This document shows, one piece after another, positions 1 to 33,442 of a DNA stretch of 33,442 nucleotides (its first letter is position 1; each line of letters begins with the position of its first letter). A program made the translations under genes and the position numbers. This DNA comes from a virus, in IMG/VR virus record IMGVR_UViG_3300025087_000225, positions 1-33,442 of that record, one strand, 5' to 3'. The notes under the pieces were generated by a model that worked only from the letters and a program-made list of their open reading frames with translations, made no database searches and was not told where the DNA came from.

Positions 1-2
1 CT

Positions 3-1241
3 GTCGGCACCGGCTCGCAAGGAAATAATGGAGGTCTCGGAAGCACGGGCGAGTCGCAAGGTGGTGGAGGTGGAGGTGGAGCATCCGCGGTCGGTGTTGA
101 TGCTGTCGGTGCCGATGGCGGCGGCGGCGGCGCGGGTGGCGCAGGTACATCAAATTCAATCACTGGCTCTGCGGTTACTTACGCAGGCGGCGGCGGCGGT
201 AACTACTACCAAGGTACCGGCACCTTTACTGTCGGAGCGGGGGGGGCGGGTGGAGGAGGTTCGGGAACATACAGTGGAATAGGCGTTAACGGAACTGCCA
301 ACACAGGAGGCGGCGGTGGCGGAGGAGGAACTACAGGAACAGGTCAAGGTGGTGGAAATGGTGGATCTGGTGTTGTAATCGTCGCCTACACCACGGCAGA
401 TTTTACCCACACGGGAGGAGATGCAACAGGGACGAATGGCTCCGAGACGTGGGTGCAGTTTAATGCGAGTGGGACGCTTACCCTTACCGCACCTACGACG
501 ACCTCTTCTTCCACTACAACATCCTCGTCTTCGACTACCTCTAGTACAACGTCCACCACATCAAGTACCACCTCCACCACCACTTCTACCACGTCGACCA
601 GTACGTCTACTTCTACAAGTACAACCACTTCCAGTACAACCTCAACAACCTCCTCAACCACCAGCACAAGTTCATCCACGACCACAAGCAACACTTCGTC
701 ATCAAGCACATCCACCTCAACAACAACCTCGACCACCACTTCTACGTCTTCAACAACATCGACAACAACCACCAGTAATACCTCCTCTTCTTCGACATCC
801 ACCTCTACCACCACTTCGTCAACTACCTCCACAACCAGCACAACAAGCTCCACAACATCTACATCGACCTCCACCACCAGCACCAGTAGCTCTACTACCA
901 CATCTTCGACAAGTTCCACCACCACCTCCACGTCGAGCACCTCTACCAGCACATCATCGACTACCACCTCCTCGTCTTCGACCTCGACCTCAACAACAAC
1001 ATCTTCATCAAGTACCTCGTCGTCTTCTTCCTCTACCTCGACTTCGACCACCACAACCTCGACATCGAGCACCTCAACCTCAACCTCGAGTTCGACCAGC
1101 ACCACGTCCTCGTCTTCAACCACCACCCAATTCCCGTTCTTGGTGCCGGAACTTGAAATAAAAGCGGTTGTTCCCATTCTCCAAGTCAGCCCCTATACCC
1201 CGTACCTTGAAGTACGGCGCACATATAAAGCCCCTAACTAA
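3..1241 (+). CDS. Tail-associated surface protein, 5' end missing (Gly-rich then Ser/Thr-rich)
   Basis: The frame is open from base 3 to the stop at 1239-1241, so the N-terminus lies outside the window. Three parts are visible. First, about 120 residues of Gly-rich repeats close with GGSGVVIVAY, the usual end of Gly-rich domains in phage tail and fibre proteins. Next comes a short bridge (LTLTAP). Then follows a tract of 211 residues that are Ser or Thr except for two Asn, and a roughly 37-residue tail ending RRTYKAPN. It sits directly upstream of the adaptor and nozzle genes, so a fibre, appendage or decoration role is inferred. The Ser/Thr part could be an extended stalk or a target for O-glycosylation. 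The specific function is unknown. Confidence 0.8.
   Translation, partial: VGTGSQGNNGGLGSTGESQGGGGGGGASAVGVDAVGADGGGGGAGGAGTSNSITGSAVTYAGGGGGNYYQGTGTFTVGAGGAGGGGSGTYSGIGVNGTANTGGGGGGGGTTGTGQGGGNGGSGVVIVAYTTADFTHTGGDATGTNGSETWVQFNASGTLTLTAPTTTSSSTTTSSSSTTSSTTSTTSSTTSTTTSTTSTSTSTSTSTTTSSTTSTTSSTTSTSSSTTTSNTSSSSTSTSTTTSTTTSTSSTTSTTTTSNTSSSSTSTSTTTSSTTSTTSTTSSTTSTSTSTTSTSSSTTTSSTSSTTTSTSSTSTSTSSTTTSSSSTSTSTTTSSSSTSSSSSSTSTSTTTTSTSSTSTSTSSSTSTTSSSSTTTQFPFLVPELEIKAVVPILQVSPYTPYLEVRRTYKAPN
495..1127 (+). repeat. Ser/Thr low-complexity coding tract, 211 residues
   Basis: Every codon is Ser or Thr apart from two Asn codons. ACN, TCN and AGY codons are mixed freely, so this is not a simple DNA microsatellite. 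An 18-residue unit beginning TTTSNTSSSS occurs twice, which points to internal duplication. The antisense strand is also open, but only as a by-product of the composition. Confidence 0.9.
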
Positions 1242-1242
1242 G

Positions 1243-1251
1243 TGATATAAT
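1243..1251 (+). promoter_or_regulatory. Extended -10 promoter (TGATATAAT), leaderless start of next gene
   Basis: TGA-TATAAT lies 7 bases upstream of the ATG at 1259, so the predicted transcript starts at or next to the start codon. No convincing -35 box or Shine-Dalgarno is visible. Confidence 0.6.
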
Positions 1252-1258
1252 TAAGCAA

Positions 1259-2671
1259 ATGATACTGAAAGCCTACAACCGCACACTCACCGAAGACCGA
1301 GAGCGAACGTTCTTGACGGCCGCTTCCGCCGCCGCCGCAACCACCCTTACGGTTATTGCCGTAGACACAAACTCTTGGGCTGACAACGACTATATAATTG
1401 TGGGCGAAATAGGCTCCCCCACAGCAGAGGTGTTACAGCTACAAGGTGCGGTATCAGACGGCACATCCATCACCGTGGATAACAACGGTGCAGGCGGGGC
1501 GCGATTTGCCCACTCTATAGGAGAGCCTGTCTATCGGATTGACTTTAACCGGGTTGAATTCAACCGAAACTCCACCAATACAATTTCGGGAGTAACTGTC
1601 CTGACTACCATAGAAATCCAACCGGACGACGAATTTACCCGGTACGAGGACACGGGCAGTTCTACTGGTTTCGGGTTTGTGCGGTTTAATAACCAAACCT
1701 CTAGTGTGTACTCTTCCTACTCTGATGGGGTGAACTACGAATCATCGGGCGATGGGTCTTCCTACGACCCCCGCACGCTCTGGAGGATGCGCCAACGTGT
1801 CCGCAACCACCTCGACGAAGATCGCCCAAACTCAAAACTCTCCGATGACGCAATCAGAGATGCAATAAACGACCGGCAACGGGACGTGGCGCACCGCCGT
1901 CTATGGAGCTTCTACGAGGGCGAGCGGTCATTCTCTGCCGTTGCTAACCAGCTTGCCTACGACATTCCTGCTACTGCTCAAAAGGTATACAACGCCCAGT
2001 TCCGCACCCAGCCGCTTTCCTCAATGAACTACGACACGTGGAAATTGGTGAGTTGGGACAACAACTCCTCGGTGGCCGTACCGACCAATGTGTGTATTTG
2101 GGACAGGCAGATACTTCTGTACCCCCGGCCGTCTACGGCGGCGGCTACCACCACACTGGGGGTAGCAATTACCACCACCACAGCCACGAGCATCACTGTT
2201 GCCGCCTCGTCAGGTTTTAGGAGGGGCGACTACTTCCGTTTCATTATCGACTCCGAAGTTATTTACGCAACCGCCTCTACCTCCACCACCTTTACAGGGT
2301 GTCTGCGGGGACAGGAGGGAACGACCGCCGCAACCCACTCCAACGGAGCAACGGTCACCGAAAGGGACATTGTGTATACCGTGCACGAAGAACCGACCGA
2401 CCTTTTTGACACCCAAGACCGCACCAATATCCCCGAAGCTGATGTGCTTACTTTTGGCGCGGCGGCCGACCTTGCACCGCTTGTAGAGAAAAAGGACATG
2501 GTTTCCTTTTTTGAAGGAAAGTTCGACAAAAAACTCAAAGACCTTGAGAGTAAGTACGCCATAAAGTTCACCTCAAAATTCAACCGCATAAAAAGCGCAG
2601 ACGAAAAGCTGTCGGACGATATGGTGTGGAAGAATCCGAATTTGTACCCAAGAAACTTACAAGGAAGTTAA
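1259..2671 (+). CDS. Head-tail adaptor / tail tube-like structural protein
   Basis: This 470-residue protein follows the Gly-rich tail protein and precedes the nozzle-like protein. A central helical part (about residues 168-255: RTLWRMRQRVRNHL, DDAIRDAINDRQRDV) resembles the helical core of podovirus head-tail adaptors. It is flanked by two beta-type domains (about 28-93 and 309-369) of the same kind, with Thr-Ile-Val strand, glutamate-centred turn and H-x-x-G-x-x-V ending. The C-terminus is basic and probably helical. The role is inferred from gene order and these patterns. A tail tubular protein A-like function is the best guess. The ATG is preceded by an extended -10 and no Shine-Dalgarno. 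Confidence 0.6.
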   Translation: MILKAYNRTLTEDRERTFLTAASAAAATTLTVIAVDTNSWADNDYIIVGEIGSPTAEVLQLQGAVSDGTSITVDNNGAGGARFAHSIGEPVYRIDFNRVEFNRNSTNTISGVTVLTTIEIQPDDEFTRYEDTGSSTGFGFVRFNNQTSSVYSSYSDGVNYESSGDGSSYDPRTLWRMRQRVRNHLDEDRPNSKLSDDAIRDAINDRQRDVAHRRLWSFYEGERSFSAVANQLAYDIPATAQKVYNAQFRTQPLSSMNYDTWKLVSWDNNSSVAVPTNVCIWDRQILLYPRPSTAAATTTLGVAITTTTATSITVAASSGFRRGDYFRFIIDSEVIYATASTSTTFTGCLRGQEGTTAATHSNGATVTERDIVYTVHEEPTDLFDTQDRTNIPEADVLTFGAAADLAPLVEKKDMVSFFEGKFDKKLKDLESKYAIKFTSKFNRIKSADEKLSDDMVWKNPNLYPRNLQGS

Positions 2672-2689
2672 TTTTTGTTGTCAACTAAT

Positions 2690-4411
2690 ATGGCGAATAT
2701 ACAAAGCTACCCAGTCCTTAACTTCTCCGGCGGCGTAAGGCGTGATAAGTCGTCTTTGGAGATGGACAGAACGGAGCTTTTGGATGCACGAAATGTAGAA
2801 ATTGACGAACAGGGACGAATAAAAATCCGCCGGGGTTCTTTCCAGTTAGGACAGACCTTGGCTAATACCATTGAAAACTCATTTGTGTGGGAACGGGTGG
2901 TGGGGGGTTCTACCCCCCTAAATTCCATTTACCAAAATGACTCTGCGGGGAATATGCACATTCTTCGCACCGCCCGACTAACCACCGCTTTAACGACTGC
3001 CAGTGCAACCATTGTTGCAACTTCCAACTCAGACTTCTCTGCTTCAGGAACTGTGGAAATAGAGGGTGATTTAATTACCTATTCTGCATTGGTTGGTGGT
3101 ACTGATTTTACCGTCTCGGGGTCTTCAATAACCGTTGCACACGCGGCAGGAGCTTCCGTAAACCAATGGGTTGCCCTTACGGGCGAACCATCTACAGACA
3201 CCCGTGGTGTATCTTATACTGTTGTTGGAAACATAATGATTTTTGGAGGTGTAAATCTCGGGTATATAGATAACGACGACGGCACAACCATCAGTGCGGT
3301 AGGTAGTGAGCCTTCCATACTGAACTTAGTTACCTATCGAGACAGAGCATACGGTTCCGGCAGTGGAGGAGTGTCTTTAGGAGACCCCCGCAGAGTGTAT
3401 TTTTCAAATCGCGGAGACGGGACAACGTGGACAACGGTAAGTGATTTCTTCGATGTGAACGACACTACAGGTAGTGGTATTACGGCTCTTAAGGTTCTAA
3501 GTGACCGCCTCTTAATTTTCAAAACTAACGCCACCTTTACCTATGACGAAGTGGAACTCAAGCAAAGACTTACTGGAATAGGAGCGTGGAATCACAAGAC
3601 TCCAGTGGAAATTGACGGATTGGTTTACACCTTCTGCCCCAGAGGAATCTTTCAAACAAATGGAAGTTCTGCGAAACCAATAGGAGAACTAGTCAGACAA
3701 TACTGGGAAAACTTCCAACCAGAAGTAGATGCTTCAACCGAACGAGTTGTCACCAACACTTTTGGAGCCAAGTTTAAGCACTACTACTTGGTGTATATAC
3801 ACAACGTAACTGACCCGAACACCACTAATGACGTGGTGCTCTGTTACAACACGAAAAATGGGGCGTGGTCAGTGTGGCCGGGCTATACTAACATCCGGCA
3901 TTTCCTTGGAACTGACAAATACCGTTTTGGTGACCGTCCACTCCAATTCCGTCCCGCACTTTTCATGGGCGACACGGGGGGAAAATACTTCCGTTGTTTT
4001 GAAACACGGTATGTGGACCGCCAATCAACTCCGGTAAATCAAGGAGTTGACGTGTTTACCGACCTCGTTTCTAACACAGCACTTTCTGGTGGAACGCCAG
4101 TATCGGCAACAATAGAAACTCCGCTCTACGACATGGGTCAGCCGTCGTTGTTCAAAAAACCTAAGCGTCTGCGGGTATACGCCGAGAGGGGTATGTGGAG
4201 TTTTGAATATCGGGTAGAAAACGAAGACCAGATAACCCAATATAAACCGCTTGGCGTGGTGACTAAATCGAACCAATCCCTCGACCTGCCGAAAGAGTGC
4301 GCGGGCTACCGGGTAGGATTAAGAATATCGGCCGTGAACACTTCGTCCCAGTCCATATTAAACGGCTTTGTGTTCGAGGATATAAACGTAGACCAACGTG
4401 CCAACAAATAA
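2690..4411 (+). CDS. Tail nozzle / beta-propeller-like tail protein
   Basis: The product is 573 residues from the ATG at 2690. A TTG start at 2675 would add five residues and has AAGGAAG seven bases upstream, so the start is uncertain. The N-terminus (NFSGGVRRDKSSLEM, then LLDARNVEIDEQGRIKIRRG) is the hallmark opening of podovirus nozzle and DNA-stabilisation proteins, in which a propeller-like chain closes the tail tube. A beta insertion (about residues 104-160) matches domains in the upstream protein. The middle (YRDRAYGSG, RRVYFSN) fits repeated propeller blades. The downstream gene overlaps its last 14 bases. T7 gp12-like or P22 gp10-like function is inferred, not proven. Confidence 0.65.
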   Translation: MANIQSYPVLNFSGGVRRDKSSLEMDRTELLDARNVEIDEQGRIKIRRGSFQLGQTLANTIENSFVWERVVGGSTPLNSIYQNDSAGNMHILRTARLTTALTTASATIVATSNSDFSASGTVEIEGDLITYSALVGGTDFTVSGSSITVAHAAGASVNQWVALTGEPSTDTRGVSYTVVGNIMIFGGVNLGYIDNDDGTTISAVGSEPSILNLVTYRDRAYGSGSGGVSLGDPRRVYFSNRGDGTTWTTVSDFFDVNDTTGSGITALKVLSDRLLIFKTNATFTYDEVELKQRLTGIGAWNHKTPVEIDGLVYTFCPRGIFQTNGSSAKPIGELVRQYWENFQPEVDASTERVVTNTFGAKFKHYYLVYIHNVTDPNTTNDVVLCYNTKNGAWSVWPGYTNIRHFLGTDKYRFGDRPLQFRPALFMGDTGGKYFRCFETRYVDRQSTPVNQGVDVFTDLVSNTALSGGTPVSATIETPLYDMGQPSLFKKPKRLRVYAERGMWSFEYRVENEDQITQYKPLGVVTKSNQSLDLPKECAGYRVGLRISAVNTSSQSILNGFVFEDINVDQRANK

Positions 4412-5027
4412 CAAACAACCAGAGGAAAAGTCCGAACCAGGTCGGCAACAAGACGCTGATGAAGTTCTTACCTTTCAAGACCTTATCCCCGTAGAAATTG
4501 CGACAGTGGGGCGGTCAATAAAGTTGAGGGACGACTTTGTGCTTTCCGGGGCGGTGGCATCTGACTCCACCGTAGTAACCGTGACTGCGGCCGGAAGCGC
4601 GGGAGCACAGACCGACTTCAAATCTTTTAGGTTCTTCCCCAATGAGTGGCATATGGGTATGGTGGTGCGAATTACCGCTACGGGGGTGATAACTGACGAC
4701 GGTACGAGGACTTGCGCCATACGGATAGGGTCTGGTTTAGCTCCCACAACCGAATGGAACTCCATGACCTCTACGGCTGCCACGGTAACCAACGCTCCGT
4801 GGCATCTGGTATGGATAGGAATAGTAACGACGATAGGAAGTTCAGGGACTCTGGAAGCCCAAATGATAGGAGACATAAATCGAATAAACAAAGACGACCC
4901 CAACACCGCGGCGGTGGCTTTGGCCACCAACACGGCAATCACCGTAGCCCTGACAGCCGACTGGGATGGGACAGACGCGGGGAACTCTATCTCAATTTGT
5001 CAGTTTTTAATCGAAATTCTCCGTTAG
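4398..5027 (+). CDS. Small beta-rich virion protein, unknown role
   Basis: This is a 209-residue protein starting at GTG and overlapping the end of the nozzle gene by 14 bases, which suggests translational coupling. The first 25 residues are polar and probably disordered. The rest alternates Val, Thr and Gly in short strands (STVVTVTAAG, MGMVVRITATG), typical of a compact beta-sandwich in fibre, decoration or head-fibre proteins. No catalytic motif is seen. Position among tail genes supports a structural role. Receptor binding is possible but unsupported. Confidence 0.6.
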   Translation: MPTNNKQPEEKSEPGRQQDADEVLTFQDLIPVEIATVGRSIKLRDDFVLSGAVASDSTVVTVTAAGSAGAQTDFKSFRFFPNEWHMGMVVRITATGVITDDGTRTCAIRIGSGLAPTTEWNSMTSTAATVTNAPWHLVWIGIVTTIGSSGTLEAQMIGDINRINKDDPNTAAVALATNTAITVALTADWDGTDAGNSISICQFLIEILR

Positions 5028-5031
5028 GTTG

Positions 5032-5037
5032 TATAAT
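5032..5037 (+). promoter_or_regulatory. TATAAT promoter, leaderless start of next gene
   Basis: TATAAT lies exactly 7 bases before the ATG at 5045, the same spacing as at 1246-1259, and the bases between also match (both contain TAAGCAA). The -35 is poor. TG sits directly before the hexamer, without the usual one-base gap. Confidence 0.55.
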
Positions 5038-5044
5038 ATAAGCA

Positions 5045-6361
5045 ATGGCAGAAATATCTCTAAATAGCACATCCTCAATAGTTGATTTTTTGAAGTCACA
5101 AAAAAAAGATTCTTCTTTCGGTGCGCGAAAAAGTCTCTACGAAACCTCTGGTCTAAAAGACCGGCTTGGCGATTATGTGGGTTCTGCCTCCCAGAACGTG
5201 GCTTTCTTGAAGAACCTCCAGACGCCGGCACAAACGGGAGAAATACCCAACACGACCGTTAATCCCAACGCTGCCCTACAGACCCCAGGAACACTCGGAG
5301 TAGCCCCTACAAGCCCCGTACAGCCCTCCAATACCCCTACCCCGACTCCTACACCAACCCCTACTATCGGTACGAGCGGTATTACAGCTTCTGCCATCGC
5401 AGGGTCTATTCCTCAAATGCCCTCGGCTGATGAGATACTGAACAACGTACTTAACTCCTCCGGCTTTTCCAACTTCAAACAACAGCAGAATCTTGCCGAT
5501 ACCATGGCGACCGGGACGGCGGAGTCCCAGAAACAAGCACTGGAAGTAAAAACCGCCGCAGATACCAAATCGTTCATCAACAACATGGGTAAAAGAGGTC
5601 TATTCTTTTCAGGCGAAACACAAGGAGGCATACAAGCTCTCGGAGAGAGCCTTCTCTCCTCCAAGTTAGACATCGACCGCAAACTTGCAGGCGACCTCCT
5701 TTCCAGCGACCTGAAAACGCAGGAACAAATAATCAAACAAGTAGGAGAGATTGTGAAAGATGCACAAGCGGGTCGTAAGGAAGCTCTTGCCGCACTTGAA
5801 AAGGTAGGACTTACAGTGATAGGCGACCAAGTGGTGCCTACATTGGCGGCACAAGCGGCTGAACGAGCAGATGCGGCCGCTGTACGGGCGGACGAGAACC
5901 AAAGATTGGCAATACAGAGGGAAGAGCGTCTGGCCCAGAGCACCGCGTTTAACCAAGAAGCGACAATGGCCCGAATAGAACTTTCTGAAGAAGCAGCAGC
6001 GAGGGCAGAGCGCACAATGCTTCGTGTCGAGGCAAATGCCGCCGGCGGTGGAACCGTTACTTCTGGTTCTCTCACCATCTCTAAAGACACAATAGGAAAA
6101 GCGGCCGAAGAACTCAACGCTCGTAGAGGAGCAGACGGGTGGACTGACCCCTACGCATATTTGGCAGCGTATCAACAGTGGACTCAACAGGGTGGGCTGC
6201 CTCAAGACTTTACCAAAAACTTTCCCCCAAAACTCTACGTCAACCCTGCGGCTACCAACATACCGGGGCTTCTGCCTGAGTTTCTCCAGAATAATCCCTC
6301 CAACAACGTGCTCATCTTTTCGCCTTCTGCTGTCCAAGGAGCGTTAGACGAAGGAGAATGA
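5045..6361 (+). CDS. Probable ejection / internal virion protein, smaller of a pair
   Basis: The product is 438 residues. The N-terminal region is polar, then comes a Pro-Thr linker (about 97-107, TP repeats). A long Ala/Glu/Gln/Lys-rich stretch (about 130-330) is predicted to form extended helix or coiled coil (AAQAAERADAAAVRADEN, EEAAARAERTMLRVEANAAG). The C-terminal part has DGWTDPYAYLAAYQQW. This architecture and the position between nozzle and lysis genes fit podovirus ejection proteins that leave the capsid with the DNA. No enzymatic motif was found. The 3' end carries AAGGAG, the ribosome site for the next gene. Confidence 0.55.
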   Translation: MAEISLNSTSSIVDFLKSQKKDSSFGARKSLYETSGLKDRLGDYVGSASQNVAFLKNLQTPAQTGEIPNTTVNPNAALQTPGTLGVAPTSPVQPSNTPTPTPTPTPTIGTSGITASAIAGSIPQMPSADEILNNVLNSSGFSNFKQQQNLADTMATGTAESQKQALEVKTAADTKSFINNMGKRGLFFSGETQGGIQALGESLLSSKLDIDRKLAGDLLSSDLKTQEQIIKQVGEIVKDAQAGRKEALAALEKVGLTVIGDQVVPTLAAQAAERADAAAVRADENQRLAIQREERLAQSTAFNQEATMARIELSEEAAARAERTMLRVEANAAGGGTVTSGSLTISKDTIGKAAEELNARRGADGWTDPYAYLAAYQQWTQQGGLPQDFTKNFPPKLYVNPAATNIPGLLPEFLQNNPSNNVLIFSPSAVQGALDEGE

Positions 6362-6362
6362 T

Positions 6363-9300
6363 ATGCCTGGACTTCAAGCATTTACCGACCTATTCAAAGG
6401 GCTGATACCTAAGAGTCAGACCCCTGCACAAAACACAAATTCCTTTGTTCAAGGTCAAGGGGCTTTAGCGCGACCACCTGTCCCAAATTTCTTTACCCCT
6501 ATTCCACAACCGAAGAAGAAAGAAGAACACCCCGTTGAACAACCAAATCCTATACCGCAATTCTTTGCCGACGTGCGAAAGACTCTATTTCCAACTTTTG
6601 ACGAACAGGTGCAAGCGGTTCAGGACGAACGTCGACAGTCACTACTCCCAGAGGTTTCGCGCAAACTCGCTTTTGAACGAGACAAGGAGATGGCGATATT
6701 TCGCTTACCACAAACAAACCCAACAACGGGCAAGTTGGAACTGACAGGGACAGCAGTGGACCCCTTTGCTATTGGCGCTGCAAGAAGGGTAGGTATACAG
6801 GGTTTGAAGGTTGGGGCTGAGGCACTTGGTGATGCCCTGAAGGGTTTGGTAGGAAAGTCATCAAAAGAAATAGAGAAGCAACTACCCAGGGTAGTTGAAG
6901 GAACTGCCGAGTCTATTAAGACTCTAGCAGGGAAACTCACCAAAGCGGTAGATACTGATGACGCCTCTAAGATTATTCAACGTGAGGTGGAGTTCTTCAG
7001 AAAGCCTCCAGTCTCTGCGGCAAAGAAATCAGCCGAGTCTGCCCTCGATGTCGCGGGTGGAGGTAAACCGCCCGTACCGAAAACGGCAGTTCCAAAAGGA
7101 GTAACCCCTGAACCTACCCCACCCAAGACCGTTGAGAGAGACTTTACCAAACAAGCAGAAAAAATCTCCCCTATCTCCAAAGCGGAAGCAGACGACATCA
7201 TAAACCGGCTCGACATTCTTGGCTTGGGCACTCGAACAGTTCGTACTCATGCGGAAGTAGAAGCAGCGGCGCAAGAACTGGGAACTAATGTTAAAACAAT
7301 ACTGCGTATCTCAAAAAACAAACCACTCTCCGACGTAGAAGGTAAGGCTCTAAAAAATACTATTCGTACATCAAATGCTTTTATTAAAGACGCACAGATA
7401 CAAATCTCCCGTGACCCCTCGAAAGCTGTAGAGCTTGAAGGAAAAATACAACAGGCAAGCAAACTAATTGACGACTCTCTCAAGGTTCTAGCCCCGGGCG
7501 TTACAGAAGTTGGTCGTGCTTTGAGTGCGTTACGTATGCAAGCGAACGAAACACTCGACCCCGCAGTCTGGTTTCTCAAAGCCCAACGGATGCTCGGCCC
7601 CAGAAACCTCACTGATGATATGCGAGGACAGATACAAAACCTCATCGATAATAAAGACCGTCTTGGTCTTTCACAATATGTGTCTATGCTCCGTACCGCA
7701 TCGTGGGCTGAGAAAGCGGCAACACTCTGGAAAGCTGGACTCCTCACGGCCTTTCGCACCCACGAGGCAAACGTCCTTGGCAACACAACGATGGCGACCC
7801 TTGGAACTGCCTCTAACGTGGTTTCGACAGGCTTTGATGTGCTTGCTTCGTTGTTTACCGGCAAGCGCACAATAACTTTCTCGGCGGCAACTGTAGCTGG
7901 AAAAGCAAAAGGGCTAGTTACTGGTTTCCAGAAGGCGGGACACTTTTTCAAAACAGGAACGTACTCATCGGAGATTATGTCCAAGTACGAAGTACGACAG
8001 GTTACTTTTGAAAATAAAATACTAAACGGATACACCAAGGCGGTCTTTCGCTCGCTCGGCGCGGAGGACATTGTCTTTAGGGAGATGGCAATGCGTGAGG
8101 CATTTGTTACCCAGGCAGAGGTTATAGCCAAGAACAAAGGACTTAGGGGGGTGGCGTATAAAACCCGCGTAAAAGAATTATTAGAGACCCCCACGAACGA
8201 GATGGTTATGAACGGCATTGAAGCTGCCGAGTACCAAACCTTTCAACAAGAAAGTAAACTCGCCGAACTTATTACGGGTGCAAAAGTGTCTCTACAGAAC
8301 ATGGATTCTCCTATCGCTAAATGGGGAGGAATTGTACTTGAGTTTATAGCCCCATTTGCCAGAACTCCCATAAACATTGCCAAGGCAATCGCGGACTACT
8401 CGCCTATCGGTTTTGTTAAAGCAATTCTCAAAGCAGTCCCCGCAAGAACCCGAAGTCAAAAAAGTTTTGTACAAGACATGGGACGCGCCGTAACAGGAAC
8501 CGGAATCATCACGCTCGGTGCATATCTGGCAGAGCAAGGAGTAATGACCGGCAACGCCCCCGCAGAAAAGAACGCCCGAGACATGTTCTACGCCGAGGGC
8601 AAGCAACCGAACTCAATCCTTATAGGACAACACTGGTTTAAACTTGCCAGAATCTCTCCTTTTGGAAACCTCATTTCTCTGGGGGCCGAGTTCCATGAGT
8701 TAAGTGCTGAGATGGAGGGGTCAGCCCTCGCCTCGGCGACTTTCTGGGGTGGTGCAAAGAATCTTTCTGAAATGACCTTCCTTCAAGGGGTATCGGGGTT
8801 GGTCAAGTCTCTTAATGACCCAGAAGCATACGCTGGCGATTATACAGAACGCGCATTGGGTTCTTTAATTCCAACCATAGTGGCGCACACCGCAAGAGCT
8901 ATAGACCCCCGCTTACGGGTCCCTGAAGGCATCCTGCAGTCCCTACAGAGCCGCACACCAGGACTATCTCAAGGTGTACCAGTCCGCAGGGATGTGTTCG
9001 GTAATCCTGTAGAGTCTCCGGGCGGAACGCTGGGAGTAATCAACCCCTTTGAACCAACCAAGGCGGTAGATAACCCCGTACTCAAGGCCGCCAAAGATGT
9101 AGGGGTGGACATTGGACTTCCCACCCCGACTATATCGGGCATACGATTGGACAACGCGGAATACTCTCTCTACCAAAAAGTACAAGGGAAGATTCTCGAG
9201 CAAAACCTGAAGGCACTTATCGACTCGGGTGGCTACCAACTTTTAACTGTACCCCAGAAAGAAAAGGAGTTTAAGAATACTATTACTGAAGTCCGGCAAA

Positions 9301-9476
9301 TGATAAACGACACAATTTTTCCTGCACTGATGATTCGGCGATATAATCTCCCGGAAGATACCAACCCCGCATACATACGTATCGCTCTTTCAGAGTTGTC
9401 TAAGAATGATAAGTTCAAACGAATGTCAACGGAAAAACAAGAGGTAACACTTAAAAAACTACTCCAAATCCCCTAA
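6363..9476 (+). CDS. Large internal virion / ejection protein
   Basis: This is the longest gene (1,037 residues). AAGGAG six bases before the ATG decides the start. The first 60 residues are Pro-rich. Residues about 260-450 are helical. Three hydrophobic or amphipathic blocks follow (about 456-500, 654-692 and 709-726) that could insert into or cross the host envelope. A conserved-looking block (about 735-770, ARDMFYAEGKQPNS then HWFKLARISPFGNL) is familiar from large uncharacterised phage virion proteins. No lysozyme or transglycosylase active-site pattern is seen. A role in forming the DNA ejection conduit is inferred from size, hydrophobic blocks and position. Confidence 0.55.
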   Translation: MPGLQAFTDLFKGLIPKSQTPAQNTNSFVQGQGALARPPVPNFFTPIPQPKKKEEHPVEQPNPIPQFFADVRKTLFPTFDEQVQAVQDERRQSLLPEVSRKLAFERDKEMAIFRLPQTNPTTGKLELTGTAVDPFAIGAARRVGIQGLKVGAEALGDALKGLVGKSSKEIEKQLPRVVEGTAESIKTLAGKLTKAVDTDDASKIIQREVEFFRKPPVSAAKKSAESALDVAGGGKPPVPKTAVPKGVTPEPTPPKTVERDFTKQAEKISPISKAEADDIINRLDILGLGTRTVRTHAEVEAAAQELGTNVKTILRISKNKPLSDVEGKALKNTIRTSNAFIKDAQIQISRDPSKAVELEGKIQQASKLIDDSLKVLAPGVTEVGRALSALRMQANETLDPAVWFLKAQRMLGPRNLTDDMRGQIQNLIDNKDRLGLSQYVSMLRTASWAEKAATLWKAGLLTAFRTHEANVLGNTTMATLGTASNVVSTGFDVLASLFTGKRTITFSAATVAGKAKGLVTGFQKAGHFFKTGTYSSEIMSKYEVRQVTFENKILNGYTKAVFRSLGAEDIVFREMAMREAFVTQAEVIAKNKGLRGVAYKTRVKELLETPTNEMVMNGIEAAEYQTFQQESKLAELITGAKVSLQNMDSPIAKWGGIVLEFIAPFARTPINIAKAIADYSPIGFVKAILKAVPARTRSQKSFVQDMGRAVTGTGIITLGAYLAEQGVMTGNAPAEKNARDMFYAEGKQPNSILIGQHWFKLARISPFGNLISLGAEFHELSAEMEGSALASATFWGGAKNLSEMTFLQGVSGLVKSLNDPEAYAGDYTERALGSLIPTIVAHTARAIDPRLRVPEGILQSLQSRTPGLSQGVPVRRDVFGNPVESPGGTLGVINPFEPTKAVDNPVLKAAKDVGVDIGLPTPTISGIRLDNAEYSLYQKVQGKILEQNLKALIDSGGYQLLTVPQKEKEFKNTITEVRQMINDTIFPALMIRRYNLPEDTNPAYIRIALSELSKNDKFKRMSTEKQEVTLKKLLQIP

Positions 9477-9568
9477 GGATGAACCGCGTACTTCCCCACC
9501 AAAGTAATAAACCCATATATGGCGAGCAAAGACAAAACAACGAGAAACCATCCAGTTGATGTATTCAT
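9473..9568 (-). CDS. Possible 31-aa antisense membrane peptide
   Basis: An ATG at 9568 on the minus strand opens a 31-residue frame with one clear hydrophobic helix (WFLVVLSLLAIYGFITLV). It ends in TAG just inside the 3' end of the large virion gene. A G-rich stretch lies upstream but no proper Shine-Dalgarno does. All neighbours run the other way, so it may be chance. It fills most of the only gap between virion and lysis genes. Confidence 0.2.
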   Translation of the reverse strand: MNTSTGWFLVVLSLLAIYGFITLVGKYAVHP

Positions 9569-9614
9569 CCCCACACCCTATCAAACTGCTTGGTATCTGT
9601 CAATCCATAACTAC

Positions 9615-9623
9615 TGATATAAT
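9615..9623 (+). promoter_or_regulatory. Extended -10 promoter of the lysis cassette (TGATATAAT)
   Basis: TGA-TATAAT lies nine bases before the ATG at 9633, so the transcript would begin within a few bases of the start codon. It is identical to the element at 1243-1251. No Shine-Dalgarno precedes the ATG. Confidence 0.6.
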
Positions 9624-9632
9624 AAAAGATAT

Positions 9633-9908
9633 ATGCCTGACTCAAAACCGTACACCAACCGAGAAATAAAAGAGAAATGGGACGATATTGCAAACAGTCT
9701 TTCACGAATTGAGGTGCAAACTACTACTACTAATGGGCGGATCAATGCTTTGGAAAAATGGAAATATATGGGTATGGGCGCGACTATGATACTAACAACG
9801 ATGATACTCCCTATCCTTGTGTGGTCGCTTTCTATATTGGTTAATATGGAAACAAGAATCCAAGATTCGGTTGATAAAGCTTTGGCGGCCTACGATATAA
9901 ACAAATGA
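9633..9908 (+). CDS. Holin-like / XhlA-like membrane protein
   Basis: The product is 91 residues. A charged N-terminal helix with heptad-like spacing (about 8-43, DDIANSLSRIEVQ) is followed by one long hydrophobic segment (about 47-70, GATMILTTMILPILVWSLSI) and a short charged tail. This coiled coil plus single membrane helix is the layout of XhlA-type lysis proteins and some class III holins. It lies immediately before the M23 endolysin gene. Its TGA stop overlaps the ATG of the 25-aa peptide. It could instead be an antiholin or spanin-like factor. Confidence 0.6.
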   Translation: MPDSKPYTNREIKEKWDDIANSLSRIEVQTTTTNGRINALEKWKYMGMGATMILTTMILPILVWSLSILVNMETRIQDSVDKALAAYDINK

Positions 9909-9982
9909 AAATCTCCAAAAGAAAACTGCGAATAAAAAGAATACTCCAACAGCGCAAACAGAAAGGTACTCGATATGCTTAA
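9905..9982 (+). CDS. 25-aa highly basic peptide between lysis genes
   Basis: The ATG overlaps the stop of the holin-like gene (ATGA), and the frame ends at 9982, eight bases inside the endolysin gene. The peptide (MKISKRKLRIKRILQQRKQ...) has twelve Lys or Arg in 25 residues and no hydrophobic helix. The double overlap suggests it is translated, either for its product or to couple holin and endolysin translation. Function is unknown. Confidence 0.4.
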   Translation: MKISKRKLRIKRILQQRKQKGTRYA

Positions 9983-10556
9983 AAAATTGCAGTTTCACTT
10001 TCCTTTTAAGCCTTTCAAAATTACCCAGAATTGGGGTAATCCCAACCCCCTCTATGACCCCCTTGGTTTTTCCAAACATAACGGCGTAGACGCTAATGTG
10101 GGGCGTTTTGACTGGCAGGGTAGGGTAGTATCGGAATACCCCGTTTACTGCCCCGTAGAGGGTTTTAGGGTGTCTGAGGTGGCATACTACCCCACAGGGG
10201 GCGGAAACCAAATAGGTATGGTGTCCAAAGAAAAGCGCTGGGTTGGGGACAAACTCTGCTACGTGTCCATACTCTTGTGCCACGCCAAACAGATTCTGAT
10301 AAAGGTTGGGGATGAACCGTCGGTTGGGGAACTTTTGATGATCGCCGACAATACAGGGTTTTCCACCGGGGTACACACCCATATCGGTATATACAGGCTA
10401 GATGATAACCTTCAGAAACTCGATACCAACGAGATGTCCGGGAGTTATAACCCACAACCCCTCTTTACGGGGGCATACGCCGTAGACGTGGCTTCACTGG
10501 GGACCCTTATAAAATCAAATTGGCGTTATTTTCAGTATTTGGTGGGATATAATTAG
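9975..10556 (+). CDS. M23-family metallopeptidase, probable endolysin
   Basis: The product is 193 residues. Zinc-site motifs of LytM/M23 endopeptidases are present in order: HNGVD (His35, Asp39), His103 in LLCHAKQ, and the H-x-H pair His134/His136 in GVHTHIGIY. Enzymes of this family cut peptide cross-bridges in peptidoglycan. There is no signal peptide and no obvious cell-wall binding domain, so export would depend on a holin. Holin-like genes lie on both sides. A virion-associated lysin is the alternative, but the cassette position favours endolysin. Confidence 0.8.
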   Translation: MLKKLQFHFPFKPFKITQNWGNPNPLYDPLGFSKHNGVDANVGRFDWQGRVVSEYPVYCPVEGFRVSEVAYYPTGGGNQIGMVSKEKRWVGDKLCYVSILLCHAKQILIKVGDEPSVGELLMIADNTGFSTGVHTHIGIYRLDDNLQKLDTNEMSGSYNPQPLFTGAYAVDVASLGTLIKSNWRYFQYLVGYN

Positions 10557-10576
10557 GGTGGGTCGAATTACTCACC
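10548..10576 (+). promoter_or_regulatory. TATAAT and hairpin before second membrane gene
   Basis: TATAAT (10548-10553) lies in the last codons of the endolysin gene. It is followed by a seven-pair stem (GGTGGGT/ACTCACC, six-base loop, one G-U) at 10557-10576 and then ATTTT. It could be a weak terminator or a structured leader for the gene at 10590. Confidence 0.3.
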
Positions 10577-10589
10577 ATTTTAGTACACC

Positions 10590-10766
10590 ATGTCTTCAAA
10601 AATACTGGCGTTGCTGGGAAGTGTCCGTTTTTGGATACTCACCCTCACAGCAGTTCTGGCGGTACTTCAGGGCAACCCCCTTGTTGATACCATCCAGCTT
10701 TGGGGTCTTGCGGTGGCGGGCGTAGGTACGCTCGACTCTGTAGCAAGCAAAATAGGCGGCAAGTAG
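10590..10766 (+). CDS. 58-aa two-helix membrane protein, holin-like
   Basis: The frame runs from ATG at 10590 to TAG at 10764-10766. Two hydrophobic segments are joined by a short polar turn: about residues 13-27 (VRFWILTLTAVLAVLQ) and about 37-50 (LWGLAVAGVGTLD). The tail ends in basic residues (SKIGGK). Size and topology fit a small class II holin or antiholin, and it directly follows the endolysin gene. With the XhlA-like protein this makes two membrane proteins around one endolysin. It is the last + strand late gene before a strong terminator. Confidence 0.6.
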   Translation: MSSKILALLGSVRFWILTLTAVLAVLQGNPLVDTIQLWGLAVAGVGTLDSVASKIGGK

Positions 10767-10774
10767 GTAAAGAA

Positions 10775-10809
10775 AAAGACCCTCCTGGCTACATGTCGGG
10801 AGGGTCTTT
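10775..10809. terminator. Strong bidirectional terminator
   Basis: A perfect 11-bp stem (AAAGACCCTCC / GGAGGGTCTTT) surrounds a 13-base loop. On the minus strand it is followed by a T-rich run (TTTTTCTTT). On the plus strand only the stem's own TTT follows. It ends the late + operon and the convergent zinc-protein gene, whose last codons form part of the stem. Confidence 0.85.
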
Positions 10810-10986
10810 GCCGTATAGATGGAAGTCAAACACGTCCGGGATGTCGTGGATACGCCGGGTTTCCTTTTCCTCATAGGTAACCCGGCACTTCTCGGAACAG
10901 AGCTTGTTGCCGCGCTGGTCTGGAAAGAACTTGTCGGACAGCTTCGTCCCGCACTGGGGACAGTAGTCGTGTTTATCACCTATCAT
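10789..10986 (-). CDS. Small zinc-binding (Cys4) protein, 65 aa
   Basis: The start at 10986 is set by AAAGGAGG six bases upstream. A longer frame upstream lacks a ribosome site. The protein starts MIGDKHDYCPQCGTK and has a second Cys pair in LCSEKC, giving C-x2-C-x17-C-x3-C, a zinc ribbon or treble-clef layout. A charged helix (VTYEEKETRR) follows. It ends in DPPDM inside the terminator stem. No enzymatic motif is seen. A small adaptor or nucleic-acid-binding protein is likely. It resembles the two small Cys-rich proteins at 11701 and 11893. Confidence 0.65.
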   Translation of the reverse strand: MIGDKHDYCPQCGTKLSDKFFPDQRGNKLCSEKCRVTYEEKETRRIHDIPDVFDFHLYGKDPPDM

Positions 10987-11010
10987 GGAACCCTCCTTTG
11001 GACTCTTGGG

Positions 11011-11036
11011 AGTATACACCCGTTCTGGTGTATACT
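11011..11036. promoter_or_regulatory. Perfect inverted repeat with back-to-back -10 boxes
   Basis: AGTATACACC and GGTGTATACT form 10-bp arms around a six-base centre. Each arm ends in TGTATACT on its own strand, a good -10. One would drive the minus-strand zinc gene (start 10986), the other the + transcript toward 11043. A dimeric regulator binding here would control both directions. Confidence 0.5.
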
Positions 11037-11042
11037 GTGGGG

Positions 11043-11248
11043 TACAAGCCCCCATTTCGTAGTGATATACGGGGGCTGGATGGGAGGCTCCGTCAGCGTC
11101 GCCCTCCGTCGAGATAGATGCCACAGCAATGGGGCATGAACACGCTGCGGTCTGCTATCAGCCTTGGGGCGAAAGCTCGGTAAACTACACAAGGACGCAG
11201 ACTGAATGTTAACATTCGAACTCCGCCACCGCCCGAGGGGGCGGTTTT
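11043..11248 (+). ncRNA. Candidate small RNA between a TATACT promoter and a terminator
   Basis: About 200 bases hold no gene but lie between the -10 at 11031-11036 and a terminator at 11228-11248. Possible stems are AGCCCCC/GGGGGCT (11047-11077), ATGCC/GGCAT (11118-11137) and GTCTGC/GCAGAC (about 11150-11202). A 14-bp perfect palindrome, GAATGTTAACATTC, lies at 11204-11217. No known RNA family is recognised. It may simply be leader sequence. Confidence 0.3.
11228..11248 (+). terminator. Rho-independent terminator
   Basis: ACCGCCC and GGGCGGT pair around a four-base loop and are followed by TTTT. It stands upstream of the secreted-protein gene, so it ends a transcript from the 11,0xx region. 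Confidence 0.8.
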
Positions 11249-11269
11249 GCATGAGGTGGATAACTTTCG

Positions 11270-11278
11270 TGGTAAAAT
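11270..11278 (+). promoter_or_regulatory. Extended -10 promoter (TGGTAAAAT) of the SD-rich gene cluster
   Basis: TGG-TAAAAT lies 43 bases before the ATG at 11322, just after the terminator. GTGGATAAC (11256-11264), one base short of a DnaA box, precedes it. No good -35 is seen. Confidence 0.4.
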
Positions 11279-11321
11279 CACATAGTAAGCTCTTTCATAA
11301 GTCAAACCTTAGGAGGATAGG

Positions 11322-11699
11322 ATGAACTTCATCGTCAGGATGCTCCTGCTTGCTCTCCTGTTGTCCTTTCCTCTTTCGGGAATGGCGCAGGAAGTCGAAC
11401 AGGGAACGGGACTTGTCTGCGACACGGCGGAAAACATCGAGCAATTCGTAATCCTGCACAATCAGGGTATGAAGAACCCCGACATACTCGCCACCATCAA
11501 CGGGGACAAGGAGCCGTTTGTGTGCGCAGTGTTCACGGCGGCCTTCTTCAAAGGTAAAACTGTGAAACTGGTACTGGCAGACGGGCAGGTGTACGAAATC
11601 GCCGAGATTCTGCTCGTTGGAGTCCTCGACGGTCAGTGGGTGCACATCACTCCCACGCCCCAGTTTTCTATCTTTCTAACCAAGGAAAGGGGGGCGTAA
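11322..11699 (+). CDS. Secreted protein with Sec signal peptide, unknown function
   Basis: The product is 125 residues with TAGGAGG upstream. The N-terminus has a classical signal peptide: positive start (MNFIVR), hydrophobic core (MLLLALLLSFPL) and a likely cut after SGMAQ near residue 23. The mature part holds two cysteines (VCDTAEN and FVCAVF) that could form a disulfide, and a Val/Ile-rich C-terminal half. Small exported proteins of this type occur in phage and proteobacterial genomes without known function. An envelope role such as superinfection exclusion is conceivable but unsupported. The following gene starts two bases after its stop. Confidence 0.65.
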   Translation: MNFIVRMLLLALLLSFPLSGMAQEVEQGTGLVCDTAENIEQFVILHNQGMKNPDILATINGDKEPFVCAVFTAAFFKGKTVKLVLADGQVYEIAEILLVGVLDGQWVHITPTPQFSIFLTKERGA

Positions 11700-11700
11700 G

Positions 11701-11883
11701 ATGGTACTCCGGTGTTGGGTCTGCAGTAAGGAGGCTAAGTATGCCCGAAAACTGCAAGACCCCCGCCGCGGCAAGGGCGATGATTTAGCCTACGTCCGGC
11801 GAAACTTCTGCTCCCACCAATGCGAAGAAGAAGCCATCGAGCAAATGGACAAACAAGCCAACTATGCCCGTGTTGCAAAGTAG
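11701..11883 (+). CDS. Small Cys-pair (zinc-binding) protein, 60 aa
   Basis: It begins two bases after the secreted-protein gene. The first Cys pair, CWVC, stands at residues 5-8, and the second, FCSHQC, near residues 36-41, followed by an acidic helix (EEEAIEQMDKQ). The C-x2-C ... C-x3-C pattern matches the 65-aa protein on the other strand and the 56-aa protein that follows, suggesting a family. A treble-clef or ribbon zinc fold is likely. Function is unknown. The upstream ribosome site is less clear than for its neighbours. Confidence 0.6.
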   Translation: MVLRCWVCSKEAKYARKLQDPRRGKGDDLAYVRRNFCSHQCEEEAIEQMDKQANYARVAK

Positions 11884-11892
11884 GAGGCCAAA

Positions 11893-12063
11893 ATGCGACG
11901 ATGTTGTTTTTGTTTTCGTGGCCTGGGGATGAAATCCGTCAAAAGGGAGGACAAGTGGTTCTGCCGACTGAAATGCTGGCACGACCTCCTGCATGAACGC
12001 AGACGGGAAGTGAAGAAACGGGGATGGCTTCGCTGGCTTTTTGGTGAGCCGAGTAACACCTGA
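11893..12063 (+). CDS. Small Cys-pair basic protein, 56 aa
   Basis: ATG at 11893 follows TAGGAGG with six-base spacing. The protein opens MRRCCFCFRG, has a second pair in WFCRLKC, and continues as a strongly basic helix (HERRREVKKRGWLRW). The spacing is the same general C-x2-C ... C-x3-C as in the preceding gene. Basic residues suggest nucleic-acid contact. It is the last gene of this short operon. A terminator follows at 12084. Confidence 0.55.
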   Translation: MRRCCFCFRGLGMKSVKREDKWFCRLKCWHDLLHERRREVKKRGWLRWLFGEPSNT

Positions 12064-12083
12064 CTCCCGCCTGCTAGAAATCT

Positions 12084-12112
12084 ACCGTCCCGTTAATCGG
12101 GGCGGTTTCTTT
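12084..12112 (+). terminator. Rho-independent terminator
   Basis: ACCGTCCCG pairs with CGGGGCGGT (one G-U) around TTAAT and is followed by TTTCTTT. It separates the + cluster from the convergent minus operon, whose last gene ends at 12111. Confidence 0.8.
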
Positions 12113-12308
12113 ACCCAAAAGTGCTCTTTCTATGTTTTAGACAAACACAGATTTTCCATTTATTCTCCACATCTAAATATCCTCCCCCACCAAAACACAG
12201 GGGACAGTTGGGTAGAGCCCCTTTACATTTTTCGTGGATTGGACGAATACCACCGTTTATGTTGGCGTAGGTTGTAGTGCCGTATCCGTGGCAGTAGTAG
12301 CATTGCAT
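12111..12308 (-). CDS. DnaJ-type zinc-finger small protein, 65 aa
   Basis: Two CxxCxGxG-like motifs are visible, CYYCHGYG near residues 3-10 and CPLCFGGGG near 35-43. Further cysteines occur in EKCKG and KICVC. This is the pattern of the central zinc domain of DnaJ, without J or C-terminal domains. Small phage proteins of this kind may act as chaperone adaptors, but that is speculative. It is the last gene of the SSB operon, about 100 bases beyond the SSB stop. Confidence 0.65.
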   Translation of the reverse strand: MQCYYCHGYGTTTYANINGGIRPIHEKCKGALPNCPLCFGGGGYLDVENKWKICVCLKHRKSTFG

Positions 12309-12340
12309 GTCTTTTGGGGGTTATCTACTCTCTCTATAGG

Positions 12341-12409
12341 CTATAAGCGTGTTTTTCGTTCGCAAATCGGAGCTTCACAGGCTTCTTCGTGTTTACTTAC
12401 GACTTTCAT
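12341..12409 (-). CDS. Possible 22-aa peptide after SSB
   Basis: An ATG two bases after the SSB stop opens a 22-residue frame (MKVVSKHEEACEAPICERK...) with two cysteines. Tight spacing is the only support. The rest of the 103-base gap up to 12308 shows nothing recognisable. Confidence 0.25.
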   Translation of the reverse strand: MKVVSKHEEACEAPICERKTRL

Positions 12410-12411
12410 TG

Positions 12412-13011
12412 TTAGAAAGATATGTCGTCGGGGTTCGGCACATCCGTTCCTGATTTGTACTCGGCGGGAAAGTCCTCTTTGGGGGCAGATTCGGCCTTGG
12501 TGTCGAACGGGTCTTTGCCCTCATAGAGAAGCTCCAACCTTATACCTGCGTTTTCGTATTGGGCAACAATCTCCTTGGACGTTTCCTTTGCCGGAGAGGG
12601 AGTAAGGTTATATTCACTGTCCAACCCTTCGCCTTTGCGATTAATAGTGATGCTGTATTTGCGGGGGTCGCCCCAGTCCTCATTCTGTACCAACTGCTGA
12701 AGGGGGGTAAGGATAGTAGATTGTGTAATCTCTAGTATTTGTAGTTTCTTTGCATCAAGATTCCACACCACAAACGCCCAGAAGTAGCGCGGATTCCAGC
12801 CGTTGCGGAGGTCGGCATCGAGTGGAATTACTGACGGGCGTTCTGTAGACCGGACGGGTTTACCCTTCTCTTTCCCCTTAGCTTCAGTCCAATACTCCCA
12901 GCCCATAATCGGCTCGGAGAGGATGCGAAACTTATTCGCACCCTGGTCGAACTTCATATAATTTCCCACCGTCTTCGGTATCTCTGTGTCTTTTGCTGTG
13001 TTCCAGTCCAT
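12412..13011 (-). CDS. ssb: Single-stranded DNA-binding protein
   Basis: The product is 199 residues. The core has aromatic and basic residues typical of phage SSB folds (NKFRILSEPIMGWEYW, KPVRS, FWAFVVWNL, ILEITQSTI, NRKGEGLDSEYNLTPSPAK). It ends in an acidic, disordered tail closing with NPDDISF, the counterpart of the DDDIPF tip that recruits replication and repair partners in bacterial SSBs. The role is to protect ssDNA during replication and recombination. It lies in a minus operon with three small upstream genes. The replication organizer is on the opposite strand about 3 kb away. Confidence 0.8.
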   Translation of the reverse strand: MDWNTAKDTEIPKTVGNYMKFDQGANKFRILSEPIMGWEYWTEAKGKEKGKPVRSTERPSVIPLDADLRNGWNPRYFWAFVVWNLDAKKLQILEITQSTILTPLQQLVQNEDWGDPRKYSITINRKGEGLDSEYNLTPSPAKETSKEIVAQYENAGIRLELLYEGKDPFDTKAESAPKEDFPAEYKSGTDVPNPDDISF

Positions 13012-13019
13012 ATAATTAT

Positions 13020-13211
13020 TTATTCTCTGTTAAATTCGTCCCCCACCACACTATGGCTATGCCCAACCTCCTCTCTTCCCTCGTACCGCTCCCAGACCTT
13101 GTCCTCCTTCTTCAACATGTCGCGCAACACTGTCTTATTTGCTACCGGCATCGAACCTCCATACACCTCCTTCTCTATCCGCGCCACCTCCTGTTCGTTG
13201 TAGTCATTCAT
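13020..13211 (-). CDS. Small charged protein, unknown (63 aa)
   Basis: The frame sits between the SSB gene (8-base gap) and the 102-aa gene, whose stop overlaps this start by four bases (ATGA). The sequence is highly charged (QEVARIEKEVYGG, DMLKKEDKVWERYEGR) with a probable long helix and no cysteine, membrane segment or known motif. Operon position suggests a DNA replication or host take-over role. Function is not recognised. Confidence 0.55.
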   Translation of the reverse strand: MNDYNEQEVARIEKEVYGGSMPVANKTVLRDMLKKEDKVWERYEGREEVGHSHSVVGDEFNRE

Positions 13212-13516
13212 TTGAGTATTTTCTTTAGCGTATCAAGGTCTAACTCTTCAATGAACCGTTCGTAAGCGTCCTCCCAGTGTTCTTTGTCGCCGTGGTAGTC
13301 CTCCATGCACGCCTCTTTCAGTTTGTCCTCCTGCTTGTCGGTAAGGTTGTCGACGATGTACTCGCGCTCCTCATCAATCAATTGTTGGCGACTGTAACGA
13401 ACCGCTTTGTAGAAGCTGTCCTCGGCGGCACTTATGTCTATTTCGCCGTTCTCAATAAAGAGAATAGAGCTTCCCGCCGGGCTTCCGTCTATGATGAAAT
13501 CAATAGTTTTTTCCAT
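13208..13516 (-). CDS. Acidic protein, unknown (102 aa)
   Basis: It starts with a short beta-like stretch (IDFIIDGSPAGSSILFIENG) followed by a strongly acidic helical region (about 45-100, EEREYIVDNLTDKQEDKL, then YERFIEELDLDTLKKILK). It overlaps the downstream gene by four bases and follows the 52-aa gene by three, so all belong to one operon with SSB. Acidic small early proteins sometimes mimic DNA or bind host enzymes, but nothing here shows that directly. Confidence 0.6.
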   Translation of the reverse strand: MEKTIDFIIDGSPAGSSILFIENGEIDISAAEDSFYKAVRYSRQQLIDEEREYIVDNLTDKQEDKLKEACMEDYHGDKEHWEDAYERFIEELDLDTLKKILK

Positions 13517-13519
13517 ATA

Positions 13520-13678
13520 TTATTCCGGCAACGGTTCATCCGTTTCCTCATCTTGTTCGCTAGTAAAACTGTCGGGGTATCCCATTTTCGCCTCGATGTC
13601 TTCAAGCAGTCCTCCCGCCCGGCCACCGTAGTAGTAAATCCTCTCCACCCCACACCCGCGCGGTACTTTGAGTTTCAT
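13520..13678 (-). CDS. Small protein, unknown (52 aa)
   Basis: The frame starts at 13678 (MKLKVPRGCGVERIYYYGGR) and ends with an acidic tail (SEQDEETDEPLPE). The next gene begins three bases after its stop. It is the first gene of the minus operon, about 155 bases downstream of the predicted minus promoter. No domain is recognised. Support is the tight operon spacing and the basic-to-acidic composition typical of small phage proteins. Confidence 0.5.
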   Translation of the reverse strand: MKLKVPRGCGVERIYYYGGRAGGLLEDIEAKMGYPDSFTSEQDEETDEPLPE

Positions 13679-13775
13679 CTTAGTAGAGAGTTACGCCGTT
13701 AATCGCCAGCTCGCCGGTGCCTGAACCCTTGATAACCTATTGGCTATCTAAACACACTCTACCAAATGGCAACTT

Positions 13776-13869
13776 GTTGCACAAGTCCCAACACAACAAA
13801 ACTATGGACAACCAGCACCTTGTGCAACTTGTCCTTATATAGTATACTAAACCCATTACCAGATTACAA
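13776..13869. promoter_or_regulatory. Divergent overlapping promoters with operator-like inverted repeats
   Basis: This is the core of a 200-base gap. For + transcription, TTGTGC (13820-13825), a 17-base spacer and TATACT (13843-13848) lead to the RHH gene. For - transcription, TTGTAA (complement of 13864-13869), a 17-base spacer and TATACT (complement of 13841-13846) lead to the SSB operon. The two -10s share the palindrome AGTATACT. A 10-bp sequence, CTTGTGCAAC (13819-13828), recurs inverted as GTTGCACAAG (13776-13785), 43 bp apart or about four helical turns, and one copy overlaps the + -35. Confidence 0.6.
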
Positions 13870-13878
13870 GTATATTAA

Positions 13879-14016
13879 ATGGCTACAAATAAAGAAAATG
13901 CAACGATTCGTGTTAGGGTGTTTCCTTCAACACACAAGAAGTTGCGAATACGAGGAGCCAATACTGGACAAACAATAGCAGAGTTGGTCAAGGTTTTGGT
14001 AGATACAAAAAAATAA
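13879..14016 (+). CDS. Ribbon-helix-helix (Arc/CopG-like) DNA-binding regulator, 45 aa
   Basis: Starts at ATG 13879. The protein shows the short RHH pattern: a beta strand (ATIRVRVF, about residues 8-15), helix one with basic residues (THKKLRIRGAN), a turn, and helix two (QTIAELVKVLVDT). RHH proteins bind DNA as dimers through paired N-terminal strands, usually at inverted or tandem operators. It lies immediately beside the divergent promoter region with CTTGTGCAAC repeats, so autoregulation and control of the SSB operon are likely. No toxin gene is evident next to it. Confidence 0.65.
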   Translation: MATNKENATIRVRVFPSTHKKLRIRGANTGQTIAELVKVLVDTKK

Positions 14017-14071
14017 TGCAAACCCTGTGGCAACAACACGTTAAGAAGATACCAGAAGTTGATTGAAAAAC

Positions 14072-14350
14072 ATGAAACTAACCCCTAGAGAACTACAAGA
14101 GTCTTTAACCGCTATCAGCGAGGAGTCTTATCAGTTGCACCAAGAAGCCGCAACCCTTAATTCTAAAATGGACACCATGTGGTTGAGCCTACGCGCTGAC
14201 TGCAAGACGGACAAGGAGTGTGACAAGAGGCTCGGTGCGACCACAGACGGACAGCGAGCCACCTATCTTAAATACTATCTCCGTGGGTTGGCGAATAAAC
14301 GCACTGCCTTAATGGAAGAAAGCAAAAACAATCAGGGCTCAATCTACTAA
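14072..14350 (+). CDS. Helical protein, unknown (92 aa)
   Basis: The ATG at 14072 is preferred to a TTG three codons upstream. The sequence is mostly helix-forming (TPRELQESLTAISEESYQLH, TYLKYYLRGLANKRTALMEE) with two cysteines in the middle (DCKTDKEC). No catalytic motif is present. It precedes an HNH nuclease gene by 13 bases. The 16-aa frame between the RHH gene and this one (14016-14066) was not called. Function is unknown. Confidence 0.6.
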   Translation: MKLTPRELQESLTAISEESYQLHQEAATLNSKMDTMWLSLRADCKTDKECDKRLGATTDGQRATYLKYYLRGLANKRTALMEESKNNQGSIY

Positions 14351-14363
14351 CGTGGGACTCTCC

Positions 14364-14675
14364 ATGCCCATACCACTGGAGACCCGCGAGCGGATAGACG
14401 AAGACCCGTACTACAAACGCTGTGCAAGAGAGAACACCGACTGCTCCGGCAGAATCACAGTTGAACATAGTTGGTATTTTGCGGGCAAGAGAATAAATGA
14501 CTATTGGGCTTTAATTCCGCTTTGTGTTTACCACCACTTAGGCAAAGGACTGGACAAACGTATCAACCAAGCCATTGCTGTCGCCCGCACAACCCCCGAA
14601 GACCGCGCCAAATATCCAAAGATAGAATGGGAGCGGGTGCAGGCTTATCTTAAATTATTCGCCCCACCACTATAA
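14364..14675 (+). CDS. HNH-type nuclease, 103 aa
   Basis: Starting at MPIPLETRERID (a GTG 12 bases upstream is possible), the protein has Cys20 and Cys27 (KRCAREN, DCSGR), the GRITVEH segment with Glu34-His35, and a second cluster IPLCVYHH with Cys54 and His57-His58. That is the cysteine-framed beta-beta-alpha-metal layout of HNH endonucleases, in which the H of VEH is the catalytic base. Small proteins of this kind occur in phage recombination regions. Specificity cannot be told. A binding-only derivative is possible. Confidence 0.6.
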   Translation: MPIPLETRERIDEDPYYKRCARENTDCSGRITVEHSWYFAGKRINDYWALIPLCVYHHLGKGLDKRINQAIAVARTTPEDRAKYPKIEWERVQAYLKLFAPPL

Positions 14676-14682
14676 ACAAGAT

Positions 14683-14877
14683 ATGAAAAAATTAAAACTA
14701 ATTAAAGAAAACGAAATTGCTGTTTCAAAAGGAAGCAGTATTTATTGTGATTTTTGCGGCGAAAATAATATCGGAGTTTTCACTTCCAGTTTTGACGACA
14801 GAAAAGACGGAGACGAGCGAAAGTGTGAAATGCAAATCTGCACCGATTGTGTTAAACAACTCACCAAACTTATTTAA
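14683..14877 (+). CDS. Small zinc-finger-like protein, 64 aa
   Basis: Cysteines occur as CDFCG (about residues 22-26) and in CEMQICTDC (about 48-56), giving two Cys pairs that probably hold one zinc ion. The N-terminus is Lys-rich. The gene follows the HNH gene by seven bases across a C-rich/ATATG boundary and has no Shine-Dalgarno. Function is not recognised. Confidence 0.6.
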   Translation: MKKLKLIKENEIAVSKGSSIYCDFCGENNIGVFTSSFDDRKDGDERKCEMQICTDCVKQLTKLI

Positions 14878-14906
14878 TCCTCTTTAGAATAAGAATAACT
14901 ACTACT

Positions 14907-15161
14907 GTGAAATTTAAACAAGAAAAAGTTAAAAAAGGTAAACGCTTTACTGATTGGATTCGCCCCACAATGAACGGGTATCATATTTCTTGCTGTGATT
15001 GCGGGTTGGTTCACACACTTAATTTCCGCGCCCTAAAGATAATTAAAATTACCAAAAAAGGTACAAAGATTGGAAAAATCCTGCCAAAAGACAAGTATCA
15101 AATTGAGTTTAAAATAAGCCGAAACAATAAACTCACAAAACAGCAGAGAAAACGCCCCTAA
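14907..15161 (+). CDS. Basic small protein, unknown (84 aa)
   Basis: It begins at GTG 14907 inside TAACTACTACTGTG, nearly the same leader as the next gene (TAACTACTACTATG), which supports this start. The protein is Lys/Arg-rich with one close cysteine pair (ISCCDCGLVH). The latter part alternates beta-like and basic segments and ends RKRP. It may bind nucleic acid. No family is recognised. Confidence 0.55.
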   Translation: MKFKQEKVKKGKRFTDWIRPTMNGYHISCCDCGLVHTLNFRALKIIKITKKGTKIGKILPKDKYQIEFKISRNNKLTKQQRKRP

Positions 15162-15169
15162 CTACTACT

Positions 15170-15394
15170 ATGGAACAAAAGACTAAGAGATTTAAGACAG
15201 AGAAATATACTTTCTTTCGGCGCGAAATTGAGCGTTTGGAGTTTCATATCCCTTTGATAATTAAGGAGCTTAGAACGGGAAGGCATCCTTGCGCGGTGCT
15301 TGGTACTTACGGTTTTACTTTCGTGGAAGATATTGAGCGTCTTAAAGAGTATCTGTGCGCAACCAAAAGACAAAAACTCGCCGCCAAACTTTAA
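15170..15394 (+). CDS. Basic small protein, unknown (74 aa)
   Basis: The ATG at 15170 follows the leader TAACTACTACT shared with the previous gene. The sequence is helical and charged (FRREIERLEFHIPLIIKELR, VEDIERLKEYLCATKRQK). It ends the first early gene run. The next 356 bases hold a promoter, a structured RNA candidate and a DnaA box. Function is unknown. Confidence 0.55.
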   Translation: MEQKTKRFKTEKYTFFRREIERLEFHIPLIIKELRTGRHPCAVLGTYGFTFVEDIERLKEYLCATKRQKLAAKL

Positions 15395-15417
15395 CTAAAG
15401 ATGTATCTAGGGGGGTG

Positions 15418-15426
15418 TGGTATACT
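15418..15426 (+). promoter_or_regulatory. Extended -10 promoter (TGGTATACT)
   Basis: TGG-TATACT predicts a start near 15433, just before the structured segment. There is no good -35. It lies 24 bases after the previous gene's stop. Confidence 0.5.
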
Positions 15427-15432
15427 TAATTA

Positions 15433-15565
15433 GTTGGTGTGTTTGGCGCGGGGATGAAACTAAGTCGTAATGCGGATGAGTTAAGAAAGCGAAGCCCCTA
15501 AGCCCCGTTCTGGCTAAAGCCAGACCGAGGGCACAAAGAGGTATAAAAGCCGCCGCGCAAATCTT
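15433..15565 (+). ncRNA. Candidate structured RNA upstream of the replication gene
   Basis: A closing stem TTTGGCGCGG/CCGCGCAAA (15442-15451 with 15553-15561, nine pairs, one bulged G) encloses about 100 bases. Inside it are a TCTGGC/GCCAGA hairpin with a TAAA loop (15509-15524) and a GCCCCG/CGAGGGC stem around that (15502-15532). A promoter lies directly upstream. No gene fits. No known RNA family is recognised. It could be a regulatory RNA or a replication-associated transcript. Confidence 0.45.
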
Positions 15566-15591
15566 CCTCGCGCCTAGCACGTCATAAAAAG

Positions 15592-15600
15592 TTATCCACA
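15592..15600 (+). other. DnaA box (TTATCCACA)
   Basis: This is a perfect match to the bacterial DnaA-box consensus. It sits in the non-coding stretch between the structured RNA candidate and the replication organizer gene. Three further perfect copies occur in the window, at 21619, 24259 and, inverted, 28803. Confidence 0.45.
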
Positions 15601-15680
15601 GGTGCTTTCTGTACGGCTTGTGAAGTGTGGTAGTATTTGTGGTATGGTCAAACGGTTAGGACAACTTAATAATTTGTTGT

Positions 15681-15740
15681 GCGAAGTGGCTTTCTCGTTC
15701 TACGCTCTAACCGGCGCGATCAGCGGGAAAGCCTCTTTGC
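15681..15740 (+). promoter_or_regulatory. Long hairpin ending 10 bases before the replication gene start
   Basis: Arms of 17 bases (15681-15697 and 15724-15740) pair at 16 of 17 positions including two G-U pairs, around a 26-base loop. As RNA it would sit right before the ATG at 15751, suggesting translational control. As DNA it could form a cruciform. It is also the reason an in-frame GTG at 15679 is not taken as the start. Confidence 0.5.
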
Positions 15741-15750
15741 GTTGCAAATT

Positions 15751-16476
15751 ATGGGTAATGGTTGGATAAAACTGCATAGACAGCTCCAACTTAAGGGGTA
15801 CTATAGGCAGTCGCAATATATACACCTATGGGTTCACTTGCTTTTGTGCGCCAACCACAAACGAACGGAGTATATGACCAACGGCCAAATAATACATATT
15901 AAAGAGGGACAACTGCTCACGGGACGCAAGCTACTTGCGGAGGGTACAGGCATACCAGAGACAACTATTGAGCGCATACTCAAAGTGCTTGAAAGTGAAC
16001 ATCAAATTGAACAACAGAAAACGACAAAATACCGTTTAATTACAATAGTTAAATGGGACACCTACCAAAAAGCGGACAGCACTTCGGACAGCAAGCGGAC
16101 AGCAAGCGGACAGCAAGCGGACACAAACAAGAATGTAAAGAAGGATAAGAATGAGAAGAAACAGACCACCGCGCAGAGCGCGGACGACGAAGTGGCTCGG
16201 TTTATACACCTCTTCAAAGAGATAAACCCTTCTATCGGGAGGTTGTACGGCCGGCCACCCCAACGCGCCTCCGCCGAGCGGTTGCTGAAACTCCACCCCC
16301 TTTCGTGGTGGTCGGAATTTATGAAGGGCTACATGGGTGTGTTGGAGGAAAGGTTTTGCCCGAAAGCCACCACCCCCTCTCAAATGGAGGATAAACTCGC
16401 CGCAATAACAATATACGGAAACGAGCGAAGAAAGGGATTAAAAACTAATGTTAAAAATCAACAAGTTATATGGTAA
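15751..16476 (+). CDS. Replication organizer / initiator protein with N-terminal winged helix
   Basis: The 241-residue protein starts at MGNGWIKLHRQL. Residues 1-105 match the N-terminal domain of phage replisome organizers: KGYYRQSQYIHLWVHLLLCANH, then a winged-helix part with LLTGRKLLAEGTGIPETTIERILKVLE. A polar linker (about 107-150) is encoded by 11-bp DNA iterons. The C-terminal part (DEVARFIHLFKEINPSI onward) may recruit the helicase, as in O- or DnaD-type proteins. Such proteins bind an origin inside their own gene. No helicase gene is visible, so host helicase loading is inferred. Confidence 0.7.
   Translation: MGNGWIKLHRQLQLKGYYRQSQYIHLWVHLLLCANHKRTEYMTNGQIIHIKEGQLLTGRKLLAEGTGIPETTIERILKVLESEHQIEQQKTTKYRLITIVKWDTYQKADSTSDSKRTASGQQADTNKNVKKDKNEKKQTTAQSADDEVARFIHLFKEINPSIGRLYGRPPQRASAERLLKLHPLSWWSEFMKGYMGVLEERFCPKATTPSQMEDKLAAITIYGNERRKGLKTNVKNQQVIW
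16071..16126 (+). repeat. Five tandem 11-bp iterons, putative replication origin
   Basis: AGCGGACAGCA occurs exactly at 16071, 16094 and 16105. Variant units lie at 16082 (12 bases, CTTCGGACAGCA) and 16116 (AGCGGACACAA). Because 11 is not a multiple of three, the encoded linker is not repetitive, so the repeat is kept at DNA level. An A-rich purine stretch follows (16127-16165), a plausible unwinding element. The arrangement parallels origins inside lambdoid O genes. Confidence 0.65.
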
Positions 16477-16892
16477 ATACTTACTATAAAATTGTGTATG
16501 GGTTTGAGCCGGAGAACTATATTCCCATTGAGGGTGATGAGCTTGAAAAGGCGATCTATGCTCACATGAGTTTGGCGCGAGCTGCGTTCAGGCAAGGTTC
16601 GGCAGACTTTAGTCGTGGCGGAATTATGATACAACCCGACATAAACGCCGCGATGGGTTGGACACGGGGATACAAACTCGGAGCGGACGACTACGCAGAA
16701 GTTGAGCAAAAAGGAATTGACCGCCTCCACCAAAAGCACTACTCAAAAGTAAAAGAGCGCGTGGAGTATCTAAAAGCCCACAACAAGACCGACCTCATAG
16801 GAAAAAACATACCGATACCGGAATTAGAAAAACCAAAAGGCAACGAGGAAAGAGGCGGAGAAATGAAACGAATTATACCCCCACTTAACTAA
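16470..16892 (+). CDS. Protein of unknown function next to the initiator (140 aa)
   Basis: It overlaps the organizer gene by seven bases, so co-translation is likely. The first 75 residues look folded (YYKIVYGFEPENYIPIEGDE, MSLARAAFRQGSADFSRGG, AAMGWTRGYKLGADDYAEVE). The rest is a charged helix and a Pro/Lys-rich end. In phage genomes the gene after the organizer is often a helicase loader, but no P-loop is visible here, so that is not claimed. Confidence 0.6.
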   Translation: MVNTYYKIVYGFEPENYIPIEGDELEKAIYAHMSLARAAFRQGSADFSRGGIMIQPDINAAMGWTRGYKLGADDYAEVEQKGIDRLHQKHYSKVKERVEYLKAHNKTDLIGKNIPIPELEKPKGNEERGGEMKRIIPPLN

Positions 16893-16904
16893 GAGAAAAG
16901 ATAT

Positions 16905-17813
16905 ATGAGTGAAAGAATTATTTGTGGCGATAGCTTAGAGGTTCTTAAAACCCTTGAAAGTGAAAGTGTGGATTGCGTTATCACTTCCCCGCCGTATTGG
17001 GGGCTTAGGGATTACGGCGTAGACGGACAGCTCGGACTAGAACCTCATTTCAATGAGTATATTGAGAAACTGGTGGCGATTTTTGACGAAGTGAAACGGG
17101 TGCTGAAAAAAGAAGGAACTTGCTGGGTCAATCTCGGCGACACCTACTCCGGTAACAAAGAGGGTAAGACCGACAACAAAGTTTCGCAGTATCTCAAAGA
17201 CACCACTACCCGATTACACAAAAAAGCGGTAATACAGGAAAAGTCTTTATGCCAAGTCCCCTCACGGTTTGCAATAGCTATGACGGATAGGGGTTGGATT
17301 TTGCGTAATCGTTTAATCTGGCACAAACCTAATTGTATGCCCAGTTCGGTAGAGGATAGGTTTACGGTAGACTACGAGGATGTGTTCTTTTTCGTGAAAA
17401 GCAAGAAGTATTTTTTTGAGCAACAGTTAGAAAAAAGTATTTGGGCAGAATCAGACTCAAGGTTTGAAAATGGCCCGACACGGGGAGGAAAAACAGTAAC
17501 GGGTGAATACGCAATAGACAAGGGTGGTGCATACCGCGAAGATGGAATGAAAAATAAGCGTACTGTTTGGACAGTAAATACACACGGCTACTCCGAAGCC
17601 CACTTCGCCACCTTCCCAGAAGCACTTGTTGAGCCGATGGTGCTTGCTGGCTCACCGAAGGGCAGTTTAATCCTTGACCCATTCTCTGGCGCGGCCACCA
17701 CCGGAGTAGTAGCTAAAAAACTCGGCAGAAACTATCTAGGCATAGAAATTTCGCCTGTTTATGTAAAAATGAGTGAAGAGAGACTTGCAAGAACACCAAC
17801 ACCCCTCTTCTAA
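16905..17813 (+). CDS. DNA methyltransferase, beta class (SPPY motif)
   Basis: The product is 302 residues. Catalytic motif IV TSPPYW (residues 27-32) comes first, and the SAM-binding motif I DPFSGAATTG (258-267) comes near the C-terminus, the order of class beta N4-cytosine or N6-adenine methyltransferases. The central part (about 90-220) is probably the target recognition region. An XRE-family regulator follows and no restriction nuclease gene is adjacent, so it is probably solitary. It would protect phage DNA from host nucleases or regulate packaging or expression. SPPY is more usual in N4-cytosine enzymes, but the base cannot be assigned. Confidence 0.85.
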   Translation: MSERIICGDSLEVLKTLESESVDCVITSPPYWGLRDYGVDGQLGLEPHFNEYIEKLVAIFDEVKRVLKKEGTCWVNLGDTYSGNKEGKTDNKVSQYLKDTTTRLHKKAVIQEKSLCQVPSRFAIAMTDRGWILRNRLIWHKPNCMPSSVEDRFTVDYEDVFFFVKSKKYFFEQQLEKSIWAESDSRFENGPTRGGKTVTGEYAIDKGGAYREDGMKNKRTVWTVNTHGYSEAHFATFPEALVEPMVLAGSPKGSLILDPFSGAATTGVVAKKLGRNYLGIEISPVYVKMSEERLARTPTPLF

Positions 17814-17838
17814 CCCCCCTAAAGGAGAATAAGGGGGT
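17813..17838 (+). terminator. Possible weak terminator after the methyltransferase
   Basis: ACCCCC (17813-17818) and GGGGGT (17833-17838) can pair around a 14-base loop. No T-run follows, so it may be a pause or processing hairpin rather than a true terminator. Confidence 0.35.
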
Positions 17839-17852
17839 GGGGATAAGTAGAT

Positions 17853-17880
17853 TTGACTGTAAGCGTGGGTATGCTAACAT
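17853..17880 (+). promoter_or_regulatory. Promoter of the XRE regulator (TTGACT-16-TAACAT)
   Basis: TTGACT (17853-17858) and TAACAT (17875-17880) are 16 bases apart. The ATG at 17887 begins six bases after the -10, predicting a leaderless or near-leaderless transcript, although AAGG lies just before the ATG. Confidence 0.45.
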
Positions 17881-17886
17881 AAGGAC

Positions 17887-18165
17887 ATGAATCTTAAAGA
17901 TGCACTAGATAACTTAGATTTTAAGTGTGCTTTGGTAGATGATGCCCAAAACGAGGCTGAACTCGCTCAAGTAGTAGTTGGCGAGTGTATCCGTAAAGAG
18001 CGCCGCGCCAAAAGCATATCTCTTAGAAAATTTGCAGAAAGAGTAAAAATAAGTCCGGCGTATCTGTCCGACATAGAACGAGGCAACCGCTATCCTGCTT
18101 ACGAAGTTCTCGAACGCATCAAAAGACAATTACCCGCACCCAAATCCCCCTCTAAGATAATATGA
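17887..18165 (+). CDS. XRE/Cro-family transcriptional regulator, 92 aa
   Basis: Residues about 32-80 form a helix-turn-helix of the Cro/C1 type. The pattern RKERRAKSISLRKFAERVKI then SPAYLSDIERGNRYPAYEVLERI is characteristic, with the recognition helix around residues 56-66. It has its own promoter. It stands between the methyltransferase and a run of accessory genes, so it may repress early transcription or act as a controller-type partner of the methyltransferase. The start of the next gene overlaps its stop (ATGA). Confidence 0.8.
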   Translation: MNLKDALDNLDFKCALVDDAQNEAELAQVVVGECIRKERRAKSISLRKFAERVKISPAYLSDIERGNRYPAYEVLERIKRQLPAPKSPSKII

Positions 18166-18470
18166 TTCCTAAATCTGCAATAAAAAAAGCGGTTAGTGGT
18201 GGGTGGAACTCTTCTTATTTGCCAAATGACGAAGAGTATTGGACACGAGAACATTTCTGTGTAGTCGCCCTCGACCTCTCCTTCTGGCAAGCGTTGTTTC
18301 CGTGGACAGGGTTTGACGGACATTACATAAAGTGTGCTCTATACGAAAAACAAGATGAAGATTGTAATTGTTCAAAAAAAGAAGAGTGGAAAGAAAAAGC
18401 CCACCACTTCTACGACCTCATCCTCACTGGCGGGAATACGGAAAAGTTTTGGCAAGAATTATTAAACTAA
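18162..18470 (+). CDS. Conserved-looking phage protein, unknown (102 aa)
   Basis: It overlaps the XRE gene by four bases. It is rich in Trp and other aromatics (WNSSYLP, YWTREHFC, LSFWQALFPW) with a short cysteine pair (DCNC). No known fold is recognised. The aromatic content and lack of low complexity support a real, folded protein. Close coupling to the regulator may mean co-expression only. Confidence 0.6.
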   Translation: MIPKSAIKKAVSGGWNSSYLPNDEEYWTREHFCVVALDLSFWQALFPWTGFDGHYIKCALYEKQDEDCNCSKKEEWKEKAHHFYDLILTGGNTEKFWQELLN

Positions 18471-18479
18471 GATACTAAT

Positions 18480-18578
18480 ATGAAGAAAGAGTTTGCCTAC
18501 GCAGTTAGTTCTATAATTCTCTGTTCCATCTCATTCATTGTTGCTGTCAAAATGCTAGTACACATTTTAACTAACTAA
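18480..18578 (+). CDS. 32-aa single-helix membrane peptide
   Basis: The ATG at 18480 follows ACTAAT and has no Shine-Dalgarno. After a charged start (MKKEF) comes one hydrophobic helix (about residues 9-24, SSIILCSISFIVAV). It is spaced nine bases after one gene and three before the next, as expected in this packed cluster. Such peptides often act at the host membrane. Role unknown. Confidence 0.45.
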   Translation: MKKEFAYAVSSIILCSISFIVAVKMLVHILTN

Positions 18579-18581
18579 TAT

Positions 18582-18767
18582 ATGAATAAAGAAAAAACAA
18601 TTAAAGCGTGGCTCGTCCTTGGGGGAAGAAATGATAAGGGAGGAATTGCACACCACAACTATTATCCAATGATTTTTATTCAAAGAACGAAGCCAAAAGT
18701 ATGGAAAATCGCAAACGAAAAAGCAGAGACGGTTGTCCCTTGCACCATAACTTACAAACTACCCTAA
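18582..18767 (+). CDS. Small protein, unknown (61 aa)
   Basis: It starts MNKEKTIKAWLVLGGRND and contains HHNYYPMIFIQRTKPKVW, followed by a short beta-like end. It is one of a series of small accessory genes in tight succession. No motif is known. The next gene begins with the same MNKE start, probably by shared boundary sequence rather than homology. Confidence 0.55.
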   Translation: MNKEKTIKAWLVLGGRNDKGGIAHHNYYPMIFIQRTKPKVWKIANEKAETVVPCTITYKLP

Positions 18768-18774
18768 CCCCTAT

Positions 18775-18957
18775 ATGAATAAAGAATCAAAACATTTGTG
18801 GTCGATGCGGGAAATTGAAGAGTATTACACCAAAGAGGGTGAGGATGTTTACTACCATTGGCGAATTCCCAGTATGAAAGATGATAAGTGGCACAAAGAG
18901 TTTACTGGTCACAAAGAAATTCCGTGGGTTGAATTTCCCGTCCCCCCAACAGAATAA
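18775..18957 (+). CDS. Small acidic/aromatic protein, unknown (60 aa)
   Basis: The sequence is rich in Trp, Tyr and charged residues (MREIEEYYTKEGEDVYYHWR) and ends EFPVPPTE, where the Pro pair is encoded by a C-run of the gene boundary. No known domain. It lies three bases before the next start. Confidence 0.5.
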   Translation: MNKESKHLWSMREIEEYYTKEGEDVYYHWRIPSMKDDKWHKEFTGHKEIPWVEFPVPPTE

Positions 18958-18959
18958 AT

Positions 18960-19295
18960 ATGGAATACGAACTAGCAAAACAATTGAAGGAGGCGGGGTT
19001 TCCGCAAAAGTCTCAATTTTGGTGGCACAAGGGTAAAATCAAATGGCAGGGCGGCACATCAAAGACATTTGAGAAGATGGTTGCAACTGGTTATGTCGCT
19101 GCCCCCACCATCTCCGAACTCATAGAGGCGTGTGAAGGAAAATTGTTTGCCTTGTATCGAACCGCTAATGGTCAGTGGTTCGCAGACTATCACGAGAAGG
19201 ATAACTGGCTATCTCCTAAAAAGAGCACCGATATTTTTGACACGCTTGAAGAAGTTATCGCAAAACTTTGGCTCGCATTACACGCTAATAAATAG
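18960..19295 (+). CDS. Conserved small phage protein, unknown (111 aa)
   Basis: The layout is familiar from many phages: ELAKQLKEAGFPQ at the start, TGYVAAPTISELIEACEGKL in the middle, and EEVIAKLWLALHANK at the end. Function has not been established for that group. It is probably a small alpha/beta protein. It sits between unrelated small genes with two- and three-base gaps. Confidence 0.65.
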   Translation: MEYELAKQLKEAGFPQKSQFWWHKGKIKWQGGTSKTFEKMVATGYVAAPTISELIEACEGKLFALYRTANGQWFADYHEKDNWLSPKKSTDIFDTLEEVIAKLWLALHANK

Positions 19296-19297
19296 AT

Positions 19298-19582
19298 ATG
19301 GAAAAGGTTAAAAACAATTTATCTGCTGAAGAGGTTAGGATTAGGCGTGAGGTTGTGTTTGAGTTGCGGGACTTACCACCTGCCGAAATTGCCGAGTGGT
19401 TTCACGACTTCTATGAGAGTTTCGCCAAAATGAAAGGGTGGAGTACACAAGAAAAGACCCGCGTTGCCTTTAAAGATTTGCCCGAAAAGAATAAGGAAAC
19501 AATGATTTGTACCACAAGCGCAGTCTTACAAGAACTTGCAGGAAGACTTGCTCTACCCCTTATCCAATCCCGCCCCAAATAA
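19298..19582 (+). CDS. Helical protein, unknown (94 aa)
   Basis: It is almost entirely helix-forming (EVRIRREVVFELRDLPPAEI, WFHDFYESFAKMKGW, KNKETMICTTSAVLQELA). No catalytic motif, cysteine pair or membrane segment is seen. The gene starts two bases after its upstream neighbour and ends in the first copy of a 35-bp boundary repeat. Confidence 0.6.
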   Translation: MEKVKNNLSAEEVRIRREVVFELRDLPPAEIAEWFHDFYESFAKMKGWSTQEKTRVAFKDLPEKNKETMICTTSAVLQELAGRLALPLIQSRPK

Positions 19583-19603
19583 ATAATAAGTAAGGATATG
19601 AAA
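19569..19603 (+). repeat. 35-bp gene-boundary repeat, copy 1
   Basis: This stretch covers the end of the 94-aa gene and the start of the YopX gene. It matches 20167-20201 with one mismatch (19594 G against 20192 A). The two copies are read in different frames by their upstream genes. Confidence 0.85.
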
Positions 19604-20026
19604 AGAGAAATTAAATTCAGGGTGTGGGATAAAAATGAACGGCAAATGTATCCGTTGGTGGACTTCAATCAGACTTGGATTTCTGTGCCTGTCATGGACG
19701 AAGACGGCGGTCACCTCGAACAACGAAAAAAAGACGACGTTGAGTTGATGCAATACACCGGCCTCAAAGACAAGAGCGGGAAGGAGATATACGAGGGGGA
19801 TGTTGTAAAGTTCACAGAAAAGTGTTGTGATAACGCTTACTCCTCTTTTGTCATAAACTGGGATGACATTTCTGCCAGTTTTGTCTGTAGTGACTTTAAG
19901 GGGCGTTACTATAGATGGCTTTCTTCGATGAAACCAGATACCCATTTTAGTGTTAAATATGAAAGTAAAAAAATCATCGGCAACATTTATGAGAACCCTG
20001 AGCTTTTAAATCCCCCCACTAAATAA
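19598..20026 (+). CDS. YopX-family protein, 142 aa
   Basis: The family signature is present: KREIKFRVWDKNERQMYP at the start, LMQYTGLKDKSGKEIYEGD in the middle (about 50-68) and IIGNIYENPELL near the end. YopX proteins are widespread in phages and prophages and form small beta-rich oligomers of unknown function. The gene starts inside boundary repeat copy 1 and ends NPPTK before a C-tract boundary. Confidence 0.8.
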   Translation: MKREIKFRVWDKNERQMYPLVDFNQTWISVPVMDEDGGHLEQRKKDDVELMQYTGLKDKSGKEIYEGDVVKFTEKCCDNAYSSFVINWDDISASFVCSDFKGRYYRWLSSMKPDTHFSVKYESKKIIGNIYENPELLNPPTK

Positions 20027-20028
20027 AT

Positions 20029-20184
20029 ATGGAAGAAATATCACACCATCAGTGGCAGTTAGAGAAAAAGCGTTTAGCTTTTGAGAAATATGTGCGCGGA
20101 GAATTAGATGTTGATAGTTTCCGACTTGAATTGCGCTTGGTTGACGAAACGGGAAGTATTACCGACCCCGCCCCAAATAAATAA
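20029..20184 (+). CDS. Small charged protein, unknown (51 aa)
   Basis: It runs from ATG 20029 (MEEISHHQWQLEKKRLAFEK) to TAA at 20182-20184, with a helical, charged sequence and a short tail DPAPNK encoded by the second boundary repeat. It begins two bases after the YopX stop. No family is recognised. Confidence 0.5.
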   Translation: MEEISHHQWQLEKKRLAFEKYVRGELDVDSFRLELRLVDETGSITDPAPNK

Positions 20185-20201
20185 TAAGTAAAGATATGAA
20201 A
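20167..20201 (+). repeat. 35-bp gene-boundary repeat, copy 2
   Basis: It is identical to 19569-19603 except one base. It spans the end of the 51-aa gene and the start of the DUF3268-like gene. The upstream reading frame differs from that of copy 1. Confidence 0.85.
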
Positions 20202-20615
20202 GAAGAATACGAAGTAATTTGTCCGTCTTGCGAGAAACCTGCTGAATGGATACCCAACGAGCAGGTATACGGGCGGCGATATGGTAAATCTTGGATGTGC
20301 TATTACTGCCGTGAGTGCGACTATATGGTGGGAGTGCATAACAACACCCGTCAACCACTCGGCACAATGGTCGGCAAAGAGCTTCGTAATCTCCGCAAAA
20401 AAGTTCACTCCAAAATAGACCCACTTTGGAAGACAGGAAAAATCAAGCGTGGGCATTTATATGCCCGTATCTCCAAAGCTCTCGGCTACACTTACCACAC
20501 GGGAGAAACTGACGCTGAAACTTGCCGCAAGGTTCTCTCATTAGACGAAGAATATTTGTCGGGTAAAATAAAAGAGCTAAACTTTACCCCCCCACTAAAT
20601 AGATATGAAAGTTAA
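20196..20615 (+). CDS. DUF3268-like zinc-finger protein, 139 aa
   Basis: CPSC (residues 9-12) and CYYCREC (35-41) provide a zinc site, followed by YMVGVHNNTRQPLGTM. That combination, and the helical remainder with KIDPLWKTGKIKRG and ISKALGY, is typical of a family of phage-encoded zinc-finger proteins of unknown function (DUF3268). The start lies in boundary repeat copy 2. The next gene overlaps its end by 11 bases. Confidence 0.75.
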   Translation: MKEEYEVICPSCEKPAEWIPNEQVYGRRYGKSWMCYYCRECDYMVGVHNNTRQPLGTMVGKELRNLRKKVHSKIDPLWKTGKIKRGHLYARISKALGYTYHTGETDAETCRKVLSLDEEYLSGKIKELNFTPPLNRYES

Positions 20616-20898
20616 AATCAGCAAAGAGGAGTACAAAAAGGCTTGGTACGCACACCAACCCGATGACTTGCCAGACTTCGTAGAGCTTGAAGTTGAACCT
20701 GTAGAGGAGAAGTGCACCTGCGGCCAACCGACTTATCACGAGGATAATTGTGCGCTGACGAAAGAGATAGCTGACCAGCCGAAGAAGATAGAGCTGAAAA
20801 CTGATTGTGCTGGTTGTTGTGCGTGTCCTCACCCAAACCTTGGCGATGTATGCGCAACTCTCCGACTACTCACCGACGCACACAATAAAAGGAAATGA
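20605..20898 (+). CDS. Cysteine-containing protein, unknown (97 aa)
   Basis: It starts MKVKISKEEYKKAW and has several cysteines in the second half (KCTCGQPTYHEDNC, CAGCCACPHPN), perhaps a metal site. It overlaps genes on both sides (11 and four bases). Function is not recognised. The cysteine spacing does not match a common zinc-finger class. Confidence 0.55.
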   Translation: MKVKISKEEYKKAWYAHQPDDLPDFVELEVEPVEEKCTCGQPTYHEDNCALTKEIADQPKKIELKTDCAGCCACPHPNLGDVCATLRLLTDAHNKRK

Positions 20899-21188
20899 AA
20901 AAATCCGCCGAAAACCGAATAGTAGATTTCTTAAAAGAAAATCCAACATTCTTTCCGGCGGCGCAACTCCAAAGAATGAGCTTTGCCAACAAAAACGGTA
21001 CTCTGGCCTCACCAAAAGCAATCTCAAGAAGACTGCAAGAGCTGGCCGAAGGAGAACACGCCATACTGGATGTTGAATATCCGAACGGCCACGCGCACTA
21101 CAAAATAAAACAAGAACACAGAAAAGTAAAGCAGGTGGTAGAGCGTTTATCCGATAACACCGTAAGGGTCAGTTATGTTGCGGTCTAA
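20895..21188 (+). CDS. Winged-helix-like protein, 97 aa
   Basis: The order helix (SAENRIVDFLKENP), helix-turn-helix-like segment (PAAQLQRMSFANKNGTLASP, KAISRRLQELAE) and a beta wing (AILDVEYPNGHAHYKIK) suggests a small winged-helix DNA-binding protein. The rest is a basic helix and a short strand. It may regulate transcription of the following genes. It overlaps the NinG-like gene by 14 bases. Confidence 0.5.
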   Translation: MKKSAENRIVDFLKENPTFFPAAQLQRMSFANKNGTLASPKAISRRLQELAEGEHAILDVEYPNGHAHYKIKQEHRKVKQVVERLSDNTVRVSYVAV

Positions 21189-21666
21189 GGGAAAACTCAA
21201 GCCAAGGGGAATTAAACGCACCACGGGGCGTATAAAGCCCAAGAAACGCAGGAAAAAGGGCGAGATAACGAAATTAAAGGCTAAGTTGTGGCAAATCTGC
21301 CGCCAAATCAAAAACGAAACAACTTGTTATACCTGTGGTAGACAAAATCTTACCGGCTCAAACAGACAATTAGGACATTATATAGCAAGCTCTCTTTGTT
21401 CGGTGCCGACCCGCTATAGTCTGGACAATTTAAGAATACAATGTTACAATTGCAACATAAACAAATCAGGAAACACTTTACAGTTTAGACGAAATCTAAT
21501 AAAAGAAGTTGGCATAGACGCAGTAAACGCTCTCGAAGAATATAACGAAACTCTAAAAGGAAAAGTCTATCCTAAACAATGGTTTCTCGACAAAATCACA
21601 GAATACAAAAAGTTAAAGTTATCCACATTGCAATCCAACAACCAACCTGCTATACTCGAACCATGA
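21175..21666 (+). CDS. ninG: NinG/Rap-like recombination nuclease
   Basis: The product is 163 residues. After a very basic N-terminus (about 1-35) come CYTCGRQ (Cys51, Cys54), LGHYI (His68), YSLDNLRIQC and CYNCN (Cys90, Cys93). This is the NinG arrangement, a cysteine-framed HNH-like nuclease known to act on recombination intermediates in lambdoid phages. It sits at the end of the early gene cluster. A promoter and a DnaA box for the next gene lie in its last codons. Confidence 0.75.
   Translation: MLRSKGKLKPRGIKRTTGRIKPKKRRKKGEITKLKAKLWQICRQIKNETTCYTCGRQNLTGSNRQLGHYIASSLCSVPTRYSLDNLRIQCYNCNINKSGNTLQFRRNLIKEVGIDAVNALEEYNETLKGKVYPKQWFLDKITEYKKLKLSTLQSNNQPAILEP
21628..21656 (+). promoter_or_regulatory. 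Promoter of the sugar module (TTGCAA-17-TGC-TATACT)
   Basis: TTGCAA (21628-21633), a 17-base spacer and TATACT (21651-21656) with TGC before it form an extended -10 promoter. The ATG at 21663 is six bases on, so the transcript is probably leaderless. A perfect TTATCCACA (21619-21627) abuts the -35. Confidence 0.6.
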
Positions 21667-21803
21667 ATGAAATGAATGAAGAGGTACGGAAGTTTCTTAC
21701 GGAGATAGGACGCAAAGGCGGTAAAGCGACCGCCGCCAAACACGACATGAAAGCTATTTCTAAAAAGGGCGTTGAAGCCCGCCAAAAGAAACGTGGAAAA
21801 TAA
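21663..21803 (+). CDS. KGG-repeat-like basic small protein, 46 aa
   Basis: The sequence MNEMNEEVRKFLTEIGRKGG then KATAAKHDMKAISKKGVEAR has the GRKGGKA and SKKGVEA units seen in small stress-induced KGG-type proteins, which are basic and probably nucleic-acid associated. The start is set by the promoter six bases upstream. It is the first gene of the sugar module and overlaps the next gene, which begins at a GTG inside it. Confidence 0.55.
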   Translation: MNEMNEEVRKFLTEIGRKGGKATAAKHDMKAISKKGVEARQKKRGK

Positions 21804-23037
21804 GGAAAAGAAAATCGGAGTTTTAACTACTTTTTATAAATTGGATTCTGGCTATTCGCTTTGCGCTGTTGTAGTTGACCAACTTACAGCGTTAGTGGCA
21901 CATGGACACAAACCAGTTCTGTTTACTCTTCCCACATTCAAAGACGAAGCGCTACTCCCGGCGGGTGTTGAGGTACGCAAAATTGTTCCGCAACTTATTC
22001 TCGAACCGTATAAGGGGCTTGGGTTTCCCGCCCACTGGAAAGAAGATGTTGAGAAAACAAAGAAGCTGTTTGAACTTAATTTACAAGATATAACCGACCT
22101 CATTTGTCATGACATCTTTTTCATTGATACTTATCTTCCTTATAACATTGCTCTTCGGGAGTCTGTTCTTAATTGCAAGATATACGCGTGGACTCATTCT
22201 GCCCCCTCCGACCGCCCTTCTCTTGAAAATAACCCTCATGCTAATAGGTACGTCCTACCTCCTCGTACAAAGTTGGTATATCTTAACCACGATAAAGTAA
22301 CGGCGCTCGCGGAAATGTATGGTGCGTGGGACAAGGACGTGCGGGTGGTACATAATTCCCGGGACCCGCGCACGTTCTGGGGGCTTGACCCGCTTGTACA
22401 AAGAATAGTGAACGAACACAAACTCTTTGAGGTCGATATTATCAGCGTCTACCCTCTCTCCACTCCAAGAATGGTGTCGGGGAAAGGGCTGGACAAAGTT
22501 ATTAAATTACATGGCAAACTTAAACAGTTGGGATATAAGACGCGACTCATTGTCCCTAACGCACACGCCAATGCCCAGCCGGAGCAGAGGAGTATCAGCG
22601 AACTCAAGGTCTGGGCGGCGGAGCAGGGGGTCGAAAACAACGAAATTATATTTACCTCGCAGTTCGGCAAAGAGTACGAACTTGGTGTCCCGCCGAAAGT
22701 CGTGTCCGACCTGTTCCGTATTAGCAACATCTTTATCTTCCCCACAGTATCGGAAAACTCTAGCCTCGTCCTCCTCGAAGCCATGCTGTCGGGCAACCTT
22801 TTGGTACTTAATGCGGCAGTTGGAACGCTTAGAGAACACGCTGGAGAGGGTGCTTTATACTTCGACTTCTCTTACCGAGAACCCAAAGAAAAAAATGAAG
22901 CATACTATCTCGACCTCGCCAAAATCCTCGCGTCCCAGTTCGAGAACGACAAAGCGCTCCAAGTAAAACGTAGGGCGTTGCAGAAGTTCAACTACGACAC
23001 CATTTATCAGCAAATAGAACGAGTCCTATGGGAGTAA
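21793..23037 (+). CDS. GT4-type glycosyltransferase (GT-B fold)
   Basis: The product is 414 residues from GTG 21793. A TTG at 21772 is a less likely start. The N-terminal half opens with a Rossmann-like strand (KKIGVLTTFY). The C-terminal half holds the donor-binding region: IISVYPLSTPRMVSGKGLD, then FPTVSENSSLVLLEAMLSGN with the E-x7-E pair Glu321/Glu329, and LLVLNAAVGTLREHAGEGAL. Enzymes of this family transfer sugars from nucleotide donors with retention. The stop overlaps the dehydrogenase start by 10 bases, so the pair is co-translated. The acceptor is unknown: phage DNA, virion protein or host glycan. Confidence 0.75.
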   Translation: MENKEKKIGVLTTFYKLDSGYSLCAVVVDQLTALVAHGHKPVLFTLPTFKDEALLPAGVEVRKIVPQLILEPYKGLGFPAHWKEDVEKTKKLFELNLQDITDLICHDIFFIDTYLPYNIALRESVLNCKIYAWTHSAPSDRPSLENNPHANRYVLPPRTKLVYLNHDKVTALAEMYGAWDKDVRVVHNSRDPRTFWGLDPLVQRIVNEHKLFEVDIISVYPLSTPRMVSGKGLDKVIKLHGKLKQLGYKTRLIVPNAHANAQPEQRSISELKVWAAEQGVENNEIIFTSQFGKEYELGVPPKVVSDLFRISNIFIFPTVSENSSLVLLEAMLSGNLLVLNAAVGTLREHAGEGALYFDFSYREPKEKNEAYYLDLAKILASQFENDKALQVKRRALQKFNYDTIYQQIERVLWE

Positions 23038-23834
23038 AGAAGGTCGGAATAGTTGGCTACGGATATGTCGGTAAGGTCTTTGAGCGTTTCTTCAAGACCA
23101 GCTTCGAGGTAGAAATCTACGACCCCGCGTATCCAGAATACTCTAACCTATCAAAGATAAACGAGTGTGAGTTGGCGGTGTTCTGTCTGCCCACCATCTC
23201 GAGAGAGGACGGCTCTTGCGATACCTCGGTCGTGGAGAAGATGGCGAAAGAGGTGTCGTGCCCCCTTGTCCTCATCAAATCTGCGGTAGTCCCCGGCACG
23301 ACAGACAAACTCAATGCGCAGTACGGCCTTCGGTTTGCCGTATCACCGGAGTACGCGGGGGAAGGGAAGTACTTCACGCCCTTTTGGAAATATCCTGACC
23401 CCACAGACAGTACCTCCCACGGATTCTTTGTGGTGGGCGGTCCAGAACTGGCCACGGGGAGAATTACCGAGTACATACTCAAAGTGATGGGACCCGACAC
23501 CAAGGTACACAAGATGTCTGCGGTGGAGGCTGAAATAACAAAGTATATCGAGAATAGTTGGGGGGCGACCAAGGTTACCTTCGCCAATGAGTTCTACGAA
23601 ATCTGCAAAGCATATGGCGCTGACTTCCAAAAGGTGCGGGAGGGGTGGACGGCCGACCCCCGGGTGGAGAGGATGCACACCATGGTGCTTTCTGATAAAC
23701 GAGGCTTCGGAGGGAAATGCTTTCCGAAGGATGTGGCCGCGATACTCCACGCCGCCGCCCAAAAAGGATACAAGGCGGAGCTGTTACGGCAGGTGTTACA
23801 CTCAAACGAGGAGTTTATAAAGAAAAACGTATGA
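23028..23834 (+). CDS. UDP-glucose/GDP-mannose dehydrogenase family protein, short form
   Basis: The product is 268 residues. The NAD site GYGYVG (10-15), SPEYAGEG (106-113), E-x3-KYIENSWGATKVTFANEF (about 168-189) and the catalytic GFGGKCFPKD (226-235, Cys231) are all present. These enzymes oxidise UDP- or GDP-sugars to uronic acids. Family members are usually near 400-450 residues. Here the protein stops soon after the central domain, so the C-terminal nucleotide-sugar-binding domain is missing. It may use a partner protein or an unusual substrate. It is preceded by a GT4 enzyme and overlaps a methyltransferase gene. Confidence 0.8.
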   Translation: MGVKKVGIVGYGYVGKVFERFFKTSFEVEIYDPAYPEYSNLSKINECELAVFCLPTISREDGSCDTSVVEKMAKEVSCPLVLIKSAVVPGTTDKLNAQYGLRFAVSPEYAGEGKYFTPFWKYPDPTDSTSHGFFVVGGPELATGRITEYILKVMGPDTKVHKMSAVEAEITKYIENSWGATKVTFANEFYEICKAYGADFQKVREGWTADPRVERMHTMVLSDKRGFGGKCFPKDVAAILHAAAQKGYKAELLRQVLHSNEEFIKKNV

Positions 23835-24901
23835 CATACGAACTGAATAAAAAATGCGAACGTTGCGGTGCTCCGTTGCCGGACGACTTTGGTAACCTCC
23901 TTTGTTTTGAACACTACACCGCCCTCGAAGAAGAAACTGCCAAACTGAACACTGAGAGAAAAATCCAAATGGAGGCTGAATTGTTAAAAAACCCCGAAAG
24001 TCCGACCCACCCCGAAGTGGTGGAGCCTCTTAATCCTGCCCCGGGAGAAGTGCCACCGGTCGGTGCGGTAACTGCGACCCTGCCGGAGCAGGAACAAGTG
24101 GCTTGCGACCACTCTAACTGTGGAATACTAGACCCCAACTACAAAGAAAACCCCGAGCAAGATGACAAAGACCAAGTGCTTGCGAACCTAGCGCAATTTA
24201 TTTATACGCATCGGGACAAGGAACACCCCAAAGGAAGAAAACACGGCATCCTCCTCTATTATCCACAGAGGAATATGTACAACTTCGTCAAGAATTACTG
24301 CATGAAGAAAGCGGTTAGCCACCCGCAATACCCTAAGTACATTTGGAAGCCAAAGATAGTGGACGTGGGATGCGGTTCGGGTGTCGGCTCCAACATCCTC
24401 TCCCTCGAAGCCGACATGGTGTGGGGCATAGACAAAAATTCATTCTCCATTGAGTTCGCCAAAGAAGCGTTTACGAGGGAAAAGAATGGCATCTACTACT
24501 CAAGCCAAGTTACGTTTGATGAGATAGACCTGATGAACGATAACCGGCAGTTTATGGCGTTTGATGTGGTGGTATCCATTGAAGTAGCAGAGCATATTGC
24601 CGACATACACGGCTATCTCACCCAACTAAAACGATTTACCAAGCGTGACAAAAGAGGAGCCGTCATCAAAGACCAAGGCACAGAGTTCTTTATCTCCACC
24701 CCCAATAGAAATAGTGCAAAGATACGCAAAGACAGGCCAGAGAACGTATTTCATGTACGCGAGTGGACTTCTCAAGAATTCAAAGCGTTATTGCTCAAGC
24801 ACTTTGAGCAGGTCGAGCTTATGAATGACAAGGGTGAGCCGGTACCTGACGATTCCGACCACCAAATTATATTCGCTAAGTGCAGTTGGCCTCTATGTTA
24901 G
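23831..24901 (+). CDS. SAM-dependent methyltransferase with N-terminal zinc motif
   Basis: The product is 356 residues. An N-terminal Cys motif (CERCG at 9-13, with Cys25 and His28 in LLCFEHY) is followed by a Glu/Pro-rich linker (about 32-112). The catalytic part has motif I VDVGCGSGVG (177-186), an acidic residue after strand two (GIDKNS), and SIEVAEHI (249-256) with FISTPNRN (287-294). This is the UbiG/Methyltransf-type class I fold used on sugars, lipids and small molecules rather than DNA. It overlaps the dehydrogenase gene by four bases. O-methylation of a sugar is the likeliest job. Confidence 0.7.
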   Translation: MTYELNKKCERCGAPLPDDFGNLLCFEHYTALEEETAKLNTERKIQMEAELLKNPESPTHPEVVEPLNPAPGEVPPVGAVTATLPEQEQVACDHSNCGILDPNYKENPEQDDKDQVLANLAQFIYTHRDKEHPKGRKHGILLYYPQRNMYNFVKNYCMKKAVSHPQYPKYIWKPKIVDVGCGSGVGSNILSLEADMVWGIDKNSFSIEFAKEAFTREKNGIYYSSQVTFDEIDLMNDNRQFMAFDVVVSIEVAEHIADIHGYLTQLKRFTKRDKRGAVIKDQGTEFFISTPNRNSAKIRKDRPENVFHVREWTSQEFKALLLKHFEQVELMNDKGEPVPDDSDHQIIFAKCSWPLC

Positions 24902-25017
24902 AAAAACTTTTCCGTCCTATAGATTGTTTTTTGAGTACATTGTCTGATGGAACTCTCCAGGTGCTTGCTCTTGTAGTCTTAGTTGTTGGGCTAGTAGCAA
25001 TAGTATTATTTACATGA
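24895..25017 (+). CDS. 40-aa single-helix membrane peptide
   Basis: It overlaps the methyltransferase stop by seven bases. After MLEKLFRPIDCFLSTLSDG there is one hydrophobic helix (LQVLALVVLVVGLVAIVLF, about residues 21-39). Such a peptide could anchor or recruit the sugar enzymes to the membrane. That is inference from position only. Confidence 0.45.
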   Translation: MLEKLFRPIDCFLSTLSDGTLQVLALVVLVVGLVAIVLFT

Positions 25018-25059
25018 AAAACTATTCACTAAGTGTGCTTATCCGTTAAATTAAATAAT

Positions 25060-25215
25060 ATGGAAATTAAAGAAATCGGTAAATGTCCTCATAATGACGA
25101 TATAACCGCTCATCATCTTCAGTTAGTAGATACTGAAACAGACCCTAGCTACAAAACTCTTGTGTTTGTGTGTGTGCCGCATGGTGTAGTGTTTACGACA
25201 AAAGTGGAAATCTAA
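25060..25215 (+). CDS. Small protein, unknown (51 aa)
   Basis: The ATG at 25060 follows TTAAATAAT and no Shine-Dalgarno. The sequence (MEIKEIGKCPHNDDITAHHL) is beta-like with CPHND, HH and CVPHG, perhaps a small metal site. It sits four bases before the GT2 gene. No family is recognised. Confidence 0.5.
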   Translation: MEIKEIGKCPHNDDITAHHLQLVDTETDPSYKTLVFVCVPHGVVFTTKVEI

Positions 25216-25219
25216 GCCC

Positions 25220-26491
25220 ATGTCCCGAAGTAAAGACCGAGTAGCCAACACGATAGACAAACTCAAAGCGGTATTTGAGCAGTCAAATCACTTCCAAGAG
25301 TATTTGGATAATGAAGGTGGCGTGGCCGAAACAAAAGATGACCTCTTGTTGTCAGTTATCATCCCCGCGCGGAACGAATTTCCAAACATCGTCCATACCA
25401 TCCATAGTATCCTTAATTGTTGGGAGGGCGATGGATTTACTCACGACCAAATAGAAATAATCGTGGTAAATAATTGCTCAACAGACTTCAATGACCCAAA
25501 ATACGACCACAGCAAGCCTGGCGACCGAGGAACAACAGAACATCTCATGCCCCGAGGGATTTACCATTCGCGTATACTGCGCGTCTTGTACGACCCTATT
25601 GCTGGCAACCACTCTGCACGGAACAAGGGGGCACGAATTGCACGAGGTAAATTCCTTTTCTTTAGCGACGCACACATGTCCTACGCGCCCGGCGCGTTCA
25701 GGTACGGCATCCAAGCGTGTGAGGAAAGCGGAGGCATAGCCCACATGGGCATAGCGTGGATGGGCGGCTATCCACAACACCCCACAAGCGTTGGAACGCA
25801 ATACACCATCAAGCTAGGAGAGGAAATCAAAGGCACATGGGCAACCTATAGGCCGTGGGATAACAGCAAAGGGTGGTTTTATATCGCCGCCCAAGGCCAC
25901 TGCTCGTTATTCGTGAAACGGACCCAGTTTTTAGACTTTGGCGGCTACCCTGAAATACACCGAACCTATGGAGGCGGGGAGTTTTACACCAACATGAAAT
26001 GGTGGATGTTTGGCTCAAGCGTGGTATGCGAGCCGCGAGCGGTGGGCTATCACCTCGCCTCATCAAGAGGATATTCCTACAACCACGACGACTATATCCA
26101 CAATGTATTCAATATGGGTCATGCTTTAGGAGCAGATGGGTGGCTAGAACGCACCTACATCAACCACCTGCGCCGTGGACGCAAGGAAGTGCTGGATATG
26201 ATGTTAGAGGAGGCTAAGCGGGAAACAGCGCAGGATAGGGTATATATCGCGTCTAGGAGGGTGTGTACCTTTAACGACCTGCTGGTCAACAAGCCGTGGG
26301 ACAAAAAGAACATAGAAAAAGGCGGCGCAAGTAATAGCTCAATGCTAATTTTCCACGATACTTGGCTCCCCCTGCTGGACGGCCACCCCATAGCGAAAGA
26401 GGCATACGAAAACTCCCAATATCAAAAGGAATTGGAACAGTTTATCAACGAAAACCTATCACAATATGTTTACAAGCGTACAAGTTCTTGA
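25220..26491 (+). CDS. GT2-type glycosyltransferase (GT-A fold)
   Basis: The product is 423 residues. After a 40-residue lead come LSVIIPARNE (44-53), IIVVNNCSTDF (80-90), HSARNKGARIARG (131-143) and the metal-binding FSDAH (148-152), then GWFYIAAQGHCSLF and YGGGEFYTNMKWW (250-262). This is the GT2 GT-A fold with a D-x-H metal site, like inverting polypeptide or polysaccharide glycosyltransferases. It has no membrane helix. It closes the sugar module that begins at 21663. A terminator stands downstream. Acceptor and donor are unknown. Confidence 0.8.
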   Translation: MSRSKDRVANTIDKLKAVFEQSNHFQEYLDNEGGVAETKDDLLLSVIIPARNEFPNIVHTIHSILNCWEGDGFTHDQIEIIVVNNCSTDFNDPKYDHSKPGDRGTTEHLMPRGIYHSRILRVLYDPIAGNHSARNKGARIARGKFLFFSDAHMSYAPGAFRYGIQACEESGGIAHMGIAWMGGYPQHPTSVGTQYTIKLGEEIKGTWATYRPWDNSKGWFYIAAQGHCSLFVKRTQFLDFGGYPEIHRTYGGGEFYTNMKWWMFGSSVVCEPRAVGYHLASSRGYSYNHDDYIHNVFNMGHALGADGWLERTYINHLRRGRKEVLDMMLEEAKRETAQDRVYIASRRVCTFNDLLVNKPWDKKNIEKGGASNSSMLIFHDTWLPLLDGHPIAKEAYENSQYQKELEQFINENLSQYVYKRTSS

Positions 26492-26608
26492 GATTTTTGT
26501 AAAGTTTGCCCCGCCTCACCCAAAGTGTAGCTGTACGCCCTGATGTTTAACAAAAAAGCCCTGCACTACTAGCTCGGCCTAGCCTAGCCCCCCAGACAAA
26601 CAAAAAAA

Positions 26609-26640
26609 CCACACATGCTTGCGTAATTGTGTGGCCTTTT
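26609..26640. terminator. Bidirectional terminator between convergent operons
   Basis: CCACACA and TGTGTGG form a seven-bp stem around 12 bases, with a run of seven A before and CCTTTT then a T-rich run after. It separates the sugar module (+) from the minus genes ending at 26653. Confidence 0.75.
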
Positions 26641-26652
26641 GCTTTTTGGCTT

Positions 26653-26973
26653 TTAGTTATGTATCAAACATTCGCCATTATGCGGATGCTTATAGCTACA
26701 CACTTCACCTTTTTGCTTTTCGCCTTTTGTTACATCCCTTCCGTTTTCAGTGTGGTGATGCGCCTGTACTATGGTGTACATAGGCTCTCGACAATCGGCA
26801 CACCTTTCGTGCGGTGCATAGGTTATTTCTAACTTGCCCGCTTGATTATAGTATACTCTTAATGCCGCAAGGATAGTTTCCCTATCCTCTCCGCGCACCT
26901 GTACCTCAACAAACAGATTGCCACCTTGCGATTTTTGCGCCCTCTCACTCGTTACTGTAGCGTAGAGTTTCAT
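26653..26973 (-). CDS. Conserved-looking small protein, unknown (106 aa)
   Basis: The N-terminal half forms an alpha/beta unit (MKLYATVTSERAQK, GNLFVEVQVRGEDRETILA). The C-terminal half has CADC, HHH and CSYKHPHNGEC, which may bind metal. It is the second gene of a minus pair, beginning five bases after the upstream gene's stop. No known function. Confidence 0.6.
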   Translation of the reverse strand: MKLYATVTSERAQKSQGGNLFVEVQVRGEDRETILAALRVYYNQAGKLEITYAPHERCADCREPMYTIVQAHHHTENGRDVTKGEKQKGEVCSYKHPHNGECLIHN

Positions 26974-26978
26974 AAAGT

Positions 26979-27269
26979 TTAATAATTTGCGATAATTAAA
27001 CCGCTATCAAACTCTATGACCGTGGTGTTGTCTTGCAGTTCCTCTATTGTTTGTATTTTTGGGTATTGTTCTTGAACTTCTTTTAGGTCTTTATACTCGG
27101 TATACTCGCAACAAAGGGCTACTATATCAAGTTCTATTTTTTCTCCGGTCTCATTCTCCAATTGTTCTAGATAGTCAAACAAAGCTCGCTTACCATCATA
27201 GGTAAAGTTATTTTTGTAAGTATCCCAGAACGCATCACAGAACTGACTGAAGTTTATATGCTGTATCAT
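26979..27269 (-). CDS. Conserved-looking phage protein, unknown (96 aa)
   Basis: The pattern FCDAFWDTYKNNFTYDGKRA then LFDYLEQLENETGEKIELD and IVALCCEYTEY is familiar from small uncharacterised genes of many phages and mobile elements. It is probably an alpha-helical protein. Its start is preceded on the minus strand by about 45 bases and then by a highly structured stretch (27314-27435), which could be its leader. Confidence 0.65.
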   Translation of the reverse strand: MIQHINFSQFCDAFWDTYKNNFTYDGKRALFDYLEQLENETGEKIELDIVALCCEYTEYKDLKEVQEQYPKIQTIEELQDNTTVIEFDSGLIIANY

Positions 27270-27313
27270 CTGTTATTCAATTATCAATGAACCGCACCGC
27301 AAGCTATACGGCA

Positions 27314-27435
27314 CCAGCTTATACGCTGGAATAGGGTAGCGGGCTTACTGGCTCTTAACACTGTGTCCCGCGCCCCTATTTCAAAGTACAAGTCATGGGC
27401 TACTGTAGCCCCCTGTAGCGCCCTAAAGCGCCACA
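27314..27435 (-). ncRNA. Multi-hairpin non-coding element
   Basis: In a 175-base gap between minus genes, several stems follow one another. CCAGC/GCTGG lies at 27314-27329. A 14-base arm pair with 12 matches lies at 27330-27343 and 27367-27380. GGGCTAC/GTAGCCC lies at 27397-27411, and GCGC/GCGC follows at about 27418-27432. The strand is uncertain, and minus is chosen because both flanking genes are minus. It could be a leader or regulatory RNA. No tRNA or known riboswitch was recognised. Confidence 0.4.
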
Positions 27436-27444
27436 GAAGATACA

Positions 27445-27654
27445 CTAGTGATACCAACTAGCAGAACTCTTACACTCCGGCCATACTCCGTGCATATCGT
27501 AGTAATAGGTAGGATTTACGCCGTACTCATATTTTATGCACTCGCCGTATTGTTGCGCCCTCACGGCCTGGGCCTCATCAACCTCACTGGTGAAGCCTAT
27601 ATACCACGCACCAAGCGGGATCAACACCAGAACGGCCAGGATTGTTTTAATCAT
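27445..27654 (-). CDS. Small exported or membrane-anchored protein, 69 aa
   Basis: An N-terminal hydrophobic helix (MIKTILAVLVLIPLGAWYIG) acts as signal anchor or signal peptide. The following part has two cysteines (GECIKYEY and WPECKS) that could form a disulfide outside the cytoplasm. Tyr-rich YEYGVNPTYYYDMHGVWPEC looks conserved rather than random. Role unknown. Envelope targeting suggests superinfection exclusion or lysis timing as options. Confidence 0.55.
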   Translation of the reverse strand: MIKTILAVLVLIPLGAWYIGFTSEVDEAQAVRAQQYGECIKYEYGVNPTYYYDMHGVWPECKSSASWYH

Positions 27655-27730
27655 ATTTCAAAATGAACTGATAAACCCTCATATACTATATACCAACCTG
27701 CTTGATTGTACAGTGAAGAAAATATACCAC

Positions 27731-27758
27731 TGTGGACAACTCAAAATAATGGTATAAT
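27731..27758 (+). promoter_or_regulatory. Extended -10 promoter (TGGTATAAT) with DnaA-box-like element
   Basis: TGG-TATAAT (27750-27758) lies nine bases before the ATG at 27768. TGTGGACAA (27731-27739), one base from a DnaA box, lies 22 bases before the -10. The same pair of elements recurs at 28803-28829. Confidence 0.55.
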
Positions 27759-27767
27759 AGGCTATAT

Positions 27768-27983
27768 ATGGTACTATTCTTGACAATAATCAGTATTATT
27801 TCTGTAGTATTTCAAGCACTAACGGTATTTATACTGTGGCTCATATTCGCCGCACTAACAGATACCAAAACAGTGGCCGGCACACTAACAAAAGTTAAAC
27901 AACTTATACATTCAAAGGTCAGTTTCATTTCACCAACAAAACTCAAAACAATGCTGGAAGTAGAAAAAGAGCTTACTAAATGA
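27768..27983 (+). CDS. Membrane protein, unknown (71 aa)
   Basis: A long hydrophobic N-terminal half (VLFLTIISIISVVFQALTVF and ILWLIFAAL) gives one or two membrane helices. The second half is polar and basic (TKVKQLIHSKVSF). It stands first in the packaging operon, four bases overlapping the small terminase gene. It is not an evident holin since the lysis cassette is elsewhere. Function unknown. Confidence 0.55.
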   Translation: MVLFLTIISIISVVFQALTVFILWLIFAALTDTKTVAGTLTKVKQLIHSKVSFISPTKLKTMLEVEKELTK

Positions 27984-28444
27984 TTATGGACACACCAACC
28001 ATCAACCAAGCAGATTCAAACGCGCCACAAACGATTGTAGAGCGTCAAAAACCGCCCAAAAGGATTAAAACAGGCAGAATGTACTTAGAGAGGGCTTTTC
28101 CAAAAGCATATATTGATAATGGATTAAACGGCACCAAAGCATATCAAAGCATTAAGAAGACAAAGAATGCAAAGGTAGCAACTGTTAGTGCAACACGACT
28201 GTTGTCAAAAGCTAGTGTGCAGAAAGGTATTGAAGCGTTATTGCCCTCTGAAGAGGAAACGATGAAGGTGTTTAAAGAAGTCTACGCGGCTGAACGTGAA
28301 GAGATTTTGCCTTACAAAGACCTGCACAAATTCCTTGTTACTGACTTACAGCTTAGGGGCAAGCTCAAGGACAACAACAGCACCAACGTACAAGTAAATA
28401 TGGTAATAGACGGCAACACTACAACACACGACAAACAGCTATAA
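27980..28444 (+). CDS. terS: Terminase small subunit (putative)
   Basis: The product is 154 residues. The pattern FPKAYIDNGLNGTKAYQSI, then NAKVATVSATRLLSKASVQKG is that of the N-terminal helix-turn-helix region of small terminases, which bind the packaging site. A helical C-terminal part (EEETMKVFKEVYAAEREEIL, KDLHKFLVTDLQLRGKLKDN) would form the oligomerisation and TerL-contact region. It lies upstream of the large terminase, separated by a non-coding stretch and one small gene. Confidence 0.65.
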   Translation: MIMDTPTINQADSNAPQTIVERQKPPKRIKTGRMYLERAFPKAYIDNGLNGTKAYQSIKKTKNAKVATVSATRLLSKASVQKGIEALLPSEEETMKVFKEVYAAEREEILPYKDLHKFLVTDLQLRGKLKDNNSTNVQVNMVIDGNTTTHDKQL

Positions 28445-28764
28445 TATGGCTTAACAAAGGGATATTGTATTTATTGTTTATGCACTCATTTGTCAATAGG
28501 TAAAGAACCCTTATGTAGCAACGCCTATAAACGTGTCGCACAATGTTTATTGTACGCGTGTGTAGATAGGAAGGGGTGGGGGAGAGGAACAACCCCCGCC
28601 ATATCGGGAGGAGTAACATATCAATCCTCACACAATAACCCTCCCCCGAACCCAACTTGACAGCAAACAAGATAAATGTTGCATATATTTAATTATATAT
28701 AGGGGGTGGGGTAATTATTAGAACGGGCTTTTCTTGTAGGTACGGTACTTTGAATTTATAGGAT
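28445..28764. other. Non-coding stretch between small and large terminase, candidate packaging site
   Basis: No gene is credible in 320 bases. It holds a hairpin with ACAAT/ATTGT arms (28540-28553), an eight-bp G-rich stem GGTGGGGG/CCCCCGCC (28575-28600), a TTGACA at 28657-28662 followed by an AT-rich run, and repeated TTTATTGT. Being beside terS, it is a reasonable place for a pac or cos site, but nothing proves that. Confidence 0.35.
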
Positions 28765-29136
28765 ATGGCTAAAAATAAGGGCTACGGTTGTCAACAGGGG
28801 GCTGTGGATAACTATTTGGAGTGTATAATAACAACCATGAACACTAATGATGCCAACCGGTATCTGCGCAAGTATGGGGCGGAGAAGCTCTCTAAAACCC
28901 ACGAGGGGCGCAAAATCATTGAAAAGGCTAAGGAGAAGTACCGGATAGATTTGTTGCAGCCGGGCGACCCGGAGTTTAAAAAGCACTGGGGCAAGGTATT
29001 TGACGCTAACAAGCTCAAGAGAGAGCAAGACGAACGTAGAAGTAAAGAGATGTGGGCGATGACCAAAGAGCGGCAGGAATTTGAACAAAGACAGAGAACA
29101 GGACAGGGTACAGACTGGAAGTCTAAACGGCTATGA
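28765..29136 (+). CDS. Small protein between terminase subunits, unknown (123 aa)
   Basis: The N-terminal part is followed by charged helices (RKIIEKAKEKYRIDLL, ANKLKREQDERRSKEMW). A second in-frame start at 28837 has TATAAT exactly seven bases upstream and would give a 99-residue leaderless product, so the true start is uncertain. It overlaps the large terminase by four bases (ATGA), implying coupling. It may be a packaging accessory factor. No motif is known. Confidence 0.55.
   Translation: MAKNKGYGCQQGAVDNYLECIITTMNTNDANRYLRKYGAEKLSKTHEGRKIIEKAKEKYRIDLLQPGDPEFKKHWGKVFDANKLKREQDERRSKEMWAMTKERQEFEQRQRTGQGTDWKSKRL
28803..28829 (+). promoter_or_regulatory. Internal TATAAT promoter with inverted DnaA box
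   Basis: TGTGGATAA (28803-28811, complement of TTATCCACA) is followed by TATAAT (28824-28829), and an in-frame ATG comes seven bases later at 28837. The layout matches that at 27731-27768. Confidence 0.5.
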
Positions 29137-30617
29137 TAATCAAGTTCTCTACCTCTGAGGGAGAGGTGTTGTGCGGACCGTGGGATTTAAACCCCTCGCA
29201 GGAGAAGTTTTGGAATTCCAAGAAGAAGTTCGTGTTGTTTTCTGGGGGGTACGGGTGCGGGAAGAGCCTTATGCTCACCCTGAAGGCCATCAACCACGCC
29301 CTCACCTATCCGAACAACTACATCCTCATGGGGCGGCGCACCTACCCGGAACTGCGGGACACCCTCCTCAAGGAGTTCTTTACCATTTGTCCGGATGCCC
29401 TTATCAAGGATTACCTCAAAGCAGAGGGTCGTATCATCTTTCATAACAAGTCGGAAATTGTGTTTAGGCATTTGGATACTATGGCGGCTTCGGAAATACG
29501 CTCCATGAACCTCGGTTCTGCTTTTATTGACCAAGCGGAGGATATTAGCAAGGAGGTGGTGGAAGGTTTGCGGGGTCGCTTGCGCCGGGAGGGTATCCCC
29601 GACGAAGCCCGCCAGATATTTATGTCCTGCAACCCCGCCTTGACGTGGTTGTTTGCGGAGTTTAAACAACACCCCCAGCCGGAATACGAGGTTATTGAGG
29701 CCTCTACGTTGGAGAATGAGAAGAATCTACCCAAAGGATACGTTGAAGACCTCCTCAAATACCCCGAAGCGTACAAAAAACAGTATGTCTATGGCATTTG
29801 GGATGAGAATTTGCTTTCGGATAGGGTAGTATTTGACCGGGAGTACCTTGCCAAGCTCGCCGTCTACACTATGGAGCCTATTGAAACAAAAGAAGGGTTG
29901 GAAATCTTCGCCAAGTTTAACGAGGGACGCGAATACCAGATGGGGATAGACGTTTCGGAGGGTATCGTGCAGGAGGGGGTGGCGCAGGAACGACAGAAGT
30001 CAGACGAATCGGTCATTACCATCACCGACCTGACGCTTGAAGAGGAGGTGGCCTCGTGGTCGGGGCGGTTACCCCCAGACATTGTCGCCGAGAAGGCAAT
30101 TCTGTTTGCAAAATACTACGCGACCAAGAAGTTTCCCATAAAAATGGTGCCGGAAATGAATTCGATAGGGCTTGCGTTGGTGAATCGTCTCAATCGTGAG
30201 CCGTCTGATTACATCCGCATCTACCGCCAGGAGACGTTCGACAAAAAGACGGGGTTAAAAAGCGAACGGGAGGGGTGGCGCACCAACCGCCAAACCAAAC
30301 CCCTGCTGGTTTCTCACTTCCAAGAACTTTTGCGCCTCCGTAACCCGAAAATCCGTTCTAAAAGAACCCTGGAGCAGTTCAAGTCCTTTGTCTACACCGA
30401 CGACGCGAAGAAACAGGGTATGGGGGCGGAGGGGGGCTTCCACGACGATCGGGTTATTTCCCTCCTCCTGTCTTTTTGGAAGAAGGGGCCGGTGTTTGCG
30501 GGCGGTGTCGTCAAAGAGAAACAAGGAAGGAGTGATATAATTATCAGGAACGGCAAATTGCACATACCCTCGTTGGCAATAGAAAGAGAAAAGACATCAT
30601 CATGGAAATCCCAATAG
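29133..30617 (+). CDS. terL: Terminase large subunit
   Basis: The product is 494 residues. The ATPase domain has Walker A GGYGCGKS (38-45), Walker B AFIDQAED (130-137) and SCNP (165-168). The nuclease domain begins around MGIDVSEG with Asp273 and ends near HDDRVISLLLSFWK (about 437-450). It cuts concatemeric DNA and pumps it into the prohead through the portal, whose gene overlaps its end by 16 bases. Length and motifs are normal for a complete TerL. Confidence 0.9.
   Translation: MIIKFSTSEGEVLCGPWDLNPSQEKFWNSKKKFVLFSGGYGCGKSLMLTLKAINHALTYPNNYILMGRRTYPELRDTLLKEFFTICPDALIKDYLKAEGRIIFHNKSEIVFRHLDTMAASEIRSMNLGSAFIDQAEDISKEVVEGLRGRLRREGIPDEARQIFMSCNPALTWLFAEFKQHPQPEYEVIEASTLENEKNLPKGYVEDLLKYPEAYKKQYVYGIWDENLLSDRVVFDREYLAKLAVYTMEPIETKEGLEIFAKFNEGREYQMGIDVSEGIVQEGVAQERQKSDESVITITDLTLEEEVASWSGRLPPDIVAEKAILFAKYYATKKFPIKMVPEMNSIGLALVNRLNREPSDYIRIYRQETFDKKTGLKSEREGWRTNRQTKPLLVSHFQELLRLRNPKIRSKRTLEQFKSFVYTDDAKKQGMGAEGGFHDDRVISLLLSFWKKGPVFAGGVVKEKQGRSDIIIRNGKLHIPSLAIEREKTSSWKSQ
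30533..30541 (+). promoter_or_regulatory. Extended -10 promoter (TGATATAAT) before the portal gene
   Basis: TGA-TATAAT lies inside the last codons of terL, about 60 bases before the portal ATG at 30602. It is identical to the elements at 1243 and 9615. It could drive portal and head genes apart from terL. Confidence 0.45.
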
Positions 30618-32398
30618 AAGAATTCTCAATAGACACGAAAGACGACAAACTCATAGAGACTTTTCAGTCGTGGCTGAAAGACTCCCAAACCTATCACGAC
30701 TATCTCCTGAAATCTCAGAAGATTTCACAGGAATACTACGAAGGAAACCAGACAGAACGCGACCAAGTACCGGCTCATAACACCAACACGGTAGAGAACC
30801 GCATTTTTGAGGCCATTGAAACCATTGTACCCGTGGCTACCGCTAAAGCCCATCAGTTTGTCATTCTCCCTGGCTCCGAAGAGGAATCTTCCGTAGAACG
30901 GGCGAACAAAACCCAAAAAGTTCTAACTAGAAAATACGAAACACTAGAGATACAGCGCAAGTTGGAAGGGGTGACGAGGGACTTCATGCTCTACCGCTTT
31001 GGGGTAATGAAGTGGGAATGGGGGTATGAGAAAAACGACATTGACGCACGCAAACTAGACCCCCGTCTTATCCTAGTCCCAAAAATGCGGTGCGACCCGC
31101 ACGATCTCCCCTACAAGATTGAGATTCAGGAATACATCAAGCGGGAAATGGAGGAGTACTGGCCGAAGGCAAAAATTGACGAACTTTCTCCAGAGTCAAA
31201 CATAGATACAGGCACTGACTCAAAGGGTGATGTAAAGAAAAAACCGTATAGGGTGTACGAGGTGTGGGCCTACGGAGAGGTGGTGGTGTGGTTCTGCTCG
31301 GGCAAGGTGCTCGAAAAGAAAGCCAACCCCTACTATGACTTCGCGGGAACCGAGAAGTCCTATCTCCAAAAAACAAAAGCCGGAGCGAAGATAGGGAAGA
31401 AGTTGGTATTTTCAAACGTATTTGACCGCCCAACCGACCCTTATGTGTTCTTTTCCTCCTACGAAGTAGGCGACGAACCATTCGGTTCCGTATCTCTCGT
31501 AGAAGTTGCCATCCCTATCCAAGACGCAATCAACCGACAGAAGCGGGCGATTATAGACAACCTCCGCAGGATGGGCAACGGACAGGTGTATCTCGACTCC
31601 GACGCTATGTCGGAGGAAGAGGCGCAAAACATCACCGACGAGGTGGGGCTGGTTATCCGTGGGGAGGGAATTGCGTCGCAGGGGAAGATAAAAAGGGAGC
31701 CGGGGACGCAACTTCCGAACGCTCACTTCTCAAATCTCCAACACTCCGAAACAGTGTTTGATAACCTGATGGGAGTACACGGAGCAACCCGTGGAAATGC
31801 TCAAGCGGGCACTCTCGGTCAAGACATTATCTCACGACAACAGGATTTCACCCGCATCGACCTTATTACCAGAGTGTTAAACCGGGGCGTGTCGAAGTTG
31901 GCTATAGGCTTGGTGCAGTTGATGAAGATGTACTACACCGAAACCCAGGTGGTGAAAATCCTTGGGGAAGAGGGTGCGGTGGAGTTTGTGCGTTTGAATA
32001 AAGACGACATCGAGGACTATATCGAAATCATCGTTAAGTCAGGCGAGGTTCTTCCGATGGACAAAGTTTCACTACGAATTGAAGCAGTCCAGCTTTGGCA
32101 ACTCGGTGTACTTGACCCTGTAACGCTTTTTGAAAGACTTGAGTTTCCCAATCCGGCCAAGACCGCCGAGCGTTTGATGGCATGGAAGGCGGGACAATTG
32201 ACGCAGGAAACACAGGCAAAGATAGCGGAAATAGCGGCAGGAGCGCAATATGGCGCACAGGCAAAAGCCGCCACAGAAATAGCGACTCCAATGGGAGAAA
32301 CGGGGAAGAAGGTCGAATCCCCGATGAACGTAATGCAGAGAGCTACGGCAAGTCTTGGCGGAGGTGTCGCCACTCTTCCAGAAGCTCCGAAACTATAA
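30602..32398 (+). CDS. Portal protein (P22/podovirus type)
   Basis: The product is 598 residues. It begins with an acidic lead, then a helical region with FQSWLKDSQTYHDYLLKSQK and ENRIFEAIETIVPVATAKAH, a beta core, and helices with IQDAINRQKRAIIDNLRRMG before LMGVHGATRGNAQ. The tail is Ala/Gln-rich (QAKIAEIAAGAQYGAQAKA), like the C-terminal barrel region of large podovirus portals. It forms the dodecameric ring for DNA entry and tail attachment. Position after terL and before scaffold and coat supports this. Confidence 0.8.
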   Translation: MEIPIEEFSIDTKDDKLIETFQSWLKDSQTYHDYLLKSQKISQEYYEGNQTERDQVPAHNTNTVENRIFEAIETIVPVATAKAHQFVILPGSEEESSVERANKTQKVLTRKYETLEIQRKLEGVTRDFMLYRFGVMKWEWGYEKNDIDARKLDPRLILVPKMRCDPHDLPYKIEIQEYIKREMEEYWPKAKIDELSPESNIDTGTDSKGDVKKKPYRVYEVWAYGEVVVWFCSGKVLEKKANPYYDFAGTEKSYLQKTKAGAKIGKKLVFSNVFDRPTDPYVFFSSYEVGDEPFGSVSLVEVAIPIQDAINRQKRAIIDNLRRMGNGQVYLDSDAMSEEEAQNITDEVGLVIRGEGIASQGKIKREPGTQLPNAHFSNLQHSETVFDNLMGVHGATRGNAQAGTLGQDIISRQQDFTRIDLITRVLNRGVSKLAIGLVQLMKMYYTETQVVKILGEEGAVEFVRLNKDDIEDYIEIIVKSGEVLPMDKVSLRIEAVQLWQLGVLDPVTLFERLEFPNPAKTAERLMAWKAGQLTQETQAKIAEIAAGAQYGAQAKAATEIATPMGETGKKVESPMNVMQRATASLGGGVATLPEAPKL

Positions 32399-32493
32399 TG
32401 CCAGTTGTTGATGGAAAACACTTCGCGTACAGTCCGAAAGGAAAGAAGATGGCTGCTATGGCGAAGAAGATGAAAAAAGCAAAGAAAAAGTAG
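32398..32493 (+). CDS. 31-aa basic peptide between portal and scaffold
   Basis: The ATG overlaps the portal stop (TAATG). The product starts MPVVDGKHFAYSPKGKKMAA and ends as a Lys-rich helix. Peptides with this VDGKxFxYxxKG opening and basic tail are common between portal and scaffold genes in podoviruses. Their role is unknown, possibly binding packaged DNA. Confidence 0.65.
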   Translation: MPVVDGKHFAYSPKGKKMAAMAKKMKKAKKK

Positions 32494-32494
32494 G

Positions 32495-32503
32495 TGCTAT
32501 ACT
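32495..32503 (+). promoter_or_regulatory. Extended -10 promoter (TGCTATACT) of scaffold and coat genes
   Basis: TGC-TATACT lies 51 bases before the ATG at 32555. The leader has a small AGAC/GTCT hairpin near 32525-32540. It is the same hexamer and extension as at 21648-21656. Confidence 0.5.
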
Positions 32504-32554
32504 TTAGATAGTTAAAAGTTAATAAGACACTAAAAGTCTCTAAAATGAAGTTAT

Positions 32555-33178
32555 ATGGCTGATGAACCGAAAGACGACCTCGATGTCTTTAAAGACGAGG
32601 AGGAGGGGGACGCTCCTGAAAAAGCCGAAGATGAACCGGAAGAAGGGTCCGAGGAGGAATCCAAGGACAAGCCGAGTAACCGCAAGTCTGCGATAGCGCA
32701 GAAGAAATACTGGCGGGAGAAGGCAAAAAACGCTTCGACCAAGGTTCAGGAATTAGAAGACGAGCTTACGAAGCTGAAAGGGGCAGTTAAGAAGCCTGAT
32801 GACGATAAGGAGCGTGCCGCGCAGGATTACATCCGTCAGCAAGCCCGCGAAACGTATAAGGAGCTTCAGCTTGAGAAGGCCAAGGAGGAGGCTAAGGAAT
32901 TAGCAACCTTTGAAGACCAGGTGCAGACTCTACTCGACGATAACCCTGACGTGGCCGAGGACGAACTCCTCGACACCATAGAGGAATACGAAGTAGAGCC
33001 GAAGACCGCTCTCAGGATTCTCCAAAAACAGAACAAAGACCCGAAGGAAAAGAAGCCGAATATGCCAAAAGCAAAAAGGGCTTCCGCATCCGACGAGGAC
33101 AAGGCAAAACCCGATGACTCTAAAAAGAGTATGTGGGACATACTGAAAGAGGAGAAAGACAAACTGCTCAAAAAATAA
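32555..33178 (+). CDS. Capsid scaffolding protein (putative)
   Basis: The product is 207 residues with very high charge. The acidic N-terminus (DDLDVFKDEEEGDAPEKAED) is followed by long helical, Lys/Glu/Gln-rich stretches (WREKAKNASTKVQELEDELT, YKELQLEKAKEEAKEL), and a basic C-terminal helix (about 190-207, MWDILKEEKDKLLKK) which in scaffolds contacts the coat. It lies between portal and coat genes, the usual place. No protease motif is seen. Confidence 0.75.
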   Translation: MADEPKDDLDVFKDEEEGDAPEKAEDEPEEGSEEESKDKPSNRKSAIAQKKYWREKAKNASTKVQELEDELTKLKGAVKKPDDDKERAAQDYIRQQARETYKELQLEKAKEEAKELATFEDQVQTLLDDNPDVAEDELLDTIEEYEVEPKTALRILQKQNKDPKEKKPNMPKAKRASASDEDKAKPDDSKKSMWDILKEEKDKLLKK

Positions 33179-33205
33179 GCTTCGTGGGATAACCACCTAA
33201 CTTAA

Positions 33206-33442
33206 ATGGCTATACCACTCGGGAACTTTGTCTCGACTACGACTCGCCAGCGGTTTTTCAACAAAGCCGTTGACAATGCGTATACAGGCAACACCCTATT
33301 CGCACGCCTTCGTGCAACCGCTCGCCCGTGGTCTGGGGGTCGTCAGATAACCCAGGCGCTCATCGTGAGCAACCGCACGCAGGCCAGTTCATTCTCATCG
33401 TTCGACCTGCTCCCCACCACACAGGAAGACGTGCGCCAAATT
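33206..33442 (+). CDS. Major capsid (coat) protein, 3' end missing
   Basis: ATG at 33206 opens a frame of 79 codons that runs off the window. The start MAIPLGNFVSTTTRQRFF, then NAYTGNTLFARLRA and RPWSGGRQITQALIV, is typical of the N-terminal arm of phage coat proteins related to P22-type folds. It follows the scaffold by 27 bases. It is probably the main head protein. Only the N-terminus can be judged. Confidence 0.75.
   Translation, partial: MAIPLGNFVSTTTRQRFFNKAVDNAYTGNTLFARLRATARPWSGGRQITQALIVSNRTQASSFSSFDLLPTTQEDVRQI

Follow-up and report, generated by a model that had tools for sequence, protein, structure and literature searches.

A conserved phage gene cassette with a GalNAc-transferase-like enzyme that may glycosylate virion proteins

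Organization and distribution of the locus

The window analyzed here, a 33,442-nucleotide stretch of viral DNA (IMG/VR record IMGVR_UViG_3300025087_000225), carries seven overlapping or closely spaced genes on the + strand between positions 21663 and 26491, as the initial annotation had described. A 46-residue basic ORF (21663..21803), which is not kept in relatives, overlaps the start of a 414-residue GT4 glycosyltransferase with a GTG start codon (21793..23037; PF00534). This gene is followed by a 268-residue, two-domain enzyme resembling nucleotide-sugar dehydrogenases (23028..23834; PF03721 and PF00984 only) and a 356-residue SAM methyltransferase with an N-terminal zinc-ribbon-like motif (23831..24901; PF13847/PF13489), with the stop codon of the former and the start codon of the latter overlapping as ATGA. 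Two small accessory ORFs, a 40-residue peptide with a single transmembrane helix (24895..25017; hydropathy 3.1 over 19 residues) and a 51-residue ORF with no Pfam family (25060..25215, scanned as 25033-25212), precede a 423-residue GT2/GT27-like glycosyltransferase (25220..26491; PF00535). The proposed terminator corresponds to a terminator-like hairpin at 26609..26634, followed by T-rich sequence and with an A-tract on its opposite side, which was overlooked by the consensus scan because of its loop length; the segment 26600-26646 folds at -12.1 kcal/mol and is more stable than shuffled sequences (z -2.16). A dedicated promoter had also been proposed, but it is not supported: the candidate site, which ends at 21656, scores 9/12, and the 10 such sites in the region are no more than chance would give (8.6 +/- 2.9 in shuffles). 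The suggestion of a podovirus-sized genome is not confirmed either: the window is a fragment, and together with a sister contig the genome reaches at least 45.7 kb.

Not counting near-copies, a search for the same gene order identified the triad of GT4, methyltransferase, and GT2 in 15 further viral contigs. This triad is the invariant part of the module; the dehydrogenase recurs as an optional part, often beside an AsnB-type amidotransferase, lying directly upstream of AsnB in contig L005 and shortly upstream in L218, L220, and L222. Every triad contig that extends far enough has a GT4 homolog (41-71% identity) in the same position, with core residues invariant in 10 homologs, and a profile search with the GT4 found no informative solved relative. 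The methyltransferase is kept in all 15 other contigs, but its zinc motif (C-x2-C-x12-C-x2-H), put forward earlier as a specific part of the system, occurs in 12 of 16 methyltransferases compared and is accessory. The 40-residue membrane peptide had been singled out in the same way; it is not a specific part, because in the relative G305 only 9 nt separate the methyltransferase from the GT2, and both the peptide and the 51-residue ORF are absent.

The sister contig is 99.95% identical to the window and extends 12 kb beyond its end. This extension encodes capsid genes and genes with Ser/Thr tracts, followed by a second sugar island with an AsnB-type amidotransferase, a deacetylase, methyltransferases, two GT2s, and an SDR epimerase. 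The second island lies within the structural region, adjoining capsid genes and an S74-chaperone tail protein. A phage module for oxidation, methylation, and transfer of sugars, as first proposed, is conserved in phages and seemingly undescribed.

The GT2 enzyme resembles polypeptide GalNAc-transferases

Annotation of the third triad gene as a GT2 missed its likeness to polypeptide GalNAc-transferases (GT27), animal enzymes that glycosylate mucins and that it resembles first by both profile and AF2 model. The best PDB matches in the profile search are GalNAc-transferases (E 6.8e-7), and with the AF2 model (pLDDT 84.9) the top 50 Foldseek matches are all GalNAc-transferases (best E 2.9e-15), with a TM-score of only about 0.5 and 16-20% identity. 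The phage enzyme shares the GT-A fold and the DXH, GG-E, and W motifs of GT27, and D150 and H152 of the DXH motif (D150-A-H152), G251-E254 (GGGE), W261-262, and H278 are invariant in 16 sequences. In contrast to GT27 enzymes, it has no membrane anchor and no ricin-type lectin domain: only PF00535 and a sub-threshold PF10111 match were found, and the C-terminal region is predicted to be helical. Tunturi_4 is the only isolate phage with a homolog, encoded between its terminase and portal genes, and 287 genomes from the phylum of one of the dehydrogenase's nearest cellular relatives gave only weak matches to the GT2.

Ser/Thr tracts accompany the cassette

The initial annotation identified the sugar module as such, but overlooked the Ser/Thr-tract proteins of the phage. 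At the start of the window, a 5'-open virion-region ORF (3..1241, + strand) encodes a Gly-rich segment followed by a 217-residue Ser/Thr tract (positions 486-1136) in which all ten Ser/Thr codons are used; its product is a candidate acceptor. Near-pure Ser/Thr tracts of 40-295 residues occur in virion-region genes of the cassette phages, some next to capsid or tail genes and others immediately upstream of the GT4, as in L223, L224, L226, and L230, where the tract ORF lies 9-24 nt upstream. Tracts were found in 12 of 15 cassette contigs compared with one of 13 control phages (Fisher p 1.7e-4, for related phages that are not independent), and in all 11 cassette contigs with both capsid and portal matches. 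The partial contigs G313 and G321 have the cassette and no tract, control G004 has a tract and no GT27-like gene, and no clear virion tract was seen in the 60 of 88 kb of Tunturi_4 that were read. The link to an acceptor rests on the joint occurrence and relative positions of the genes in related phages.

These features lead us to favor, with some reserve, the reading that the module is a phage protein-glycosylation cassette for O-glycosylation of virion proteins with an oxidized and probably amidated and methylated sugar, rather than a system for DNA decoration. The strongest alternative, though unlikely, is that the enzymes change the host cell-surface polysaccharide during infection, blocking superinfection or replacing the receptor. 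Serotype-converting phages alter host surface polysaccharides, and the SDR, DegT, NeuA/NeuB-like, AsnB, and deacetylase neighbors of the cassette are typical of surface-polysaccharide clusters; short dehydrogenases are also found in cellular polysaccharide clusters. However, unlike the Gtr serotype-conversion system with its membrane-anchored GtrB-type glycosyltransferase and GtrA flippase, the window GT2 has no transmembrane segment (its GtrB PHROG score is marginal, E 0.097), no transmembrane glycosyltransferase was seen among the window enzymes, and no flippase or membrane-anchored glycosyltransferase was seen among the proteins scanned. The protein GalNAc-transferase fold of the GT2, the Ser/Thr-tract virion-region proteins that track the cassette, and the position of the second island within the structural region also argue against host-surface remodeling.

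A two-domain dehydrogenase family

The window dehydrogenase contains all three motifs noted at first (GYGYVG, SPEYAGEG, and GFGGKCFPKD) and, in agreement with the earlier description, its 268 residues match the N-terminal and central domains but not the C-terminal domain, PF03720, which is also missing from the rest of its viral record. Like UDP-glucose/GDP-mannose dehydrogenases (PF03721/PF00984/PF03720, TIGR03026), it has an NAD-binding GxGxxG Rossmann motif and a long central helix, and its AF2 model (pLDDT 92.9) has UGDH as its best Foldseek folds; its TIGR03026 score of 131.4 bits is below the curated cut-off of 189.8. The catalytic set of E108, E112, K172, N176, C231, and D235 is complete and retained in every cassette copy, and in 65 short forms all of these residues are invariant except E112, present in 62. 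The position of the catalytic Thr131 of human UGDH is Ala86 in the window enzyme and Thr in 62 of the 65. Compared with UDP-glucose dehydrogenases, the short family lacks the UDP-binding C-terminal domain and about 32 residues of the N-terminal domain, between β-2 and the PT motif, and has a typical His217 and Lys230. Conservation of K230 in the first scans was partly an artefact of the GGKC search pattern, and was re-checked in cassette dehydrogenases located through the GT2.

It is rather improbable that the protein is an ordinary UDP-sugar 6-dehydrogenase with its missing UDP domain supplied by another protein. Most short-form members do keep the sugar contacts of the central domain and the arginine from the partner subunit (R212, equivalent to Arg260). 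In human UGDH, though, PF03720 is the domain that binds the UDP moiety (PMC3184952), and searches of 10 viral records and eight cellular genomes with the short form found it in none of the viral records and were also negative for five of the genomes. A separate C-terminal domain partner encoded in trans is rejected for the viral records and those five genomes.

Still less credible is the view of the enzyme as a host UGDH that was truncated and is now inactive and decaying, as the lost domain and the Ala at the Thr131 position might suggest. The initial annotation regarded the dehydrogenase as shortened, but it belongs to a widespread family that is short throughout, with viral homologs of 243-314 residues and 79 cellular homologs mostly of 250-360 residues, and its catalytic Glu, Lys, Asn, Cys, and Asp columns are invariant or nearly so. 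The short forms are a separate clade, with full-length forms on one side of the branch (SH-aLRT 99). A sequencing frameshift that removed the C-terminal domain was also checked and is rejected: a second, independent contig shows no difference anywhere in the gene, and shortness is a property of the family as a whole; with the branch, these observations rule out a frameshift or pseudogene origin. The dehydrogenase is not truncated but is a member of a distinct two-domain family in which the active site of UDP-glucose dehydrogenases is retained. The family occurs in viruses, Patescibacteria, DPANN archaea, and other bacteria, and the nearest cellular relatives of the window enzyme are from Patescibacteria. 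The 28% identity of the G307 dehydrogenase suggests a separate acquisition there, which the AU test does not bear out (p 0.18).

A proposed pathway for virion glycosylation

Phages are known to glycosylate DNA, and this phage has a DNA methyltransferase (16905-17813), but the earlier idea of DNA decoration, here taken as sugars on modified bases, is the least probable of all, because the GT2 has a protein-glycosyltransferase fold, which points to a protein acceptor, and no thymidylate-synthase/hydroxymethylase homolog was found in the incomplete records of the window, sister, and relatives (PF00303 was absent in five records, with control genomes positive).

In the virion O-glycosylation pathway that we favor, the GT27-like enzyme, acting in the host cytoplasm, would place the first sugar on Ser/Thr residues of the virion proteins that bear tracts, and the GT4 and smaller GT2s would lengthen the glycan. 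The dehydrogenase, lacking the usual UDP grip, would use NAD to oxidize the C6 hydroxyl of a sugar to a carboxylate, the amidotransferase could convert the carboxylate to an amide, and methyltransferases would cap the chain. Particle or tail proteins would in this way gain a mucin-like coat, with the glycan type of each phage set by its own sugar-making genes. More tentatively, and with the balance of our judgment slightly against it, the cassettes may represent mucin-type O-glycosylation in bacteriophages, combining mucin-like virion proteins with tracts of up to about 300 residues, a GalNAc-transferase-like enzyme of the phage's own, and a variable oxidizing, amidating, and methylating set in which the dehydrogenase maybe acts on a sugar that is not nucleotide-held. 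If so, a conserved cassette that pairs such an enzyme with a full sugar-modifying set and mucin-like candidate targets would show that phages make mucin-type coats of their own, which would affect adhesion, receptor masking, and environmental stability.

In the mycobacteriophages Che8, Corndog, and Myrna, phage-encoded glycosyltransferases modify capsid and tail proteins, as cited in PMC12363180. The glycosyltransferases of the cassette are likewise phage-encoded, but this putative virion-glycosylation cassette adds a GT27-like enzyme, an oxidizing, amidating, and methylating set, and long Ser/Thr tracts. Virion glycosylation is documented in a few mycobacteriophages. In the Microbacterium cluster EC phages Quhwah and Jayden a short dehydrogenase (261 residues in Jayden) also adjoins a glycosyltransferase; unlike in the cassette phages, these proteins are divergent and no triad was seen in the 6.2 kb of Jayden that were read. 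A literature search for UGDH lacking the C-terminal domain returned nothing usable, and in named phages the two-domain dehydrogenase is annotated as UDP-glucose dehydrogenase despite the missing UDP domain.

Conserved triad and variable inserts

All seven ORFs that the initial annotation placed in the module at 21663-26491 are present at their positions. Pfam assigns the module proteins to GT4 (PF00534), class I methyltransferase and GT2 (PF00535), and in the dehydrogenase (23028-23834, + strand) it recognises the N-terminal and central UDPG_MGDP dehydrogenase domains but no C domain. The promoter claimed for the module is not supported, with promoter-like sites no commoner than chance; the terminator is plausible, in the form of the terminator-like hairpin at 26609-26634. 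Two minus-strand ORFs of unassigned function (26653-27269) lie between cassette and terminase genes.

The conserved core is GT4 - METHYLTRANSFERASE - GT2. Three relatives of the phage backbone, contigs G001, G305 and G307, share this triad and differ in their inserts. In G001, the dehydrogenase is replaced by an SDR, AsnB, a GT2, a methyltransferase, another SDR and a C-methyltransferase; in G305 the slot is empty; and in G307 it holds a different short dehydrogenase (28% identity), and the AU test does not establish that this one was gained independently (p 0.18). The small peptides, among them the 40-aa membrane peptide suggested earlier as a specific part, are not conserved, and in G305 the GT2 follows the methyltransferase after 9 nt. 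A GT2-alignment scan found 20 viral contigs, with the triad ordered on one strand in all non-redundant contigs with a long enough flank; gene searches relied on patterns, which miss distant relatives. The triad occurs with a short dehydrogenase in the window, L218, L219, L220/L222, L223 and G307, and contig G005 (L005/L229) carries the dehydrogenase away from the triad. AsnB directly follows the dehydrogenase in L005 and lies within one or two genes after it in L218, L220 and L222. The zinc motif C-x2-C-x12-C-x2-(C/H/D) is found in 12 of 16 methyltransferases. In L219, a Chaperonin (Cpn60/TCP-1) gene (1749-3203) sits within the cassette, flanked by GT4 and the dehydrogenase.

A GT27-like glycosyltransferase

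The 423-residue GT2 (25220-26491, + strand) looks like a polypeptide GalNAc-transferase. A profile built from four sequences already matched PDB GalNAc-transferases, and one from 16 sequences matches GalNAc-T4 (6.8e-7), Toxoplasma GalNAc-T3, T12 and T1. With the AF2 model (a monomer, as are all our models; pLDDT 84.9), polypeptide GalNAc-transferases make up 50 of the 50 top Foldseek matches, with E down to 2.9e-15 and a TM of about 0.5. Asp150, His152, G251-G253, E254, W261-W262 and H278 are invariant. No lectin domain was seen in the GT2, and its C-terminal part is predicted to be helical. The sole homologue in an isolated phage, Tunturi_4 gp2, is flanked by terminase and portal genes.

In the G307 enzyme (L215:8524-10566), the conserved KG|TW site is interrupted in frame by about 310 extra residues, starting CVDEETEILTREGW and ending VMLTGN ahead of TW. 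The insertion is intein-like, with LAGLIDADG-like stretches, and receives no Pfam label. A similar-sized insert occupies the identical place in the G322 enzyme (L232, 1979 onward).

Ser/Thr tracts as candidate acceptors

Window ORF 3-1241 encodes a Gly-rich segment followed by a Ser/Thr tract of 217 residues. All ten Ser/Thr codons are in use, which points to the tract being kept by selection on the protein rather than as a simple DNA repeat. Tracts of this kind are carried by 12 of 15 cassette contigs, among them every one of the 11 with both capsid and portal recognised, and by 1 of the 13 controls, phages that have a short dehydrogenase and no GT27-like gene (Fisher p 1.7e-4, a value that overstates independence because related contigs share ancestry). 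No GT27-like gene was found in the control contigs read; the tract of the one exception, G004 (L242:11656), is long and is possibly served by another glycosyltransferase. Tracts were absent from 78 other viral loci (894 kb) and 80 cellular loci (858 kb). In L223, L224, L226 and L230, 9-24 nt separate the end of the tract ORF from the GT4 gene downstream. Contig G314 has both cassette and tracts, and in it the terminase, portal and capsid of the window's lineage were unmatched. Neighbouring small proteins upstream of GT4 in L218 (1155-2159) and L222 (1143-1996) resemble one another in their N-terminal domains and carry Ser/Thr tails.

All viral sequences other than those of the named phages come from metagenomes. 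The 33,442-bp IMG/VR record (47.5% GC, no end repeats found) encodes a terminase, portal, internal virion protein and DnaD-like helicase loader, and a DNA methyltransferase (phrog_67) lies at 16905-17813. Contig G003, from metagenome 3300009285, is 99.95% identical to the window over 15775-33441 and extends 12.25 kb beyond its end, which puts the genome at 45.7 kb or more. This extension encodes capsid and head proteins, a Ser/Thr tract of 144 residues and an S74-chaperone tail protein, followed by a 376-aa protein with a tract of 191 residues, a 441-aa AsnB amidotransferase with a glutamine amidotransferase domain, and then a polysaccharide deacetylase, two methyltransferases, two GT2s and one SDR. 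The genes from AsnB to the SDR make up a second sugar island, and similar gene sets lie downstream of the capsid and head genes in L196 and L005.

Proposed role of the cassette

Gene content and order, folds, catalytic residues and co-occurrence with tracts are observed. In the pathway we propose, the GT27-like enzyme would start O-glycosylation of Ser/Thr tracts in virion proteins, GT4/GT2 enzymes would lengthen the glycan, the two-domain dehydrogenase may oxidise C6, AsnB may amidate, and the glycan could be methylated. For mycobacteriophages it is established that phage glycosyltransferases glycosylate virions (Freeman et al. 2023, cited in PMC12363180), and the kind of system is therefore known; to judge from the libraries searched, the composition of the cassette is new. 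The main rival to virion glycosylation is that the enzymes remodel the host surface. Decoration of DNA, which the initial annotation also entertained, is unlikely.

A family of two-domain dehydrogenases

The dehydrogenase, first read as a shortened enzyme, belongs to a family of its own rather than being a truncation. Its 80 viral relatives are ORFs of 243-314 aa (median 279), and most of those from cells (Patescibacteria, DPANN archaea, Lentisphaerae and others) measure 250-360 aa. The spacing from Asp32 to the PT motif is 24 residues in short forms versus 56 in full-length enzymes (n=12), and a median of 37 versus 166 residues follow Asp235 (n=12). In the tree, a branch with SH-aLRT 99 sets the full-length enzymes apart, and short forms of viruses and cells intermix. 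PF03720 is absent from 10 of 10 viral records tested and from 5 of 8 cellular genomes carrying a short form. Glu108, Lys172, Asn176, Cys231 and Asp235 are invariant across 65 short forms; His217 and Lys230 are typical of the family, Lys230 being enriched by the search pattern used and also present in independently found cassette copies.

The AF2 model (pLDDT 92.9) matches UGDHs in Foldseek, and the protein scores under the cut-off of NCBIfam TIGR03026. Human UGDH binds UDP with its C-terminal domain, while Arg260, Cys276, Asp280 and Lys220 act on glucose (PMC3184952). The aligned R212, C231, D235 and K172 are retained in the window enzyme, whereas catalytic Thr131 is replaced by Ala86 (codon 23283-23285), as it is by Ala in L218 and L005. 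Short forms annotated as UDP-glucose dehydrogenase occur in named phages, among them Microbacterium phage Jayden (261 aa), Campylobacter phage CP21 (256 aa) and C48C1 (319 aa). The Helicobacter relative is a 539-aa fusion; in this Helicobacter didelphidarum protein (L108:5998-7617), the short dehydrogenase is joined to a C-terminal region resembling polysaccharide deacetylase.
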